From Prevotella sp. oral taxon 475 (lineage in GTDB: Bacteria > Bacteroidota > Bacteroidia > Bacteroidales > Bacteroidaceae), in contig NZ_CP072334.1 in the NCBI RefSeq assembly GCF_018127805.1, positions 660,001 through 724,000 of the forward strand: a DNA stretch of 64,000 bases. Reading direction: 5' to 3'. Below the pieces are notes generated by a model. The model worked only from the letters and a program-made list of their open reading frames with translations, did not search any database and was not told the DNA's origin. Positions 1 to 64,000 of the stretch are shown piece after piece. The translations under genes were made by a program, and so were the position numbers. Every line of letters begins with the position of its first letter. Positions within the stretch are counted from its first letter, which is position 1.

Positions 1-106
1 AACGGGACTGAGACTATGGCTTAACTTATTTCTCATAAAGCAATAGTCGCGAGCAAATCAGGTTTTTTTGATGATGATGTTGCTTAGGTTCCATAAATAT
101 GTTATT

Positions 107-556
107 ATGGAGAGATTGAAGAAAATTGTATGTTTATGTTTTACAATTTTATGTTTATGGCCAGGCAAAGTCTTGGCGGAAGGAAATGAAGAGAAGGGCC
201 AGGAAGGAAGATTTGATTGGACACCAGTGATGGAAGCCATCATCAAGGTAGAAAGCAACGGAAACAGACTGGCCAGATGTGGGCAATCGGTTGGGGTCAT
301 GCAGATTACGCCGATTTTGGTTGCAGAGTGCAATCAGATTCTCAAAAAGCTGAAAAAAAGCGGAAAGTATCGATTGGTTGACCGACTGAGTGTGTCGAAA
401 TCGAAAGAAATGTTTCTCTTGATACAGGCGATACACAATCCGATGAACGACGTTGAGAAGGCGATACGTTCGTGGAACGGCGGAATGAAGTACAGTGTGC
501 GGCGTACGCAACGGTATTTCGAGAAAGTGAAAAAGGCGATGAAGATGACGGAATAG
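107..556 (+). CDS. Small secreted lytic-transglycosylase-like protein
   Basis: The protein has 149 residues. It begins with a typical signal peptide (MERLKK, a hydrophobic stretch, then a likely cut after VLA). The mature part carries SLT-type signatures: ESNGN with a candidate catalytic Glu, GVMQITP, and a later SWNGG. This suggests a periplasmic enzyme that cuts peptidoglycan, though it is short for the family and could be a conjugation-type or lysozyme-like variant. An in-frame TTG-ATG-ATG-ATG run upstream (from 68) gives a longer reading. The ATG at 107 is preferred because it puts the signal peptide at the N terminus. The gene is followed by its own terminator and stands alone. Confidence 0.7.
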   Translation: MERLKKIVCLCFTILCLWPGKVLAEGNEEKGQEGRFDWTPVMEAIIKVESNGNRLARCGQSVGVMQITPILVAECNQILKKLKKSGKYRLVDRLSVSKSKEMFLLIQAIHNPMNDVEKAIRSWNGGMKYSVRRTQRYFEKVKKAMKMTE

Positions 557-592
557 CGGTGTTTGAGCTGCATCCGGCATGAAGAAATGCAG

Positions 593-624
593 AAGGGACG
601 AGCCACTTTAGGCCCGTCCCTTTT
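593..624 (+). terminator. Rho-independent terminator
   Basis: AAGGGACG (593-600) pairs with CGTCCCTT (615-622), with an inner GCC/GGC pairing and a following T run. It ends the transcript of the transglycosylase-like gene. Confidence 0.8.
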
Positions 625-665
625 ACGTTGTAGAGGAGGGTTTGAACTGCAAGCGGGAGTCTGAG

Positions 666-697
666 TTTGGCGATTTCTCGTCTTTGTGCTATCTTTG
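666..697 (+). promoter_or_regulatory. Bacteroidetes-type promoter for lemA
   Basis: TTTG (666-669), a 20-nt gap, then TATCTTTG (690-697). This matches the Bacteroidetes primary sigma factor consensus. Transcription would begin about 20 nt before the lemA start. Confidence 0.8.
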
Positions 698-725
698 TGT
701 CTGATAATCATTCAAAAAAAGATTT

Positions 726-1295
726 ATGAACAACATGACATTCATCATCGCATTGGGCATTATTGCCGTGTTGGTGATTTGGGGAGTGAGTATTTACAAC
801 AATCTTGTGAAGTTGCGCAACAACCGTGAGAATGCTTTTGCCAACATCGATGTACAGTTGAAACAGCGTCATGACCTCGTGCCGCAGTTGGTAGCGACAG
901 TGAAAGGATATGCCGAACACGAGCGGGCGACGTTTCAACGAGTGACCGAGGCCCGTGCTGCGGCGATGGGTGCGACGAGTATCAACGACAAGGTGCAGGC
1001 CGAGAATCTCTTGTCCAGTGCGTTGGCCGGACTGAAAGTCTCGCTCGAGGCCTATCCCGAGCTCAAGGCGAATACCAATTTTATGCAGTTGCAGCAGGAG
1101 ATTTCCGATTTGGAAAATAAGTTGGCAGCCGTTCGGCGGTTCTTCAACTCAGCCACACGAGAGTTCAACAACGCCGTGCAGACTTTCCCGTCGAATCTTT
1201 TTGCGCGGATGTTCGGTTTCCAAAAAGAACCGATGTTTGAGATTCCGCAGGAGCAACGCGCCGAGATGGACAAAGCCCCCGAGGTGAAATTCTGA
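726..1295 (+). CDS. lemA: LemA family protein
   Basis: The protein has 189 residues, the usual LemA length. An N-terminal membrane segment (about residues 5-23) is followed by the family hallmark YNNLVKLRN...AFANIDVQLKQRHDLVPQLV and a helical, coiled-coil-rich body ending in an FxxNLFARMFGF-type motif. LemA proteins are membrane-anchored with the helical part outside the cytoplasm, and their biochemical role is not settled. The gene lies just upstream of an M48 metalloprotease, a pairing common in Bacteroidetes and other phyla. The two are probably cotranscribed from the promoter at 666-697. Confidence 0.95.
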   Translation: MNNMTFIIALGIIAVLVIWGVSIYNNLVKLRNNRENAFANIDVQLKQRHDLVPQLVATVKGYAEHERATFQRVTEARAAAMGATSINDKVQAENLLSSALAGLKVSLEAYPELKANTNFMQLQQEISDLENKLAAVRRFFNSATREFNNAVQTFPSNLFARMFGFQKEPMFEIPQEQRAEMDKAPEVKF

Positions 1296-1315
1296 CCGTT
1301 CAATGGCTCTTGCAG

Positions 1316-2314
1316 ATGAAATACGTAGGAATGCAAACCCAAATCAGGCGCAACAACATGCTCAGCGTGTTGTTGTTGCTTTTGTTTCCGCTCATCATTC
1401 TGGTCACGGTGTGGGGCTTTCTGGCATTGGTCAACTATTTCGGCAATAGCAGTTATGATGCCTCGGGGCAGCTCATTCGGCAACTCGACATCGCCACGGT
1501 GAATGCCTATTTCCTGCAAACGCTACCGTGGGTGGTGGGCATTGTAGGCGTATGGTTTGCCATTGCCTATTTTGCCAATGCCTCGATGGTGAGTCGAGCC
1601 GTTCGGTCTCGTCCGCTCGAGCGTCGGGAAAACCCACGGGTGTACAACATTGTGGAGAATCTTTGCATGACGTGCAACATGGAGATGCCCGCCATCAACA
1701 TCGTGAACGACCGGCAACTGAACGCCTTCGCCAGCGGAATCAACTCTAAAAGTTATGCCGTGACGTTGACAACGGGTATGCTCGACCTGCTTGATGACGA
1801 CGAGCTCGCCGGCGTCATCGGGCACGAACTCACCCATATCCGCAACCGCGACACCCGGTTGCTCATCACCAGTATTATTTTCGTGGGCATCATCAGTACT
1901 GTGATGAGTCTCATCGTGCGGACGATGTATCATGTGATGTGGACCGGTAGCGGGCGCAGAGAGAAGGATAAAGGCGGCCTGTCGGTCTTCTTCGTCGTGC
2001 TGCTCGTGGGCATCGTGTGCTGCGCGATAGCCTATTTCTTCACCTCGCTCACCCGTTTTGCTATCTCGCGCAAACGCGAATACATGGCCGATGCAGGAGG
2101 AGCCGAACTTTGCGGAAACCCTTTGGCACTGGCATCGGCCTTGAAAAAGATTTCGAACAATCCGGGTCTCGACCACGTGAATCGAGAGGATGTGGCGCAA
2201 CTCTTCATTGTTCATCCCGACGAGATGAATTCGGGATTGTTGGGCTTCATGAGCGGACTCTTCAGTACGCATCCCGATACCCAGAAGCGCATCGAGATTC
2301 TCGAGCAGTTTTAA
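1316..2314 (+). CDS. HtpX-like M48 family membrane metalloprotease
   Basis: This is an integral membrane zinc protease. The zinc site HELTH lies in the stretch GVIGHELTHIRNRD, and a downstream EYMAD provides the third ligand, as in HtpX. Four hydrophobic segments are visible: two before the active site and two after it. The start at 1316 (MKYVGMQTQIRRNN) is preferred to a TTG at 1310; an ATG at 1331 is a shorter alternative. It follows lemA by about 20 nt, forming a probable two-gene operon. A role in membrane protein quality control is inferred from the family. Confidence 0.92.
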   Translation: MKYVGMQTQIRRNNMLSVLLLLLFPLIILVTVWGFLALVNYFGNSSYDASGQLIRQLDIATVNAYFLQTLPWVVGIVGVWFAIAYFANASMVSRAVRSRPLERRENPRVYNIVENLCMTCNMEMPAINIVNDRQLNAFASGINSKSYAVTLTTGMLDLLDDDELAGVIGHELTHIRNRDTRLLITSIIFVGIISTVMSLIVRTMYHVMWTGSGRREKDKGGLSVFFVVLLVGIVCCAIAYFFTSLTRFAISRKREYMADAGGAELCGNPLALASALKKISNNPGLDHVNREDVAQLFIVHPDEMNSGLLGFMSGLFSTHPDTQKRIEILEQF

Positions 2315-2410
2315 GTCCTCTCCGTCTGTCTACGCTCAGAGAGCGGTGGATGGAGAGTCCCTGTCGGTCGATCTTTCAGTAGGAGATGACGAGGGGAGTT
2401 GCAGCCAGAA

Positions 2411-2455
2411 CGGCATTTCCAGATGGACTTTCGTCCGCCTGGAAATGCCGTTTTT
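2411..2455 (+). terminator. Rho-independent terminator after the M48 protease gene
   Basis: CGGCATTTCC(A) at 2411 pairs with (T)GGAAATGCCG ending at 2450, followed by TTTTT. Confidence 0.85.
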
Positions 2456-2503
2456 GTTTCTGGCTCCGTCTGTTTCCTAAACGGACGATGGCTCTCGACT
2501 GTA

Positions 2504-2586
2504 CCATCTCTTAGCTTTTGCATGGCGTTTTCTTAGCTTTTGGGTCGTAAAAGCTAAGAAAACGCCATGCAAAAGCTAAGAGATGG
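2504..2586. repeat. 22-bp-family element forming a perfect 38-bp inverted repeat
   Basis: The arm 2504-2541 is the exact reverse complement of 2549-2586, with a 7-nt loop. Each arm holds two units of the dispersed element: CAAAAGCTAAGAAAACG followed by CAAAAGCTAAGAGATGG when read outward. The rest of the gap before ridA (2587-2805) holds only a weak TAAATTTG box at 2687-2694 and no gene. Confidence 0.95.
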
Positions 2587-2805
2587 CAACACCCTTGGGC
2601 CTCGTGCATCCAATCAAGGGTGACGGAGAGCCATGCAAGAAAGAAAAATATCCTTTGCAGGTGCCTGCCATTTCTCTTTTTATTATTAAATTTGCAGGGT
2701 ACAACAAGTGCCCCCTGCGACGCATCGCAAGGGAGTGGCAGGAGGTGTACGAGGCAAAACCGTGAAACGAAATTCACATTACATATATAGTAAAACAGAA
2801 AAACG

Positions 2806-3180
2806 ATGAAAGCTATCCTAACAGACAAAGCCCCCAAGGCCATCGGACCTTACAGTCAGGCTATCCAGGCCGCCGGCCTGATCTTCGCATCCGGTCAGCT
2901 ACCCGTAGATCCCGCCACGGGAGAGTTTGTTCCCGGCGGTGTGAAAGAGCAGACTCGGCAGTCGCTTACCAATGCTCGCAACGTGTTGCAGGCCGCCGGA
3001 GCCGATCTCAACCAAGTGGTAAAAACCACCGTCTTCCTTTCGGATATGGACAATTTCGCAGCGATGAACGAGGTTTACGCCGAATTCTTTGCGCAGCCTT
3101 TCCCCGCACGCTCGGCCGTAGCAGTGAAAACGTTACCCAAAGGCGCACTTGTAGAGGTAGAGTGCATCGCCGCGCTATAG
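2806..3180 (+). CDS. ridA: RidA family enamine/imine deaminase
   Basis: The protein has 124 residues, full length for the YjgF/YER057c/UK114 family. Signatures visible are IGPYSQA near the N terminus, FASGQLPVDPATG, and the C-terminal FPARSAVAVKTLPKGALVEVECIA containing the Arg that binds the carboxylate of the substrate. RidA hydrolyses reactive 2-aminoacrylate made by PLP enzymes such as threonine dehydratase, preventing damage in the cytosol. A YitT gene follows after 49 nt on the same strand and may share the transcript. Confidence 0.95.
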   Translation: MKAILTDKAPKAIGPYSQAIQAAGLIFASGQLPVDPATGEFVPGGVKEQTRQSLTNARNVLQAAGADLNQVVKTTVFLSDMDNFAAMNEVYAEFFAQPFPARSAVAVKTLPKGALVEVECIAAL

Positions 3181-3229
3181 GAAAAAGCGATTCTGCTGCC
3201 GAGTCACCTACCCTTCAACGAACCGCATT

Positions 3230-4189
3230 ATGATTGACATTAACCGCAAATCTGTTTACAGAGAACTCACCGACTATGTGATGATTGGCATCGGAATGAT
3301 GTTCTACAGTCTGGGGTGGGTGGCTTTCTATCTGCCCAATCACATCAGTTCGGGCGGCGTGGCAGGCCTTTCTTCCATCATCTACTGGGGAACGCATACG
3401 CCGGTGCAGTTCACCTACTTCAGCATGAACGTGGTGTTGCTGGCCATTGCGTTGCGCATCCTCGGACTGAAGTTCTGCATCAAAACCATCTACGGCGTGC
3501 TGATGATGACGGCTTTCATTGCGCTCTTCCGCAATGTCTTCCCCAATCCTACGATTTTGCGGGGCGAACCGTTCATGGCTTGCATCATCGGGTCGTGTTT
3601 TTGCGGCATCGGACTGGGTTTCGGACTGTCTTATCACGGCAGTTCGGGAGGGTCGGACATCGTGGCCTCTATCATCAACAAATACCGAGACATCTCTTTG
3701 GGACGCGTCATCCTGCTGGTGGATATGATTATCGTGACGTTGAGTTACGTGGTTTTGCACAGCTGGGAACAGGTGATCTATGGATATGTGGGGCTGATTG
3801 TGGTCTCGTTTGTGCTGGATCAGGTGGTGAGCATGGGAAGAAAGTCGGTTCAGTTTCTCATTATCTCTGAACGGCATGAGGAAATCTGCGAACGCGTGAT
3901 TCGAACTCCGCCCTATCGCAGTTGCACCGTTATCGATGCCACGGGCTATTACTCGGGAAATCGACTCAAGGTGCTGGTTCTCGTCACCAAACAACGTGAA
4001 GCCTCCGAGGTGTTCAGCATGATCGACGAAATCGACCCGCATGCCTTTGTGACGCAAAGTTCGGTGATTGGTGTCTATGGCAATGGATTCGATAAGTTCA
4101 AGGTGAAGCGTAGGTCGAAGAATCTGCAACCGTCGGTAGAACCAAAGAGCGATAAGACTGCTGAGAACGAGAGCGCACAACATTTGTAA
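3230..4189 (+). CDS. YitT family membrane protein
   Basis: The protein has 319 residues. The N-terminal two thirds contain five or six hydrophobic segments with the family's glycine-rich motifs (SSGGVAGLS near residue 40 and YHGSSGGSDIVA near residue 140). A soluble C-terminal DUF2179 domain follows (roughly residues 215-300). It ends in a charged tail rich in Lys, Ser and Glu. The function of YitT proteins is unknown; transport is only a guess. The ATG at 3230 is the first start after the ridA stop. Confidence 0.9.
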   Translation: MIDINRKSVYRELTDYVMIGIGMMFYSLGWVAFYLPNHISSGGVAGLSSIIYWGTHTPVQFTYFSMNVVLLAIALRILGLKFCIKTIYGVLMMTAFIALFRNVFPNPTILRGEPFMACIIGSCFCGIGLGFGLSYHGSSGGSDIVASIINKYRDISLGRVILLVDMIIVTLSYVVLHSWEQVIYGYVGLIVVSFVLDQVVSMGRKSVQFLIISERHEEICERVIRTPPYRSCTVIDATGYYSGNRLKVLVLVTKQREASEVFSMIDEIDPHAFVTQSSVIGVYGNGFDKFKVKRRSKNLQPSVEPKSDKTAENESAQHL

Positions 4190-4197
4190 GACGAATA

Positions 4198-4229
4198 TTT
4201 GGGACTTCGTACATTTTTATATACCTTTG
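4198..4229 (+). promoter_or_regulatory. Promoter for tRNA-Arg
   Basis: TTTG (4198-4201), a 20-nt gap, then TACCTTTG (4222-4229). This is an exact match to the Bacteroidetes promoter pattern, about 96 nt upstream of the tRNA. Confidence 0.8.
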
Positions 4230-4325
4230 CAACCGTGAAAAGAAGCGGGTGCAAGGCATAGCGTGACCCTTGCAGTGGAAGTCTATCGGCAGGAGCCTTG
4301 GACATGATTCTCGCCTCCTTTTCAT

Positions 4326-4403
4326 GGTTCCGTAGCTCAGTTGGATTAGAGCAACAGCCTTCTAAGCTGTGGGTCTTGGGTTCGAACCCCAACGGAATCA
4401 CCA
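4326..4403 (+). tRNA. tRNA-Arg (anticodon TCT)
   Basis: The cloverleaf can be drawn in full. The acceptor stem is GGTTCCG/CGGAATC with one G-U pair. The D arm is GCTC...GAGC. The anticodon stem ACAGC/GCTGT encloses the loop CTTCTAA with anticodon TCT at 4361-4363. The T arm contains GGTTCGAACCC. The CCA end is encoded (4401-4403). It reads AGA codons. Confidence 0.95.
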
Positions 4404-4404
4404 G

Positions 4405-4435
4405 GAGAGACACCCTGAGAGGGCGTCTCTTTTTC
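4405..4435 (+). terminator. Terminator after tRNA-Arg
   Basis: AGAGACACCCT (4406-4416) pairs with AGGGCGTCTCT (about 4420-4430), with one non-canonical position, and is followed by TTTTTC. It lies only 40 nt before the GH92 start. Confidence 0.8.
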
Positions 4436-4474
4436 TTTAAATCAACTAACTGAAACAATAAATTATAAAAGATA

Positions 4475-6628
4475 ATGAAGAAAAAAATGGGGGCTTTGAT
4501 GGCGGCATGGCTGCTGTCGGCCGCAGCAATAGCGCAAAACTATACGCAATATGTAGACCCGTTGATCGGTACGGGCGGACACGGACATGTGTTCCTCGGT
4601 GCCAATGTGCCGTATGGTATGGTGCAAGTGGGGCCCACTCAGCACAAACGTGGCTGGGATTGGTGTTCGGGTTATCATTATAGCGACTCGGTGATGGTGG
4701 GCTTCGGACAGATGCATCTTAGCGGAACGGGAATCGGAGACTTGGGCGACATCGCTCTGTTGCCTTCTACCGTGGCCGGAGAAAAAGAGGTGGCGTTCTC
4801 GCATCGGGGCGAACGGGCCCGACCGGGCTACTATGCGGTGACCCTTAACTCGGGTGTGAGGGTGGAACTCACCGCTACCTGCCGTGTGGCCTTTCATCGA
4901 TATTCGTTCCCGGCAGATGTTCGGAAGGGCTATGTGCTACTGAACCTGAATCAAGGTATCGGTTGGGATAAGATGACAAAGTGCCATTACGAACAGACTT
5001 CGCCTACGGAGGTGACGGGATTCCGTCTGTCTACAGGTTGGGCAAAGAATCAACAGGTGTATTTTGTGGCACGGTTCTCGCAGCCGATGCAGTTGAATCG
5101 TCATGAAGCCGACAGTGTGGTGGTGTTTGAAACCGATGTCCTCGATGCGCCGCTGATGGTAAAGGTGGGCATATCGGCTGTGAGTGTCGAAAACGCTCGG
5201 GCTAATCTGCAAGCTGAACTGCCGGCGTGGAACTTCCGTGAGGTGGCCGCCGAGGCCGATAAGAAATGGAACGGCGAACTGAGTAAAATCAGTATCGAAA
5301 CTTCCGACGAGCATGCACGCCGCATTTTCTATACGGCGATGTATCATTCGATGTTTGCTCCCTCTGTGTTCAGCGATGTCAACGGAGATTATCGTGGGGC
5401 TGACGGTGGCGTGCATCGGGCCGACTTCCAAAACTATACCACCTTTTCGCTTTGGGATACTTATCGTGCGGCACATCCACTCATGACAATTATTCATCCC
5501 GAAAAGCAGCGAGACATCGCTCAAACGATGCTTCACATCTTCCAACAACAAGGAAAACTGCCCGTGTGGCACCTTGTTGGAAATGAAACCGACTGTATGG
5601 TGGGCAATCCGGGCATACCTGTCGTTGTGGATATTGCCCTGAAAGGCTATGACGTAGACCGTGAAGCGGTGTTCCAGGCAGCCAAAGCGTCGGCTCTGAA
5701 AGAAGATCGCGGACTGGGACTGCTGAAGAAATACGGCTATATACCAACCGATCTCGATCCTGAATTCGAAACTGTTGCAAAGGGTTTGGAGTATGCTTTG
5801 GCCGATGCTTGTGTGGCATTGCTGGCCAAAGAGCTGGGACATATGGACGATTATCGCTATTTCCTCAAGCGTAGTCAGTCTTATCGCGACCATTATTTCG
5901 ATCCTTCGACAGGTTTTATGCGCGGGGTTACTTCGCAAGGGAAGTTCCGCGAGCCGTTCAATCCTTTTCACTCGGTTCACCGACAGGACGATTACACCGA
6001 GGGAAATGCCTGGCAATACGTTTGGTTAGTGCCTCATGACGTGCGTGGATTGGTGAAGTTGTTCGGCAGCGAGAAGGCTTTTACGCAGAAACTCGACTCG
6101 CTTTTCCTTCTCGAAGACACCGATATGGGGGCCGATGCTTCACCCGACATCACCGGACTGATAGGACAATATGCCCACGGCAACGAGCCAAGTCATCACA
6201 TTCTCTATCTCTACAACTACGTAGGGCAACCTTGGAAGGCCGCACCACGACTGCGTTACATCATGAACAACCTCTATCGCGATGATATTGACGGTCTGTG
6301 CGGCAACGAAGATGTGGGACAAATGTCGGCTTGGTACATCCTTTCCTCGCTCGGTCTTTACCAAGTGGAGCCCGCTGGAGGGAAATATGTCTTTGGTTCG
6401 CCGCTCTTCAACGAGGCTACTCTTCATGTAGGAAAAGGAAAAACATTCCGCATCGTGGCGCATAACAATAGCCCCGAGAACATTTATATCCAAAGTGCGC
6501 GCCTCAATGGCAAGCCTTACACACGCTCTTATCTTCTCTTCCGCGACCTCATGCGTGGCGGAACGCTCGAATTTGTCATGGGCAATCAACCCTCTTCGTT
6601 CGGTGCAAAGGTAAAAGATCGGCCTTAA
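4475..6628 (+). CDS. GH92 family alpha-mannosidase, secreted
   Basis: The protein has 717 residues with a signal peptide ending AIAQN. The N-terminal beta-sandwich begins with the GH92 hallmark YVDPLIGTGGHGHVFLGA and VPYGMVQVGP. The (alpha/alpha)6 catalytic domain includes FSLWDTYRAAHPLMT, the acid region NEPSHH and the signature GNEDVGQMSAWY. GH92 enzymes are calcium-dependent exo-alpha-mannosidases acting on N-glycan or yeast mannan chains in the periplasm or outside the cell. No SusC/SusD pair is adjacent, so this is a standalone glycan gene. No clear promoter lies in the 40 nt after the tRNA terminator. Confidence 0.95.
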   Translation: MKKKMGALMAAWLLSAAAIAQNYTQYVDPLIGTGGHGHVFLGANVPYGMVQVGPTQHKRGWDWCSGYHYSDSVMVGFGQMHLSGTGIGDLGDIALLPSTVAGEKEVAFSHRGERARPGYYAVTLNSGVRVELTATCRVAFHRYSFPADVRKGYVLLNLNQGIGWDKMTKCHYEQTSPTEVTGFRLSTGWAKNQQVYFVARFSQPMQLNRHEADSVVVFETDVLDAPLMVKVGISAVSVENARANLQAELPAWNFREVAAEADKKWNGELSKISIETSDEHARRIFYTAMYHSMFAPSVFSDVNGDYRGADGGVHRADFQNYTTFSLWDTYRAAHPLMTIIHPEKQRDIAQTMLHIFQQQGKLPVWHLVGNETDCMVGNPGIPVVVDIALKGYDVDREAVFQAAKASALKEDRGLGLLKKYGYIPTDLDPEFETVAKGLEYALADACVALLAKELGHMDDYRYFLKRSQSYRDHYFDPSTGFMRGVTSQGKFREPFNPFHSVHRQDDYTEGNAWQYVWLVPHDVRGLVKLFGSEKAFTQKLDSLFLLEDTDMGADASPDITGLIGQYAHGNEPSHHILYLYNYVGQPWKAAPRLRYIMNNLYRDDIDGLCGNEDVGQMSAWYILSSLGLYQVEPAGGKYVFGSPLFNEATLHVGKGKTFRIVAHNNSPENIYIQSARLNGKPYTRSYLLFRDLMRGGTLEFVMGNQPSSFGAKVKDRP

Positions 6629-6700
6629 TCCTTTAGAAAAGGAGATGATAAAAGACCTTTTATAAAGGAGATTTGGCAGCGTGAGATACCGAAAAAGAGA

Positions 6701-6730
6701 GCCTGATACGAAGAGTATCAGGCTTTTTTT
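6701..6730 (+). terminator. Rho-independent terminator after the GH92 gene
   Basis: GCCTGATAC (6701-6709) pairs with GTATCAGGC (6715-6723), followed by seven T residues. Confidence 0.9.
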
Positions 6731-6761
6731 ACGCTCTTTTGAGGCAGAAACTTGGCGAGTG

Positions 6762-6795
6762 TTGATCAAGTTTAAAGCCTTTTTTCATACCTTTG
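6762..6795 (+). promoter_or_regulatory. Probable promoter for the BspA-like gene
   Basis: TTG (6762-6764) followed by TACCTTTG (6788-6795). The -7 box is exact but the 23-nt spacing is slightly long. Use of this promoter would give a leader of about 375 nt that contains the AC repeat and the hairpin listed next. Confidence 0.5.
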
Positions 6796-6973
6796 TACCC
6801 GTTAAACGTACATGTTGTTTGATGAATCAACAACAGGATAGCAGCAAAAGAGTGTAGATCAAGTATGAAGTATCGGCATGTTGATTCCATTTTAAATCGC
6901 CAAAGTGTAGAAAAGAAAGGTTGTTTTTCTATGCTTTTTAATGCTTTATACTTGTATGTATCAGATATTTTGC

Positions 6974-7012
<39 letters not shown>

Positions 7013-7064
7013 CTTATATAAGGTTCGTGTACCTGCGCGCGTAAGTTACAAAATAAATAACAAC

Positions 7065-7114
7065 CGACAAGACCTGCAAAGAGATTTTACGGAATCTCTT
7101 TGCAGGTCTTGTCG
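7065..7114 (+). other. Perfect 22-bp hairpin in the BspA leader
   Basis: The arm 7065-7086 (begins CGACAAGACCTGC) is the exact reverse complement of 7093-7114, with loop TTACGG. No T run follows, so it is not a standard terminator. It ends 62 nt before the start codon and may be a leader control element or an mRNA-stability hairpin. Confidence 0.8.
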
Positions 7115-7176
7115 TGTTTGGAACTGAATGTATAGAAGAATCAACATTTATTTAAACAATAAAAAACAACAGAGTT

Positions 7177-9417
7177 ATGAGAAAAAGACTACAACATCTT
7201 CCTTTGGCAGCACTGTTTGCTGTGCTGCTGTTGGCATTGGCTCCGCATAAGGCCGATGCACAAGTGCAAATAGGAAACTTCTCCTACACCTTTTCGGGCA
7301 ATGAAGCCACGATAACGCAGTGCCATCTCTCGTCGGGGGCTATCGTTTTCCCTGAAACCGTGCAGCATGGGGGAAGAACCTACAACGTAACAGCCATTCA
7401 GTTTACAGGTTACAGTTTCATTTCAGGATCTCCTACTTCTATTACGGGCAATTCTATCAAAAGAATTACAGGGCCTGTAGATAGAGTTATGTATACCGGT
7501 AACGGTCGATTCTGTTATTGTGACAACCTTACCGCCATCTCTTTCCCTAAATTGGAGATCCTCTCGATGTGTGAATTGATCGGAAGTGCGCCGAAATTGA
7601 CCTCTGTTAGTTTCCCGCTTTTAGAGAGAATCGATGGAGTTAGTTTTCTAAGTGATTGCGCGATGCTTTCTTCTGTCGATCTTCCCAAGTTGAGAGAGAT
7701 GTACTCTAGCAGTAGTCTCAGTAACTTATCGAATTTAGCAACCCTCAATTTGCCAGCTCTGACTACTATCAAAGGGAGCTACAATATACAATATCTTCCT
7801 AAGCTCACCTCTCTTCAGCTCCCTGTTTTAAAAGTGATTGACTCTTCACACACTCTCTCCTCAATGCTGCTGCTATCCACATTACATCTCCCGGAATTGG
7901 AAAGAGCAACAACTCACGGGCTTGATATATTCAGTTCTTTGTCGGCTTTAACCGACTTGAAACTTCCCAAACTGATGCTGATAGAGGGACAGCAATTTAT
8001 GCAAAACAGCAATCTGAGTGTCATCGAATTGCCTTACGGTTGCGAAATCAATGTGTCTTGGGGCTCTTTTACTGCAAATTCCTCTACTTCGCTTACCATT
8101 AAGGGTGTTACAAAGATTAAAGACAATTTCTTTACACCTCACTGTTACTCGCTCAAACACCTCTCTTTGCCCGATGTGCAGGAGATTTCCGGACAGATAG
8201 GGCATTATATCACTAACATCGAAAGGGTAGATATGCCTAATCTAAAGAAGATTAACAACTGTAGATTCTTTAATGCTGATCAGTATAACCAGCACCTCAC
8301 AACCGTCAATATTCCTAAAGTGACAGACATTACGGGGTCGAATCTCTTTTTTGGAGCTCCTATCAAAGAGTTGACGCTGAACGGCAATATCACCGACGGC
8401 GGCTCCGGGCAGATTGATCTCATGGCTTATCCCACGGTAGTCAAGATTATTGATGCCGGAACGGTGAACGACAACTCGCAGATCTTTATGGATGTGAAAG
8501 GCGGACGCCTGATTGCGCCCGAGGGGAAAGCGGCTTTGTACGCTCAGAAATGGCACGTGCCCGTGTCGCGGATGATGGTGTATGCTCCGGGAAAGATAGC
8601 CAAGAGCACCGCCGGCACACTGTATGCCACGGGCAGCATCTCGCCCGCGATGACCGAAACCGTCTATGGCGGCACCACCTACACCAGTGCTTACGATCTG
8701 CGCAACGCCATGACGAAAGCCGAATGCCTCAATTCGGCAGTGCTGGGGCCCAACGACGTAGGTTTCACCCCTTCGCTTTCCAGTCTTGTGGTTTCAGCTT
8801 ATAGCAGTCCGTTTACCACCTTCGATGCCTACATTGCCAAGCAATATGCCGACGACGGCGTCGATCCGCAACTGGGCGACCTCACCCTGGCCTCTCTCTC
8901 GCCTGCAGCCGTCGGTACGGTGAAGGGTTTTGGCACTTCGCCCGCTACCACCTACGAAGGTCTGAACGCCACCACCGGCGGATTCCTCTTCAAAGGCAAC
9001 GCCGCCACCTTCGACGAACTCTATCTCCCTTACACCGCTACGGTGATGCCTACCCCCGCCACCAACTATCTCAAACCCGGCGAAGGAACCACCGTACCGC
9101 GCAAAACGGGCAGCAACTTCAACTTCTACTGGCATCCCGGCGATGCCTCTTACGACATGGGTTTCTATATGTCTGCGGGCGTCAACGTGCCCGAAGGCCG
9201 AGCTTATCTCTCGCTTCCCGCTTCGCTCACGGGCAATGCGCATGCCAAAGGCTTCCGTCTGATTTTCGACGACGGAGAAACAACCGGCATCTCCTCGCCC
9301 GTGGTTCGACACGAGCAGGGCGAGCAGTGGTTCACCCTCGAGGGAATCCGCCTCAAAGCACAGCCCACCCGCGCCGGGGTGTACATCCACAACGGCCGGA
9401 AAGTGCTGGTGAAGTGA
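7177..9417 (+). CDS. BspA-like leucine-rich-repeat secreted protein
   Basis: The protein has 746 residues with a signal peptide ending KADAQV. From about residue 110 to 430 it carries LRR_5/BspA-type repeats, seen as recurring L..L.LP.L and LPKL..I blocks of about 23 residues. The remaining part is non-repetitive, and the end (GVYIHNGRKVLVK) resembles the short conserved tail on many secreted Prevotella proteins. BspA-type proteins act in adhesion to host proteins and other bacteria. The repeat half looks more AT-rich than the C-terminal half, which could reflect a mosaic origin. A small acidic protein gene follows after 55 nt. Confidence 0.85.
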   Translation: MRKRLQHLPLAALFAVLLLALAPHKADAQVQIGNFSYTFSGNEATITQCHLSSGAIVFPETVQHGGRTYNVTAIQFTGYSFISGSPTSITGNSIKRITGPVDRVMYTGNGRFCYCDNLTAISFPKLEILSMCELIGSAPKLTSVSFPLLERIDGVSFLSDCAMLSSVDLPKLREMYSSSSLSNLSNLATLNLPALTTIKGSYNIQYLPKLTSLQLPVLKVIDSSHTLSSMLLLSTLHLPELERATTHGLDIFSSLSALTDLKLPKLMLIEGQQFMQNSNLSVIELPYGCEINVSWGSFTANSSTSLTIKGVTKIKDNFFTPHCYSLKHLSLPDVQEISGQIGHYITNIERVDMPNLKKINNCRFFNADQYNQHLTTVNIPKVTDITGSNLFFGAPIKELTLNGNITDGGSGQIDLMAYPTVVKIIDAGTVNDNSQIFMDVKGGRLIAPEGKAALYAQKWHVPVSRMMVYAPGKIAKSTAGTLYATGSISPAMTETVYGGTTYTSAYDLRNAMTKAECLNSAVLGPNDVGFTPSLSSLVVSAYSSPFTTFDAYIAKQYADDGVDPQLGDLTLASLSPAAVGTVKGFGTSPATTYEGLNATTGGFLFKGNAATFDELYLPYTATVMPTPATNYLKPGEGTTVPRKTGSNFNFYWHPGDASYDMGFYMSAGVNVPEGRAYLSLPASLTGNAHAKGFRLIFDDGETTGISSPVVRHEQGEQWFTLEGIRLKAQPTRAGVYIHNGRKVLVK

Positions 9418-9472
9418 GTTCACCCGATTGATTATAAAAAACCAGAAGTAGAATTTTAAAACCCCAAAAAGA

Positions 9473-9670
9473 ATGAAAAAGCCATATACAGCACCCTTTA
9501 TCGAGGTGATGCACATCGGTGCAGAAGGCGAAACCTGCGGTGTTCCCGTTTTCTTCAGCAAGAAACAAGGCCCAGGTCAGGCCGGCAGTAAGGAAAACTT
9601 CTATGACGAGGAGGAAGAATGGGACGAAAATGCCGACCCGGACAGAGAGATGCATCCCTGGGGAGAATGA
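9473..9670 (+). CDS. Small acidic protein with KPY-P motif and PWGE end
   Basis: The protein has 65 residues and no signal peptide or membrane segment. The N terminus is MKKPYTAPFIEV, followed by a single Cys at about residue 22 (GETCGVP), a Gly-rich hinge (GPGQAGSK), a strongly acidic stretch (DEEEEWDENAD) and the end HPWGE. The same layout (GPGGGG, acidic run, KPWGE) is seen in the gene cut by the right edge of the window. I recognise the N-terminal pattern from small uncharacterised Bacteroidales proteins, but I know of no function. It may be cotranscribed with the BspA-like gene 55 nt upstream. Confidence 0.7.
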   Translation: MKKPYTAPFIEVMHIGAEGETCGVPVFFSKKQGPGQAGSKENFYDEEEEWDENADPDREMHPWGE

Positions 9671-9748
9671 ATGGTAGACGCTGTCGATGCTTCGTAGCGA
9701 TGCATCGACAGGGGAATCCCAGGTGAGTTGTCAGCATTTTTGTGCGCA

Positions 9749-9805
9749 AACAACCCCATAGCAGTTCTTTTTCAATAGCGAGAAAAGAGCTGTTATGGGG
9801 TTGTT
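9749..9805 (+). terminator. Probable terminator hairpin
   Basis: AACAACCCCATAGCAG (from 9749) pairs with CTGTTATGGGGTTGTT (ending 9805), with G-U pairs and more pairing inside (TTCTTTT with AAAAGAG). It lies after the small acidic gene. The T run is weak. Confidence 0.6.
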
Positions 9806-9854
9806 AGTTTCCCCGAATTGATATCCTTGAGAATCAAGCATTTGCCAACCGTTT

Positions 9855-9939
9855 TGCAAAAGCTAAGAAAACGCAGTGCGAAAGCTAAGAAAACGCCTTG
9901 CAAAAGCTAAGAAAATGGAATGCAAAAGCTAAGAGATGG
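9855..9939. repeat. 22-bp-family repeat, four units
   Basis: Four units at an exact 22-bp period. Three read GC(A/G)AAAGCTAAGAAAA(C/T)G plus four variable bases; the last reads GCAAAAGCTAAGAGATGG. It lies just beyond the 3' end of the NUDIX gene. Confidence 0.95.
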
Positions 9940-9956
9940 GAGAGAGGAGTGGGGCG

Positions 9957-10487
9957 TTAGGAGTGCTTTTTCAGCATTTGCAGATATTCGTACAGGCCTT
10001 GACGGACGGAGCGAAGCCCGAATTGCTCGGTATGAATGTCTTCGGGCGAGAGCCACATGCAGGCGGCGGCATCGTCCATGGGCGTGAGGGCCTGTTCGTC
10101 TTCCACTTCGCAGCAGAAGAAAAGGTCGAGCGTTTGCACTTGCATGCCGGAGTAAAGATAGACGTTGGGCTGACTGAAGAGGTAGCGACAGGAGGTGACG
10201 GTGAGCCCGGTCTCTTCTTTCACCTCGCGCTTCACGCCCTCTTCGGCCGTCTCTCCAAGGTCGGCAAAGCCACCGGGAAGATCGAGTGTGCCCTTGGCGG
10301 GCTCGTTTTTCCGCCGCTCTACGAGCAATTCTCCTTTCTTGTTGACAATGAAAGCGACGTTGGCACTGCTGGGATTGAGAAAGTATTCAAATCCACAGTT
10401 TTGGCATTTTTTGCTCTTTTCGGTGCAAGCCTCGAAGTGTGTACTGCCGCAAGAGGGGCAGTAACGGAATTTTTCTAATGGGTGCAT
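9957..10487 (-). CDS. NUDIX hydrolase with N-terminal zinc ribbon
   Basis: The protein has 176 residues. It opens with a zinc ribbon (CPSCG at about residue 10 and CQNCGF at about residue 28), as in NADH pyrophosphatase (NudC)-like proteins. The Nudix box follows at about residues 72-94: GGFADLGETAEEGVKREVKEE, with the REVKEE metal-binding core. It should hydrolyse a nucleoside diphosphate linked to another group; the exact substrate cannot be read. The protein is shorter than E. coli NudC (257), lacking the N-terminal domain. It is monocistronic and diverges from the flavodiiron gene. Confidence 0.9.
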   Translation of the reverse strand: MHPLEKFRYCPSCGSTHFEACTEKSKKCQNCGFEYFLNPSSANVAFIVNKKGELLVERRKNEPAKGTLDLPGGFADLGETAEEGVKREVKEETGLTVTSCRYLFSQPNVYLYSGMQVQTLDLFFCCEVEDEQALTPMDDAAACMWLSPEDIHTEQFGLRSVRQGLYEYLQMLKKHS

Positions 10488-10605
10488 ATCCTTCAGACAA
10501 TAAGTTGTGTGTATGCAATATTACAAAAAAGAAGCGAGCGGAGCAATGAAAAGGCCCGTTTTCTGTACTCGCTTGCTGGCGTTGATGAAATATCGATGGG
10601 TTGTG

Positions 10606-10637
10606 TTTCGCGGTTCGGTCGATAATCGTTACCTTTG
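10606..10637 (+). promoter_or_regulatory. Promoter for the flavodiiron gene
   Basis: TTTC (10606-10609), a 20-nt gap, then TACCTTTG (10630-10637). The -7 box is exact and the -33 box has one mismatch. The leader would be about 87 nt. Confidence 0.65.
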
Positions 10638-10730
10638 CAACGCATGCTCATAGGGCGGCCATCTGCCCGTGTTGCGCCTGGCGGCAAGACATAGGGCAAA
10701 AGAAAATACTTATACATAAAAAACGGAAAG

Positions 10731-11912
10731 ATGATAGAAATAGTAAAAGACACTTATTATGTGGGTGTGAACGACCGAAAGAAAGAGAAGTTTGAAGGAC
10801 TGTGGCCGTTGCCTAACGGTGTGTCGTACAACTCTTATCTCATTGTAGACGAGAAGGTGTGTTTGATCGATACGGTGGAGGCCGACTTTTTTTCGCAGTT
10901 CATCGAGAATATCCGCGAGGTGATAGGCGACCGTCCTATCGACTATATCGTGACCCATCACATGGAGCCCGACCACAGTGGCTCGTTTGCGCTGATGCGG
11001 AAGTACTATCCCGAGGTGCAGGTGGTGGGAAATAAGAAATCGTTCGACTTGCTGAAGGGCTTCTATGGCCTCTCGGGCGGCGAGGTGGAAGTGAAGAATG
11101 GCGACACGCTTTGCCTGGGACGGCATACGCTGAAGTTCTTTCTTACGCCGATGGTGCACTGGCCCGAGACGATGATGAGCCTCGACGAGGCCAGCCAGAC
11201 GCTCTTCACGGGCGATGCTTTTGGCTGTTTCGGCGCACTGAACGGTGGATTGGTGGACAGCGAAATCAATTGCGAGCCGTTCTGGTTGGAGATGGTTCGT
11301 TATTATTCCAATATCGTTGGGAAGTATGGAACGCCGGTACAGAACGCATTGAAGAAGTTGGCCGGCGAGCAGTTCGACTATATCTGCTCGACCCACGGGC
11401 CGGTTTGGCATGAGCATCTCCAGCGAGTGGTGGGCCTGTACGATAGAATGAGCCGATATGAAACCGAGCCGGGACTTGTCATTTGCTACGGAACGATGTA
11501 TGGAAATACTGAGCGAATGGCCGAAGAAATAGCCCGCGCAGCCAGTCAGGCGGGGGTGAAGAATATCGTGGTCTACAATGTCTCGAAGACACACCACTCG
11601 TATATCATCCGCGATGTGTTCCGCTATAAGGGGCTCATCGTTGGGGCTCCTACCTACAACACGGGACTTTATCATGAGATGGATGTGCTGTTGAGCGAAC
11701 TGGCCAACCGCGATATCAAGGATCATCTCCTGGGTTGGTTTGGCAGTTATGGTTGGGCCAGTAAGGCGGTGAGCAAGATTCGGGAGTGGAACGAAACGGC
11801 TCTGCATTTCGAAGCTGTGGGCGAACCCGTGGAGATGAAGCAAGCTCTGACGCCTGAAGTGACTGAACAATGTCGTGCCTTGGGTCGTGCCATGGCTGAG
11901 AAACTGGGATAG
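10731..11912 (+). CDS. Flavodiiron protein (FprA-type oxygen/NO reductase)
   Basis: The protein has 393 residues, the standard length. The N-terminal metallo-beta-lactamase-like domain carries the diiron ligands HHMEPDHSG (about residues 78-86), followed by GDAFGCFG and STHGPVWH. The C-terminal flavodoxin domain starts near residue 250 with the FMN loop YGTMYGNTERMA. Such enzymes reduce oxygen to water, or NO to nitrous oxide, in the cytosol of anaerobes, usually fed by rubredoxin. It fits with the nearby ahpC, ahpF and sodB genes as part of oxygen defence. It is transcribed alone. Confidence 0.95.
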   Translation: MIEIVKDTYYVGVNDRKKEKFEGLWPLPNGVSYNSYLIVDEKVCLIDTVEADFFSQFIENIREVIGDRPIDYIVTHHMEPDHSGSFALMRKYYPEVQVVGNKKSFDLLKGFYGLSGGEVEVKNGDTLCLGRHTLKFFLTPMVHWPETMMSLDEASQTLFTGDAFGCFGALNGGLVDSEINCEPFWLEMVRYYSNIVGKYGTPVQNALKKLAGEQFDYICSTHGPVWHEHLQRVVGLYDRMSRYETEPGLVICYGTMYGNTERMAEEIARAASQAGVKNIVVYNVSKTHHSYIIRDVFRYKGLIVGAPTYNTGLYHEMDVLLSELANRDIKDHLLGWFGSYGWASKAVSKIREWNETALHFEAVGEPVEMKQALTPEVTEQCRALGRAMAEKLG

Positions 11913-12021
11913 TTCTGGCCACCAAAGTTAAGGGGGTGGGGGCTGTCCCGTCGATGAGTTGACAGGAAACAGCCTCCCAGCCCCTTCATTTAGGAGGCTC
12001 ACCTTTGTTGACAAACATCGT

Positions 12022-12053
12022 TGTCAACTCGTCAACTTGTTAACTCGTCAACT
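12022..12053. repeat. Tandem 16-bp repeat
   Basis: Two copies of TGT(C/T)AACTCGTCAACT, differing at one base, 22 nt before the symporter gene. It may be a direct-repeat operator or a small slippage repeat. No clear promoter is visible in this gap. Confidence 0.7.
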
Positions 12054-12075
12054 GATTCACTAAATACCATCATCT

Positions 12076-13248
12076 ATGAAACTCTCTCTTCTTCCTCGAA
12101 TTTTGATTGCCATCACGCTGGGAATTCTTCTCGGTGGGGTGATGGGGATGCCGTTGGTGCGGTTGTTTGTCACGTTCAACAGTCTTTTCGGCGAGTTTTT
12201 GCAGTTCTGTATTCCTCTCATCATCGTGGGATTGGTGACTCCGGCGATAGCCGACATCGGTCGCGGAGCGGGCAGGTTGCTGCTCATCACCGTCGCCATT
12301 GCCTATGTCGACACGATCGTGGCTGCTATTTTGTCTTACGCTACCGGCTCGGCTTTCTTTCCGTCGCTTATCGGCGGAGGTGGGAATGGACTTGTCGCGG
12401 TGGAGAAGTCGGCCGACATCTTGCCCTATTTTACCCTCAACATTCCTGCGCCACTCGACGTGATGACGGCTCTGGTGCTGTCGTTCATCTTGGGACTGGG
12501 CATCGCTTACGGTGGACTTTCTACCTTGCGCAACGTCGCCGGCGAAGTTAAGACGGTGATTGCTCGCGTCATCGAGCGCGTCATCATTCCGCTGTTGCCT
12601 CTTTATATCTTTGGCATCTTTCTTTCGATGACCGTTCGGGGTGATGTGATGCGGATGATGACGGTGTTCGCTAAAATCATTCTTGTGATTTTTGCTCTCC
12701 ATATTTTTGTGCTCCTCTATCAATATCTCCTTGCGGGGAGTATCGTTCGGCGTAATCCGTTTCGGCTCTTGGCCACGATGTTTCCGGCCTATCTCACGGC
12801 GTTGGGCACGTCTTCCTCTGCTGCTACCATCCCGGTGGCTCTTCGACAGACGCTTAAGAATGGCGTGACAGAGGGTGTGGCCGGTTTTGTTATTCCGCTT
12901 TGTGCCACGGTGCATCTTTCCGGTTCGGCGATGAAAATCACGGCTTGCGCACTCACTATTGCTTTGATGGAGGGCTTGCCACATGGTTTCCCGCTCTTTC
13001 TTCACTTCATTCTCGTGCTGGCTATCTTTATGGTGGCGGCTCCGGGCGTGCCGGGTGGTGCCATTATGGCGGCTCTTGCACCGCTGGGAAGCATCTTAGG
13101 ATTCGGCGATAACGAGCAAGCACTGATGATTGCGCTCTATATTGCTATGGATAGTTTCGGTACGGCTTGCAATGTGACAGGTGATGGAGCCATCGCATTG
13201 GTGGTAGAGCGATTGCAATCTTTGGGAGTAAAAGAGTTGAAAGAATAA
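12076..13248 (+). CDS. Dicarboxylate/amino acid:cation symporter (DAACS family)
   Basis: The protein has 390 residues with eight or more hydrophobic segments. Family hallmarks visible are the Ser-rich reentrant loop LGTSSSAATIPVAL (about residue 240), PLCATVHLSGSA (about residue 275) and the late transport core MALY-like helix ending DSFGTACNVTGDGA. Members use a Na+ or H+ gradient to import glutamate, aspartate, serine/threonine or C4-dicarboxylates. The substrate cannot be chosen from sequence alone. The gene stands alone and is followed by the purine-rich inverted repeat. Confidence 0.92.
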   Translation: MKLSLLPRILIAITLGILLGGVMGMPLVRLFVTFNSLFGEFLQFCIPLIIVGLVTPAIADIGRGAGRLLLITVAIAYVDTIVAAILSYATGSAFFPSLIGGGGNGLVAVEKSADILPYFTLNIPAPLDVMTALVLSFILGLGIAYGGLSTLRNVAGEVKTVIARVIERVIIPLLPLYIFGIFLSMTVRGDVMRMMTVFAKIILVIFALHIFVLLYQYLLAGSIVRRNPFRLLATMFPAYLTALGTSSSAATIPVALRQTLKNGVTEGVAGFVIPLCATVHLSGSAMKITACALTIALMEGLPHGFPLFLHFILVLAIFMVAAPGVPGGAIMAALAPLGSILGFGDNEQALMIALYIAMDSFGTACNVTGDGAIALVVERLQSLGVKELKE

Positions 13249-13281
13249 GGAGTGAAAGAGGTAAAGATGTAAGAAGTAAAA

Positions 13282-13418
13282 GAATTGAAGGAGTGAGGAG
13301 GAGTGAAAACAAATGTTTTTAGGAGTAAAGAAGATCTTGTTAGGAGTGAAGAAGATCTTTTTAGGAATGAAAAAGTAAAGGATACATTTGTCTTCACTCC
13401 TCCTCACTCCTTCAATTC
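13282..13418. repeat. Long purine-rich inverted repeat
   Basis: The arm 13282-13316 matches the reverse complement of 13384-13418 at 34 of 35 positions. The 67-nt spacer holds tandem copies of TTAGGAGTGAAGAAGATCTT. The flanks (13249-13281, 13419-13460) continue with related AGGAGT/ACTCCT motifs. It lies between the symporter gene and the end of ahpF and could stop transcription from both sides. Confidence 0.85.
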
Positions 13419-13477
13419 CTTCACTCCTAAAAAATATTCTTTTACTCCTAAAACACTCTTCTTCAGGCTTAAGAAGC

Positions 13478-15037
13478 TCAGATTCTCCCTCTCATTCGGT
13501 CGTCAAAGGCTGAAAGGGCGGCTTTAGCCCCTTCGCCCATGGCGATAACAATTTGTTTATAGGGCACGTTGGTACAGTCGCCGGCAGCATAAACGCCGGG
13601 GATGGAGGTTCGGCAGCAGGCATCTATCTCTATTTCGCGCTGCGGATTGAGTGGCAGAACTTCGCGGAAGACATCGGTGTTGGCCGACAAACCTATCTGA
13701 ACGAAGATGCCATCGAGGGCTATGTCGCGTTCTTTGTCGTTGGTGCGATCCTTCACTCGCAAACCAGTGACGCGTTCTCCGTTGCCCAATACTTGCGTGG
13801 TTTGCGAAGAAAGGAAGATGTCGATGTTCTTCATAGCGGCCGCTTTCTCTTGCAGAACGGTGTCAGCACGAAGCGTGTCGGCAAATTCGAGCACAGTGAC
13901 ATGGCTGCAGATGCCGGCCAGATCGATAGCGGCCTCGATGCCAGAGTTGCCTCCGCCGACAACGGCGACACGTTTTCCACGGTAGAACGGACCGTCGCAA
14001 TGCGGACAGAAGTGAACGCCGCGGCCCAGATGTTCCGTCTCACCCTCGACGTTAAGCCTGCGCCAGCTGGCTCCAGTAGCCACAATCACGGCGGGAGCAC
14101 AGAACACTTCGCCGCCGGCTACGGCAATACGCTTGCGGGGTGAGGAGAGATCGGCCTCTCGGAGCTGTCGATTCTCATAGAGGTCGATGGGGTAGCGGGA
14201 AAGATGTTCGCGAAGATGATCGGCCAGTTGTGCACCCGTGGTTTGCGGAACGGAGATAAGATTCTCGATACCCACAGTGTCTTTCACCTGTCCGCCGATG
14301 CGTCCAGCCACCACAGCTACGTGCAATCCCTTTCGAGCCGAATAGATAGCGGCCGAAGCTCCGGCAGGTCCGCCGCCGAGTACCACCACGTCGTAGCTGT
14401 GCCCCACGGGCTGAACATCGGCCGAAGGTTCGCTACCGAACTTCTCTTCCAGCTTCGAAAGCAACTCGCCCAGGTCGCCCCGACCGATGTGAAGCAGTTC
14501 GCCGTTGGCATAAACAGAGGGTACAGCCTGGATGTTTAGCCGCGCCACCTCGTCTTGAAAGAGTGCACCGTCGATCATTTCGCTCCTCAAGCTCGGGTTG
14601 ATCAGAGCCATTACGTTGAGTGCTTGCACCACGTCGGGACAGTTGGTGCAGGTGAGCGAGACGTAGGTTTGCAGTTGCAGATCGCCCCGCAGAGCCTGGA
14701 TGCGGCGTGTGAGAGCCTCGTCGGGCAGATTCTTTCCCTTTCCATCGGCGTTGAGCACAGCCAAAAGCAACGACGTAAACTCGTGTCCGTTAGGGATTCC
14801 ACGGAACCGAATGCCCGTGTCTTCTCCATTTCTAAGCAGTGAAAACACAGCGCGCGCTTCATCAGCCTCTCCAAACACCACCTCTATCTGGGGCGACGTA
14901 GAGGCGAAATCCTCTAAAAACGCCTTTAGATCGGCCGCGCTCGGATGCGCCTCGTCTATCCTTGCGGCCAGCGTATATCGGTTTTTCAGGTCAACGAAGA
15001 GACCTTTCACCTGTTGCAATGTATTTGAATCGAGCAT
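13478..15037 (-). CDS. ahpF: Alkyl hydroperoxide reductase subunit F
   Basis: The protein has 519 residues, the usual AhpF length. The N-terminal tandem thioredoxin-fold domain contains the CTNCPD redox pair (about residue 127). A flavoprotein thioredoxin-reductase domain follows, with the FAD site GGGPAGASAA, the disulfide CPHCDGP (about residue 340) and the NAD(P)H site GGGNSGIEAA. It passes electrons from NADH to AhpC. The start at 15037 (MLDSNTLQQ) is chosen because upstream in-frame residues run through a poly-T stretch and look non-coding. It lies 145 nt downstream of ahpC, with a hairpin in the gap. Confidence 0.97.
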   Translation of the reverse strand: MLDSNTLQQVKGLFVDLKNRYTLAARIDEAHPSAADLKAFLEDFASTSPQIEVVFGEADEARAVFSLLRNGEDTGIRFRGIPNGHEFTSLLLAVLNADGKGKNLPDEALTRRIQALRGDLQLQTYVSLTCTNCPDVVQALNVMALINPSLRSEMIDGALFQDEVARLNIQAVPSVYANGELLHIGRGDLGELLSKLEEKFGSEPSADVQPVGHSYDVVVLGGGPAGASAAIYSARKGLHVAVVAGRIGGQVKDTVGIENLISVPQTTGAQLADHLREHLSRYPIDLYENRQLREADLSSPRKRIAVAGGEVFCAPAVIVATGASWRRLNVEGETEHLGRGVHFCPHCDGPFYRGKRVAVVGGGNSGIEAAIDLAGICSHVTVLEFADTLRADTVLQEKAAAMKNIDIFLSSQTTQVLGNGERVTGLRVKDRTNDKERDIALDGIFVQIGLSANTDVFREVLPLNPQREIEIDACCRTSIPGVYAAGDCTNVPYKQIVIAMGEGAKAALSAFDDRMRGRI

Positions 15038-15072
15038 AAGAACGATTTTTCTTTTGTGAAATATTTCTTTAT

Positions 15073-15110
15073 AAAAAAACGAGGAGTCTTTCGTTTCTCG
15101 TCGGAAAGAC
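15073..15110 (-). terminator. Leaky terminator/attenuator between ahpC and ahpF
   Basis: On the minus strand GTCTTTC pairs with GAAAGAC (15110-15104 with 15092-15086). After a short CTCCTCG there are seven T residues (15079-15073). An alternative CGACGAG/CTCCTCG pairing overlaps it. Partial stopping here would make more AhpC than AhpF. Confidence 0.5.
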
Positions 15111-15182
15111 CTTAGTGGATGCACACATCCCATCTTTCCGTGTCTCGAAAAATCGAAAAACTCCCCGCCAGTCGATGTCTTT

Positions 15183-15749
15183 TTAGAGCTTACCCACCAG
15201 GTCGATGCTGGGTTTAAGCGTCTCTGCGCCCTGCTTCCACTTTGCGGGGCATACCTCGCCGGGATGCGATGCAACGAATTGTGCTGCCGAAACCTTGCGC
15301 ACCAGTTCTTCGGCGTTGCGGCCTACGCTGTTGTCTTGAATCTCGGCAATCTTGATTTTTCCTTCGGGATTCACCACGAACGTACCGCGATAGGCCATTC
15401 CTTCCTCCTCGATAAAGACGCCAAAGCCTTTTGCCAGCACGCCAAGAGGATCGGCCAGCATGGGATAGGTAATCTTCTTGATGCTCTCCGAAGCGTCGTG
15501 CCAAGCCTTATGAACGAAGTGAGTGTCGCAACTCACCGAGTAAACCTCTACGCCCATCTTCTTGAGTTCCTCGTATTTCTCGGCGAGGTCTACCAGTTCG
15601 GTAGGGCAAACGAAGGTGAAGTCGGCGGGATAGAAGAAGAACACGGCCCACTTACCCTTTACATCCTCGTTTGAAACGGTTTTGAACTCTCCATTCTGAA
15701 AAGCCTGTACCTTAAATTCAGGCATTTGTGCATTGATGATTGATTCCAT
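15183..15749 (-). CDS. ahpC: Peroxiredoxin AhpC (typical 2-Cys)
   Basis: The protein has 188 residues. The peroxidatic Cys is in FYPADFTFVCPTE (about residue 48), and the resolving Cys is in HPGEVCPAKWK near the C terminus (about residue 167). The active-site Thr and Arg are in the expected places. It reduces hydrogen peroxide and organic peroxides in the cytosol and is recycled by AhpF, encoded next. In Bacteroidetes ahpCF is under OxyR control; an oxyR gene is present at 38.4-39.3 kb. I could not assign an exact promoter in the gap to sodB. Confidence 0.97.
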   Translation of the reverse strand: MESIINAQMPEFKVQAFQNGEFKTVSNEDVKGKWAVFFFYPADFTFVCPTELVDLAEKYEELKKMGVEVYSVSCDTHFVHKAWHDASESIKKITYPMLADPLGVLAKGFGVFIEEEGMAYRGTFVVNPEGKIKIAEIQDNSVGRNAEELVRKVSAAQFVASHPGEVCPAKWKQGAETLKPSIDLVGKL

Positions 15750-15845
15750 AATGATTCTTTTTTATTTCTTTTTTGTAATCTGTTGTCTCTATATTTTGTT
15801 GTATGTCGCCCCATCTCCGATTGGGTGCAGGAGAGGGATGACAAC

Positions 15846-16430
15846 TTATTTGAGTCGGCCTTCCACTACCGTCCAGTCGATAATGTCCCACACAGCGGCA
15901 ATATGATCCACGCGACGGTTCTGATAATCCAGATAGTAAGCATGCTCCCAGACGTCCAATCCCAAGAGAGGTGTGAGTCCATGTCGCAGCGGATTGCCGG
16001 CATTTGCTTCTTTGGTGATGATGAGTTTGCCGTCTTTGTCTTGTGAAAGCCAGGCCCAGCCCGACCCGAAGAGCGTGGCAGCCGCCTGAGCAAACTCCTT
16101 TTTAAAGTTCTCTACGCTTCCAAAGTCTCTCGTCAGTACCTCGGCCATCTTTCCGGTGGGCTCGTTTCCCTTCACCGGAGCCTTGAACTGCTGGAAATAA
16201 AGGGCGTGATTCAGTGTCTGGCCGGCATTGTTGAAGATGGCACCATCGGGAGCCGACGTCACGATCTCTTCCACATGTTTTCCCTCAAACTCAGTTCCTG
16301 CAATCAGCGTGTTGAGCGTATTGACGTAGTTTTGCAGGTGCTTGCCATAGTGAAAAGCAATGGTCTGCTCGCTGATAACCGGTTCCAATGCGTTTTCGGC
16401 ATAAGGAAGGGTGGGCATTTGTATATTCAT
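15846..16430 (-). CDS. sodB: Fe/Mn superoxide dismutase
   Basis: The protein has 194 residues. Metal ligands are visible: HYGKH (first His), NHALYF (second His) and DVWEHAYYLDYQNRR (Asp and last His). It converts superoxide to peroxide and oxygen. Bacteroidales homologues are often cambialistic, working with iron or manganese. The ATG at 16430 (MNIQMPTLPY) is chosen because it lies properly after the promoter at 16480-16510 and because enzymes of this family begin close to the MPxLPY motif. The gene lies upstream of ahpC on the same strand, giving a compact oxygen-defence block. Confidence 0.97.
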   Translation of the reverse strand: MNIQMPTLPYAENALEPVISEQTIAFHYGKHLQNYVNTLNTLIAGTEFEGKHVEEIVTSAPDGAIFNNAGQTLNHALYFQQFKAPVKGNEPTGKMAEVLTRDFGSVENFKKEFAQAAATLFGSGWAWLSQDKDGKLIITKEANAGNPLRHGLTPLLGLDVWEHAYYLDYQNRRVDHIAAVWDIIDWTVVEGRLK

Positions 16431-16479
16431 AACAATCAATAATTTAGTTAAAAACATTTCTTTTTCTTATTCTGCACTG

Positions 16480-16510
16480 CAAAGGTAAGAACAAATCTCC
16501 GCGTTTCAAA
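16480..16510 (-). promoter_or_regulatory. Promoter for sodB
   Basis: On the minus strand: TTTG (16510-16507), a 19-nt gap, then TACCTTTG (16487-16480). An exact Bacteroidetes-type promoter, about 50 nt before the chosen start. Confidence 0.85.
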
Positions 16511-16591
16511 CAGATATTCTCTATCGAATCATAGATCTCATCTATACCATTCTTTTCTTCCTTATGACCTACTCTTTTTCTCCTTACTTCT

Positions 16592-16652
16592 CGTTTTCTT
16601 AGCTTTTGCACGCCAAAAGCTAAGAAAACGCCATGCAAAAGCTAAGAGATGG
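16592..16652. repeat. 22-bp-family element with an inverted pair
   Basis: CGTTTTCTTAGCTTTT (16592-16607) is the reverse complement of 16615-16630, and a terminal unit CAAAAGCTAAGAGATGG follows to 16652. The stretch from here to the GH20 gene (16653-17124) shows no gene or other clear element. Confidence 0.95.
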
Positions 16653-17124
16653 ACGTGCAAAAGGATAGCTTTTGAAAGTTTATCTCTATCATGTTGATTA
16701 TCAATGGATTGTAAACGCGATTTTCTAACTGGAGAAATCGCTCAGAGAAGGGCCTCCCCACAGAAGGAAACTGGACGACGGGCGGCGACTCCAACTGATT
16801 ATTTTTCTAATTTTAAATTGAAGAAACGATGGCAGTATTCTTATCGTTGTATCAAGACAACCAGCAACTGCACCACGGTTGTTATTAACAAACGAATCTA
16901 AGACCTCTAAGCTAAGGGAGAGACGGGTAAGTAGACAAATGATTATCAGCGAGTTACAAACCCGATTTTTGAGTCCTTTCTCCTTCCCGTTTTTAACAAT
17001 TGAAGAGGAACGGAAGGCGATAACGAAGACGCCTGAACCTGAACTGGGTGATGCAAGGAGAGGGCTAACCTCATTGGCTCTTGGTCTTAGAGGCGCAACC
17101 TGCCGAATCTTCAGGGAAAAACGC

Positions 17125-17132
17125 TATCTTTG
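17125..17132 (+). promoter_or_regulatory. -7 promoter element for the GH20 gene
   Basis: TATCTTTG, 20 nt before the chosen ATG. No good TTTG box lies at the usual distance, so only the -7 element is claimed. It helps choose the 17152 start over longer in-frame readings. Confidence 0.5.
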
Positions 17133-17151
17133 CGTGGAAAAATCTAAGAAG

Positions 17152-19035
17152 ATGAGAAAAAGAATCTGGAAAACTCTCTGTCGGCAGACCGTCTTTGTGG
17201 GTCTGCTCCTTGTGGTCTGCCTCGGAACCAGTGCGCAGAAGCTCATTCCCGCACCCGTAGAACTGAAACCATTGGGTGGGAAAACGCGCGTGAGAACCGT
17301 AGACGAGCGCATCGACTCCCGTCTCAAGTTACCCGCTGAGGGCTATATGCTCACCGTTTCTGCCGACGGACGGGCTGCCATTCGGGCCAAAGACCACCGC
17401 GGAATTCTTTGGGCCAAAGCCACTCTGCGACAGCTTGCTGCCGAAGACGGAACAACGCCCTGCGTGCGGATCAAAGACTATCCTGCCTTTCCTCTGCGCG
17501 GCTTCATGCACGACACAGGGCGCAACTTCCGTTCGGTGGAACAACTCAAAAAAGACCTCGAACTTCTCTCCGCCTATAAGCTCAATCTCTTTCACTGGCA
17601 TCTCACCGACCATCCCGCCTGGCGCATCCAATGCCGAGCCTATCCGCAACTGAACGATGCCCGGTTTCAGCGTGCCGGGCGCGATGAGGGTCGTTTTTAC
17701 ACCTACGACGAGATACGCCACGTCATCGCCTATGCTCGAGAACTGGGCATTACCGTGCTGCCCGAGATCGATATGCCCGGACATAGTCAGTATTTCGAGA
17801 AAGCTTTCGGATTCTCCATGGCTTCAAAACAGGGGATGGAGGTGCTGAAGAAATGTCTCGACGAATTTTTCGGCGAAATCTCTCGCCAAGATTGCCCCAT
17901 GATTCACATCGGAAGCGACGAAATCCACATCGACAATCCGCAAGCCTTTATCCGCTTTTGCGAAGAAGTGGCCCATCAACACGGTCGGCAGGTGGTGGTA
18001 TGGGATCCCGGTTTGAAGGCCTCGCCAACGGCCATCGCTCAGGTGTGGCGCGAGAATCAGATGGGCGACGTAGATGCTACCGCCTATCCTCATCGTTACA
18101 TCGACTCCTACATGGGTTATCTCAACAAAGGGAATCCCTTCTGCAACGTCGTTAAATACCTTTTGCACACCCCCTGCGGAGTGTCCTCCGCCAATGGAAA
18201 AGCACTGGGCGGCATCCTCTGTTTGTGGAACGATGTCCGCGTGGCCGATCAGCGTCTCCTCTTCCCCCACAACGGCATGCCGCAGTGTCTGCTCCCCTTT
18301 GCCGAGCGATTCTGGCGGGGCGGAACAGCTCTGCCCATGGGTGAAGAGAATCTGTTGCCTCCTGCCGGCAGCGAATGGCATCGGCGTGTAACCGAGTTTG
18401 AGCGTCGTCTTTCCTGGCACCGCGATCATCTGCTCTACGACTGGGACATGCGATGGGTGGCTAACGCCGATCTGCACTGGCGTGTCTCGCTGCCTCAGCC
18501 CCGAGGCACCCATCCTGACTCCCTCCGTTGGACCGAAGCTTGGGGTGGAACCGTCAACCTGATCGAACTGGTCAAACGCCACCACATCCCTCTCCTACCC
18601 ACGATGGATGCCTGGATGGAAACCCAACTCTTCGTTCCGCGCGACACCGTTATCACGGCCTGGGTGGGATTTGAAACGCCGCCCCGCTCCTCGCGCATCT
18701 CCGACGGCATCGGCTACCAAGGCTACTGGGAGTCGCAGGGCCGACTCTTCGTGGGCCATCAAGAGATTTTCCCTCCCGAGCCTTGGGCCGAACCAGGGAA
18801 ATATCGTTATCATGAACAAACCTGGAGACAAGCACCCTCGGAGATACCCTATACCAATGAGCAATTCTTCTGGATGCGTTCGCCGGCCCGACTACCTCTG
18901 AAAGCCGGCCGAAACACCATTCGACTCTATTGCCCACGCGTCTTTCCCAACGAATCGTGGTTCGTTTCCTTCATCCCCATTCACTTAGACGCCAACGGAC
19001 ACGTGTCGGAGGCACAGGGAATCCAATTCTATTGA
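17152..19035 (+). CDS. GH20 beta-N-acetylhexosaminidase, secreted
   Basis: The protein has 627 residues with a signal peptide ending GTSAQ. A GH20b-type N-terminal domain is followed by the catalytic barrel. Signatures are GFMHDTGRNF, NLFHWHLTDHPAWR, LPEIDMPGHSQY and the catalytic Asp-Glu pair in IGSDEIHI. The C-terminal part (about residues 480-627) is a beta-rich appendage with hydrophobic-aromatic content. It should remove terminal GlcNAc or GalNAc from host glycans or from cell-wall fragments. It overlaps the converging rsmD gene by 7 nt. In-frame sequence upstream of 17152 lacks coding character. Confidence 0.93.
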   Translation: MRKRIWKTLCRQTVFVGLLLVVCLGTSAQKLIPAPVELKPLGGKTRVRTVDERIDSRLKLPAEGYMLTVSADGRAAIRAKDHRGILWAKATLRQLAAEDGTTPCVRIKDYPAFPLRGFMHDTGRNFRSVEQLKKDLELLSAYKLNLFHWHLTDHPAWRIQCRAYPQLNDARFQRAGRDEGRFYTYDEIRHVIAYARELGITVLPEIDMPGHSQYFEKAFGFSMASKQGMEVLKKCLDEFFGEISRQDCPMIHIGSDEIHIDNPQAFIRFCEEVAHQHGRQVVVWDPGLKASPTAIAQVWRENQMGDVDATAYPHRYIDSYMGYLNKGNPFCNVVKYLLHTPCGVSSANGKALGGILCLWNDVRVADQRLLFPHNGMPQCLLPFAERFWRGGTALPMGEENLLPPAGSEWHRRVTEFERRLSWHRDHLLYDWDMRWVANADLHWRVSLPQPRGTHPDSLRWTEAWGGTVNLIELVKRHHIPLLPTMDAWMETQLFVPRDTVITAWVGFETPPRSSRISDGIGYQGYWESQGRLFVGHQEIFPPEPWAEPGKYRYHEQTWRQAPSEIPYTNEQFFWMRSPARLPLKAGRNTIRLYCPRVFPNESWFVSFIPIHLDANGHVSEAQGIQFY

Positions 19036-19568
19036 CCAAGCCGAAAAATGCTGAAGTTCACGCTTCCATACGCCCGATGTTCCACGAAATGAGGATGCTG
19101 AGAGAAGCAATCTTGTTTTCCATGCTCGAAAACAAATACGCCGCCGGGTTTTAGAAGGCCCTGTTGGAAGACGCGCGAGGGAATTTCGCTCAATTCGGGC
19201 AAGGCATACGGCGGGTCGGCAAAGATGAAATCGAACGACTGACGGCAGCTTCGGAGAAACCGAAAAACGTCTCCGCGAATCAAAAAGCTGCGGTTCGTGC
19301 CCAGCTTCTCGGTGCACTGACGGATGAACCGAGCGTGATCGCGGTCGGCTTCCACACTCGTCACCGAAGCACATCCCCGGGAAAGCAACTCTAAAGAAAT
19401 GCTCCCCGTACCGGCAAAGAGGTCGAGCGCGGTGATCTCTTCAAAGTCGAGATAGCCCATGAGCACGTTAAAGATGTTTTCCTTAGCAAAATCGGTGGTG
19501 GGACGGGCCTTGAACGTGCGGGGAATGTCGAAGTGCCGTCCTTTGTATTGTCCTGTTATAATACGCAT
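19029..19568 (-). CDS. rsmD: 16S rRNA (guanine966-N2)-methyltransferase
   Basis: The protein has 179 residues. The RsmD N-terminal motif MRIITGQYKGR is followed by RPTTDFAKENIFNVL, the SAM-binding LDLFAGTGSISLE and the catalytic FIFADPPY. It methylates G966 of 16S rRNA during small-subunit assembly. The start at 19568 fits the family N terminus exactly. It lies 45 nt downstream of the DUF3822 gene, a pairing that recurs in Bacteroidetes. Confidence 0.95.
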   Translation of the reverse strand: MRIITGQYKGRHFDIPRTFKARPTTDFAKENIFNVLMGYLDFEEITALDLFAGTGSISLELLSRGCASVTSVEADRDHARFIRQCTEKLGTNRSFLIRGDVFRFLRSCRQSFDFIFADPPYALPELSEIPSRVFQQGLLKPGGVFVFEHGKQDCFSQHPHFVEHRAYGSVNFSIFRLGQ

Positions 19569-19613
19569 GGAGTAAAATATCAATAAAGAAAAGGGAGAGG
19601 GCGAGGGTGAATA

Positions 19614-20447
19614 TCACTTCTCGCCCTCGTGTGTGTCTTTCAGAAAGAACGTCATCAAGTCGTAAGGCAGATGAGGGATGGTGGTGATGGGAGCGCGATG
19701 GAAGTCGGCCGAAGGATTGATGACATAGGTTCTTTTAACGAATTTCTGAAAAGCCGCCTTCAACCAGTCTCGTTCGGGAATCTCACCCACGAGGTGCAGT
19801 TCGTCGCTGAGCGCATTCATGCCCAGCTGTTTCCAAACATAAAGAACGAAATAGAGAGCATCGCGCGAGTTGCCTGCCTCGAAAACATTACAAAATCGGA
19901 ATCGATTCTTCTCGAAAGCAAACACCTCTAATCGCTTGCCATGAAAGTAAGTATACAGCTTTCTACCTATTCCCGTAAAACTGCGGCGGTGCAAATGCGT
20001 CCACACACTGCGCATCAAGGGGGTGATGCGCACGTCGGCGAAGTGGTCGGTGAGCACCAATTGCAAGTCTTTGCTTACTGGAAACACCGCCACGGCATTC
20101 AGTTCGTTCAGCACCTGATGCCGAAGTGTATCGCCATCGCCCAGCACAAAGGTGTGGCGGTAAAGCTCCTCCACCTCTTCCTCGTGAAACACGTCGATCG
20201 GCAGCAGCATCACTGGCGCATCGATGAGCAGGTTCACCTTCTTATATCCCCGCATCAGCAGCATCGAAGTTTTAAAAGCCTCGCGCAGATTAGCAGCCAT
20301 CGAAATACCGCTTCGCACGGTGTAAGGCTCGAAAAGGAGCTGTTTCTCCGTGCTACGGTCCACCACGGCAAAAGCCAAAGCGGTCCGGCTCAGGCGCACA
20401 ATCAGTCGGGTTTGCTCCAATTGCATATCGTTTACGTTTTCCTGCAT
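19614..20447 (-). CDS. DUF3822 family protein
   Basis: The protein has 277 residues with no signal peptide or membrane segment. I recognise it as DUF3822 from its position beside rsmD and its pattern of short strands and helices (for example GNSRDALYFVLYVWKQLGMN and ELHLVGEIPE, an actin-like or ASKHA-type look). No function is established. The ATG at 20447 (MQENVND) is chosen because upstream residues would overlap the small membrane ORF. It forms a likely operon with rsmD. Confidence 0.8.
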   Translation of the reverse strand: MQENVNDMQLEQTRLIVRLSRTALAFAVVDRSTEKQLLFEPYTVRSGISMAANLREAFKTSMLLMRGYKKVNLLIDAPVMLLPIDVFHEEEVEELYRHTFVLGDGDTLRHQVLNELNAVAVFPVSKDLQLVLTDHFADVRITPLMRSVWTHLHRRSFTGIGRKLYTYFHGKRLEVFAFEKNRFRFCNVFEAGNSRDALYFVLYVWKQLGMNALSDELHLVGEIPERDWLKAAFQKFVKRTYVINPSADFHRAPITTIPHLPYDLMTFFLKDTHEGEK

Positions 20448-20461
20448 CGTTGTTCGAAAGG

Positions 20462-20551
20462 TTAAAAGCCGATGCTGCGGATGCTCAGAAAACACAGAAC
20501 GACGAGCACCAGCACGCACAAGGCCAGGATGTAATTAACGAGGGGATTCAT
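20462..20551 (-). CDS. Putative 29-residue single-span membrane peptide
   Basis: The sequence runs MNPLVNYILALCVLVLVVLC and ends FLSIRSIGF: a polar N terminus, one membrane span, and a short basic tail. It ends 14 nt upstream of the DUF3822 start on the same strand, so it could be the first gene of the DUF3822-rsmD operon. The composition is too regular for random sequence, but no family is recognised. It may be a real small protein or a chance hydrophobic ORF. Confidence 0.45.
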   Translation of the reverse strand: MNPLVNYILALCVLVLVVLCFLSIRSIGF

Positions 20552-20666
20552 TCGAAGGTTCAGAATACTTTTCCTAACTTTGTCATCCCGTTGCCGCACG
20601 GGCTTTTTTAGGTGTTGCAAAAGTACGAATTTGTTTGCAAATCCCACCTCTTCAACTTAAAAAACA

Positions 20667-22097
20667 ATGATGACCGACGAGATTCTCTTTCATATTCAAC
20701 GCCACTTCCGTTTCCATCCCACTACCGAACAGGAAGAGGCCATCCAGACGTTTGCCCGTTTTCTCACCGCCCGCGACCCGCATTCGCTCATGATTCTCAC
20801 CGGAAGTGCCGGTACGGGAAAGACCTCTATCGCCGGTGCCATCGTGCAAACGCTCACGCAGTTGCGGCAGAAGGTGGTGCTGATGGCCCCGACGGGCCGG
20901 GCCGCCAAGGTGTTTTCGATGAACAGCGATGGGCATCCGGCCTTCACCATCCACCGCAAAATCTACCGACAACGCACCTTCGACGGATCGGGCGGCCGTT
21001 TCAACCTCAACGACAATCTTTTTACCGACACGCTCTTTATGGTAGACGAGGCCTCGATGGTGGCCAATTTGGGTGCTGCCGACACCACTTTCGGCAGCGG
21101 ATGCCTGCTCGACGACCTCGTGCAATACGTCTATGCCGGGCGCAACTGCCGTCTGCTGCTCATCGGAGACAAGGCTCAGCTGCCTCCGGTGGGCGAAACG
21201 GAATCGCCCGCACTGCTCGCACACGTCATGGAGGGTTACGGAATGACTGTCTTTCACTGCGACCTGAGCGAGGTGTTGCGCCAGAATCAGAACAGCGGCA
21301 TCCTCTTCAACGCCACCCGAATCCGTGAGCTGATCACCCGCGAACATCTTACGCAGTTGCCCCAAATCCGCCTAACGGCTTTCGCCGACGTGACGCTTGT
21401 CTCGGGCGACGAGCTGGTCGACCGTCTCAACAGCAGCTACAACCAGGTGGGAACCGACGAAACCATCGTCATCACCCGCAGCAACAAGCGCGCCAACATC
21501 TTCAATCGGGGCATCCGCGGCATGGTGCTTGAGTGCGAAGAGATGCTCGTTCGCGGCGACCTCCTCATGATTGTCAAGAACAACTACTACTGGACCGAGC
21601 GCGAAAAATCCTCCATCTCTTTCCTGGCCAACGGCGACAGGGCGCGTGTGGTCCGAGTGAGTCACCAGCGAAAGGAGCACGATCTTCATTTTGCCGACGT
21701 GTGGTTGCAGTTCCCCGACTACGAAAACCTGGAACTGGAAGCCACCGTTGTGCTCGAGAGTCTCACTACCGAGGCTCCCGCACTTACCCGCGAGCAGAAC
21801 GAACACCTATATAATAAGGTGATGGAAGACTATGCCGACATCCCCTTGAAAGCCGATCGGATGAAGAAAGTCAAGAACGACGTCTTTTTTAACGCCCTGC
21901 AAATCAAATATGCCTATGCCATTACCTGCCACAAAGCTCAGGGCGGACAGTGGGAACACGTCTTTCTCGACCAGGGCTATGTCTCTGCCGAGGCTCTCAC
22001 CCCCGACTATCTGCACTGGCTCTACACGGCCTTTACGAGGGCGCGGAGCCGACTTTTTCTCGTGAACTGGCCCCAAGCGCAGTGCGAAGAAACATAA
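20667..22097 (+). CDS. RecD-like ATP-dependent DNA helicase (SF1)
   Basis: The protein has 476 residues. Motif I is GSAGTGKTS (about residue 46); Walker B is MVDEASM; motif III is LLIGDKAQLPPVG; the C-terminal UvrD-like end carries ITCHKAQGGQWEHVFLD and LYTAFTRARSRLFLV. It is shorter than RecD2 and lacks its N-terminal helix-hairpin region, matching the small AAA/RecD-like group common in Bacteroidetes. It should unwind DNA 5' to 3'; its cellular role is not known. It starts 115 nt from the divergent small membrane peptide. ATG at 20670 is an equal alternative. Confidence 0.88.
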   Translation: MMTDEILFHIQRHFRFHPTTEQEEAIQTFARFLTARDPHSLMILTGSAGTGKTSIAGAIVQTLTQLRQKVVLMAPTGRAAKVFSMNSDGHPAFTIHRKIYRQRTFDGSGGRFNLNDNLFTDTLFMVDEASMVANLGAADTTFGSGCLLDDLVQYVYAGRNCRLLLIGDKAQLPPVGETESPALLAHVMEGYGMTVFHCDLSEVLRQNQNSGILFNATRIRELITREHLTQLPQIRLTAFADVTLVSGDELVDRLNSSYNQVGTDETIVITRSNKRANIFNRGIRGMVLECEEMLVRGDLLMIVKNNYYWTEREKSSISFLANGDRARVVRVSHQRKEHDLHFADVWLQFPDYENLELEATVVLESLTTEAPALTREQNEHLYNKVMEDYADIPLKADRMKKVKNDVFFNALQIKYAYAITCHKAQGGQWEHVFLDQGYVSAEALTPDYLHWLYTAFTRARSRLFLVNWPQAQCEET

Positions 22098-22106
22098 CCC
22101 GCTTTT

Positions 22107-22212
22107 CAAAAGCTAAGAAAATGCATCGCGAAAGCTAAGAAAACGGCAGGCAAAAGCTAAGAAAATGCAAGGCAAAAGCTAAGAAAACGCACATCAAAAG
22201 CTAAGAGATGAG
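22107..22212. repeat. 22-bp-family repeat, five units
   Basis: Units begin at 22107, 22129, 22151, 22173 and 22195, an exact 22-bp period. The last ends AAGCTAAGAGATG. It lies 10 nt beyond the helicase stop codon. Confidence 0.97.
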
Positions 22213-22363
22213 AAACGAATTTGTAAACGACTGTCTATCAAAGAGATAGAAACGCCTTTTTCAAAATAGTTTCCAGTAGATTCTTCGGTGAGTCTTCACG
22301 TCCAATGCACTCCGCCTTCATCGTGCTATTCATCGTTTTCTGTTCGTCGAACGACCTCATAAA

Positions 22364-22395
22364 TTTGCGCATCTCACGAATAAGTGCTAACTTTG
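22364..22395 (+). promoter_or_regulatory. Promoter for dnaE
   Basis: TTTG (22364-22367), a 20-nt gap, then TAACTTTG (22388-22395). The leader to the ATG at 22429 would be about 27 nt. It rules out longer in-frame starts of dnaE. Confidence 0.85.
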
Positions 22396-22428
22396 AGCCT
22401 CGAAATTCAACTCAAGAAGCCCCATCAA

Positions 22429-25400
22429 ATGGAAGATTTCGTACACCTTCACGTACATACTTATTACTCAATTCTCGACGGACAGTCGAGCGTGCAACGT
22501 CTCGTAGACAAGGCCGTGGCCAACGGTATGCGAGGCATGGCCCTCACAGACCATGGCAACATGTTCGGCACAAAAGAGTTTTATAACTATTGTAAAAAGG
22601 TGAACGGCAAACGCAAAGAAGAGGGCTTGCCCGAGTTTAAACCCATCATCGGATGCGAAATGTATGTGGCTCGCCACCGAAAAACCGATAAGGTGAAGGA
22701 GAACGGCGACATGAGCGGCTACCATCTCATCGTCTTGGCTAAAAACTATCAAGGATATAAAAACCTCATCAAACTGGTTTCGCGGGCCTGGGTAGATGGT
22801 TATTACATGCGTCCGCGCACCGACCGCGAAGATTTGGAACGCTACCACGAGGGCCTCATCGTGTGTTCGGCCTGCATTGCGGGCGAGGTGCCCCGCAAAA
22901 TTCTCAAAGACGACCTCGCCGGAGCTCGTGAAGCCGTGGAGTGGTATCATCGTGTTTTTGGCGAAGACTACTACTTAGAGCTGCAACGACACGAGGTAAA
23001 AGATCCTCATATCCGAGCCAATCGCGAGGCGTTCCCCTTGCAACAACGCGCCAATAAGGTGATGCTGCAACTGGCAAAAGAGTATCACATCAAGGTGGTG
23101 TGCACCAATGATGCACATTTCGTAGACAAAGAGAATGCTGAAGCTCACGACCACCTGCTCTGTCTCTCAACCGGTAAAGACTTAGACGACCCCTCGCGTA
23201 TGCTCTACTCGAAACAAGAGTGGTTTAAAACCCGCGAGGAAATGAACGAGGTGTTCGGCGATCTGCCCGAGGCTATGCGCAATACGCTCGAGATTCTCGA
23301 CAAGGTGGAGACTTATTCTATCGACCATTCGCCCATCATGCCTTTCTTTCCCATCCCCGAAGACTTCGGAACCGAAGAGCAATGGCGGCAACGTTTCTCG
23401 CCGGAAGACCTGTACAGGGAGTTCACCAGCGACGAAAACGGAAACAACCAACTACCTGCCGAGGAGGGAGAAGCGAAAATCAAGAAGCTGGGAGGCATCG
23501 ATAAGCTCTACCGAATCAAGTTCGAGGCCGACTATCTGGCCAAACTCGCCTACGACGGAGCAATGCGTTTGTATGGCAATCCGCTGACCGACGAGGTGAA
23601 AGAACGCATCAACTTCGAACTACACATCATGAAGACGATGGGCTTCCCGGGCTATTTTCTCATCGTGCAAGACTTTATCAACGCAGCCGAAAACGAACTG
23701 GAAGTGATGGTTGGGCCTGGTCGTGGGTCGGCAGCAGGCTCTGTTGTGGCCTACTGTTTGGGCATTACAAAAATCGATCCCATTAAATACGACCTGCTGT
23801 TCGAGCGTTTTCTCAATCCCGATCGCATCTCATTGCCCGATATCGATACCGACTTCGACGACGACGGACGAGGACGCGTACTCGAATGGGTGGAAAATAA
23901 ATACGGACACGATAAGGTGGCACACATCATTACCTATGGTACGATGGCCACCAAAAACTCGATTAAGGACGTGGCGCGTGTGGAAAAAGTGCCGCTCGAC
24001 CAAGTGAATGCCCTCTGCAAACTCATCCCCGATAAACTGCCCGATGGTTTGAAGATGAACATTCCTAATGCTATCAAAAGCATTCCGGAGCTTCGCGAGG
24101 CCGAAGCTTCTACCGATGAGCGGATGAGAAACACCATGATGTATGCCAAAATGCTGGAGGGCACCGTGCGCGGAACAGGTATCCACGCCTGCGGAACCAT
24201 CATCTGCCGCGATGCCATTAGCGATTGGGTGCCCGTTTCCACAGCCGAAGACAAGACAGACCCTGGACATAAGCTGCTGTGTACACAATATGACGGACAC
24301 GTCATTGAAGAAACGGGACTCATCAAGATGGACTTCCTCGGTCTGAAGACGCTTTCCATTCTGAAAGAGGCGGTCGAAAACGTTCGCGTCTCTATGGGAA
24401 CGAACATCGATTTGGAAAAGATTCCCATCGACGATCCCCTCACTTACCAGCTCTATTGCGAGGGACGAACCATCGGAACCTTCCAGTTCGAGTCTGCCGG
24501 CATGCAAAAATACCTGCGAGAACTGCAACCTTCGGTCTTCGAAGACCTCATTGCGATGAACGCTCTCTATCGTCCGGGACCCATGGACTATATTCCTGAC
24601 TTCATTGCACGTAAACGCGACCCATCAAAGGTACAGTACGACATCCCGTGCATGGAGAAATACCTCAAAGATACGTATGGTATCACCGTCTATCAAGAAC
24701 AAGTGATGCTCCTGGCACGTCAGTTAGCAGGTTTCACAAGGGGGCAAAGCGACACGCTAAGAAAGGCCATGGGCAAGAAGCTTATGGCCCAAATGGATAA
24801 GTTGGAGACGCTTTTCTACGAGGGCGGAACGAAGAACGGACACTCTAAAGAGACATTGAACAAGATTTGGGAAGACTGGAAGAAGTTTGCTTCCTATGCT
24901 TTCAACAAGAGTCACGCCACATGCTACTCGTGGGTCGCTTTCCAAACGGCTTATCTCAAAGCGCATTATCCGGCCGAATACATGGCGGCCGTGATGAGTA
25001 GGAACCTTGCCAACATCGCCGAAATCACGAAATTCATGGACGAATGCCGCTCAATGGGCATCAGAACGTTGGGCCCCGACGTGAATGAATCGCGTCTGAA
25101 ATTCAGTGTTAACAAAAAAGGTGAAATTCGTTTCGGTCTTGCGGCCATCAAGGGAATGGGCGATGCGGCGGCACAAGCCATCATCAGCGAGCGCGAAACC
25201 AATGGTCCTTTCAAGGATGTCTTCGATGTTGTGCAGCGCGTCAACCTAAGTTCAGTCAACAAAAAAGCACTTGAGAGCTTGGCTTTGAGTGGTGGTTTCG
25301 ACAGCTTTTCTATCGCTCGGGAACGCTATATAGGTACTGATGTCAAAGGAACGGCTTTCCTCGACACGCTCGTTCGCTACGGACAGCTCTACCAAGCCGA

Positions 25401-26136
25401 ACAAACGCAGGCGCAGAACTCACTCTTCGGGGCTACCGATGCAGTGGAAATTGCCACGCCTCCCATCCCGAATGCCGACCCATGGAGCAGCATCGAGCGT
25501 CTGAATCGTGAGCGCGACCTCGTTGGCATCTATCTTTCGGCTCATCCCTTAGACGATTTCAAACTCGTTCTCACAGGCATGTGCAACACGCATTGTGCTG
25601 AATTGGACGACAAAATGGCTCTTACCAAGAAAGAAGAGATTGTGTTGGGCGGCATTGTCACCGAGGTGAAGTCGAAATTTACCAAGACCGGAAAACCCTG
25701 CGGTTTCGTTACGATAGAGGATTTTGAAGGTGCCGGCGAGTTAGCTTTCTTTGGTGAGGAATGGGGGAAGTGGCGTGGACATCTCTCTGAGGGCTATACG
25801 GTTTTCATCACGGCCAAATGCGTGCAGAAATATCCCAATAGCAACTACATCGACTTCCAGGTGTCGAACATCGAATACCTGCAAAGTGTGAGTGACAAAC
25901 GCATCGAAAGCTTCACCATCGAGGCTGACAGCAACCATATCGACGAGACGGTGGTGAACGACATCTTAACGATGGTGAACGAAAGCCCGGGAAACACGCA
26001 GCTCTATTTCCAAATTCACGATAGCGAATCGAACAATACCGTGCTGCTCAGATCGAGAACGCGGCCCATCACCGTGAAACGAGAACTGGTGAACTATGTG
26101 GAGAGTCATCCCAATATGACGTATAAGGTGAATTAA
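22429..26136 (+). CDS. dnaE: DNA polymerase III subunit alpha
   Basis: The protein has 1,235 residues. The PHP domain opens with FVHLHVHTYYSILDG and LTDHGNMFG. The catalytic palm has VGPGRGSAAGSVVAYCL and LPDIDTDFDDDGRGRV with the acidic pair at about residue 471, plus a later Asp region. The C-terminal third holds the tandem HhH and OB domains (GGIVTEVKSKFTKTGKP). It is the replicative polymerase core. The start at 22429 fits both the family N terminus and the promoter at 22364-22395. trxA follows 184 nt downstream. Confidence 0.97.
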   Translation: MEDFVHLHVHTYYSILDGQSSVQRLVDKAVANGMRGMALTDHGNMFGTKEFYNYCKKVNGKRKEEGLPEFKPIIGCEMYVARHRKTDKVKENGDMSGYHLIVLAKNYQGYKNLIKLVSRAWVDGYYMRPRTDREDLERYHEGLIVCSACIAGEVPRKILKDDLAGAREAVEWYHRVFGEDYYLELQRHEVKDPHIRANREAFPLQQRANKVMLQLAKEYHIKVVCTNDAHFVDKENAEAHDHLLCLSTGKDLDDPSRMLYSKQEWFKTREEMNEVFGDLPEAMRNTLEILDKVETYSIDHSPIMPFFPIPEDFGTEEQWRQRFSPEDLYREFTSDENGNNQLPAEEGEAKIKKLGGIDKLYRIKFEADYLAKLAYDGAMRLYGNPLTDEVKERINFELHIMKTMGFPGYFLIVQDFINAAENELEVMVGPGRGSAAGSVVAYCLGITKIDPIKYDLLFERFLNPDRISLPDIDTDFDDDGRGRVLEWVENKYGHDKVAHIITYGTMATKNSIKDVARVEKVPLDQVNALCKLIPDKLPDGLKMNIPNAIKSIPELREAEASTDERMRNTMMYAKMLEGTVRGTGIHACGTIICRDAISDWVPVSTAEDKTDPGHKLLCTQYDGHVIEETGLIKMDFLGLKTLSILKEAVENVRVSMGTNIDLEKIPIDDPLTYQLYCEGRTIGTFQFESAGMQKYLRELQPSVFEDLIAMNALYRPGPMDYIPDFIARKRDPSKVQYDIPCMEKYLKDTYGITVYQEQVMLLARQLAGFTRGQSDTLRKAMGKKLMAQMDKLETLFYEGGTKNGHSKETLNKIWEDWKKFASYAFNKSHATCYSWVAFQTAYLKAHYPAEYMAAVMSRNLANIAEITKFMDECRSMGIRTLGPDVNESRLKFSVNKKGEIRFGLAAIKGMGDAAAQAIISERETNGPFKDVFDVVQRVNLSSVNKKALESLALSGGFDSFSIARERYIGTDVKGTAFLDTLVRYGQLYQAEQTQAQNSLFGATDAVEIATPPIPNADPWSSIERLNRERDLVGIYLSAHPLDDFKLVLTGMCNTHCAELDDKMALTKKEEIVLGGIVTEVKSKFTKTGKPCGFVTIEDFEGAGELAFFGEEWGKWRGHLSEGYTVFITAKCVQKYPNSNYIDFQVSNIEYLQSVSDKRIESFTIEADSNHIDETVVNDILTMVNESPGNTQLYFQIHDSESNNTVLLRSRTRPITVKRELVNYVESHPNMTYKVN

Positions 26137-26320
26137 TGGTAAACAATGCCTCCGCAAAAGGACTGCAACAAACAGCAAGGCCTCTCTATCTGCATTTCTC
26201 CAATGGCTTTTTCACTTTTGACAGGCTTGTTGGATCGCCCGGGAAAACTGGCACATTCTTTGCAAAACTAAAAAATACGACAATACAAAACCCTAACAAA
26301 AAAACGAAAGGAAAAGAATC

Positions 26321-26635
26321 ATGGAAGTAAAGATTACAACTGAAAACTTCGAGAATTACAAGAATGGCGACTTGCCATTGGTAGTAGACTTGTGGGCAAC
26401 TTGGTGCGGACCGTGCAAAATGGTGGCTCCAATCATCTCCGAATTGGCAGCAGACTACGATGGAAAAATCGTTGTTGGCAAATGCGATGTGGAGGAAAAC
26501 GATGAGCTTGCCGCACAATTCGGCGTTCGCACCATTCCTACCATTCTCTTTTTCAAGAACGGCGAAGTGGTAGACAAGTTCGTTGGAGCTACCAATAAGG
26601 CCACACTTGATGCCAAATTCCAGGCTTTGCTGTAA
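26321..26635 (+). CDS. trxA: Thioredoxin
   Basis: The protein has 104 residues with the active site WATWCGPCKMVAP (about residues 26-38), the cis-Pro region RTIPTILFFKNGE and the final FVGATNKATL. It is the general cytosolic dithiol reductant. A weak ATTCTTTG element (26255-26262) lies 58 nt upstream, so it may have its own promoter. It ends with a clear terminator. Confidence 0.97.
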   Translation: MEVKITTENFENYKNGDLPLVVDLWATWCGPCKMVAPIISELAADYDGKIVVGKCDVEENDELAAQFGVRTIPTILFFKNGEVVDKFVGATNKATLDAKFQALL

Positions 26636-26660
26636 GCCAAGTCCTAAAAAGAAACCGGAA

Positions 26661-26695
26661 AAAGAGGGTTCTCCCATACGGAGTGCCCTCTTTTT
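26661..26695 (+). terminator. Terminator after trxA
   Basis: AAAGAGGG (26661-26668) pairs with CCCTCTTT (26686-26693), with an inner CTCC/GGAG, followed by a T-rich tail. Confidence 0.9.
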
Positions 26696-26788
26696 GTTTT
26701 GCCCTTCCCCGTTTTCCGGTTTTCAACAACGAGTTCTATCAAGCACTTTTGCAACGTCTTCATGATCAGGCTCTTACAAACCGATTTT

Positions 26789-26871
26789 CAAAAGCTAAGA
26801 AAACGCAAGCTAAAAGCTAAGAGATGGGGATGCAAAAGCTAAGAAAACGTAGGACAAAAGTTAAGAGATGG
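26789..26871. repeat. 22-bp-family repeat, four units
   Basis: Units begin at 26789, 26811, 26833 and 26855. Units 2 and 4 end in AAGAGATGG, units 1 and 3 in AAGAAAACG, so two unit pairs were probably joined. Confidence 0.95.
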
Positions 26872-26872
26872 A

Positions 26873-27000
26873 GGAGTAAGGAGGGAAGTAGTAAGGAGTA
26901 AGGAGGGAAGTAATGGGGCTGCCAAGGTTGGCAATAATCCGTAAGAGTTGGTCTATTGGTAGGTATAGGTTGGCAAGTGAAGCACGCCAACCTTGTCTAA
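26873..27000. repeat. Purine-rich tandem and decayed copy of the 51-bp-arm element
   Basis: 26873-26920 repeats AGGAGTAAGGAGGGAAGTA. 26946-26998 is a diverged copy of the arm seen at 62760 and 63241 (GTTGGTCT.TTGGTAG...GGTTGGC.AGTGAA..). No gene is seen between trxA and aroB (26636-27111). Confidence 0.7.
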
Positions 27001-27111
27001 ACGACATCCATCAATAACAGTCCTAAGGAGGTTAGTCTGTTTCACATGATAAAAGTATTTAAGAGTGATGTTCAACTACGATAAGCATTTCAACTCAAAG
27101 GAAAAGAGAAT

Positions 27112-28161
27112 TCATCCTTCGCGATAAAAGTCGAGTGCGTCTTTGATTTCCTCTTCGGTGGCCGTTTGGTCGATGAGGGGAGCTCCGATGTCAGCCAGGA
27201 GGGTGAAATGAATGTCAGTCGAGATGTTCTTTTTGTCATGGTGCATGAACGAAAGCAGAGTAGGATAGTCGTTGCAAGTGAGTGGCAAGGTGCCGTAATA
27301 ACGACGGATGAAGTGTTGCATCTGGCGAAGTCGGTCCGTGGGGAAGCCTGTTTTCAGAGCTGAGAGATAGAGTTCTACAATCAGCCCATAAGCCACGGCG
27401 TAGCCATGCAGCAACAGTTGACCGCGCTGAAGCCAGAGAGCCTCGAGAGCATGACCAATGGTGTGCCCCAGATTCAAGACCTTGCGAAGCCCCTGTTCGT
27501 GCGGATCGGCAGCCACTATCTGTTCTTTCACTTCTACAGACTGGGCTACCAAGCGTTGTAAAACAGCGAAATCGGGCTGTTCGAGGGGAAAGTTGAGATG
27601 TTCGGCCCACATCTTTTCGTCTTTAATCAGAGCGTGTTTAAGCATTTCAGCATAGCCTGAACGCAGATTTTCCGCATCGAGCGTGTCGAGAAAAGTCGTG
27701 TGGAGCAACACATATCGGGCATTAGCAAACGTTCCGACCTCATTTTTCAGATGATTGAAGTTGATGCCCGTCTTTCCGCCTACAGCCGCATCGACCATCG
27801 CCAGCAGAGTAGTGGGAAGGTTGATGAAGGGAATGCCACGCTTGAACGTCGAAGCAGCGAAGCCTCCAAGGTCGGTCACCATGCCGCCACCAAGGTTCAA
27901 CAAGCACGAATGGCGGGTGGCTTCACCATCGCTCAAGGCCTTCCACACCTGCGAAAGAGTGTCGAGCTGCTTGTGAGCGTCGGTTGGAGGGATGACAATC
28001 TGTCGGGCCTTGTCGATGCCGGAAACGGTTTTCAGTTTGGGAAGACAGAGCCGATGAGTCGTCTCATCGGCAAGAATGAAGAGCCGATCGGGGCGAATGG
28101 CGTGCAGAGCGGTGAGAAGGTCTTGCTCAATATGGTTGGAAAGGATCACTTCTTGCTTCAT
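27112..28161 (-). CDS. aroB: 3-dehydroquinate synthase
   Basis: The protein has 349 residues. Visible motifs are the NAD-binding LNLGGGMVTDLGGFAAST, LPTTLLAMVDAAVGGKTGIN, YAEMLKHALI and the metal-binding GHTIGHALE. It performs the second step of the shikimate pathway, converting DAHP to 3-dehydroquinate in the cytosol. Length and motifs are complete. It is downstream of lpxB on the minus strand with a 60-nt gap of its own start from lpxB's end, so it may share the surE-lpxB transcript or be separate. Confidence 0.96.
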   Translation of the reverse strand: MKQEVILSNHIEQDLLTALHAIRPDRLFILADETTHRLCLPKLKTVSGIDKARQIVIPPTDAHKQLDTLSQVWKALSDGEATRHSCLLNLGGGMVTDLGGFAASTFKRGIPFINLPTTLLAMVDAAVGGKTGINFNHLKNEVGTFANARYVLLHTTFLDTLDAENLRSGYAEMLKHALIKDEKMWAEHLNFPLEQPDFAVLQRLVAQSVEVKEQIVAADPHEQGLRKVLNLGHTIGHALEALWLQRGQLLLHGYAVAYGLIVELYLSALKTGFPTDRLRQMQHFIRRYYGTLPLTCNDYPTLLSFMHHDKKNISTDIHFTLLADIGAPLIDQTATEEEIKDALDFYREG

Positions 28162-28221
28162 GTTTGGGAAAAATAAACAGTGAACATCGTGTTGATCAGA
28201 GCTGCATCGGTTGGTTGATTT

Positions 28222-29382
28222 TTAGCGAAGGTCCCCTCTTTTCCTCTCTTGGAGGAGTTGCACCATTCTTTGGGCGGCATTCTTGGGAGCCGATTCATGC
28301 CCCAAAAGACGATGAAGATGAGCGTAATCGGTCAGCATCCGGCTCCGAGAAGTTCCGCTGGGGAGAATCCGAAGGAGTTCGGTGGCGATGGAATCGACGG
28401 AGAACCGATCGGCAAACAGCTCGACAACCACCTCTCGATCGGCAATTAAATTCACCAACGAGATGTATTTCACGCCTATAAAATGGTTGAAAGCGAAACG
28501 GATCAGACGGGGGAACGGCGTTTGATAGCATACCACTTGCGGTACGGAAAAGAGGGCTGTCTCGAGCGTTGCCGTGCCACTGGTGACGAGAGCAGCGGTG
28601 GAATGGGCGAGCAAGGGGTAGGTTTCGTTCTGCACCAACAGCGCGTTCGACTCGCCAAGAAACTGCTTGTAATACTCAATGGGGATGGATGGCGCACCGG
28701 CGATCACCGTTTGATAGTGCGGAAACCGACTGGCCACCTGAAGCATCGTGGGCAGATTGTCTTTAATTTCCTGCAATCGGCTACCGGCAAGCAGAGCGAT
28801 GATGGGCCGGCGGGCATCCCATTCGTGCCTGCGACAGAAGCTCTCGAACGTTTCTTTGTAGTCGGCAAGGAAGCCTCGAACCTCGTCTGCTGTGGGATTC
28901 CCTACGTAATGGATGGGATAATGATGCCGATTTTCGAAGAAAGGCACTTCGAAAGGCAGGATAGAAAAGAGCTCATCGACATCGCGTTTGATGCTTTTGA
29001 TGCGGTATTCTTTCCACGCCCAGATCTTTGGCGATATATAATAATAGACGGGAATGCGAGTGTTGGCCCGAAGAAACTTGGCGATGCTGAGGTTGAAACC
29101 GGGATAATCGATGAGTATCACCACGTCGGGTTGCCAGTCGACGATGTCGCGTTTGCACATCGCCATGTTCTTAAAGATGGTTCGCAAGTGCAGCAACACA
29201 GGGACAAAGCCCATGTAGGCCATCTCTTTGAAGTGCCGAACGCGTGTTCCGCCGACAGCCGTCATGAGGTCGCCGCCCAGAAATCGAAACTCGGCCTGTG
29301 GGTCTTCGCTCTTCAAGGCCTGCATAAGATGCGAGGCATGGAGGTCCCCCGAGGCTTCACCCACGATGAGATAGTATTTCAT
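28222..29382 (-). CDS. lpxB: Lipid-A-disaccharide synthase
   Basis: The protein has 386 residues (GT19). Signatures are the N-terminal YYLIVGEASGDLHASHLM, IDYPGFNL, PKIWAWKEYRI, YVGNPTADE and LLAGSRLQEI. It joins UDP-2,3-diacylglucosamine and lipid X into the lipid A disaccharide at the inner membrane. The start at 29382 is the only one giving the correct family N terminus; upstream in-frame residues overlap the spacer after surE. In the 88-nt gap to surE there are three short copies of AATTGAGAATGGA-like sequence. Confidence 0.96.
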   Translation of the reverse strand: MKYYLIVGEASGDLHASHLMQALKSEDPQAEFRFLGGDLMTAVGGTRVRHFKEMAYMGFVPVLLHLRTIFKNMAMCKRDIVDWQPDVVILIDYPGFNLSIAKFLRANTRIPVYYYISPKIWAWKEYRIKSIKRDVDELFSILPFEVPFFENRHHYPIHYVGNPTADEVRGFLADYKETFESFCRRHEWDARRPIIALLAGSRLQEIKDNLPTMLQVASRFPHYQTVIAGAPSIPIEYYKQFLGESNALLVQNETYPLLAHSTAALVTSGTATLETALFSVPQVVCYQTPFPRLIRFAFNHFIGVKYISLVNLIADREVVVELFADRFSVDSIATELLRILPSGTSRSRMLTDYAHLHRLLGHESAPKNAAQRMVQLLQERKRGDLR

Positions 29383-29470
29383 AATTGGCAATTGAGAATG
29401 GACAATTGAGAATGGAGAAAGGGGAATAGATGGCTGAGCGGGAGTAGAACGACTGACAACCGATGGGTCC

Positions 29471-30277
29471 TTACTCCTCTCCCGCTGGGGAAGAGGCCTC
29501 CCACCAACTGCTTTCCATCCATTGTAGCCGTTCCATAGACGGATAATCGGTGACATCGATTCTCGTGGGAGTCACCGCTACAAAACCGTTATTGAGAGCC
29601 CACAGGTCGGTATCGGCGGCATCAGGTTCCTCACTTTGGAAGTGGCCCGTTATCCAATAATAGTCGAATCCGCGCGGATGGAGCTTCTTTTCGCACTCGT
29701 TCACCCAGCAACCACGGTTCATTCGACACACTTTGATGCCCTTCAACTGCTTCGTTGGTGGGAAATTGACGTTCAGACACACATCCGTGGGCAGTCCGTC
29801 GGTGAGAACCCGGCGCACGATAGCCCTTATCACAGGGCGCAGGGGGGAGAAATCGGCCTCCTCGCTCTCGTCGCACAGCGAGAAACCCACAGCGGGCACA
29901 TGCTTTAAGCAGCCTTCTATCACTGCGCCCATCGTGCCAGAGTAATGCACATTCACAGCGGCATTACCGCCATGGTTGATTCCACTGAGAACGAGATGAG
30001 GCTTCCGACCGTCGAGAAGCTCGCTAAAGGCCAGTTTGATACAGTCTACGGGCGTTCCGCTGCACGACCACACCGCGGCAGTCTCAATGTCTTTCCGTCG
30101 TTTCAGTCGTAAAGGTTCCGCCACCGAGAAAGCTCCCGCAAAGCCAGAACGGCCCGCTTCGGGTGCGCATACAATGATATGGGCCACGTCGGCCAGCATC
30201 TTCACCAGCGAACGCAAACCCTTGGCATGGTAGCCATCGTCGTTCGAGATGAGAATAAGGGGCTTTTCTTCTTTCAT
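29471..30277 (-). CDS. surE: 5'/3'-nucleotidase SurE
   Basis: The protein has 268 residues. The N-terminal ISNDDGYHAKGL carries the metal-binding Asp pair; APEAGRSGFAGAF, SGTPVDCIKLA and LSGINHGGNA complete the active site. It removes phosphate from nucleoside monophosphates. In Bacteroidetes it is often next to lpxB, as here. A weak promoter (TATTTTTG on the minus strand at 30315-30308) precedes it. Confidence 0.96.
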   Translation of the reverse strand: MKEEKPLILISNDDGYHAKGLRSLVKMLADVAHIIVCAPEAGRSGFAGAFSVAEPLRLKRRKDIETAAVWSCSGTPVDCIKLAFSELLDGRKPHLVLSGINHGGNAAVNVHYSGTMGAVIEGCLKHVPAVGFSLCDESEEADFSPLRPVIRAIVRRVLTDGLPTDVCLNVNFPPTKQLKGIKVCRMNRGCWVNECEKKLHPRGFDYYWITGHFQSEEPDAADTDLWALNNGFVAVTPTRIDVTDYPSMERLQWMESSWWEASSPAGEE

Positions 30278-30404
30278 TTCCGTTTCTTACCAGTTGTTAT
30301 TCCTCTACAAAAATACGCAAAATCGCCGGAATAACGACAGTCCTTCTTGTCCAAAACACATTTCTTGATCCGCAACCAACGGCATAAACGCACGCCTCCC
30401 ATTT

Positions 30405-30490
30405 GCAAAAGCTAAGAAAACGAAGGCCAAAAGCTAAGAAAACGAGGTGCAAAAGCTAAGAGATGGGAGTCTATTTTCTTAGCTTTTGCA
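30405..30490. repeat. 22-bp-family repeat, three units plus an inverted half unit
   Basis: Units begin at 30406, 30428 and 30450; the third ends AAGAGATGGG. TTTCTTAGCTTTTGC at 30475-30489 is an inverted half unit. Confidence 0.95.
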
Positions 30491-30597
30491 AGATGCTTGA
30501 TCATCGTCTGATTGTTAAGTACTTTCTCTTCCTCTTGAACAAATCCGTAGAAATAGGCCTATCCAATGGTATCGGCGAGAGAAAAGAACAAAAAGAG

Positions 30598-30637
30598 GCC
30601 GCCCAACGGAAGGCCCGAAAGCATTCCAAGGGGCGGC
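30598..30637. other. Stable GC-rich hairpin, possible structured RNA
   Basis: GCCGCCC (30598-30604) pairs with GGGCGGC (30631-30637), with an inner GGA/TCC pairing. It lies between surE and the end of the DUF438 gene, where I see no protein gene (30278-30815). No known RNA family is recognised. It may end transcription of the DUF438 gene on the minus strand. Confidence 0.4.
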
Positions 30638-30815
30638 AGTTACCCTGTTTCTTCTTAATACCTTAACTAAGTTCTAATCCAATTGAGCGTTTTTACTCTT
30701 TTTCTAATTTACCTAAACTATGAACTATATTCCTATCTATAGAGCATTTCTATTCTTCATTGGATGGGACAAAACCTGCAAAGGAGGCGGTTTTCACAAC
30801 CTTCCCGGCAGGCGT

Positions 30816-32372
30816 TCATGCTCCCGTGAGTCGGCGAAGCTCGCTCAAAAGCCGCTCTAAAGGCACGCCGGAACGGTCGCTCATCATCTGCACATCCACC
30901 TTACCGATCATCAGTTTGCCCAGTGGCGTATTGAGCATCTTGAACTGTGGGGCTATTTCGGGCAAGCGTTTCTTGAGATCGGGATATTGTTTGAGCAGAT
31001 CTTTGAGTCGGGTTTGCGGCGTTATCTCGCCCACAGGTTGTGTGGTTTCCTCTTTCTCGGCGGTCGGAGTGTCGGCTGTTTCGACAGTCGGAGCTTCGGC
31101 GTCGGCGTGGCTCCAGGTGAGTAATGTCTGCGAACCTTCCAGCGAACGGATGTGCGTACAGTCCTGCATCATCTCGAGCACACCGCGGAAGCGACCCTCT
31201 TTGTCGCGAACGGCCACGTAGATGATGTAGATGAAGAGGCCCGGCTTGTTGATCCAGAACTCGGCACGGTCTTGTTCGCCGCTGCGAAGCTTGTCGATCA
31301 CCTCGCGAACGATGTGTGCACTCTTCCTCGGATGGCAGTTCATGACCTCGCGTCCGATCACATTTTTACTGCGTGGGAAGACGCGATGGTCGGTGTCGGA
31401 GTAGAAACACACCAGTTCGTTCTCGTCGACGAAAGAGATGTCGATGGGCAGATGTTGATAAATCAGGTTGATTTGCTCGAGCGAGAGCCGGCCGGTGGTC
31501 ACGTCCAACTTCTCGCCTGCCCCTGCGCTATAGCCGTATTTGGAGAGGAGGGCCTGCAGTTCGCCAGCCAGTCCGCCGGCGGCTGCTTCCGATGCGGCGG
31601 CAGAACGGCCTGTGGAAGTAGAGGAAGCGGCCTTTGGCTGATGGGCTACGGAGAAGAAGGCGAAACCAATTTCCTGATCGCCCGACTTCATATCCTCAAA
31701 CTCCTCTTCACTGATCAGAGCGAGCGAAGTAGGGTATAGAATGTATTCTTCCTTCTCCATGAGGTCGCGCGCATACAGAATCACCCGTTCTTGTTGAGCG
31801 ATGAACTCCTCTTCGCGGTCTTCGCGCAGTAATCTTTCGGCCTCTCGAATCTCATCGCGCACCATATCGTCGAACGTCCACATCGTGGTCGTGGGCCGGG
31901 TGAATCCCTTTCGTTCCAACATGGGGTAGAGTTGGTTCTGCTTGCGTTTGTAGTGCAGCGGATATTGTGAGATCTGTTCGTAGAGCTCGAGCCATTGATT
32001 CTTGATCATCGGATATTGCATCAGGTCTTCCACGGCCAGCAAGAGCCGCTTCATCTCTTTGTTTTCGTTGAGATAATGCATGATGGGATGATCTTCGGGC
32101 AGGTTGGGCAGCGTATTGTCGAGCTGATCTCCCAGCATGCCGATGACAGAGTGGATGTCTTCCCGGATGCACTCGTCGCTGGTTTCCTCGGTCATGGTCT
32201 GCTCGATATAGGCCACATGATAGGCACTCACCTTTCCCACTCGCTGCCGAATCTGCTCTTGTGCCTCCTGGGCAGAGAGTTTTCCAGCCTTGAAAGCAGT
32301 TTCTATCTCGAAAAGAGCCTGCATTTTCTCTGTATCGAGATGGGGCAGATAGCTCTTCATTTGATTTTCCAT
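30816..32372 (-). CDS. DUF438/hemerythrin-like and PAS-domain sensor protein
   Basis: The protein has 518 residues. The N-terminal DUF438 and hemerythrin-like helical part (about residues 1-225) holds EDHPIMHYLNENKEM and HYKRKQNQLYPMLERKG, with His and Glu residues placed as diiron or heme ligands. A linker rich in Ala and Ser follows, then a PAS-type domain (about residues 290-410, PIDISFVDENELVCFYSD), then a C-terminal DUF1858 (about residues 460-518, TRLKDLLKQYPDLKKRLPEIAP). It is probably a cytosolic redox, oxygen or NO sensor. The perfect palindrome upstream fits control by a Crp/Fnr-type factor. The ATG at 32372 is chosen; Met at residue 5 is an alternative. Confidence 0.85.
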   Translation of the reverse strand: MENQMKSYLPHLDTEKMQALFEIETAFKAGKLSAQEAQEQIRQRVGKVSAYHVAYIEQTMTEETSDECIREDIHSVIGMLGDQLDNTLPNLPEDHPIMHYLNENKEMKRLLLAVEDLMQYPMIKNQWLELYEQISQYPLHYKRKQNQLYPMLERKGFTRPTTTMWTFDDMVRDEIREAERLLREDREEEFIAQQERVILYARDLMEKEEYILYPTSLALISEEEFEDMKSGDQEIGFAFFSVAHQPKAASSTSTGRSAAASEAAAGGLAGELQALLSKYGYSAGAGEKLDVTTGRLSLEQINLIYQHLPIDISFVDENELVCFYSDTDHRVFPRSKNVIGREVMNCHPRKSAHIVREVIDKLRSGEQDRAEFWINKPGLFIYIIYVAVRDKEGRFRGVLEMMQDCTHIRSLEGSQTLLTWSHADAEAPTVETADTPTAEKEETTQPVGEITPQTRLKDLLKQYPDLKKRLPEIAPQFKMLNTPLGKLMIGKVDVQMMSDRSGVPLERLLSELRRLTGA

Positions 32373-32402
32373 TTCTCTTGTTTTTATTGATTGATGATGT
32401 CG

Positions 32403-32447
32403 CAAAGTTAGACAATCTATGTCAAAGATTAGGTAACAAATGTTACC
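32403..32447 (-). promoter_or_regulatory. Promoter -7 box and Crp/Fnr-type palindrome upstream of DUF438 gene
   Basis: On the minus strand TAACTTTG lies at 32410-32403. GGTAACAAATGTTACC (32432-32447) is a perfect 6-4-6 palindrome. Its centre is about 43 nt upstream of the expected transcription start, the usual position for an activator of the Crp/Fnr family. No good -33 TTTG box is present, which fits an activator-dependent promoter. Confidence 0.6.
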
Positions 32448-32487
32448 CTATCGAATTAAAAAAGGTTAACCTCTCTCGGTTCCATTT

Positions 32488-32575
32488 GCAAAAGCTAAGA
32501 AAACGCACACCAAAAGCTAAGAAAACGACATGCAAAAGCTAAGAAAACGACATGCAAAAGCTTAGCTTTTGCAAG
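32488..32575. repeat. 22-bp-family repeat, four units ending in a palindrome
   Basis: Units begin at 32489, 32511, 32533 and 32555. The last is joined to an inverted half, giving the palindrome TGCAAAAGCTTAGCTTTTGCA-like centre at 32553-32573. Confidence 0.95.
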
Positions 32576-32651
32576 CGCGCCTCGCAACCAATGAAAAATC
32601 AATACTTTGCAAGGGATGAGTAGAAGAGCTGTCATAGTTCGCCAACGGGCA

Positions 32652-32752
32652 CAAAAAAGGCATCCTTTCAGGGGGGTGCACTCTGCCGATGGCTGCCAGA
32701 AGAGAGGCTCTTCTTTTCACCATCTGGCGACACTCGGCCTTGAAAGGATGCC
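32652..32752 (-). terminator. Long hairpin terminator of the NlpE-like gene
   Basis: GGCATCCTTTCA (32659-32670) pairs with TGAAAGGATGCC (32741-32752). Inner pairings (GCCGA/TCGGC, CCAGA/TCTGG) make one extended hairpin. On the minus strand it is followed by six T residues (32657-32652). The loop is larger than in a usual terminator. Confidence 0.65.
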
Positions 32753-32768
32753 CGTTGAAAGGGTTGAT

Positions 32769-33227
32769 TTACTTCACCAACTTCAAGTCGTAGTTATTGG
32801 CACTGGCTGCTTCTTCGAGCTGATCGTTGACAACGCGCAACGTAGCGTCGTCTTTCACGAGCAGATAGAGCGCATTGTCTTTGTCCATCGCCAACTTATA
32901 AGCCGTTACGGGCTGGCCTTTCACGTCTTTCTTGATCACTTCCACCTGGCCGGTATAGCTCTTTGTATCGTCTTTTCCGTCTTTGGCTTGCAGGTAAACT
33001 TCTTCCAAAGTAAACGTCTTTGCAGAGTCTCCGGCCAAGGTTACGGTGTATTTGATGCCCGGACCGTCGGCAGCGGGGATGGTTCCGGCATAGGTGAGCG
33101 CGGCGGTTGCAGCCGAATCGGCCACCATGGTCGTGTCGTTGGCGTTCTGATCTGTTGCGGTCTTGCCCTTCTGTTGGCAAGAAGCGATGACTGCACAAGC
33201 AGCCACAATCATAAATACTTTCTTCAT
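32769..33227 (-). CDS. NlpE-like lipoprotein
   Basis: The protein has 152 residues. A lipoprotein signal ends in VIASC with a likely lipid-modified Cys at residue 17, then a Gln/Thr/Asp-rich linker. The NlpE N-terminal domain (TYAGTIPAADGPGIKYTVTL, then FTLEEVYLQ and the AYKLAMDKDNALYLL end) forms a small beta barrel. In E. coli NlpE reports envelope and copper stress. It is likely anchored in the outer membrane facing the periplasm. The start at 33227 is set by the signal peptide. A TAAGTTTG box (33265-33258, minus) lies upstream. Confidence 0.85.
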   Translation of the reverse strand: MKKVFMIVAACAVIASCQQKGKTATDQNANDTTMVADSAATAALTYAGTIPAADGPGIKYTVTLAGDSAKTFTLEEVYLQAKDGKDDTKSYTGQVEVIKKDVKGQPVTAYKLAMDKDNALYLLVKDDATLRVVNDQLEEAASANNYDLKLVK

Positions 33228-33340
33228 TTTACGTCTTATTTGATTAAAAACTGAGTGCAAACTTAGATATTTTACATTGAAAAGAAAGCAGATCCTTTCA
33301 TAAAAGTATTTAAAAGCCCCACTGTAGCCACAATTATAAC

Positions 33341-33348
33341 TACCTTTG
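33341..33348 (+). promoter_or_regulatory. -7 promoter element for the DsbA-family gene
   Basis: TACCTTTG, 42 nt before the chosen start. No good -33 box is seen. Confidence 0.5.
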
Positions 33349-33389
33349 TGCTTCATTCAACAATAACAACACGAAAAGAAATAGCCGCT

Positions 33390-34286
33390 ATGAGTCAAGT
33401 GATCATCACTAATGTCACCGATCCCGTTTGCCCGTGGTGCTGGGGCGAGGAACCGTTTTTCAGAAAGTTGGAAACCCATTTCCCCGGCCTCATTGCCTGG
33501 CGCCATGTAATGGGCGGACTGGTGGAGGACATGAACAAGAACAAACCCGCCGACATCGATGCCGACACCTATTATAATAAGGAGAACAAAGACTTCATTA
33601 CCCACTGTCTGGAGACTGCCGAGAAACACGGGATGCCCATTCGGACGGAGAGGTTCAACCTGTTTTCCGAAACAGAGAACTCGTCGTTCCCGCTCTGCAT
33701 CGCCTTTAAGGCGGCACAGATAGCGAATGCCGAAAAGGCCGATCTCTTTCTCTATAATCTGCGGGCAGCCGCGATGGCCGAGGCCCGACAAGCTATCGCC
33801 GAAGCCGAACTCATTGCCATTGCCGACGAAAGTGGCATCGACATCGCCGCTTTTCTCGACTCATTGAACGATGGTTCGGCCGAAAGGGCTTTCTGGCAAG
33901 ACGTTGAGGAGGCCAAAAAACTCAAGGTAGAGGTGTTCCCCACCTTTGTTTTCGAGTATGAAGGCAAGCAGATGCCCCTGAAAAACTTCCGCGACTACAA
34001 CACGATGGCGGCCATGATCAAGGCCGTTAGCGGCGGAAAGCTATTGCCGCAAGCCGTTCGTTTCTCGTCCGAGGCTCTGCTCGAGTTGATGGAAACACAC
34101 CCACGCCTGTCGGCAGAAGAGGTGAAAGAGGCTTTCGACTTTGCTTCTCTTCAAGACATGGAGGCTGCTATCGCTCCTCTCTTGGCCTCGGGCGAACTGC
34201 TCAAACAGCCCGCCGACAACAGCTATTTCATAAGAAAACCCGCCAAAGGCATGGCCTGCGACTTGACAACGGGCATCTGCAAATAG
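33390..34286 (+). CDS. DsbA family oxidoreductase (FrnE-like)
   Basis: The protein has 298 residues and no signal peptide. The thioredoxin-fold active site is CPWCWG at about residue 12, with a cis-Pro region at VEVFPTFVF (about residue 187). A helical insertion lies between. It resembles cytosolic FrnE-like and DsbA/HCCA-isomerase proteins. The C-terminal segment (about residues 225-298) looks like a small winged-helix-type addition ending CDLTTGICK with two Cys. It probably works in cytosolic thiol redox control; the substrate is unknown. ATG at 33390 is chosen after the -7 box at 33341. Confidence 0.85.
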   Translation: MSQVIITNVTDPVCPWCWGEEPFFRKLETHFPGLIAWRHVMGGLVEDMNKNKPADIDADTYYNKENKDFITHCLETAEKHGMPIRTERFNLFSETENSSFPLCIAFKAAQIANAEKADLFLYNLRAAAMAEARQAIAEAELIAIADESGIDIAAFLDSLNDGSAERAFWQDVEEAKKLKVEVFPTFVFEYEGKQMPLKNFRDYNTMAAMIKAVSGGKLLPQAVRFSSEALLELMETHPRLSAEEVKEAFDFASLQDMEAAIAPLLASGELLKQPADNSYFIRKPAKGMACDLTTGICK

Positions 34287-34374
34287 AATGAAACAAGAGA
34301 GAAAAGGCTCTACAAAAAGTATTAAACAACGCTAACAAATACATTTTTCGCAAACAAGGTTCGTCCTTTTGTCG

Positions 34375-34382
34375 TATTTTTG
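34375..34382 (+). promoter_or_regulatory. -7 promoter element of the metal/heme-type locus
   Basis: TATTTTTG, 78 nt upstream of the small membrane protein start. The -33 region is T-rich but not an exact match. Confidence 0.4.
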
Positions 34383-34459
34383 CAAAGCAGATGATCGCGC
34401 GGAATAAAAAAACGCGCGCATGACAAGTGGCCAATAGGCATAAAACAAGCATTTTGCAC

Positions 34460-34780
34460 ATGAACTGTAACAAACACCTCAGACGTTTTTTGGCATGGAT
34501 GTTCATCGTAACATTCATGTCGGTGTTTGCTATCAAAGACTTTCATGTGCACGAGGATCATCCTTCCAAGGTGCACTTCGCTTGCGATGGCACCACGAAG
34601 GCTTTCCAATCCTCGTGTTTCATCTGCGACTTTATTCTGCATAAGGCAAGCGCACCAACGCTGCAAACCTATCAGCCCGCGGTGTTTGCCACTATTCTTA
34701 CGCCTTATGTCTTTACTCAACAAACGGTTTACCGCCACGTTGAAGCGGTAAACACTCACTCGCCACCCGTGCGCGGATAA
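34460..34780 (+). CDS. Small membrane protein with HxHxxH and CxxC motifs
   Basis: The protein has 106 residues. An N-terminal membrane span (about residues 10-27) is followed by KDFHVHEDH and later CFICDF, together a plausible metal-binding set. The C-terminal half is unordered and polar. No family name is recognised, but I recall similar proteins ahead of TonB-dependent receptors in Bacteroidetes. It is the first gene of a likely operon with the receptor and lipoprotein downstream. It could sense or pass a transition metal or heme. Confidence 0.7.
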   Translation: MNCNKHLRRFLAWMFIVTFMSVFAIKDFHVHEDHPSKVHFACDGTTKAFQSSCFICDFILHKASAPTLQTYQPAVFATILTPYVFTQQTVYRHVEAVNTHSPPVRG

Positions 34781-34986
34781 GTTTTTTCACACCCATTATC
34801 CTCCTATTGTATCTATTCGTGAGGGCAAATACGCCTTTTCGGATGGTATGATGGGCTACATTCACCTTTTTATCACTGGAGACCGAACGATGTTCGGTGA
34901 CTCCTCCCATCAGTAATGAACAACTGTTGGACGGGGCATGCTGCCGCTATCAACCACGGTGCACGCCAGCCAACACACATAGATGT

Positions 34987-37152
34987 ATGGTTAAAAGAAC
35001 TTTTCTTTGCATCGCACTCGGTGCGAGCATCGCGCTATGGACTTCTGCAAAGGCATCGATCGCTCAGAAAGCGACTTCGCTCAGTGAACAAACCGACACC
35101 ACAAAAACAAAAAACAACAAGAAAAACGGTGGGTCGGAACTTGGAAAAGAACACAATATCGGCGAGATTGTGGTAACGGGCGTGCGCCAGCAAGCCAGCG
35201 TCAACAGCGTAAGCGACAGGATAGGCGAAAACCTGATCGACCGTTCTATGGGCAAATCGCTCGCTTCCATCCTCGAACATGTTAGCGGTGTCAGCTCTAT
35301 TCAGACGGGAACCACAGTGGCCAAACCTGTGATCAACGGCATGTATGGCAACCGTATCCTCATCGTTAACAATGGAGCGCGGCAGACAGGACAGCAATGG
35401 GGAGCCGACCACGCTCCCGAAATAGACCAAAACAGCAGTGGGTCTATCGAGGTGATCAAGGGTGCTGAATCGGTAAGATATGGCTCTGAGGCTCTCGGCG
35501 GTATCATCGTGATGGAGCAAAAGGCTTTGCCTTACGGGCAAAAAGGCGTTTCGGGACATCTGCGGACACTCTATGGCAGTAATGGTAAACGCTATTCTGT
35601 CGTGGCACAAACCGAGGGAACAATGCCTTTCTGCAATAGTTTGGCTTGGCGACTGCAAGGCACCTATGCTAATTCGGGCGACCAAAGTACGGCCAAATAC
35701 TTGCTGAACAACACGGGTTATCGCGAACACGATTTCTCGGCGGCATTGGGTTACCATCGCCATGCACTTCAATTGGAAGGGTATTACAGTATGTACAACC
35801 TGAAATTGGGCGTTCTGCCCAGTGCACAAATGGGTAGTGAGGATCTACTTAAACAGCGTATTGCGCTCGGACGACCCGTGGAAGTCGAACCCTATACTCG
35901 CCACATCGACTACCCTTTCCAGCATGTTGTTCACCATACGGCCATCGGTAAGGCTTCTTTCGATGCGGGCAAGTATGGTCGTTTTCAATGGCAGACTGCC
36001 TTCCAGGCCGACGATCGCAAGGAAAATCGTATCCGACGAATGAACCTCTCGAGTATTCCGGCTGTGAGTATGTACCTCACCTCGTTTCAAAACCAACTGA
36101 AGTGGAATTTGGCCTACAACAGATGGAACACTGAAGCAGGTGCCTCTTATCTGCACATACGTAACCGCAACCAAGAGGGAACGGGCGTTGTGCCACTGAT
36201 CCCTAACTACACGGAGTACGACTTGGGCGTTTATGCCATACAGAAGTATCGCCATGAGCATTGGACGGCAGAGGCTGGCATACGCTTCGACAACCAAGAA
36301 ACGCGTGCTTCGGGTTATGACTACACGGGAAAGTTGTATGGCGGACATCACATTTTTAGTAATTTCTCGTACAATCTCGGGACAAGCTATCGCCTGAACG
36401 AGCAATGGAAGATTACCTCCAACGTAGGTTTGGCGTGGCGGGCACCACATGTGCACGAGCTTTATAGCAATGGGAATGAGCTGGGATCGGGTATGTTCGT
36501 CATGGGCGACTCAACCATGCGCTCCGAACAGAGTACCAAATGGGTTACGTCGCTATCCTATCGCACGGCCTTTGCCGAGGTCCGGATGGATGCTTACCTA
36601 CAATGGATCAAGGGTTACATCTACGATGAACCGGAAAAAGGCAAGTATATCACGGTGATTTCAGGTTCTTATCCGCTGTTTCAATATAAGCAAACCGACG
36701 CTTTCTTCCGCGGAATCGACTTCGATGTACGGCTCAAGCCGATACAACACTTCGAGTACCATCTGCTGTCGGGTCTGATCTGGGCCAACGAAAAGCGGAC
36801 AGGCAACTATCTGCCTTATATTCCCTCAGCACGCTTCGACCACGACTTGACGTGGGAAGACATTCGGGTAGGTAAGGCAAACGCTTGGTTGCAATTGAAA
36901 CATAGACTGGTTTTGAAGCAGACACGCTTCCATCCTGCCAGCGATCTTGTCGACTTTACGCCGCCAACCTACAACCTCTTCGGCTTCGAAGCTGGCATCG
37001 AATGGCCGCTGAGTAGACAGAACAAACTGCGGATGCTCCTCTCTGCCGACAACCTTTTTAATAAAGAATATAAGGAATACACCAATCGCTCGCGCTACTA
37101 CGCCCACGATATGGGGCGCGATGTACGCTTTTCGGTCGGTTGGTTTTTCTAA
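34987..37152 (+). CDS. TonB-dependent outer-membrane receptor, probable metal or heme uptake
   Basis: The protein has 721 residues. A signal peptide ends near KASIAQ, then a Lys/Thr/Asn-rich stretch and a TonB box-like EIVVTGVR (about residue 60). The plug domain carries SLASILEHVSGVSSIQTG, GNRILIVNNGARQTGQQWGADHAPEID and the SSGSIEVIKGAESVRYGSEALGGII block. The 22-strand barrel ends in FSVGWFF with a terminal Phe. The HAPEID type of plug is found in receptors for small metal or heme ligands rather than in glycan SusC proteins. The start at 34987 gives a clean signal peptide; a GTG at 34897 does not. The 34781-34986 gap shows no recognisable riboswitch. Confidence 0.92.
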   Translation: MVKRTFLCIALGASIALWTSAKASIAQKATSLSEQTDTTKTKNNKKNGGSELGKEHNIGEIVVTGVRQQASVNSVSDRIGENLIDRSMGKSLASILEHVSGVSSIQTGTTVAKPVINGMYGNRILIVNNGARQTGQQWGADHAPEIDQNSSGSIEVIKGAESVRYGSEALGGIIVMEQKALPYGQKGVSGHLRTLYGSNGKRYSVVAQTEGTMPFCNSLAWRLQGTYANSGDQSTAKYLLNNTGYREHDFSAALGYHRHALQLEGYYSMYNLKLGVLPSAQMGSEDLLKQRIALGRPVEVEPYTRHIDYPFQHVVHHTAIGKASFDAGKYGRFQWQTAFQADDRKENRIRRMNLSSIPAVSMYLTSFQNQLKWNLAYNRWNTEAGASYLHIRNRNQEGTGVVPLIPNYTEYDLGVYAIQKYRHEHWTAEAGIRFDNQETRASGYDYTGKLYGGHHIFSNFSYNLGTSYRLNEQWKITSNVGLAWRAPHVHELYSNGNELGSGMFVMGDSTMRSEQSTKWVTSLSYRTAFAEVRMDAYLQWIKGYIYDEPEKGKYITVISGSYPLFQYKQTDAFFRGIDFDVRLKPIQHFEYHLLSGLIWANEKRTGNYLPYIPSARFDHDLTWEDIRVGKANAWLQLKHRLVLKQTRFHPASDLVDFTPPTYNLFGFEAGIEWPLSRQNKLRMLLSADNLFNKEYKEYTNRSRYYAHDMGRDVRFSVGWFF

Positions 37153-37197
37153 AAACGACAAAACATTGACAATTAAACAACAAAAAATAATAAGGTT

Positions 37198-38232
37198 ATG
37201 AAAAAGAATTTCTTTCAATCAATGCTCACATTATCTTGTGCTGCATTGTTTACTTTGGCATTCACTGCTTGTGACAACAAAGTAGATACGCCTGTCAACG
37301 AGAATGATCACAAACTGCACGAAGACCCGACGAAGGTGACTGTACAACTGGTTCAGGGTCACATGCACGCCAATTGGCGTACGGTTGACACGAATGGAGG
37401 TTTTCATCAAGACTCTGAATCGGGTGCCAAATATCTGAAACGCATCCAAGAAATCACCTATGAGGTAAAGCCTGGCACGGGATGGACACTGGCAAAGGGT
37501 AGTGCTGACAAGTTCTATGTAGTGAAAGCGCACGACTATAGCACGGAAGTGGATTTCGAAAATCCTGCTCCCGTGTATCTGCTGTTCATCAAATACTATA
37601 ACGCTAAGGGTGAACTCATCAACGAACAGTTCGTCAAAAATGGACAAGACGCTATTCATCAACACTTCTTTACTGTTGAGAATCAAAAGGAGATGATGAG
37701 CGGAAAAACTATCGCCGGCACCCAAAACACCACCGACTATATCGATTATAAATACGCAGACACGACACCTTGGGACAAAACGCAACATTTCGATGGTGCT
37801 CAACTTACCGGAAAGACCAATCCCATTGGATTCAAAGGTGTGATGAAGTTCTTGAAAGACGATGTCACGATGGATCTTCGCATCCGCCTCTATCATGGCT
37901 ATAAAGGCAAAAAAGACCCAAAAACGGGTGAATTCAGTCCCTATTACCGCTTCTCACCGGCACAATTACAGTTGGGCACATGGGACATTAACTTCACCAT
38001 TCCTGTTGTAGTGTATGCCGATAGAGAAGATTATATCTCTGATTCGGCCTTTCAAGAGAATATGGATATCGACCATTTCCCCGAGAATGGCTTCTCTGAT
38101 GCTGTCAGCAATAAGGTGATTCACCGCATCATGAAGGCCTACAACCTTTCCTGGATCGAGGCCCTGCGCGACTATCACGCCTCTTTCTATAAAGCTGCGC
38201 CACACGATCTGGGTAAGGGTATTTGGCTATAA
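37198..38232 (+). CDS. His-containing surface lipoprotein, partner of the TonB receptor
   Basis: The protein has 344 residues. A lipoprotein signal ends LAFTACDN with the lipid-modified Cys at about residue 25. The early mature part carries HMHANW, GGFHQD and IHQHFF, with several His residues spaced like metal or heme ligands. The rest is beta-rich and ends with a helical segment. I do not recognise a family. It starts 45 nt after the receptor stop and should be made with it, acting on the cell surface or at the outer membrane to capture the ligand. Confidence 0.75.
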   Translation: MKKNFFQSMLTLSCAALFTLAFTACDNKVDTPVNENDHKLHEDPTKVTVQLVQGHMHANWRTVDTNGGFHQDSESGAKYLKRIQEITYEVKPGTGWTLAKGSADKFYVVKAHDYSTEVDFENPAPVYLLFIKYYNAKGELINEQFVKNGQDAIHQHFFTVENQKEMMSGKTIAGTQNTTDYIDYKYADTTPWDKTQHFDGAQLTGKTNPIGFKGVMKFLKDDVTMDLRIRLYHGYKGKKDPKTGEFSPYYRFSPAQLQLGTWDINFTIPVVVYADREDYISDSAFQENMDIDHFPENGFSDAVSNKVIHRIMKAYNLSWIEALRDYHASFYKAAPHDLGKGIWL

Positions 38233-38261
38233 GTTTCGCCATGCCTTATGAGCAGAGGCTA

Positions 38262-38310
38262 AAAAATAAATAACGTGCGTTCCGTTTATTTCGAAACGCA
38301 CGTTATTGAT
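38262..38310. terminator. Bidirectional terminator
   Basis: AATAACGTGCGTT (38269-38281) pairs exactly with AACGCACGTTATT (38295-38307). There is an A run before the stem and a T-rich part after, so it can serve both the lipoprotein gene and oxyR, which converge here. Confidence 0.8.
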
Positions 38311-38361
38311 TGTTCTCCCAAAAGCCTTCAAGTATACGTTGAAGGGAAGACAGGCCTCTTT

Positions 38362-39288
38362 TCAGATCCTTTTCTGAGTCTGTCTCAATGTCAACATGTC
38401 TTTAGGTATGCCCGCTTGGATCTCTTCGACCAGCAGACTGCGCAGGGTTTTACGGATAAAGTTTTTACCAGTGATCATCACAATCTCGCGTGTTGGTACG
38501 GGAATGGCAAAGGGACGCACCAAGCGTCGTTGCTTCTCTTCCAGCTGATACACGGCTAACTCCGGAATAAAGGTAAGTCCTTTTCCACTCTCTACAATAC
38601 GCATAAACGTCTCGATGCTACCCAGCGTATAGGCTTTCTTCGCAGCTGAAGCGGCTTTCAGGTGGCAAAACTTCACTAATTGGTCGCGAAAGCAATGTCC
38701 TTCATCCAACAACCAGAGATATTCTCCCGTCAAGTCGGCCGTCTTGATGCTTTCTTTGTCAAAGAGAGGATCGCCTTCTGCCACGTAAGCAAAGAACTGT
38801 TCGTAGAACAACGGTATGCTCTCAAACTCGTCCAGCCCTTCTAATTGTGCCAGAATACCAGCATCTACATCGCCACGCACCAAAGCTCGCTTCATGTCCT
38901 CTGTCTTCATTTCCACGATACGCACGTCCATATCAGGATATGTTCTCATGAGTTGCGGAAAAAAGCGCGGTATAAGGTAGGGTGCAATGGTGGGTAAGAT
39001 GCCGATGGTAAACGTTCCTTGCAACGAATGTTTCTCTTCTTCCACCGTCTCTTTCAGCTTTCGTGCACGTAGCAATACTTTCCAAGCCTGCTCTACAACC
39101 AATCTTCCGGTGGGCGTTGGGGCAATGGGCTGACTCTTCCGGTCGAAGAGTTTCACACCCAATTCGTCTTCCAGCTTCTGCACCATCGAACTGAGCGTGG
39201 GCTGTGTAACGCCACAATGTTCGGCAGCCTTGGCGAAATGCCGAAAGCGAAACACTGCCATTACATATTCCAATTGTTGAAGTGTCAT
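38362..39288 (-). CDS. oxyR: LysR-type peroxide regulator OxyR
   Basis: The protein has 308 residues. The N-terminal winged helix-turn-helix is standard (LQQLEYVMAVFRFRHFAKAAEHCGVTQ). The effector domain contains DEGHCFRDQLVKFC: the two redox Cys, at about residues 200 and 208, are placed exactly as in E. coli OxyR (Cys199 and Cys208). It senses peroxide by forming a disulfide and turns on ahpCF, and in Bacteroides also other peroxide genes. The promoter is at 39315-39345. Confidence 0.97.
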   Translation of the reverse strand: MTLQQLEYVMAVFRFRHFAKAAEHCGVTQPTLSSMVQKLEDELGVKLFDRKSQPIAPTPTGRLVVEQAWKVLLRARKLKETVEEEKHSLQGTFTIGILPTIAPYLIPRFFPQLMRTYPDMDVRIVEMKTEDMKRALVRGDVDAGILAQLEGLDEFESIPLFYEQFFAYVAEGDPLFDKESIKTADLTGEYLWLLDEGHCFRDQLVKFCHLKAASAAKKAYTLGSIETFMRIVESGKGLTFIPELAVYQLEEKQRRLVRPFAIPVPTREIVMITGKNFIRKTLRSLLVEEIQAGIPKDMLTLRQTQKRI

Positions 39289-39314
39289 GTCTTTTCTTTA
39301 TTGTTTTTCTTGCA

Positions 39315-39345
39315 CAAAGGTACGGGGATTTTGCCATCCTGCAAA
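39315..39345 (-). promoter_or_regulatory. Promoter for oxyR
   Basis: On the minus strand TTTG (39345-39342), a 19-nt gap, then TACCTTTG (39322-39315). An exact match; it begins 14 nt after the stop of the upstream GIN-domain gene. Confidence 0.85.
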
Positions 39346-39358
39346 AAGCCTTTCCTTC

Positions 39359-40114
39359 TTACCGAACGTTGAGCCGATCTATCTGTATTTCTCCGCTGCC
39401 ATGCACGGTCTTATCCAACGACCGAGTCGAACCCCATAGCTTGATATCGCCGCTTCCAAAGAGTTCAGTCTTCACCGCTCCGCAATTCTGTAAGCCTGCT
39501 TCTATGTCACCACTACCGTAGAGTGAAAACTCTATTCTATCGGATTGAAGCTGTTTCAGGGTCATATCGCCTGAGCCTTTAAGCCGAACCTCGGCGCGTT
39601 GACAACTCACTCCATCGAACTTTACGTCGCCACTACCATTTAGAGAGACCCGGAGCTGATCGCAAATCACCTGTCCAAATTTGACATCTCCACTACCGAT
39701 AAGCGATACTGTCAGTACATCTGTGTCCATCTTCCTGATGACAGAGAAGTCGCCTGAGCCTTTCATCTCTAAGGAAATGAGGTCAGGGGATGTCAGATAG
39801 ATGTCCACTTCCGAGTCTTTTCCAAAAGAGAATCCTCTTTTCTTCACCCGTTCGATGTACAAAGTCTCACCACTCACTCGCAATATGATATTCTTTAATT
39901 CCTCTTGCGTACCGATCATCTTCGCTTCACTCTTCCCACCTTGTACAAAATGCACGTCATAAGGTGCTAAAAGCACAATACGTTTAAAATAGGTCAACTC
40001 TCGCGTTGTCGTCATACGTAGCTTCTTTCGGTAGTTCGTACCGTAAGAACAAGAGGCAAAACCCACACCCGCGATACATAACGCGGCCATCAAAACAAAA
40101 AATCGATGTTTCAT
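39359..40114 (-). CDS. DUF2807 (GIN domain) lipoprotein
   Basis: The protein has 251 residues. A lipoprotein signal ends GFASCSY. The mature part is a right-handed beta-helix-like GIN domain. Repeats of KGSGD or NGSGDV occur at regular spacing of about 20 residues (GSGDFSV, GSGDVKF twice, GSGDMTL, GSGDIEA, GSGDIKL, GSGEIQI). The role of the head-GIN domain is unknown; surface exposure is likely. It lies alone, upstream of oxyR on the same strand. Confidence 0.93.
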   Translation of the reverse strand: MKHRFFVLMAALCIAGVGFASCSYGTNYRKKLRMTTTRELTYFKRIVLLAPYDVHFVQGGKSEAKMIGTQEELKNIILRVSGETLYIERVKKRGFSFGKDSEVDIYLTSPDLISLEMKGSGDFSVIRKMDTDVLTVSLIGSGDVKFGQVICDQLRVSLNGSGDVKFDGVSCQRAEVRLKGSGDMTLKQLQSDRIEFSLYGSGDIEAGLQNCGAVKTELFGSGDIKLWGSTRSLDKTVHGSGEIQIDRLNVR

Positions 40115-40329
40115 ATTTTCTCCTTTTTAAATAAATAATCATCCGTAAGACGAACCGGACAGACGGATAGTTGCAAGAAAACATTTTTTATAGAATCAAG
40201 TAAGGATTTTGCCACCAACATCACAAGAGGCCTTCACTCCCAAAGCGCATCTCCGACTCTCCTCATTAACTCCTCGTTAGAAGCATGTCTACCACATAAG
40301 CAATAGCGGTTCAGGAGACGATTCTTCCC

Positions 40330-41193
40330 TTAACTCTTCGCTCCACGGGCTTCGATGGCCCCAAAGGCATAATAGGAGACGAAGAGAGCCCAAACAGAGA
40401 TAAAGAGAAAGAGGAGGGTGCAGAGTGCAACACTTGCGAATTGCAATAGAGGAAAATAAGTCGGCAAGCCCGATGCATCACCTATCGACTGCCCCACGGC
40501 AGACTGTAGCTGAGCCAAAAACAAGATGCTCACGGGCAAGAAGAGTAGTGCTCCCACCACCACAGCGATGAAAGTTGTGAAGAAACTGATACCGAAGAGA
40601 AAGCCCCAATGCCTCAATCCCGTGACGTAAAAGGGCAACAAGTGTTTCCGCAACTTTGCTTCCCGACAAAAGAAATACTTTATTGTCACGTAATGAAAGG
40701 GCACTAAAAGCAACAGTCCTCCCGTTGCAATGATCAATAAAGCCCACATCCAGACAGAAGAGGAAGCTCCGGCTATCGTCACTCCCGTCGGTGCAAGTCC
40801 GAAACCTCCGATAGCCAGAACAACAATCTGTCCTATCGCAAAGAGGAGTGCACCCAAGAGAAAACTTATCTTCATCGCCTTCATCAGATTAGCCTTGACA
40901 CCGTTTTCCTGAAGCAAGCCCATTACTCCGGCTAAGACATACCCGAAGAGAGCCACTATTGCCATCTCGCCTCCCAAAAAGAGGAGACTCTCGGCAAGCC
41001 TAATGCCTTCAGCTGCACCTTCGCCCAAGAGTGTAGTTGTGAACAGCAGGTAAAGCCCGCCCGACACCAGAGCATAGAGCAGGCCAGGGATCCAAAGCCG
41101 ACAAATAAGAGTGGAGAAATGAGTCAATAGCAACGCTGCCCCTGCTTTGATACAGCCCGAAACACTTCGGTCTTTATACAATTCTGTTTCCAT
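40330..41193 (-). CDS. Polytopic membrane protein of unknown function
   Basis: The protein has 287 residues with six or seven hydrophobic segments. No enzymatic motif stands out. Charged stretches at the N terminus (METELYKDRSVSGC) and around YFFCREAKLRKHL mark likely cytosolic loops. Proteins of this look in Bacteroidetes have been wrongly labelled beta-carotene monooxygenase. It lies 77 nt downstream of the RNA methyltransferase gene on the same strand and may share its transcript. The start at 41193 is chosen for a normal N terminus ahead of the first span. Confidence 0.75.
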   Translation of the reverse strand: METELYKDRSVSGCIKAGAALLLTHFSTLICRLWIPGLLYALVSGGLYLLFTTTLLGEGAAEGIRLAESLLFLGGEMAIVALFGYVLAGVMGLLQENGVKANLMKAMKISFLLGALLFAIGQIVVLAIGGFGLAPTGVTIAGASSSVWMWALLIIATGGLLLLVPFHYVTIKYFFCREAKLRKHLLPFYVTGLRHWGFLFGISFFTTFIAVVVGALLFLPVSILFLAQLQSAVGQSIGDASGLPTYFPLLQFASVALCTLLFLFISVWALFVSYYAFGAIEARGAKS

Positions 41194-41270
41194 TTTTATT
41201 TTGTTTATCGATTGGTCAAATAGAGATTCTTCTGCCTTGTCCCAATCCAAAGAATCTATGAAAAATAACT

Positions 41271-42047
41271 TTAGGGATTGCCGGCGACACCCCTTCGCCG
41301 CAATTCTGCACAGACGATAGCTGTTGCTACAGCCACGTTCAGACTCTCAGCCGTTTCCACTCCTTTAGGGAAAGAAGGGATCAACAAGGTCTGTTTGATG
41401 CGTTTTCGGATAGGGAGCGAGAGACCGCGTCCCTCGTTTCCCATGACAACGACGCCGTGGGGCACAAGAGAGGGATGTGCAAAGAGGTCTTCACCGTCGA
41501 GCATTGTCCCATAAATAGGGCAGTTTGCAGGGAGAGCATCGAGGAGAGCGTCGAGATCTCCGTATTCTACCCTGACGCGGGCAATGCTTCCCATTGTAGA
41601 TTGCACCACTTTAGGATTGTAGACATCGGCCGTGTCGAGACTACAGATGATGCGACGGATGCCGAACCAGTCGGCAATACGGACGATTGTGCCGAGGTTA
41701 CCCGGGTCTTGTACGCCATCAAGCATCAACGTCAAATCTTCCGTCTCGATGGGTTTGAGATTTTTTTCCTCAGTCGAGAACTTCGGAAAGACCCCTACCA
41801 CCTGTTGCGGAGTTTTGAGAAGACTCGCCTTTTGCAGTTCCTCGTCGCTCACACAGAGCACTTCCGTCTCTGCCGGAGGGTGATTCTCCCGAAGCCAGGC
41901 CTCGCAGGCCACCACCAATCGAGGTGAAGCAACGCGCATCAGTTCTCGTACCACCTTTGGACCTTCGGCTACGAAGAGCCCCTCTGCCGTCCGATTTTTT
42001 TTCAGTTCCAGCGAGTGGATGAATTTGATTTTCGCTTTACTAATCAT
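41271..42047 (-). CDS. SpoU/TrmH-family RNA 2'-O-methyltransferase
   Basis: The protein has 258 residues. An N-terminal substrate-binding domain (KIKFIHSLELKKNRTAEGLFVAEG) is followed by the SPOUT domain with motifs LDGVQDPGNLGTIVRIADWFG, VVMGNEGRGLSL and IPSFPKGVETAESLNVAVATAI. It is of the RlmB/TrmH group with an unknown modified nucleotide in rRNA or tRNA. The start at 42047 (MISKAKIKF) follows a TAACTTTG box on the minus strand at 42067-42060. Confidence 0.93.
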   Translation of the reverse strand: MISKAKIKFIHSLELKKNRTAEGLFVAEGPKVVRELMRVASPRLVVACEAWLRENHPPAETEVLCVSDEELQKASLLKTPQQVVGVFPKFSTEEKNLKPIETEDLTLMLDGVQDPGNLGTIVRIADWFGIRRIICSLDTADVYNPKVVQSTMGSIARVRVEYGDLDALLDALPANCPIYGTMLDGEDLFAHPSLVPHGVVVMGNEGRGLSLPIRKRIKQTLLIPSFPKGVETAESLNVAVATAIVCAELRRRGVAGNP

Positions 42048-42148
42048 CTTCTTTGGGGGCAAAGTTAGCATTTTAATCCGACAAGCTTCTCCTTTTCTCA
42101 TCTTCTACGTTCTGCCTCTTTCGTCCCTTCCTTCTTCTCTTCCTCTAC

Positions 42149-43813
42149 TTATCGTTGATAGAGATAGCGTTTGATACTCTTTTTGGGTGTCTTTTCAAAC
42201 TCCTCGTTATGAATTTCGATGGCGGCGAGTTTGCAGTAGGCAGGCAGTGTGGCGTTGAGTTGTTGGCGATTCTGTTCCATCAAGCTGACCAAGTCGTCAG
42301 CATTGAGTCCCAGATTCTGTGCTTCATCGTAGTCGGGGAAGACCAAACCCACGAGCTTATCGCCCTCTTGCACCACCAAACTTTCGGTAACGAGCATCAT
42401 CGAGTTGAGTTGGTCTTCTATTTCCTCGGGATAGATATTTTGTCCGTTCGATCCCAGCAACATATTCTTCGACCGACCCTTGATAAAGACGTTGCCCTGA
42501 GCATCCATCAAGCCCAAATCGCCCGTATGATACCAGCCCTCGGCATCGAGAGCCTGCTGCGTAGCCTCCTCATTTTTATAGTAGCCCAACATCGTGTTGG
42601 TGCCGCGTGCGAGAATCTCTCCAGGCGTATGCTGCGGGTCAGGACTATCTATCTTCACCTCCATATGCACCACTGGCCGTCCACAAGATGTGGGAACGAA
42701 GTCGTGATAGTCGGCATAGGTGATGATCGGAGCGCATTCTGTGGCTCCATAGCCCACGGTGAAAGGCAGGTCGATGCGTTTTAAGAAAGCCTCGATCTCA
42801 CGATTGAATGCCGCCCCACCGATAATAATCTCATAAAACCGGCCACCAAAGGCTGCGGCCACCTGCTCTTTGATTTTCTGATTCACCTTTTTACTAATGA
42901 CAGGCATATTGAGTAGCAGTCGCATCTTGTTGTTCTGAATCTTGGGGAACACCTTTTTGCGAATGATTTTCTCGATAACCAGCGGCACAGCGATAATCAC
43001 CACGGGGCGAATCTCGGCAAAAGCCTGCGCGATAATGGCCGGACTGGGGATGCGACTCAAGAAATAGATATGGCATCCGTGACAAAACTCGAAGAGAAAC
43101 TCGAACGCCATGCCATACATATGGGCCATAGGCAGAATGCTAATAACAGGATCGCCGCTCTTCACATGTGCACCGAGCACCTGAAAGGCGAAGTCGAGAT
43201 TGCCCCACAGGGCGCGATAAGGCAGCATAACGCCCTTAGAGAAGCCCGTGGTGCCACTGGTATAGTTGATGAGAGCCAGTTCGTCGGGGTGCTCTTCGAT
43301 GTAATACTGCACGTGTTCGCGACGGAAATACTTAGGATATTTCTTTCCGAAGATTTCGTTGAGATGTTCTCGGGCATAGGTAAGCTTATCGGTGCGCGAC
43401 AGCACCAAAGAATAGTCGGGCAGATAGATGATGCCTTCGAGTGCGGGCATCTTGGTTGCGTCGATCGTTGTGGCCACGACATCGCCCACAAAGAGCAGTT
43501 TTGCTTCCGAGTGATTGACGATGTTGTGCATCTGATCGGGTGTAAACTCATGCAGAACAGGCACTGCCACAGCTCCATAGGTGAGCGTAGCCAGGAAGGC
43601 CACCGCCCAACCGGCACTATTTCTCCCGGCAAGAGCCACCTTGTCGCCCCGTTTCACGCCGCTATGTTCGAAAAGGATGTGCAGCTTTTCAATCTTGCGG
43701 GCCACATCATGGTATTGCAACGTCTGTCCTTTAAAGTCGGTCAATGCATCCAAGTCCCAATTGTCTTGAATACTTTTCTGGATGTATGCGTTAAAACTCG
43801 GTATATTTTCCAT
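42149..43813 (-). CDS. AMP-binding long-chain fatty acid-CoA ligase, second copy
   Basis: The protein has 554 residues. The adenylation motifs are YTSGTTGFSKGVML (about residue 180), YGATECAPII, TGDLG and the C-terminal KGRSKNMLLGSNGQNIYPEEIE. It shares most of its sequence with the neighbouring ligase and matches the length of Bacteroidetes acyl-CoA or acyl-ACP synthetases. It activates fatty acids with ATP for lipid synthesis or recycling. It starts 12 nt after the stop of the other copy and should be cotranscribed. Confidence 0.92.
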   Translation of the reverse strand: MENIPSFNAYIQKSIQDNWDLDALTDFKGQTLQYHDVARKIEKLHILFEHSGVKRGDKVALAGRNSAGWAVAFLATLTYGAVAVPVLHEFTPDQMHNIVNHSEAKLLFVGDVVATTIDATKMPALEGIIYLPDYSLVLSRTDKLTYAREHLNEIFGKKYPKYFRREHVQYYIEEHPDELALINYTSGTTGFSKGVMLPYRALWGNLDFAFQVLGAHVKSGDPVISILPMAHMYGMAFEFLFEFCHGCHIYFLSRIPSPAIIAQAFAEIRPVVIIAVPLVIEKIIRKKVFPKIQNNKMRLLLNMPVISKKVNQKIKEQVAAAFGGRFYEIIIGGAAFNREIEAFLKRIDLPFTVGYGATECAPIITYADYHDFVPTSCGRPVVHMEVKIDSPDPQHTPGEILARGTNTMLGYYKNEEATQQALDAEGWYHTGDLGLMDAQGNVFIKGRSKNMLLGSNGQNIYPEEIEDQLNSMMLVTESLVVQEGDKLVGLVFPDYDEAQNLGLNADDLVSLMEQNRQQLNATLPAYCKLAAIEIHNEEFEKTPKKSIKRYLYQR

Positions 43814-43825
43814 TTTATTGGTGTG

Positions 43826-45490
43826 TTAGAGATGTTGGTATAAATAGCGTTTGATGCTGCGTTTGGGTGTCTTTTCAAATTCGGTCTCGTGCAGACGGAT
43901 GGCCGACAGTTTGCAATAAGAAGGGAGAAGCAGGTTCAGCTCCTGTCGATTCTGCTCCATCACGCCCTCGAGGTCGTCGACAGAGAGGCCGAGAGCCTCC
44001 ATCTCGTCGGTGTCGGGATAGACCAAGCCCACCAATCGTTCGCCTTCCTGCACCACGAGGCTTTCGTTCACCATCGCCATCGAGTTGAGTTGGTTTTCAA
44101 TCTCTTCGGGAAAGACGTTCTGCCCATTCGAACCGAGCAACATATTCTTGATTCTTCCACGAATAAAGATATGTCCGTCGGCACTCATCGTGGCCAAATC
44201 GCCCGTGTGGAACCAGCCTTCCTCGTCGATCACCTGGCGAGTGGCCTCCTCGTTTTTATAATATCCGTGCATCACGTTGAGGCCTCGTGTCACGATTTCG
44301 CCCGGAACGTCGGCCGAAACACTGCCTGCAATCTTCACGTCCATATGTCTGACGGGCATACCGCAAGAGCCGGGCACGAATTTCTTGTGGTCGGTAAAAG
44401 TAATCACCGGTGCCGTCTCCGTCGTTCCATACACGATGGTGATGGGAAAGCCGATAGACGTAAGAAACTCTTCTATCTCTTTATTCAGACTGGCACCGCC
44501 GACAATCACCTCATAGACGTTCCCACCGAACACATCGCGCACCATTTCGCACAGCCGTTGCCGCACTTTCCGACCGATAACCGGCATGTTCAGCAACAGT
44601 TTTACCCGATTGTTCTGTACCTGTGGGAAGATTTTCTTGCGCACAATCTTGTCTACCATCAACGGAACGGCAGACACCAGCGCGGGTCGCACCTGCTGCA
44701 AAGCCTCGACGATGAGCGTTGGCGAGGGTTGACGGGTGATAAAGAAGTTGTGCGCCCCGATGCAGAAAGCCAAAAGAAACTCGAACATCTGCCCATACAT
44801 ATGCGCCATGGGCAGAATGCTCAAGAAGTGGCATCCCCGCGGGAGGTGAGGCGCGATGTCATGGAGCAGAAAGTCGAGATTGCCCCATAAGGCCCTGTAG
44901 GGCAACATCACCCCTTTTGAGAAGCCCGTCGTACCGCTTGTATAGTTGATCAAGGCCAATTCTTCTGCCGTGTCTCGATGATAGGCCACGTGTTTCTTGC
45001 GGAAATATTTGGGATATTTCTTTCCGAACAGTTCATTGAGGTGTTCGCGAGCAAAGGAAAGTCGCTCGGAGCGGCTCGCCAGCAGAGAGAAGTCGGGCAG
45101 ATAGATCAGTGCTTCAATGCCCGGCATAGGCTCTGGCTGAATATGAGGAGCCACAAGGTCGCCCACGAGCAGCAGTTTCGCCTCCGAATGGTTCACGATA
45201 TGATAAATCTGATCGGGCGTAAACTCGCTCTGTATCGGCACTGCCACCGCCCCATAGGTGAGCGTAGCCAGAAAGGTCACGGCCCAATGTGCGCTGTTTC
45301 GCCCGCAGATGGCAATCTTGTCGCCCTTGCAGAGTCCGCCATTTTCGAACAGGATGTGCAGTTTTTCAATCTTTCTGGCCACATCGTGAAACTGTAATGT
45401 CCGGCCTTTATAGTCGGTCAGGGCATCTTGTTCCCAATGTTCTGTGATGCTTCTTTCGATATACGAATTGAAGCTCGGTATCTCTTTCAT
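43826..45490 (-). CDS. AMP-binding long-chain fatty acid-CoA ligase, first copy
   Basis: The protein has 554 residues (start at 45490, MKEIPSFNSY, chosen to match MENIPSFNAY of its neighbour; an ATG at 45499 is three codons longer). Motifs: YTSGTTGFSKGVML, YGTTETAPVI, TGDLATM and RGRIKNMLLGSNGQN. It and the downstream copy are tandem duplicates that have diverged mainly in the acyl-binding region, suggesting different chain lengths. A strong promoter is at 45514-45545. Confidence 0.93.
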   Translation of the reverse strand: MKEIPSFNSYIERSITEHWEQDALTDYKGRTLQFHDVARKIEKLHILFENGGLCKGDKIAICGRNSAHWAVTFLATLTYGAVAVPIQSEFTPDQIYHIVNHSEAKLLLVGDLVAPHIQPEPMPGIEALIYLPDFSLLASRSERLSFAREHLNELFGKKYPKYFRKKHVAYHRDTAEELALINYTSGTTGFSKGVMLPYRALWGNLDFLLHDIAPHLPRGCHFLSILPMAHMYGQMFEFLLAFCIGAHNFFITRQPSPTLIVEALQQVRPALVSAVPLMVDKIVRKKIFPQVQNNRVKLLLNMPVIGRKVRQRLCEMVRDVFGGNVYEVIVGGASLNKEIEEFLTSIGFPITIVYGTTETAPVITFTDHKKFVPGSCGMPVRHMDVKIAGSVSADVPGEIVTRGLNVMHGYYKNEEATRQVIDEEGWFHTGDLATMSADGHIFIRGRIKNMLLGSNGQNVFPEEIENQLNSMAMVNESLVVQEGERLVGLVYPDTDEMEALGLSVDDLEGVMEQNRQELNLLLPSYCKLSAIRLHETEFEKTPKRSIKRYLYQHL

Positions 45491-45513
45491 TGCACACATT
45501 TCAAAATTCTGTG

Positions 45514-45545
45514 CAAAGGTACAGTCTTATCTGCGCATTTCCAAA
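45514..45545 (-). promoter_or_regulatory. Promoter for the ligase pair
   Basis: On the minus strand TTTG (45545-45542), a 20-nt gap, then TACCTTTG (45521-45514). An exact match, 24 nt before the start codon. Confidence 0.9.
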
Positions 45546-45670
45546 ACTTATGTGCAGTTTTGTATACGGTAAAAAAACAAGAGAATTCATAACGCACGGC
45601 ATGCATCGATTCTCTCTCGTTGAGCCTAACATGAGTTTAATTGTCAATTCTCAATCGCCAATCACGATTT

Positions 45671-45753
45671 CATCTCTTACCTTTTGCATGGCATTCTCTT
45701 AGCTTTTGAAGTCTGTTTTCTTAGCTTTTGGCTTCTAAAAGCTTAGCTTTTAC
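45671..45753. repeat. 22-bp-family repeat, inverted orientation
   Basis: CATCTCTTACCTTTTGCATGG, then ATTCTCTTAGCTTTTG, then TTTTCTTAGCTTTTG, and finally a joined AAAAGCTTAGCTTTT palindrome. It lies between the divergent ligase and aminotransferase genes; the rest of 45546-45870 holds no gene. Confidence 0.9.
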
Positions 45754-45874
45754 AGATCGTTCCGCAAATGTTTAATAATCAACAAGTTACAGTGCTTACC
45801 CAAAAAGAAAAAGACGTGTCTGCAGAAGAGTGAACCAGCGTTTTATCAAAGAACAAAAAATAAAGACAATTTTC

Positions 45875-45907
45875 TTTCGCCGCAATCAATATAATTAAGT
45901 AAATTTG
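45875..45907 (+). promoter_or_regulatory. Promoter for the aminotransferase gene
   Basis: TTTC (45875-45878), a 21-nt gap, then TAAATTTG (45900-45907). The leader is about 16 nt. Confidence 0.7.
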
Positions 45908-45929
45908 CATATCTAACTTTCAAAATACA

Positions 45930-47129
45930 ATGTATATGGCACAATTATCTGACAGACTCAACCGACTTTCACCCTCTGCCACCTTGGCCATGTCGCAGAA
46001 AAGCAGCGAGATGAAAGCCCAAGGGATAGATGTCATCAACCTGAGCGTGGGCGAACCCGACTTCCCTACGCCCGACAACATCAAGGCTGCGGCCAAAAAA
46101 GCCGTGGATGAAAACTACTCGAAGTATTCTCCTGTCCCTGGCTACGCAGAACTGAGACGGGCAATTGTGGCCAAATTGAAAAGAGAAAACCAACTGGAAT
46201 ATACCGTAGACGAGGTGATGACCTCTAATGGAGCCAAGCAATGCGTCTGCAATGCGGTGATGGCTTTGGTCAATTCGGGCGACGAAGTGATTATCCCTGC
46301 GCCCTACTGGGTGAGCTACCCTCAGATGGTGAAGCTGGCCGGAGGAAATCCTATCTATGTGAACGCCGGATTTGAACAAAACTTCAAGATGACACCCGAG
46401 CAGCTGGAAGCTGCTATCACGCCGAAAACCAAACTGTTGATACTCTGCTCGCCCAGTAATCCAACAGGTAGCGTATACTCCAAAGCCGAACTAAAAGCAT
46501 TGGCAGAGGTAATCAAACGACACGAGAATCTGTTCGTTCTGGCAGATGAGATCTACGAACACATTATTTATATAGGGAACCATGAGAGCATCGCTCAGTT
46601 TGAAGGAATGAAAGAACGCACCATCATCGTCAACGGGGTGTCGAAAGCCTACGCCATGACGGGTTGGAGAATCGGTTTCATGGCGGCCCCGGAGTGGATT
46701 GTGAAAGGCTGCAACAAACTGCAAGGGCAGTATACCAGCGGTGCGTGCTCTGTGAGTCAGAAGGCGGCAGAGGCAGCTTACACCCTCGATCAAGGCTGCG
46801 TGGAAGACATGCGCCTGGCTTTTGAACGGCGAAGAAATCTCACCGTGAAGCTGGCTAAAGACATTCCGGGCTTGGAAGTGAACGTGCCCGAGGGGGCTTT
46901 CTATCTGTTCCCCAAGTGCAGCAGCTTCTTTGGTAAACGTTTCGATGGTTATGCGATTAACAATGCTTCCGACTTTGCCATGTACCTCCTCGAAGTGGGA
47001 CACGTGGCAACAGTGGGTGGCGATGCCTTTGGCGACCCCGAATGCTTCAGAATCAGCTATGCCACCAGCGATGACAACATCCGCGAGGCCATGAAACGCA
47101 TCAAAGAAGCCCTGGCACAGTTGAGATAA
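45930..47129 (+). CDS. Pyridoxal-phosphate aspartate aminotransferase
   Basis: The protein has 399 residues, class I aminotransferase type Ib. Key points: NLSVGEPDFPTP at residue 30, YSPVPGYAELRRAI, the PLP Asp/Tyr region ADEIYEH, the Schiff-base Lys in NGVSKAYAMTGWRIGF and the C-terminal Arg in FRISYATSDD. It moves an amino group between aspartate and 2-oxoglutarate; some relatives use prephenate. It is transcribed alone; I see no terminator hairpin downstream. Confidence 0.93.
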   Translation: MYMAQLSDRLNRLSPSATLAMSQKSSEMKAQGIDVINLSVGEPDFPTPDNIKAAAKKAVDENYSKYSPVPGYAELRRAIVAKLKRENQLEYTVDEVMTSNGAKQCVCNAVMALVNSGDEVIIPAPYWVSYPQMVKLAGGNPIYVNAGFEQNFKMTPEQLEAAITPKTKLLILCSPSNPTGSVYSKAELKALAEVIKRHENLFVLADEIYEHIIYIGNHESIAQFEGMKERTIIVNGVSKAYAMTGWRIGFMAAPEWIVKGCNKLQGQYTSGACSVSQKAAEAAYTLDQGCVEDMRLAFERRRNLTVKLAKDIPGLEVNVPEGAFYLFPKCSSFFGKRFDGYAINNASDFAMYLLEVGHVATVGGDAFGDPECFRISYATSDDNIREAMKRIKEALAQLR

Positions 47130-47352
47130 AACGACGGTTTTCAGTCTCGATGCAGTCTGGTGGGCGGTGTCTGTGCGCTCCGTTTCTGCTCCCAGGATCC
47201 ATCTTTTGGTATGACGAAGCAGCACTTAAGGTGTTAATAGGATAGGAAAAGCGATAGAACACTAACAAATGGCAGGCAAATCAGAACATAAAACTGCTAA
47301 TTGCGCAAAACAAGCCCTACTTTCGCAGCTTTTACCCGTTAAAACTTCTTAA

Positions 47353-47387
47353 TTGAGTTCCGCATTATGTATAAATTATTATCTTTG
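47353..47387 (+). promoter_or_regulatory. Probable promoter of the exbB-tonB operon
   Basis: TTG (47353-47355) and TATCTTTG (47380-47387). The spacing is longer than usual. The rest of the 47130-47507 gap shows only AT-rich sequence and no gene. Confidence 0.4.
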
Positions 47388-47507
47388 CGAAACCATTAAG
47401 GGCGTTATTCCCTAAATGTGCAAAGGAAAAGGCATGAGCCGAACACCTCTCAAAGACAAATATAAGCTTAAATATTTATTAACAATTTAAAAATTAAACA
47501 TTCAATT

Positions 47508-48338
47508 ATGGCAACACAAAAGACAGCCAGCCCTGCTAAAAAATCACAGGGCTTTCAAGGTATTAGAGCAGCATTTTGGGTAATCGTTTGCTGTTTCATC
47601 GTAGCAGCATGCTTCTTCAAGTTCTATCTTGGCAATCCTATTCACTTCCAAGGTGGCGATCCCGAAGGACATCCGCTGGACATCTGGGGCACCATTTACA
47701 AAGGTGGTTTGGTGGTTCCGGTGATTCAGACCTTGCTCTTGACCGTGCTTGCACTCTCTGTAGAGCGTTGGTTGGCTCTGCGTAATGCTTTCGGAAGAGG
47801 CTCCTTGACCAAGTTCGTGGTGAACATCAAAGCCGCCCTCAATGAGAAAGACTTCAACAAGGCACAACAGCTCTGCGACAAGCAGAAAGGCTCTGTAGCC
47901 AATGTCGTATCTGCTTCGCTGAACGCTTACAAGATGATGGAAGCAGCAACCGGCATTAAGAAAGCCCAGAAGATCGCTAAGATTCAGCAGGCTCACGAAG
48001 AAGCTACACAGCTCGAAATGCCTACGCTGCAGATGAACCTCCCGATTCTCGCCACTTTGGTAACACTGGGTACGCTGACGGGTCTTCTCGGTACGGTAAC
48101 GGGTATGATCAAATCGTTCCAGGCTTTGGCTGCCGGTGGTGGTGGCGACTCTCTCGCATTGTCTGCCGGTATTTCTGAGGCTCTGATCAATACGGCCTTC
48201 GGTATCACAACATCTTGGTTTGCTGTTATTTCTTATGGCTTCTTTACCAATAAGATTGACAAGCTGACTTACGCCGTTGATGAGGTTGGTTATTCTATTG
48301 CTCAGACATACGAAGCCAATCACGAAGACGAAGTTTAA
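47508..48338 (+). CDS. exbB: MotA/TolQ/ExbB proton channel protein
   Basis: The protein has 276 residues with three membrane spans: one near residues 22-42, one near 68-85, and the long conserved pair around LATLVTLGTLTGLLGTVTGMIKSF and SEALINTAFGIT. The N-terminal cytosolic part is short, as in Bacteroidetes ExbB. With ExbD it forms the inner-membrane proton channel that powers TonB-dependent transport. It is the first gene of the six-gene cluster ending at 52978. Confidence 0.95.
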   Translation: MATQKTASPAKKSQGFQGIRAAFWVIVCCFIVAACFFKFYLGNPIHFQGGDPEGHPLDIWGTIYKGGLVVPVIQTLLLTVLALSVERWLALRNAFGRGSLTKFVVNIKAALNEKDFNKAQQLCDKQKGSVANVVSASLNAYKMMEAATGIKKAQKIAKIQQAHEEATQLEMPTLQMNLPILATLVTLGTLTGLLGTVTGMIKSFQALAAGGGGDSLALSAGISEALINTAFGITTSWFAVISYGFFTNKIDKLTYAVDEVGYSIAQTYEANHEDEV

Positions 48339-48369
48339 TTTTTACTAACCCTTTAATCCTTATATCACT

Positions 48370-48981
48370 ATGGGTAAAGTAAAAATTAAGAAGAAGTCTA
48401 CTTGGATAGACATGACTCCGATGAGCGACGTCATGGTACTTCTGCTGACGTTCTTCATGTTGACCTCAACATTTGTAAAGAACGAACCGGTAAAAGTTGT
48501 GACGCCAGGCTCGGTATCGGAAATCAAAGTCCCCGAGAAGAATGTTTTGAATATCTTGGTCGATAAAACCGGGAAGATATTCATGAGCATGGACAACCAA
48601 AACGACACACAAGCCGTTCTTGAAGGGATGGCTGGTCAATTTGGTGTAGAGCTGACAAAGGCCCAGATGCATAAGTTCAAGAAAGACGCTATGTGGGGGG
48701 TACCCATGAGCGACCTCTCTTCTTATCTCAGTCTTTCTGAAACAGAGATGGCTGGTGAACTGAAAAATCATGGCATCCCTACAGACAGTATCGACGGCAA
48801 AAAGAGTGAGTTCCAACTCTGGGTAGAACAAGCTCGCACTCAAAACCCTGATGTCAAACTCGCCATCAAGGCAGACGAGAGTACTCCGTACGCTGTTGTG
48901 AAGAAAGTAATGTCAGAACTACAGGACATGAGTGAGAACCGGTACTATTTGATTACATCGTACAAAAAGGTGGAGGAATAA
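48370..48981 (+). CDS. exbD: ExbD biopolymer transport protein, first copy
   Basis: The protein has 203 residues. The single membrane span contains the proton-carrying Asp in MTPMSDVMVLLLTFFML (about residue 20). The periplasmic part is longer than in E. coli ExbD (141) with an insertion around residues 90-140. Together with the second copy it forms the unusual two-ExbD set found in Bacteroidetes. It lies 31 nt after exbB and 3 nt before the next exbD. Confidence 0.93.
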   Translation: MGKVKIKKKSTWIDMTPMSDVMVLLLTFFMLTSTFVKNEPVKVVTPGSVSEIKVPEKNVLNILVDKTGKIFMSMDNQNDTQAVLEGMAGQFGVELTKAQMHKFKKDAMWGVPMSDLSSYLSLSETEMAGELKNHGIPTDSIDGKKSEFQLWVEQARTQNPDVKLAIKADESTPYAVVKKVMSELQDMSENRYYLITSYKKVEE

Positions 48982-48984
48982 AGA

Positions 48985-49644
48985 ATGGCAGAATTAGTTG
49001 AACAAGGCAAAGGCGGCGGAAAACAAAAAAAGAAAGACGTCCGCGTTGACTTCACCCCTATGGTGGACATGATGATGCTTCTTATCACGTTCTTCATGCT
49101 TTGTACCTCGCTGGCTAAGCCACAGACGATGGAATTGAGTATGCCGAGTAACGATAAGAACATGCAAGATGCAGATAAGTCGGTAACAAAGGCTTCACAG
49201 ACCATTACGATCTATGTAGCCGGAAACAACAAGATTTATCACGTCGATGGATTGCCCAATTACAGCGATCCCTCCATTCTTCAAGAAACGACATGGGGCG
49301 CAGACGGTATTCGTAAAGTGCTCCAGAATCACCAAACGGAAGACGGATCGATTCCTGTTCAGGCAATTATGGCTGCTAAGAGAAAACTGGATCAAAAGAA
49401 GTTGAACGACTCCAAATTTACACAGGCAGAGTACGATAAGGCTCTTTCCAAAATTAAAGGCGGAGAAGTGGATGGGCAGAAAATCCCAACCTTGACCATT
49501 ATCATCAAGGCCACCGATAAAGCTTCTTACAAGAACTTGGTAGATGTTCTCGACGAAATGCAGATATGCAGTATTGGTAAGTATGTCATTGACAAAATCA
49601 ATCCCCAGGATCTTGAGCTTCTCAAGAAACGAGGAATTGAGTAA
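48985..49644 (+). CDS. exbD: ExbD biopolymer transport protein, second copy
   Basis: The protein has 219 residues. A Lys-rich N terminus (KQKKKDVRVD) leads into FTPMVDMMMLLITFFML with the Asp. A long periplasmic domain follows, ending in KATDKASYKNLVDVLDEMQICSIGKYVI. The two ExbD proteins probably occupy the two different positions of the ExbD dimer inside the ExbB pore. It starts 3 nt after the first copy. Confidence 0.93.
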   Translation: MAELVEQGKGGGKQKKKDVRVDFTPMVDMMMLLITFFMLCTSLAKPQTMELSMPSNDKNMQDADKSVTKASQTITIYVAGNNKIYHVDGLPNYSDPSILQETTWGADGIRKVLQNHQTEDGSIPVQAIMAAKRKLDQKKLNDSKFTQAEYDKALSKIKGGEVDGQKIPTLTIIIKATDKASYKNLVDVLDEMQICSIGKYVIDKINPQDLELLKKRGIE

Positions 49645-49685
49645 TGTTGTGACCTCATTAATTAATAATTAAAAAGGAAAGAACA

Positions 49686-50519
49686 ATGTCAAAGATAGAT
49701 TTGGTTGCAGGCGATTGGGTCGACTTGGTGTTTGAAGGTAAGAACCAAGCTTATGGTGCTTACAAACTCCGCAAGGGAACTACCAAGCGAAACATTATCG
49801 CTATGTTCGCTGTACTTGCTGCTGCTGTAGTCCTGTTCTCGTTCGTTGCAATTAAAAGCGTGATAGAAGCGAATCAGAAGGCAGTCGCCGTTACACAGGC
49901 CAACGAACTTTCTGCTCTTGATAAGGTAAAGAAGAAAGCAGAGGTAAAACAGAAACCGAAAGTGAATGTTGAACCCGAGAAAGTGGTTGAACGTGTGAAA
50001 AGCTCGGTGAAGTTTACCGCACCTGTTATCAAGAAAGATAGTGAAGTAAAACCTGAAGACGAGCTGAAGACGCAAGAAGAGATTATGACCACCAAAACCG
50101 CTATCGGTGCGCTTGATGTAAAGGGTAACGATGACGCTAATGGTGAAGTACTCAAGATTAAGGAAGTGGTGGCACAACCTGAGCCCAAACCCGAAGTGGA
50201 AACAAAGATCTTCGAGGTGGTGGAGCAAATGCCTACCTTCCCCGGAGGCGATGCTGCCTTAATGGAATTCTTGAGAAAGAACGTTGTATATCCCGTTGTA
50301 GCACAAGAGAACGGTGTTCAGGGACGTGTCGTTATCTCGTTCGTTGTAGAGCGTGATGGCTCTATCACCGACGTGAAGGTGGCTCGTTCCGTAGACCCTT
50401 CATTGGATAGAGAAGCAGCCCGTGTGGTAAAGAGCATGCCTAACTGGATTCCCGGTAAGCAAAATGGCTCTTCTGTACGTGTGAAGTACAACGTTCCGGT
50501 GTCATTCAGATTGCAATAA
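49686..50519 (+). CDS. tonB: Energy transducer TonB
   Basis: The protein has 277 residues. An N-terminal cytosolic segment (about 1-35) precedes the membrane span (about 36-58), then a Lys/Glu/Val/Pro-rich spacer (60-180). The C-terminal domain (185-277) has MPTFPGGDAALMEFLRKN, GRVVISFVVERDGSITDV and VPVSFRLQ, the Bacteroidetes TonB form. It carries proton-motive energy to outer-membrane receptors such as the one at 34987. The long cytosolic N-terminal segment is typical of this phylum. Confidence 0.95.
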   Translation: MSKIDLVAGDWVDLVFEGKNQAYGAYKLRKGTTKRNIIAMFAVLAAAVVLFSFVAIKSVIEANQKAVAVTQANELSALDKVKKKAEVKQKPKVNVEPEKVVERVKSSVKFTAPVIKKDSEVKPEDELKTQEEIMTTKTAIGALDVKGNDDANGEVLKIKEVVAQPEPKPEVETKIFEVVEQMPTFPGGDAALMEFLRKNVVYPVVAQENGVQGRVVISFVVERDGSITDVKVARSVDPSLDREAARVVKSMPNWIPGKQNGSSVRVKYNVPVSFRLQ

Positions 50520-50528
50520 CAGGCTTTT

Positions 50529-51488
50529 ATGAAGAAATACACATCTTACATCTTAGTAGGATTAACACTGTGTGCTTACGTCTTGGCTTCCTGCGGAGAG
50601 CGGAAGCGCAAAGACGGGCGGACAGATACATATTCGTCAGGGGTGATTCGTTTCGCCTCTGACGAAAGTTTTAGTCCCATTATCGACGAAGAACGGAATA
50701 TTTTTCAGTCTACATATCCAAATGCAAAAGTAAATCCCATTTACACAAACGAGTCGGATGGGATTAATCGGCTTCTTAAAGGCAGCGTGAATTTGGTCAT
50801 CACCAGTCGCGACCTAAAGAAAGCAGAATATCAAAACTTTATCGATCGACAGTTCCGTCCACAGACCATCAAACTGGCATACGACGGATTGGCGTTGATT
50901 GTTAACAAAAACAATAACGATACTTGCATCTCTGTGAAAGATTTTGCCAGAGTGCTGAGAGGAGAAGTAAGAACGTGGGCCGATTTATTCCCCGGTTCGA
51001 AAAGAGGAGACATTATTGTAGTCTTCGATAACAGAAAGTCGAGCACTGTACACTTTGTCGAAGACTCGGTGTTAGGTGGGAAACCGATCATCAATCCCAA
51101 TGCGGTGGCTACTAACAAGACTGCAGAAGTGATCGACTACGTGGAAAAAACACCAGGCGCCATAGGTATTATCGGTAGTAATTGGCTGAACGATAAGCGA
51201 GATACCACCAACCTCACCTTTAACAAGAACATTCGTTTAATGTCGGTAAGCAAAAAAGACAAGGGCACACCTGCCAATAGTTGGAAGCCTTACCAATATT
51301 ATATATATAACGGGAATTATCCCTTGATTCGCACGATCTATGCCTTATTGAACGACCCTTACAACGGATTGCCTTGGGGATTTGCCCAATTCATTGCCTC
51401 ACCAAAGGGACAAATGATTATTCTTAAGTCGGGGTTGCTGCCCGTACAGGGTAACATAACCATAAGGGATGTTAATGTTAATCAATAG
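50529..51488 (+). CDS. PstS-like substrate-binding lipoprotein
   Basis: The protein has 319 residues. A lipoprotein signal ends in VLASCGER. The fold is PstS-type (PBP-like): FASDESFSPIIDEER, LVITSRDLKKAEY, NPNAVATNKTAEVIDYVEKTPGAIGIIG. No Pst permease genes lie nearby; the gene sits 9 nt after tonB, so it may serve a TonB-linked task rather than phosphate import. Phosphate-like binding is inferred from fold only. Confidence 0.85.
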   Translation: MKKYTSYILVGLTLCAYVLASCGERKRKDGRTDTYSSGVIRFASDESFSPIIDEERNIFQSTYPNAKVNPIYTNESDGINRLLKGSVNLVITSRDLKKAEYQNFIDRQFRPQTIKLAYDGLALIVNKNNNDTCISVKDFARVLRGEVRTWADLFPGSKRGDIIVVFDNRKSSTVHFVEDSVLGGKPIINPNAVATNKTAEVIDYVEKTPGAIGIIGSNWLNDKRDTTNLTFNKNIRLMSVSKKDKGTPANSWKPYQYYIYNGNYPLIRTIYALLNDPYNGLPWGFAQFIASPKGQMIILKSGLLPVQGNITIRDVNVNQ

Positions 51489-51559
51489 ACAAAACATTTA
51501 TCGCCCTGCTACGTCTTAATAACAATCAACATGTTGAACAAACTTTAGAAAATAAGATT

Positions 51560-52978
51560 ATGAAAGCAATTAAATATCTACTCATCGGTGTATTGGCGAC
51601 GGGTCTCCATGCACCATTGAAGGCACAGGACAACAAAGCCACAATTGATGCCATCTCGAAAGTGATTAAGGAGAATCCGGCGGCCGCAAAAGACCAAGTA
51701 AAAGAAGTATTCAAAAAGAACAAGAAAAATGCAGAGGTGCTTGCAGGTATAGGACGTGCCTATTATGAGGCGAAAGACACTGCCAATGCCAAGGTTTACG
51801 CCAATCTCGCCATTAAAGCGAACAAAAACTATGCGCAGGGTTACATTCTCCTGGGCGATCTTGAGGTGCTGAAAGATGATGGTGGAGCTGCAGCCAGTTG
51901 GTACCAACAGGCTATTTATTTCGATCCTAAAGAGCCGGAAGGATATTTTAAGTATGCCAATATCTATCGCGGACGCAGTCCGGAGGAAGCTGTTGCTAAA
52001 CTGAACGATCTTCGTACGCAGCGGCCGGACATCGCTGTTGATGCTTTGGCAGCCCGCATCCTTTATTCTTCAAACCGTCTTGATCAGAGTTTGCAATACT
52101 ATGACAAGGTGACCGACAAGAATAAACTGGAAGATGTCGACATCACCAACTACGCAACAGAGGCCTGGATGCTGCAAAAGCGCGACAAAAGTTTGGAGAT
52201 GGCCAAATATGGTTTGACCCGGAATCCCCGGAAAGCTGCTTGGAATCGCCTTGCCTTCTATAATCTCACGGACATGGAGCAGACCGCTGAAGCCTTGAAA
52301 TATGCCGATGCTCTTTTCAACGCTTCAGACAGTGCCAAACTTTCGGGTTTCGACTATACCTATTATGGTACGGCCCTGAAAAACGATAAGCAATACGATA
52401 AGGCTATCGAGATGTTTAAAAAGGCAATGGAAGAAAACAAAGACAACGCCGAACTGCTGAACAGCAACCGGAAATCTCTCTCCGATCTATATCTTGCTAA
52501 GGAAGATTTCGAGCAAGCCACCACCTATTATGCAGCTTACCTCGAAAACGCTTCGAAGAAAACGGCAAGTGATATGGCCGGCTTAGCTACTATCTACATG
52601 AATATGGCCTCAAAGCAAACCGGTGATAAGCAAAAGGAAACGTTGAAGAAGGCTGATGAGATCTATGCTCAATTGGGCGAGAAGTTTCCGGCCAATATCG
52701 ACTTTGCTAACTTCATGCGTGCCCGTATCAATTCGAATCTCGACCCCGAGACCAAAGAAGGACTTGCAAAGCCTTTCTATGAAGCCATTGTTACGTCTCT
52801 CGCAGATAAAGCCGATAGAGACCGAGCCGACACTGCTCGTTTGATGGAAGCCTACCGATATTTGGGCTATTACTACTTGGTGAAGAATGACAAAGCCACG
52901 GCTGATGGTTATTGGAATAAACTCTTGGCTATCGATCCCAATAACGAAACGGCCAAACAAGCTTTGGGCATCAAGTAA
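51560..52978 (+). CDS. TPR repeat protein, exported
   Basis: The protein has 472 residues. A signal peptide ends near APLKAQDN. The rest is tetratricopeptide-like repeats from about residue 40 to the C terminus (for example YYEAKDTANAKVYANLAIKAN and AIEMFKKAMEENKDNAELLN). It should be a periplasmic scaffold. Its place as the last gene of the exbB-exbD-exbD-tonB-pstS cluster suggests a structural or assembly role in energised transport. It is followed by a strong terminator. Confidence 0.88.
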   Translation: MKAIKYLLIGVLATGLHAPLKAQDNKATIDAISKVIKENPAAAKDQVKEVFKKNKKNAEVLAGIGRAYYEAKDTANAKVYANLAIKANKNYAQGYILLGDLEVLKDDGGAAASWYQQAIYFDPKEPEGYFKYANIYRGRSPEEAVAKLNDLRTQRPDIAVDALAARILYSSNRLDQSLQYYDKVTDKNKLEDVDITNYATEAWMLQKRDKSLEMAKYGLTRNPRKAAWNRLAFYNLTDMEQTAEALKYADALFNASDSAKLSGFDYTYYGTALKNDKQYDKAIEMFKKAMEENKDNAELLNSNRKSLSDLYLAKEDFEQATTYYAAYLENASKKTASDMAGLATIYMNMASKQTGDKQKETLKKADEIYAQLGEKFPANIDFANFMRARINSNLDPETKEGLAKPFYEAIVTSLADKADRDRADTARLMEAYRYLGYYYLVKNDKATADGYWNKLLAIDPNNETAKQALGIK

Positions 52979-53032
52979 AGTTGATTTCTATCGGGGACGA
53001 TTCGCCCGATATCCCATTGCGTTTCTATAAAG

Positions 53033-53076
53033 AAGGAGCGCGGCAGAAGAACCTTTTGCCGCGCTCCTTTTTTCCT
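53033..53076 (+). terminator. Terminator of the TonB cluster
   Basis: AAGGAGCGCGGCA (53033-53045) pairs with TGCCGCGCTCCTT (53057-53069), followed by a T-rich tail. Confidence 0.92.
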
Positions 53077-53260
53077 TTTTACAGTAGGAATTCCTTTTGG
53101 GGCTCCATCCTTTTTGTAACAGGAAAGGGTATTCAGATAAAGCCAGACGAGTCGACACTCTTCATTTACCGTTTCCTGTTAGCTCTTATATGGTAACATT
53201 CGTCCAAAAGGGGAGGCGAAACAGGCACGACTGGTAGGCAAGGAAAGGGAAACACGGAGA

Positions 53261-53476
53261 CTATTCGTCGTTTTCCTCTTCCTCTCTAAGCTCAGGACAA
53301 AACGGATATTTTGGACACCCCACGAAGAGCATCAATGCGATGGGAATAGAACTGATGAGAAGACCTATCGAGAGTTCTCGATAGTCGTCTATAAAAAGCC
53401 CAATAACAAGGAGGCTAAACGCAAGGTCGACAATGACAAACAGACTGAATTTCAACCAGAATATAAATGTTTTCAT
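53261..53476 (-). CDS. Small two-span membrane protein
   Basis: The protein has 71 residues. Two membrane spans (about 5-26 and 33-53) are separated by a short loop (IDDYRELS). The C terminus carries GCPKYPFCPELREEEENDE with a Cys pair spaced seven residues apart and an acidic end. No family recognised. It lies alone between the TonB cluster and the envelope-glycan operon, on the opposite strand. Confidence 0.5.
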   Translation of the reverse strand: MKTFIFWLKFSLFVIVDLAFSLLVIGLFIDDYRELSIGLLISSIPIALMLFVGCPKYPFCPELREEEENDE

Positions 53477-53630
53477 TTCTGGAAGTTTTGAGTTTCTGAA
53501 CGGCTAAGATACAAAAAAGAGGCAGAATAAGAAACGAAGGAGACTAAAGAAATGAAAAGCAAAAGGTCCAAACAGGTTGTTCCTCTATAGGGAAAGAGGT
53601 GTCCATATGCGAATTTATCACTGTGGGGCA

Positions 53631-53660
53631 TTGTTATCCACGGCAAAAAGCGTACTTTTG
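53631..53660 (+). promoter_or_regulatory. Promoter of the envelope-glycan operon
   Basis: TTG (53631-53633), a 19-nt gap, then TACTTTTG (53653-53660). The leader to the first ATG at 53679 is only about 12 nt, so there is no room for a long 5' control region. Confidence 0.7.
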
Positions 53661-53678
53661 CACTAAGCGACACTTTGA

Positions 53679-55511
53679 ATGAAGTTTTTAGAATTCACAA
53701 CGAGACTCTTCCGCGGGGTGTTTTGGCCCTTGCGGGTCAATGCCACTTTCTTTTTTTTCATGTACGTACTGGGTATGGTCTGTGCCTGGTGTACACTTCC
53801 AGTCGGCCGCGGAGCACATCTTTATGAATATCTCTATGCCGAACTATTGGTAGATGTCTATGTGTTGTGCGCAATTCTTGCGCTCATCCCTCGGTGTCTG
53901 CGATCTTGGCTGCGCGCGCTGCTCTACCTTATTATATATGCAACAGCAGCGATAGACGTGTATTGTTATGCCCAATTCGGCTCGACCCTTACGCCAACAA
54001 TGCTACTGTTGGTAGCCGAAACCAATGGAAGAGAGGCCGGCGAATTTTTGGCAACCTATCTTTCTTTCGACCTTCTCTTCAGTAAAGTAGGCTGGATTTT
54101 GCTCGTCGCAGGGGTGCATACACTGTTTGTATTGCGCCATTTTGCACCGGAACGATGGCGAGAAGAAGGCCGCTTACTGATAGACAAACTCAAAAAGCCA
54201 ATTCTTCAACAGGCTATGACGACGACATGGGTCGGCGGTGTCCTTTTCACGGGGGGGCTGATATGGAGTGTTTGTCTGTCGGCACATAACAAGACTGCGA
54301 TGATACGACTGATGTCGGGACGTAATATCGGCGAAGTGGAGCACCGATTGACCGAAGATAAACATGCCGTTCTCTATCAGCCTGTTTACCGATTGGTCTT
54401 CAGCTTGTATGCCAATACGCTTGCTGCACAGCAAATCGACCAGCTCATAACTGCCTCCACCCGAGCAACAGTAGACAGCTGTGAATATAAAAGTCCACAT
54501 ATCGTGTTGATTATCGGCGAAAGTTACGGCAAGCATCATGCCCAGATGTACGGTTATACCATGCCCACCACGCCGCGACAAATACGCCGAGAGCGGAGCG
54601 GAAGACTGATAAAGTTCACCGATGTGGTGTCGCCTTGGAACCTGACGAGCTTTGTCTTCAAACATCTTTTTTCGCTTTACGATGTAGGAAGCAAAGGCGA
54701 GTGGTGTGACTATCCGCTTTTCCCGGAATTGTTTCGCAAGGCAGGCTATCACGTTACGTTCATCACCAACCAGTTTTTACCCAAGGCCCGTGAAGCGGTC
54801 TACGACTTCAGCGGCGGTTTCTTCCTCAATCATCCGGTGCTGAGTCAGGCTCAATTCGATACACGCAACGATCGAGTATATCGTTTTGACGAGAGTCTGC
54901 TGGGCGAATACGACCGTTTGCGAGAGCAGAACACCGCGCACAACCTCACCATTTTTCACCTCATGGGACAACATGTGACGTACAAGCAACGCTATCCTAC
55001 CAACAGAGGACGGTGGACGGGGACCGATTACGAAACCCTGCGACCCGATCTGACGAGACGACAAAGGCAGGTCCTGGCGGAGTATGACAACGCCGTGCTG
55101 TACAACGACTCGGTGGTAGATCAGGTGATACGCCGTTTTGAGCGTGAGGAAGCCATCGTCATCTATGTCCCCGATCATGGAGAAGAATGTTATGAAGGCA
55201 ACCGTGGCTTGATTTGTCGTAATCATTCGGCAGAAATCGACTACGACTTGGCCAAGTATGAATTTGAAATTCCGTTTTGGATATGGTGTTCGCGTCGTTA
55301 CGTGCTTCGCCATCCCGAGGTCTATCGGGCAGTGATTGAGGCTCGCCACCGCCGATTCATGACCGACGCTTTGCCACATCTGCTGCTCTACCTGGCTGGC
55401 ATCCACACACGAGATTACAAAGAAGAGAACAACCTTCTGAGTCCGACGTACAACGAACGCCGACCGAGAATTTTGAAAGGAAAAACCGATTATGACACGC
55501 TTCATCCCTGA
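53679..55511 (+). CDS. Phosphoethanolamine transferase-like (EptA/LtaS) membrane enzyme
   Basis: The protein has 610 residues. Five membrane spans lie in residues 1-210. The large periplasmic domain has the alkaline-phosphatase fold: metal-binding IGESYGKHH with Glu281, the candidate nucleophile Thr323 in PWNLTSF, and PDHGEECYE with Asp499 and His500. It should transfer a phosphate-bearing group, such as phosphoethanolamine, onto lipid A or a glycan. The stop overlaps the next gene by 20 nt. Its target cannot be read from sequence; the operon context points to a surface glycan rather than, or in addition to, lipid A. Confidence 0.88.
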   Translation: MKFLEFTTRLFRGVFWPLRVNATFFFFMYVLGMVCAWCTLPVGRGAHLYEYLYAELLVDVYVLCAILALIPRCLRSWLRALLYLIIYATAAIDVYCYAQFGSTLTPTMLLLVAETNGREAGEFLATYLSFDLLFSKVGWILLVAGVHTLFVLRHFAPERWREEGRLLIDKLKKPILQQAMTTTWVGGVLFTGGLIWSVCLSAHNKTAMIRLMSGRNIGEVEHRLTEDKHAVLYQPVYRLVFSLYANTLAAQQIDQLITASTRATVDSCEYKSPHIVLIIGESYGKHHAQMYGYTMPTTPRQIRRERSGRLIKFTDVVSPWNLTSFVFKHLFSLYDVGSKGEWCDYPLFPELFRKAGYHVTFITNQFLPKAREAVYDFSGGFFLNHPVLSQAQFDTRNDRVYRFDESLLGEYDRLREQNTAHNLTIFHLMGQHVTYKQRYPTNRGRWTGTDYETLRPDLTRRQRQVLAEYDNAVLYNDSVVDQVIRRFEREEAIVIYVPDHGEECYEGNRGLICRNHSAEIDYDLAKYEFEIPFWIWCSRRYVLRHPEVYRAVIEARHRRFMTDALPHLLLYLAGIHTRDYKEENNLLSPTYNERRPRILKGKTDYDTLHP

Positions 55512-56625
55512 TCATCCGCTTCGCAGTCCCGAAATAACGCGTGCCGAGGGAGCCTTGTTGCGCGGAATGGCTATCATCGGCATTGTGTTGCACAACTATT
55601 GTCATTGGCTCGGCTCGATTGTGCGGGAGAACGAATACACCTTTCGACAGGGAAACGTAGACGGATTGCTCTCTGTGTTGCAACACCCCGATAGCCGGTT
55701 GCCTCTGCATCTGCTGTCGTTTTTCGGGCATTACGGCGTGCCCATCTTCCTTTTTCTGAGTGCATACGGACTGGAAAAGAAGTACGCCGGCAAGCTTTTA
55801 CAGTCGCCCCCAAGAACTCTCACCAAACGGGTGCGCAGCGTCTTGGGTTTCATGGCAACCCATTACCTTAAACTTTTTCGCCTGATGGCTGTGGGCTTTG
55901 CTATTTTCCTTCTCGTGGATACCCTCACACCGCATCCCTGGCACTATGATATAGAGAAGATCGGAGCGCAATTGTTAATGCTAAACAACCTCTTTTCGCA
56001 ACCCGACCGCATGATTTGGCCCGGACCTTATTGGTTCTTCGGGTTAATGATGCAATTCTATCTGCTCTATCGACTGGTGCTCTATCGGCGGCATTGGGCT
56101 GTGACGGCGGTGCTGATCGCGGTCTGCGTGGTGGTGCAGGGACTGCTTCCGCCCGACGGAGATGCCATGAACCGGTATCGGTATAACTGGATGGGCGGAA
56201 TGTTGCCTTTCGGTTTCGGACTGCTCTACGCCCGATTCGAAAAGTCCCTTGGCACCATTTGTCAGACAAGCATTCGGCTCTTTGTAGGCGTTGCGTTATG
56301 CGTCGGATTAGTGTTTGCTATGAGTCTGAACTTTGTGGGGTGGACCTTCGCCCCCGCTATCGTATGTATGGGCGGCCTCTTGTTGGCAAAAACACTGACG
56401 AGTGCTCCCTTTTTCGGTCTTCTTTCGCAGATGTTGACCTGGTTAGGAAGTATCTCGGCTGCACTATTTGTGGTTCACCCTATTGCCCGAAAGGTCATCA
56501 TCCCCCTTTCTCATCAAGGCCATCTGTACACAGGACTGTTGCTTTACGTCGTCGTGTCTATCATTTTGGCATGGTTGCTTCATCAAGTCATCCGGCGCAT
56601 TCCGCTGCCGCGCCTCAACGATTAA
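55492..56625 (+). CDS. Acyltransferase-3 family membrane protein, first copy
   Basis: The protein has 377 residues with about ten membrane spans. The early GMAIIGIVLHNYCHW carries the family's conserved His in the first span, followed by GHYGVPIFLFLSAYGLEKKY. Members O-acetylate or otherwise acylate surface glycans and lipids, using cytosolic acyl-CoA. It overlaps the phosphatase-fold gene by 20 nt and is 12 nt from the next acyltransferase. The acyl group and acceptor are unknown. Confidence 0.88.
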   Translation: MTRFIPDHPLRSPEITRAEGALLRGMAIIGIVLHNYCHWLGSIVRENEYTFRQGNVDGLLSVLQHPDSRLPLHLLSFFGHYGVPIFLFLSAYGLEKKYAGKLLQSPPRTLTKRVRSVLGFMATHYLKLFRLMAVGFAIFLLVDTLTPHPWHYDIEKIGAQLLMLNNLFSQPDRMIWPGPYWFFGLMMQFYLLYRLVLYRRHWAVTAVLIAVCVVVQGLLPPDGDAMNRYRYNWMGGMLPFGFGLLYARFEKSLGTICQTSIRLFVGVALCVGLVFAMSLNFVGWTFAPAIVCMGGLLLAKTLTSAPFFGLLSQMLTWLGSISAALFVVHPIARKVIIPLSHQGHLYTGLLLYVVVSIILAWLLHQVIRRIPLPRLND

Positions 56626-56637
56626 CACCGTAGGAAG

Positions 56638-57639
56638 ATGCAGTTGAAAGAATTTCAGTGGGCAGGAATCAGCCGATACCGCAGCGAATTGATGGGGCTG
56701 GCCATTCTCTTCGTCATTCTCTTCCATGTCTCGTTGCCCCGGACGGATGCCTTTTTCGGCCTTCGCCGCATGGGCAACATCGGTGTCGACCTCTTCTTCT
56801 TCCTCAGCGGCGTAGGCCTTTGGTTCTCGCTGGCAGAGCGGACGGGACTTAGGAGATTTTTCCGCCGTCGCTATCTACGCATCTATCCCACTTGGTTGAT
56901 CGTGGCTTGTCTTTATTACATTCCGATCTATGTCAAGGGGGGACACAATATTCGGGCCACGATTGATCTCCTGGGCGACATTCTCGTCAACTGGAATTTT
57001 TGGTTGCACGACGAGCTCACCTTTTGGTACATCCCCGCCACGATGATGCTCTACTTTCTCGCGCCGGGCTATGTACGACTTGTGTCGCGTCATCCCGTCT
57101 ACCGATGGCTGCCATTAGTAGCCATTGTGTGGTGTTGCGCGGTGCAGTGGGTAAAGCCCTTGAATGATGCGGTGGGGCATTTGGAGATTTTTTGGAGTCG
57201 CATTCCCATCTTTCTCCTCGGGATGAACTGCGGGCAATGGGTGCGTGACAGTCGAACCGAAACCGGTAGCGCATTGTGGCTTCTTCTCCTACTGATAGTC
57301 CTTCCGCTGGGCACGTGCCTCTACATGGAGCAGCAGTTGCATGGGCGGTTCCCACTTTTCGCAGAGCGAATGTTGTACATCCCGCTGTCAGTCTCAAGCC
57401 TATTATTGTTGAGCAAGTTGTTTTCAGTTGTCCCCGAGCGGGTAAGGCACGCCTTGCGATTCCTGGGCAGTCTGAGTTTGGAGCTCTATCTCCTTCACGC
57501 CCACTTCGTGTTAGTGCATGTGGAGCGTTGGAGACTCACCTATTGGGGAACGGCACTCGTCTGCCTTTTATTGTCGCTCCCCCTGGCGTGGATGCTCCAC
57601 CGTACCGTGCATATTCTAATAAAGAGATTTGAAAAATGA
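56638..57639 (+). CDS. Acyltransferase-3 family membrane protein, second copy
   Basis: The protein has 333 residues with about ten spans. It opens with YRSELMGLAILFVILFHVSL (family His) and NIGVDLFFFLSGVGLWFS. The middle has LRIYPTWLIV and WYIPATMMLYF, as in OafA-like proteins. It differs strongly from the copy upstream, so it is not a recent duplicate. Its stop overlaps the next start by 4 nt. It is a second decoration enzyme for the same surface product. Confidence 0.88.
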   Translation: MQLKEFQWAGISRYRSELMGLAILFVILFHVSLPRTDAFFGLRRMGNIGVDLFFFLSGVGLWFSLAERTGLRRFFRRRYLRIYPTWLIVACLYYIPIYVKGGHNIRATIDLLGDILVNWNFWLHDELTFWYIPATMMLYFLAPGYVRLVSRHPVYRWLPLVAIVWCCAVQWVKPLNDAVGHLEIFWSRIPIFLLGMNCGQWVRDSRTETGSALWLLLLLIVLPLGTCLYMEQQLHGRFPLFAERMLYIPLSVSSLLLLSKLFSVVPERVRHALRFLGSLSLELYLLHAHFVLVHVERWRLTYWGTALVCLLLSLPLAWMLHRTVHILIKRFEK

Positions 57640-58514
57640 GAAACCTCTTGCGCCTTCTCCGTCCACAACAGTGGATCAAGAATGGATTTGTGCTCATCCC
57701 GTTGTTCTTCGGCGGAAAGCTCTTCTCCCCGTCGGCCTCCCTTTCTGGGATTATCGCCTTTTTTGCGTTCAGTTTTGCGGCCTCGGCCATCTATTGTTTC
57801 AATGATATAATTGATGTGGAGGCCGACCGTCGACACCCCGTCAAGCGTTCGCGCCCTATCGCCTCGGGCGCGGTGAGTCTGTCGTGGGCGTATGCGCTGA
57901 TGGGTTGGATGGTTGTGCTCTCAGTTCTGCTCGTGACGCTGCTTCCCATCGGTCGAATGCAGGCGGGGATCGTTATCGCCTTCTACTTTGTACTCAACCT
58001 GGCCTATTGCGCCCGACTCAAGCGTTATGCCATTGTCGATGTATGTGTGGTAGCCTTCGGATTCGTGTTGCGCATCTTTGTGGGTGGATTTGCCACGGGC
58101 GTAACAGTGAGCAACTGGCTCGTACTGATGACCTACCTCCTGGCTCTGTTTCTTTCCTTTGCCAAGCGACGCGACGATGTACTGCGGATGAACGAGACAG
58201 GTGAACCTCCCCGGCAGAACACCATCCGATACAACCTCACCTTCATCAACCAAGCCATCACCATCACGGGCAGCGTCACGTTGGTGTGCTATATCATGTA
58301 TACGGTGTCGCCCGAGGTGATGACCCGCTTCCATGCCCCCAACCTCTACCTCACGAGTATTCTTGTTCTCGTCGGACTCCTGCGATACATCCAACTCACA
58401 GTGGTAGATCGACGCAGCGGCGATCCGACTAAGCTTCTCCTGCGCGACCGCTTTACGCAACTCCTCGTCGCGGCCTGGCTCCTGACGTTTGTCGTGATTA
58501 TCTATTGGGGATGA
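57636..58514 (+). CDS. Decaprenyl-phosphate phosphoribosyltransferase-like UbiA protein
   Basis: The protein has 292 residues with eight or nine spans. The UbiA metal-pyrophosphate motif is NDIIDVEADRRHPVKRSRP (residues 56-74), with the DxxDxxxDRxHPxKRxRPIASG form specific to Rv3806c-type 5-phospho-alpha-D-ribose transferases. A second Asp motif follows, near SFAKRRDDVLR. The mycobacterial homologue moves phosphoribose from PRPP to decaprenyl phosphate, giving decaprenylphosphoryl-5-phosphoribose. It starts inside the end of the acyltransferase gene (4-nt overlap). Confidence 0.9.
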   Translation: MRNLLRLLRPQQWIKNGFVLIPLFFGGKLFSPSASLSGIIAFFAFSFAASAIYCFNDIIDVEADRRHPVKRSRPIASGAVSLSWAYALMGWMVVLSVLLVTLLPIGRMQAGIVIAFYFVLNLAYCARLKRYAIVDVCVVAFGFVLRIFVGGFATGVTVSNWLVLMTYLLALFLSFAKRRDDVLRMNETGEPPRQNTIRYNLTFINQAITITGSVTLVCYIMYTVSPEVMTRFHAPNLYLTSILVLVGLLRYIQLTVVDRRSGDPTKLLLRDRFTQLLVAAWLLTFVVIIYWG

Positions 58515-58542
58515 GATTTTCGGACTTGTCAATTAGTCAACT

Positions 58543-59142
58543 ATGTCTATAAACGTCTCTCTATTCGACTTCGACGGCACCCTCACCACTCGCGACACGC
58601 TGCTCGCCTTCATCCGCTTTGCCAAAGGACGGCGACGACTGTTGTGCGGGCTCCTGCTCCATCTACCCATGCTTCTGTCCATGAAGCTACACCTCTATCC
58701 CAATGGCCGAGCCAAGGAGCGGCTCTTCAGCTTCTTCTTCGCAGGGACGACCGTCGCGCAGTTCCGCCAACTCTGTATCGCATTTGCCCGTGAGCATCGT
58801 CATCTGCTGCGGCCGCAGGGCCTCGAGACGCTCGAAAAAGCACAGAGCGAGGGGCAAATGGTGTTCGTCGTCAGTGCCAGTATTGAAACCTGGGTGAGGC
58901 CATTCTTTCCGCAACTGCCCGAGGGGCATGTCGTGGGAACGCAGGTAGAGGTGATCAACGGCCGACTCACGGGTCGATTTGCCACGCCCAACTGCTACGG
59001 TCCCGAGAAAGTGCGTCGCATCCAGCCCCTCCTGCCCCCGAGACACGAATGTCATATCACAGCCTACGGCGACAGTCGGGGCGATCAAGAAATGTTCAAC
59101 TATGCCCATCAAACGTTTTTTCAACCCTTCCGAACCCGGTAG
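58543..59142 (+). CDS. HAD-IB phosphatase, probable polyprenyl-phospho-5-phosphoribose phosphatase
   Basis: The protein has 199 residues. The HAD nucleophile motif is FDFDGTLT with Asp9 and Asp11; motif II is VFVVSAS; motif IV is YGDSRGDQEM with Asp177 and Asp181. One hydrophobic stretch (LLCGLLLHLPMLLSMKLH, about residues 36-53) may touch the membrane. In gene neighbourhoods of this type such phosphatases remove the 5-phosphate after the UbiA step. Its last 41 nt overlap the next gene in another frame, which points to coupled translation. Confidence 0.88.
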   Translation: MSINVSLFDFDGTLTTRDTLLAFIRFAKGRRRLLCGLLLHLPMLLSMKLHLYPNGRAKERLFSFFFAGTTVAQFRQLCIAFAREHRHLLRPQGLETLEKAQSEGQMVFVVSASIETWVRPFFPQLPEGHVVGTQVEVINGRLTGRFATPNCYGPEKVRRIQPLLPPRHECHITAYGDSRGDQEMFNYAHQTFFQPFRTR

Positions 59143-60862
59143 GCCCCAGCGAGCGGCCGAAATGCTGCGCTTCGCCCTCGTGGGAACGGCCGCCGTACTG
59201 ATACAATACGCCATCTACGCCCTCCTCGTCTGCGCCATCGACCACAACCTGGCCATGAGCGTAGGCTATGGTGTGAGTTTCGTGTTCAACTTTTTGGCCA
59301 GCACGCGCTTCACCTTTCGGGTGGAACGGACGGTGAAACGTGGTGCGGGATTCGCCCTATCACATACGGTGAACTGGCTATTGCAATTAGCCGTTCTCAA
59401 CCTTTTTCTGCGTTTGGGCCTGAGCAAAACTCTGGCTCCCTTGCCCATGTTCGCCATCTGCGTACCTGTAAATTTCGTGATGGTGCGTTTCTTTCTCAAA
59501 CAGAACGGTGTGCGCATTTTCGCGCTCTTCCAACTGCGCCGAGAGGAGTTCGCCCCTGTCGCCCTGTTTTCGGGACTACTCCTGCCGCTCCACGCCTTGC
59601 TCATCGCTCACTACTGGACGCTTTTTACACCACTACGGGCTGAGTATGGCACGATTTTCATCCGCCATTTCCACCTCTCGGGCTTCGACCCCATCACCTA
59701 TTCGGTCATCAGCGAGTGGTCGGCCGGCTACAACGTCTACCGCCACCCCCTGCTCGCTTTCTTCGTTTATCCCCTCTCCCTGCTGAATCAGGGACTGATG
59801 CAGCTCACCGGAATCAACTGCGCCGTCTTCCTCACCGCCGCCCTGTTGCTCTTCTGTGCCCTCTATTCCTTTGTTTTTCTGCATCGCCTGCTGCGCGATG
59901 TCTTGAGTTTATGTTTGGCAGATGCCCGTCTGCTCTCAGCCTTTTTCTTTTCCCTGGCCTACGTGCTGCTCTCGGCCATCGCCCCCGACCATTTCCTCCT
60001 TTCCCTCTTCCTCCTCCTGCTCACACTCTACCTCTCGGGACTGTATCTGCGCCAGCGTGCTCCCCTCCCGACCGTGACCACCCTTCTGCTCTTCATCCTC
60101 ACGGCCGGCGTTTCGCTCAACAACGGTCTGAAAGTATTTCTTGCGGCCCTTTTTACACGAGGCCGCGGTTTCTTCCGTCCCCATTTTCTCCTGCTGGCTG
60201 TTTTGCTTCCAGCCGCTCTGCTGTGGCAATTCTCGCGTTTCGAATATCGACAGTTTGTCTGGGCAGGCGAAGTGGCTCGGCATGAGGCGCGCGCCAAGCA
60301 GAAGGCCGTACGACAGAGGCAGCTCCCCACACTGCAACGGCAGAGCCCACCGCCAAAGACGGCTCCGAAAATGGGTACGCCGATGATGCAGGGCGAGTTC
60401 ATGCGGTGGACGGACGTGTCCACCCCGCGCCTATCGTCCACCGTAGAAAATCTCTTCGGCGAGAGTTTTCAGCTGCATCGCGACCATCTCCTGGAAGACC
60501 TCTTCGGCACCCGTCCCGTCATCCTGCCTTATCGCTGCGTTGTCAATTACGTCGTCGAAGCCCTGCTCGTGTTGCTCTTTCTGGCAGGAGTGATATGCGG
60601 CCGCTACAACCGGCTCTTGCAGCTGGCCCTCTCCTTTGCCCTGCTTGACTGGGCTTTGCATCTGGGCCTGGGCTTCGGACTCAACGAAGTCTACATCATG
60701 ACGGTCCATTGGGCCTACGTCGTCCCTCTTGCCCTGGCCTGCCTTTTCATGAGGCTCCGCGGCGGCTCGCTTCGCCTTTTGCGCGTCCTCGTACTGCTGC
60801 TCACCATCTGGCTCTATGGTTGGAACCTTTCTGCCCTCGTTTCCTATCTTCTCCCGGCATAA
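59102..60862 (+). CDS. GtrA domain fused to a GT-C-like multispan domain (DUF6080-type)
   Basis: The protein has 586 residues. The GtrA domain covers about residues 19-140 with four spans (FALVGTAAVLIQYAIYAL, VSFVFNFLASTRFTFRV). The second domain (about 150-586) has eight or more spans. Its first outer loop reads FHLSGFDPITYSV...YRHPLL with an Asp and a His-Pro typical of GT-C glycosyltransferase loops. It is paralogous to the whole next protein. The fusion of a flippase-like and a transferase-like part is unusual. The start at 59102 lies inside the HAD gene (41-nt overlap); upstream in-frame residues would merely shadow it. Confidence 0.82.
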   Translation: MPIKRFFNPSEPGRPQRAAEMLRFALVGTAAVLIQYAIYALLVCAIDHNLAMSVGYGVSFVFNFLASTRFTFRVERTVKRGAGFALSHTVNWLLQLAVLNLFLRLGLSKTLAPLPMFAICVPVNFVMVRFFLKQNGVRIFALFQLRREEFAPVALFSGLLLPLHALLIAHYWTLFTPLRAEYGTIFIRHFHLSGFDPITYSVISEWSAGYNVYRHPLLAFFVYPLSLLNQGLMQLTGINCAVFLTAALLLFCALYSFVFLHRLLRDVLSLCLADARLLSAFFFSLAYVLLSAIAPDHFLLSLFLLLLTLYLSGLYLRQRAPLPTVTTLLLFILTAGVSLNNGLKVFLAALFTRGRGFFRPHFLLLAVLLPAALLWQFSRFEYRQFVWAGEVARHEARAKQKAVRQRQLPTLQRQSPPPKTAPKMGTPMMQGEFMRWTDVSTPRLSSTVENLFGESFQLHRDHLLEDLFGTRPVILPYRCVVNYVVEALLVLLFLAGVICGRYNRLLQLALSFALLDWALHLGLGFGLNEVYIMTVHWAYVVPLALACLFMRLRGGSLRLLRVLVLLLTIWLYGWNLSALVSYLLPA

Positions 60863-60897
60863 TCCTCTCCACCGTCACTTTATCCCAATCGCAACGC

Positions 60898-62235
60898 ATG
60901 AATAAGTTCAAACTCAAGAAGGACGAACGCCCCATTGCCCTGGTGGCTTTCCTCGTCTTTGCCTGTCAAAACGCTCTGACGCTGTATCGCTATCACGAGG
61001 AGTTCACCCGGGTGGGATACATGGGACTGTGGACGCTTTTCCACGGTCGGTTCCACGTTTCCGGCTTCGATGCCTTCTCGTGCATCTATCTCTCCAATGG
61101 TAAGATTTTCTACGAACTCTCCCGTCACCCACTCTTCGGCCCGATACTCGCACCCCTCTATTGGATCAACGCCGCCATCATCCGTCATTTCGATTTCAAT
61201 GCCGCTATCTATCTCATGGCTGCCCTGCTCACGGTCTGCGCCACATGGTCTTTCCTGCTGATGCACCGCATCCTGACCGAACTGGTGGGTCTGCGCCGTA
61301 CGGATGCTCTTCTCCTCTCGGCCCTGCTGTTCTCCTTTGCCTCGGTGATGCTCGCCGCCATGCTCCCCGATCATTTTCTCTTCTCCCTCTTCCTCCTCCT
61401 GCTCACCCTTTACCTCGCCGGTCGAAACCTCCTCCGTCATCGCCCCATGCCTTGGTGGCAAACGGCTCTGCTCTTCTTCTTCACGGCCGGCGTAACACTC
61501 AGCAACGGAGCGAAAACCCTGCTCGCCTCTCTCTTCGCCAATGGGAAGGCCTATTTTCGACCACGCCACCTTCTCCTCTCCACCCTCCTTCCGCTGGCTC
61601 TTCTCGGAGCCGCCTATTATGCGCAGTATGTTTTCCAGTTGCTGCCGCGGCAACGCGAGTCGGCCCATATCGAGGCGATGCGAATCAAGAAGGATAGCAT
61701 TTTTGTGCAGAAAAGTCTGGAGCACGAGGCGCGTAAGCATCGCATCATCGGCAGACCAATGGGCAACGATGCCTTACTGAAGTGGACCGATAAAGACACG
61801 CCGCGACTACAGAGCCTGATCGAGAATGTCTTTGGCGAGTCGATACAGCTGCATCGCGAACACCTGCTTGAAGACATGTTCGTGTCGCGCCCCGTCATCG
61901 TGCACTATCATCATGGGGTTTTCTATGTTGTCGAGGCAGCCATTTGTCTACTCTTCGTTCTCGGTCTATGGTGTGCGCGGCACGAACGCCTGCTGTGGCT
62001 CTGCCTCTCGTGGTTGGGCTGCGATGTCTTTCTACATCTCGTCTTGGGCTTTGGCCTCAACGAGGTCTACATCATGGGAGCCCATTGGCTCTTCATCCTT
62101 CCCCTCGCCATCGCTTTCCTCTTGAAGCGGTTGCCTCCTCGGTCCGCCGTTGTCCTGCGCCTTGTTCTGTTGCTGCTCACCCTTTACCTCTGGGCATACA
62201 ACGGCACCCTCATTGCGGGCTTTATGCTGGCGTAA
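60898..62235 (+). CDS. DUF6080-type GT-C-like multispan membrane protein
   Basis: The protein has 445 residues. It has about ten spans with a first outer loop RFHVSGFDAFSCIYL...LSRHPLFG, a central helix-rich part with Arg/Lys (QRESAHIEAMRIKKDS) and a conserved block ENVFGESIQLHREHLLEDMF. The same block is ENLFGESFQLHRDHLLEDLF in the upstream fusion protein. The layout looks like a GT-C glycosyltransferase; I know it only as a domain of unknown function (my name DUF6080 is from memory). The ATG at 60898 follows the previous stop by 35 nt. It is the last gene of the operon. Confidence 0.8.
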   Translation: MNKFKLKKDERPIALVAFLVFACQNALTLYRYHEEFTRVGYMGLWTLFHGRFHVSGFDAFSCIYLSNGKIFYELSRHPLFGPILAPLYWINAAIIRHFDFNAAIYLMAALLTVCATWSFLLMHRILTELVGLRRTDALLLSALLFSFASVMLAAMLPDHFLFSLFLLLLTLYLAGRNLLRHRPMPWWQTALLFFFTAGVTLSNGAKTLLASLFANGKAYFRPRHLLLSTLLPLALLGAAYYAQYVFQLLPRQRESAHIEAMRIKKDSIFVQKSLEHEARKHRIIGRPMGNDALLKWTDKDTPRLQSLIENVFGESIQLHREHLLEDMFVSRPVIVHYHHGVFYVVEAAICLLFVLGLWCARHERLLWLCLSWLGCDVFLHLVLGFGLNEVYIMGAHWLFILPLAIAFLLKRLPPRSAVVLRLVLLLLTLYLWAYNGTLIAGFMLA

Positions 62236-62245
62236 AATTTCTTAC

Positions 62246-62388
62246 GATGTGCGAGAAGTCATCTCTTGTGGTGTCAATGATGCTCGCGCACAGAACACCA
62301 AGTACTCTTTTGCTAACAACCGCATAGCGGTTGGTCCGTTGGGTAGAGCAGGGTAGGCGAGTGAAACGAGCCTACTCTGCTCTACCAT
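62246..62388. repeat. Partial copy of the 481-bp-spaced module
   Basis: 62246-62388 matches the left part of the modules at 62742 and 63223: CGATGT.CGAGAA..., then GCTAACAACCGC, GGTTGGTC and GTGAAACGAGCCTAC. It lacks the right half. Confidence 0.8.
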
Positions 62389-62396
62389 CTGCGGAA

Positions 62397-62642
62397 GCTA
62401 CTGAACTGTTCAAAACCATCGCGGAGACCAAAATGGAGCTACTGAACTGTTCAAAACGGCCACGGAGACCAAAATGGTGCCACTGAACTGTTCAAAACCG
62501 CCACCGAGACCAAAATGGTGCTACTGAGTCGCTCAAAACCGCTGCGGAGGCAAAAATGATGCTACTGAGTCGCTCAAAACGGTCGCGGAGACAAAAATGG
62601 TGCTACTGAGTCGCTCAAAACCGTCAGGGAGGCAAAAATATA
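62397..62642. repeat. Tandem repeat, six copies of 41 bp
   Basis: Copies start at 62397, 62438, 62479, 62520, 62561 and 62602. The unit is GCTACTGA(A/G)(C/T)... TTCAAAAC..C.CGGAG.C(C/A)AAAATG. The first three copies read CTGAACTGTTC, the last three CTGAGTCGCTC. The 41-bp period is not a multiple of three, so it does not encode a protein repeat. Confidence 0.95.
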
Positions 62643-62741
62643 TGCAAAGAGAAAACAAGGCCGTAGGTCTTGGTCTCTCCTCTATCGCATAGTGATTGAC
62701 CCATTGGCAACTTATTCAGAACAGATGCCAAACACCCCTCG

Positions 62742-63090
62742 CGCTAACAACCGCGTAGCGGTTGGTCTGTTGGCAGGGCAGGGTTGGCGAGTGAAACGAG
62801 CCTACCCTGTCTACGACGTGCAAAGAGAAAGCAAGGCCGTAGGTCTTGGTCTGTTTAAATCCCTTAAGTTAGAAGGTTGGAAGGATTATTTTGATCTCCT
62901 GAGTTAGAGGGCTTTTCTATGAAAACAGACCAACCCCGTTGGGGTTGTTATGGGTGGGTGCCGCTTAAACAGGGTAGGCTCGTTTCACTCGCCAACCCTG
63001 CTCTACCAACGGACCAACCCTTACAGGGTTGTTTGCGCACAGTGTTCCCAATAGGTGACAAATACGAGTTCGATATATGGTAGATGACCT
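62742..63090. repeat. Module copy 1 with 51-bp inverted arms
   Basis: Arms 62760-62810 and 62969-63019 are inverted copies. The sequence between them and outside is repeated as module copy 2 at a 481-bp offset. The 62692-62907 open frame in this area is repeat sequence and not a gene. Confidence 0.9.
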
Positions 63091-63222
63091 CATGATGCAT
63101 GAGAAATGCGATTCCGATGCATAACAAATGGCCTCGCGATGTGAAAGAGTGCTTTACGATGTACGAGAAACCACCTCTTGCGGTGTAAATGATGCCTGTG
63201 CACAAAACATCAAGTGCTCTTT

Positions 63223-63571
63223 CGCTAACAACCGCGTAGCGGTTGGTCTGTTGGTAGAGCAGGGTTGGCGAGTGAAACGAGCCTACCCTGTCTACGACGT
63301 GTAAAGAGAAAGCAAGGCCGTAGGTCTTGGTCTGTTTAAATCCCTTAAGTGAGGCGGGTCGGGGAGAAGTTTTGCCCTCTTGAGTTAGAGGAGTTTTTTA
63401 TGAAAACAGACCAACCCCGTTGGGGTTGTTATGGGTGGGTGGCACTTAAACAGGGTAGGCTCGCTTCACTCGCCAACCCTGCTCTACCAACGGACCAACC
63501 CCGTTGGGGTTGTTTGCGCACAGTGTTCCCAATAGGTGACAAATACAATTTCAATATATGGCAGATGACCT
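63223..63571. repeat. Module copy 2 with 51-bp inverted arms
   Basis: Arms 63241-63291 and 63450-63500 pair at 49 of 51 positions. Long stretches match copy 1 exactly (for example the region around GTAGGTCTTGGTCTGTTTAA). No transposase gene lies inside. Confidence 0.92.
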
Positions 63572-63814
63572 CCTGATACACGGCAAACATAAATCCAATG
63601 CATAGCAGATACGATTCCAATACATAACAAATGATTTTCTGATGCATGGCAGATGGTCTACCAATGTATGACAAATGCTATTTCGATATATGGCAGATGA
63701 CCTCATGATGCGCGGGAGATGACCTCCTGATGTGCGGGAGATGACCTCCTGATGTGCGGGAGATGACTTCCTGATACGCAAGAGGTGACTTCCCGCATAT
63801 CGGGAAGTCACCTC
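63555..63814. repeat. Degenerate 22-bp tandem repeat ending in a hairpin
   Basis: Units of the form GATGACCTCCTGATGTGCGGGA recur at a 22-bp period with increasing divergence toward the left; related units also lie at 63085-63190. The last units form the hairpin at 63782-63814. Confidence 0.85.
63782..63814. terminator. Strong hairpin at the end of the tandem
   Basis: GAGGTGACTTCCCG (63782-63795) pairs exactly with CGGGAAGTCACCTC (63801-63814). CGCTATTTTT follows on the plus strand. It lies 70 nt beyond the stop of the small acidic gene on the minus strand, so it may also end that transcript. Confidence 0.6.
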
Positions 63815-63885
63815 CGCTATTTTTAATGGTGATGGCACGCAGCGATTGTGCAGATGATTCCGGCAGAAGAGCATTCCGTCAGAAC

Positions 63886-64000
63886 CTAATAGCTCACCTC
63901 TCCCCAGGGCTTTTCTTCCGAGGAGTCGAATGTTTCTTCGTCTTCTTCTTCAAAGAATCCATCCTTGGCTTGTCCGCCACCGCCAGGGCCGCCACCCTGA
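63886..64000 (-). CDS. Small acidic protein, cut by the window edge
   Basis: Only the last 37 residues are in view; the start lies past 64000. The visible part begins with QGGGPGGGG, then an acidic run FFEEEDEETFD, then SSEEKPWGEVSY and a TAG stop. The same order (GPG, Gly/Lys, acidic run, PWGE) occurs in the 65-residue protein at 9473. They look like members of one family of small proteins; the conserved PWGE close to the C terminus is the clearest tie. No function is known to me. Confidence 0.7.
   Translation of the reverse strand, partial: QGGGPGGGGQAKDGFFEEEDEETFDSSEEKPWGEVSY

Follow-up and report, generated by a model that had tools for sequence, protein, structure and literature searches.

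A Prevotella operon predicted to make and transfer a lipid-linked pentofuranose, most likely D-ribofuranose

Layout of the operon

The window, the whole 64-kb stretch of the Prevotella sp. oral taxon 475 genome that we analysed, contains an operon in which PPPRS, phosphatase, flippase-type and GT-C genes are co-located. Its features are as follows.

53631..53660, + strand: promoter-like element, TTG-N19-TANNTTTG, 18 bp ahead of the first gene
53679..55511, + strand: first operon gene, a phosphoethanolamine transferase homologue of EptA/CptA-like type (PF00884, PF08019)
55492..56625, + strand: membrane O-acyltransferase homologue (PF01757, 68.6 bits)
56638..57639, + strand: second membrane O-acyltransferase homologue (PF01757, 98.5 bits)
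57636..58514, + strand: predicted UbiA-fold polyprenyl-phosphate phosphoribosyltransferase, DPPR-synthase type (NF008978)
58543..59142, + strand: HAD-IB phosphatase with a predicted PRP role, 5-phosphate removal (TIGR01490; DFDGTLT motif)
59102..59515, + strand: GtrA domain, four helices, predicted flippase (PF04138), fused to DUF6080 downstream
59516..60862, + strand: first DUF6080 domain, predicted GT-C, the C-terminal part of fusion 59102-60862
60898..62235, + strand: second DUF6080 protein, predicted GT-C (PF19558, 534.5 bits)

Open reading frames and profile searches placed all five features that an earlier note had read here (UbiA, HAD-IB, GtrA and two multispan proteins) where that note had put them; GtrA and the first DUF6080 form one protein (59102-60862). 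The same note's coupled operon is borne out by tight junctions, of +28, -41 and +35 bp from UbiA through HAD and GtrA-DUF6080 to the second DUF6080. However, the operon begins 4 kb earlier than supposed, at 53679, with the phosphoethanolamine transferase homologue and the two acyltransferases. The first of these three genes overlaps the next by 20 bp (junction -20), the acyltransferases are separated by 12 bp, and the second of them overlaps UbiA by 4 bp (-4). Against the CptA model NF007933 the product of 53679-55511 scored 174.3 bits, under the cut-off of 404. The element at 53631-53660, which we take to be of the Bacteroidota -33/-7 type, is the sole + strand match of TTG-N19-TANNTTTG in the window, where three exact matches occur versus 0.58 expected from shuffles.

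Profile searches detected no glycan assembly genes in the operon or just upstream. The operon likewise holds no reductase or epimerase gene and no GtrB-type GT2, and within it GtrA is present instead of a MATE-family flippase. Rfam matches were to tRNA only. A phage-defence reading was set aside, as PADLOC gave no match for any of the seven proteins.

Donor enzymes and DUF6080 proteins

The UbiA protein belongs to the UbiA superfamily (PF01040) and scored 235.5 bits against the DPPR-synthase model NF008978 (cut-off 207); two sister models scored it below threshold, NF008977 (208.9 of 234) and NF008976 (175.1 of 474). Among solved structures, the nearest to it in sequence is the mycobacterial DPPR synthase 8j8j (E 4.6e-42). 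The NDxxDxxxDRxHPxKRxRP-type DPPR motif that had first drawn attention to the protein is present at residues 56-74, which read NDIIDVEADRRHPVKRSRP, with motif codons beginning at 57801. Within it N56, D57, D60, D64, H67, K70 and R73 are invariant in 57/57 Prevotella-clade rows and 21/21 other rows of our UbiA alignment; the N-D-x-x-D-x-x-x-D loop II residues of PPPRS are required for activity (PMC11127046). Grouping with quinone or heme prenyltransferases had been named as a result that could overturn the reading. By profile scores the protein sides with DPPR synthases, and a quinone or heme role was rejected at the sequence level on scores of only 27.9 bits (TIGR01474) and 25.0 bits (TIGR01473), respectively. 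In its own genome, UbiA matched only itself at E <= 1. The UbiA tree is rough, with unsettled bootstrap, several long branches and five rows under half filled, and we used only its Prevotella clade (57 rows, support 100/99). Among named rows, those of Hoylesella and other Prevotellaceae lie nearest. The other genome of the order with UbiA-HAD-DUF6080 places its UbiA outside this clade on a long branch (G347). We predict that the operon protein is a polyprenyl-phosphate phosphoribosyltransferase of DPPR-synthase type.

Scoring 106.2 bits against TIGR01490 (cut-off 98.3), the adjoining protein was confirmed as a HAD-IB phosphatase; its translation includes the DFDGTLT motif with the Asp nucleophile, and it is predicted to remove the 5-phosphate. 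The GtrA domain scored 60.4 bits against PF04138 (cut-off 26.1), shows four helices in the predicted model and is a predicted flippase.

DUF6080 (PF19558) matched the fusion protein 59102-60862 with 564.4 bits, and the two copies are 45% identical over 416 columns. The 445-aa protein yields an all-helical model in which D58 is placed between helices 8-36 and 80-98, in the first outer loop. This agrees with the Asp and His-Pro noted there earlier, as D58 and R76-H77-P78 are invariant in 89/89 aligned DUF6080 rows. Structure prediction also recovered the suspected GT-C fold in the models; its lack had been the other result named as able to overturn the reading. Their closest folds include OST, PMT and mannosyltransferases, at modest Foldseek E-values (best 3.6e-3, none <= 1e-3). 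The DUF6080 profile found no GT-C enzyme among PDB sequences, where other matches were weak (best E 0.02, FAM155A). In a second protein search only PF19558 proteins were among the best 120 listed for the DUF6080 alignment, and at E values up to 1 the second DUF6080 had PF19558 as its sole Pfam match. We found no paper on the family in the open-access literature. The models thus point to DUF6080 as a predicted GT-C glycosyltransferase. D58 is the candidate for its catalytic base; R76-H77, together with His, Glu and Arg residues further along the chain, are candidates for binding phosphate and sugar.

Genomic linkage and the search for DprE1/DprE2

The association of UbiA with DUF6080 exceeds chance. 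Counting by six-frame translation of loci in 78 named-record flanks, we found UbiA on the same strand and <=6 kb from a DUF6080 in 54 of the 55 loci with UbiA in the flank. DUF6080 was confined to UbiA-bearing genomes in the family sample (17/17), and UbiA was present in 76/78 named-record DUF6080 genomes, including cases with unlinked genes; the two in which it was not seen are both MAGs. In 25 loci carrying UbiA we detected no GtrA, so the flippase there must be unlinked or different. HAD::DUF6080 and HAD::GtrA fusions both occur in relatives. In H. marshii, UbiA is gone from the operon yet still in the genome.

DprE1 and DprE2 had been reported missing from the window, and DprE1 was not found in the whole genome either, with no match at E <= 1 to a 9-row profile. 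That profile reached 1.4e-192 or better in 9/14 genomes, five of which had given it no row (the independent positives G049, G095, G210, G265 and G277; the positive controls G308 and G331 supplied rows). The only PF01565 match over the cut-off in the Prevotella genome is a MurB-like protein of 334 aa, named from its sequence, and not DprE1. The genome carries generic SDR proteins, the best of which matched the DprE2 profile at 3.2e-27, versus 1.8e-103 or better in nine genomes with orthologues. Neither gene had a match in any of the 78 named-record flanks, DprE1 was found in 0/281 family genomes, and a search of the open-access literature returned no paper on DprE1 in Bacteroidetes. In eight genomes (f5), DUF6080 lies apart from UbiA and DprE1/DprE2 are present, so the DUF6080 family as such is not ribose-specific.

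Predicted pathway, alternatives and related systems

We consider it probable that the operon encodes an extracytoplasmic pentofuranosylation system, with D-ribofuranose as the most likely sugar. After the UbiA reaction, the HAD enzyme would take off the 5-phosphate to give undecaprenyl-P-ribofuranose, and GtrA would move this lipid to the periplasmic leaflet and hand it straight to the fused DUF6080 domain. The two GT-C enzymes may place ribofuranose on two positions of an envelope molecule, or add it as first and second residues, and the same molecule would also receive phosphoethanolamine and acyl groups from the operon enzymes. The lipid-linked D-ribofuranose proposed earlier gains support from the DPPR-type UbiA, the GT-C models and a genome in which DprE1 was not found, although sugar, linkage and acceptor are predictions. 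We also lean, somewhat less firmly, towards DUF6080 being a new GT-C family that uses polyprenyl-P-ribofuranose, fused with phosphatase or GtrA, and that gives envelope ribofuranose alongside phosphoethanolamine and acyl groups, widespread in Prevotellaceae of mouth, gut and rumen. If so, a domain of unknown function gains a specific role, and common human and rumen commensals bear an unreported envelope sugar; we found no open-access report of ribose in a Prevotella envelope glycan. The fusions suggest that phosphatase, flippase and transferase act as one complex.

In known systems, the substrates of phosphoethanolamine transferases and acyltransferases are glycolipids or glycans. From these operon partners we infer a glycan or glycolipid acceptor, which favours the surface glycan proposed earlier, but one published LPS would speak against it if its strain carries the operon: for S. 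copri DSM 18205 the text names Man, Glc, Kdo and PEtN as constituents, whereas pentose is not mentioned. Compatible with our main reading is a minority possibility, that DUF6080 passes the same donor to proteins, as OST and PMT do, or to another lipid. OST and PMT enzymes are among its closest folds, no glycan assembly genes accompany the operon, and the S. copri LPS again fits; the operon partners argue otherwise, as would the P. intermedia protein O-glycan, which has no pentose, if that species carries the operon.

Other alternatives concern the donor. It is rather improbable that an epimerase unrelated to DprE1/DprE2 and encoded elsewhere converts the lipid to arabino- or xylofuranose. One SDR does turn undP-Ribf into undP-Xylf, with a GT-C that takes either donor (Kelly 2024, PMC11127046), generic SDR proteins are at hand, and the f5 relatives of DUF6080 co-occur with DprE1/DprE2. 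Against this stand an operon without a reductase or epimerase gene, DprE1/DprE2 in 0/78 flanks and DprE1 in 0/281 family genomes. Less probable still is a different lipid donor, such as an undecaprenyl-P-hexose flipped by GtrA, with UbiA and HAD as mere neighbours. GtrA is an established partner of GtrB in hexose systems (Kelly 2024, PMC11127046), mannosyltransferases are among the nearest folds, the H. marshii operon lacks UbiA and the f5 DUF6080 genes are not beside one. However, HAD::DUF6080 fusions occur, DUF6080 appears only in UbiA-bearing genomes (17/17 in the family sample, 76/78 in the named-record set), the operon has no GtrB-type GT2, and H. marshii keeps a UbiA. We give very little credence to UbiA being an aromatic or quinone/heme prenyltransferase in a cluster unrelated to pentoses. 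It shares the PF01040 superfamily, and aromatic UbiA-like enzymes such as Ubi-297 are known in Flavobacteria, but Ubi-297 falls in a group apart from DPPR synthases and lies in an ebo cluster (PMC9235831). The profile scores (235.5 versus 25-28 bits), conserved motif residues, adjoining HAD phosphatase and best solved relative, 8j8j, all oppose it.

Our preferred ribofuranose reading has a precedent in Citrobacter youngae O1/O2, where ORF15 is a PPPRS with a PRP domain, ORF14 a MATE flippase and ORF12 a GT136 GT-C (PMC11127046). Both systems combine a UbiA-fold PRPP:polyprenyl-P transferase, a HAD phosphatase, a separate flippase and a GT-C with an acidic residue near TM1, and both lack DprE1/DprE2; the donor carries ribofuranose in Citrobacter and is predicted to do so here. 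Here, in contrast, HAD is a protein separate from UbiA (in relatives also joined to GtrA or DUF6080), GtrA replaces MATE, and DUF6080 (445 aa) stands in for an ORF12 with a C-terminal CBM (residues 503-652); two GT-Cs lie in tandem, outside an O-antigen locus and linked to phosphoethanolamine and acyl transferase homologues. The modification had been called new for Bacteroidales, but GT-C transfer of lipid-linked ribofuranose is already known in bacteria (PMC11127046). Our findings suggest that periplasmic ribofuranose addition, proven in the Citrobacter O antigen, would exist in Bacteroidales with other flippase and transferase parts. The mycobacterial DPA pathway (Rv3806c, Rv3807c, DprE1/DprE2, Rv3789, Emb/Aft) differs in having DprE1/DprE2, not found here, and in its phosphatase, Rv3807c being unrelated to HAD PRPs (PMC11127046). 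O-antigen glucosylation by GtrA/GtrB/Gtr-X (PMC11127046) likewise pairs a GtrA-type flippase with a GT-C, but its donor synthase is GtrB instead of a UbiA enzyme.

Elsewhere in the phylum, UbiA-DprE1-DprE2-HAD clusters (L069-L072, L075 and L077) share the UbiA family and a HAD homologue with our operon. Unlike it, they carry DprE1/DprE2 homologues, and so probably make arabinofuranose, and have no DUF6080 beside UbiA. DprE genes are also expected in the Pseudomonas D-Araf pilin system (TfpW). That type IV pilin glycosylation system (mentioned in PMC11127046) resembles the Prevotella operon in its PPPRS, phosphatase and GT-C and differs from it in using arabinose and a pilin acceptor.

An operon around a predicted UbiA-family phosphoribosyltransferase

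The earlier note described a UbiA protein, a HAD-IB phosphatase (HAD), a GtrA domain and two multispan proteins. All five features are present in the operon, but its first three genes had been left out, and the GtrA domain turns out to be part of the first multispan protein. Both multispan proteins belong to DUF6080 (PF19558), with a predicted GT-C fold.

53631-53660, TTG-N19-TANNTTTG element immediately 5' of the first operon gene
53679-62235, + strand, operon of tightly packed genes: PEtN-transferase homologue (EptA/CptA type), two Acyl_transf_3, UbiA, HAD-IB, GtrA::DUF6080, DUF6080

Successive junctions within the operon are -20, +12, -4, +28, -41 and +35 bp. The upstream element, which we take to be a Bacteroidota promoter type, follows a pattern found three times in the window versus 0.58 expected.

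By sequence, the UbiA protein is not of the heme or quinone type: it scores 235.5 bits against the decaprenyl-phosphate phosphoribosyltransferase model NF008978 (cut-off 207) versus 25-28 bits against heme and quinone models. Residues 4-289 match PDB 8j8j, named as the same enzyme (4.6e-42). N56, D57, D60, D64, H67, K70 and R73 are invariant in 57/57 Prevotella-clade rows and 21/21 other rows. In loop IV, R178 is found in every row with a letter at that position, and D181 is replaced by E in 13 of the 21 other rows. Kelly et al. 2024 (PMC11127046) report that loop II residues are required, and that loop IV tolerates replacement of its R and E. A rough 78-row tree recovers the 57 Prevotella UbiAs as a single clade (support 100/99), its neighbours in the tree being other UbiAs of the phylum, some of them DprE-linked.

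Several features flank the operon. Directly upstream, 47508-52978 encodes ExbB, two ExbD, TonB, a periplasmic binding protein and a TPR protein, apparently a separate TonB-energising cluster. Two adjacent AMP-binding ligases (554 and 557 aa) occupy 42149-45499 on the - strand. Tandem arrays lie 3' of the operon at 62397-62639 (41-bp unit x5.5, 86% matches) and 63695-63793 (22-bp unit x4.5, 89% matches), amid longer dispersed repeats; by eye, sequence near 62310, 62745 and 63224 recurs.

Linkage of UbiA and DUF6080 in relatives

A scan of named genomes confirmed 375 relatives, and we analysed the best 80 (78 loci). Of these 78 loci, 77 carry the name Prevotella, Hoylesella, Segatella, Leyella, Hallella, Xylanibacter or Prevotellaceae, and the remaining one comes from an uncultured bacterium. 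Hoylesella loescheii is the closest (67%). Six-frame searches of their 78 loci, part of which are truncated by contig ends, found HAD in 62, the PEtN-transferase homologue in 48 and GtrA in 37; UbiA occurs in 55, always together with HAD. UbiA lies on the same strand as a DUF6080 and <6 kb away in 54 of the 55 UbiA-bearing loci; of the 55, 52 also hold an acyltransferase and 46 the PEtN-transferase homologue. Open-frame fusions link HAD::GtrA in seven of the 78 loci, GtrA::DUF6080 in four and HAD::DUF6080 in two, and G394, from the window's genus, also carries HAD::GtrA. In a single record, an apparent fusion could stem from a frameshift or a sequencing error, but this is hardly plausible for all of them. 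All three arrangements are compatible with a membrane part whose N-terminus is cytoplasmic.

Where UbiA is missing from the locus (23 loci), the genome has one elsewhere in 21; both misses are MAGs. We inspected 11 of these 21 unlinked UbiAs, and nine sit within an EptA/acyltransferase/UbiA module; a tenth, in L189, is accompanied by an acyltransferase homologue only. That of Hoylesella marshii is inside a polysaccharide cluster. In H. marshii (L133 and L188), the operon has no UbiA gene between the second acyltransferase and HAD; the UbiA in the polysaccharide cluster, which at 197.1 bits stays under the cut-off of 207, is ~80 kb away, beside EpsG, GT2/GT4 genes and a 561-aa protein that matches no Pfam family.

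The association extends to wider samples. UbiA is present in 12/12 DUF6080 genomes of a 395-genome phylum sample (138 with UbiA) and in 17/17 of a 281-genome family sample (27 with UbiA), with P values of 2.4e-6 (Fisher) and 1.2e-20 that disregard relatedness; counted by genus, the phylum value is 0.012. Within the window's genus, 16 of 19 sampled genomes have both and three have neither. At G403:C20:24678-27448, from another genus of the family, UbiA lies ~0.8 kb 5' of a DUF6080 match whose 947-aa open frame is perhaps a further fusion.

Which pentose the operon would make

The earlier note proposed a lipid-linked D-ribofuranose, citing the lack of the arabinose-forming enzymes DprE1 and DprE2 in the window. 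Our comparison covered 20 UbiA loci out of the 138, together with those of G394, G347 and G219; L079, one of the 20, yielded no UbiA frame. Near UbiA, nine of the 20 have a ~440-aa DprE1 homologue and ten a ~243-aa DprE2 homologue. One DprE1 homologue scored 439.4 bits on NF053785 (cut-off 500); one DprE2 homologue scored 147.5 bits on NF053786 (cut-off 250) and higher, 236.7 bits, on the SDR model NF005489 (cut-off 267). Because these scores fall under curated cut-offs, the putative names rest on homology and neighbourhood.

Of 14 genomes searched with a nine-row DprE1 profile, nine had a full-length match at 1.4e-192 or better; five of these nine (G049, G095, G210, G265, G277) had contributed no row. 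The profile found nothing in the window's genome, G394, G347 and G219, these four being the DUF6080 genomes of the phylum sample in which DUF6080 adjoins UbiA, and weak pieces only in G391. In G219 the DUF6080 match is weak (1.4e-7) and on the strand opposite UbiA, and HAD was not detected at the locus. DprE1 was found in 0/281 family genomes, including 0/162 at least 90% complete, and in 0/48 named DUF6080 genomes; the two controls of this last search, both profile-row contributors, were positive. DprE2 orthologues were likewise not found in the window's genome. Since neither orthologue was found, ribofuranose would be the default product. An epimerase unrelated to DprE1/DprE2 could convert it to another sugar, which we consider improbable.

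Eight genomes labelled f5 have a distant DUF6080 (19-20% identity in three aligned) away from UbiA, together with DprE1/DprE2, which counts against a ribose-only DUF6080 family. The surroundings of this DUF6080 are similar in L029 and L031-L037; in L032 its neighbours are SelO, a penicillin-binding protein and a further protein that carries a Por secretion tail. Three other loci carry a 551-557-aa protein near UbiA/DprE genes (L077:10147-11802, relatives in L073 and L076). The L077 protein has no Pfam or NCBIfam match; it resembles a membrane protein and is possibly a further transferase.

Precedent and acceptor

The pathway type is already known. For the alpha-ribofuranose of Citrobacter O antigen, Kelly et al. 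2024 (PMC11127046) proved a PPPRS (UbiA-fold PRPP:polyprenyl-P transferase), a PRP phosphatase and a GT-C (GT136); the flippase there is predicted to be a MATE protein. The operon in Prevotella is a variant of this pathway type that uses new parts. Their supplement is cited for further candidate systems in unknown glycans; the main text has no word starting bacteroid, prevotella or duf. The earlier observation is confirmed and enlarged, and its interpretation is supported by sequence, structure prediction and genomics, the chemistry being predicted.

Judged by the partner genes, the acceptor may be a glycolipid or glycan of the envelope. The P. intermedia O-glycan is described without pentose (PMC10897501). 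For S. copri DSM 18205, the R-LPS is described with Man, Glc, Kdo, phosphate and PEtN on Kdo O-4, and rib, ara, pentose and furanos are absent from the main text of that source (PMC12643348). The operon is present in two other S. copri-labelled genomes (L102 and L116).
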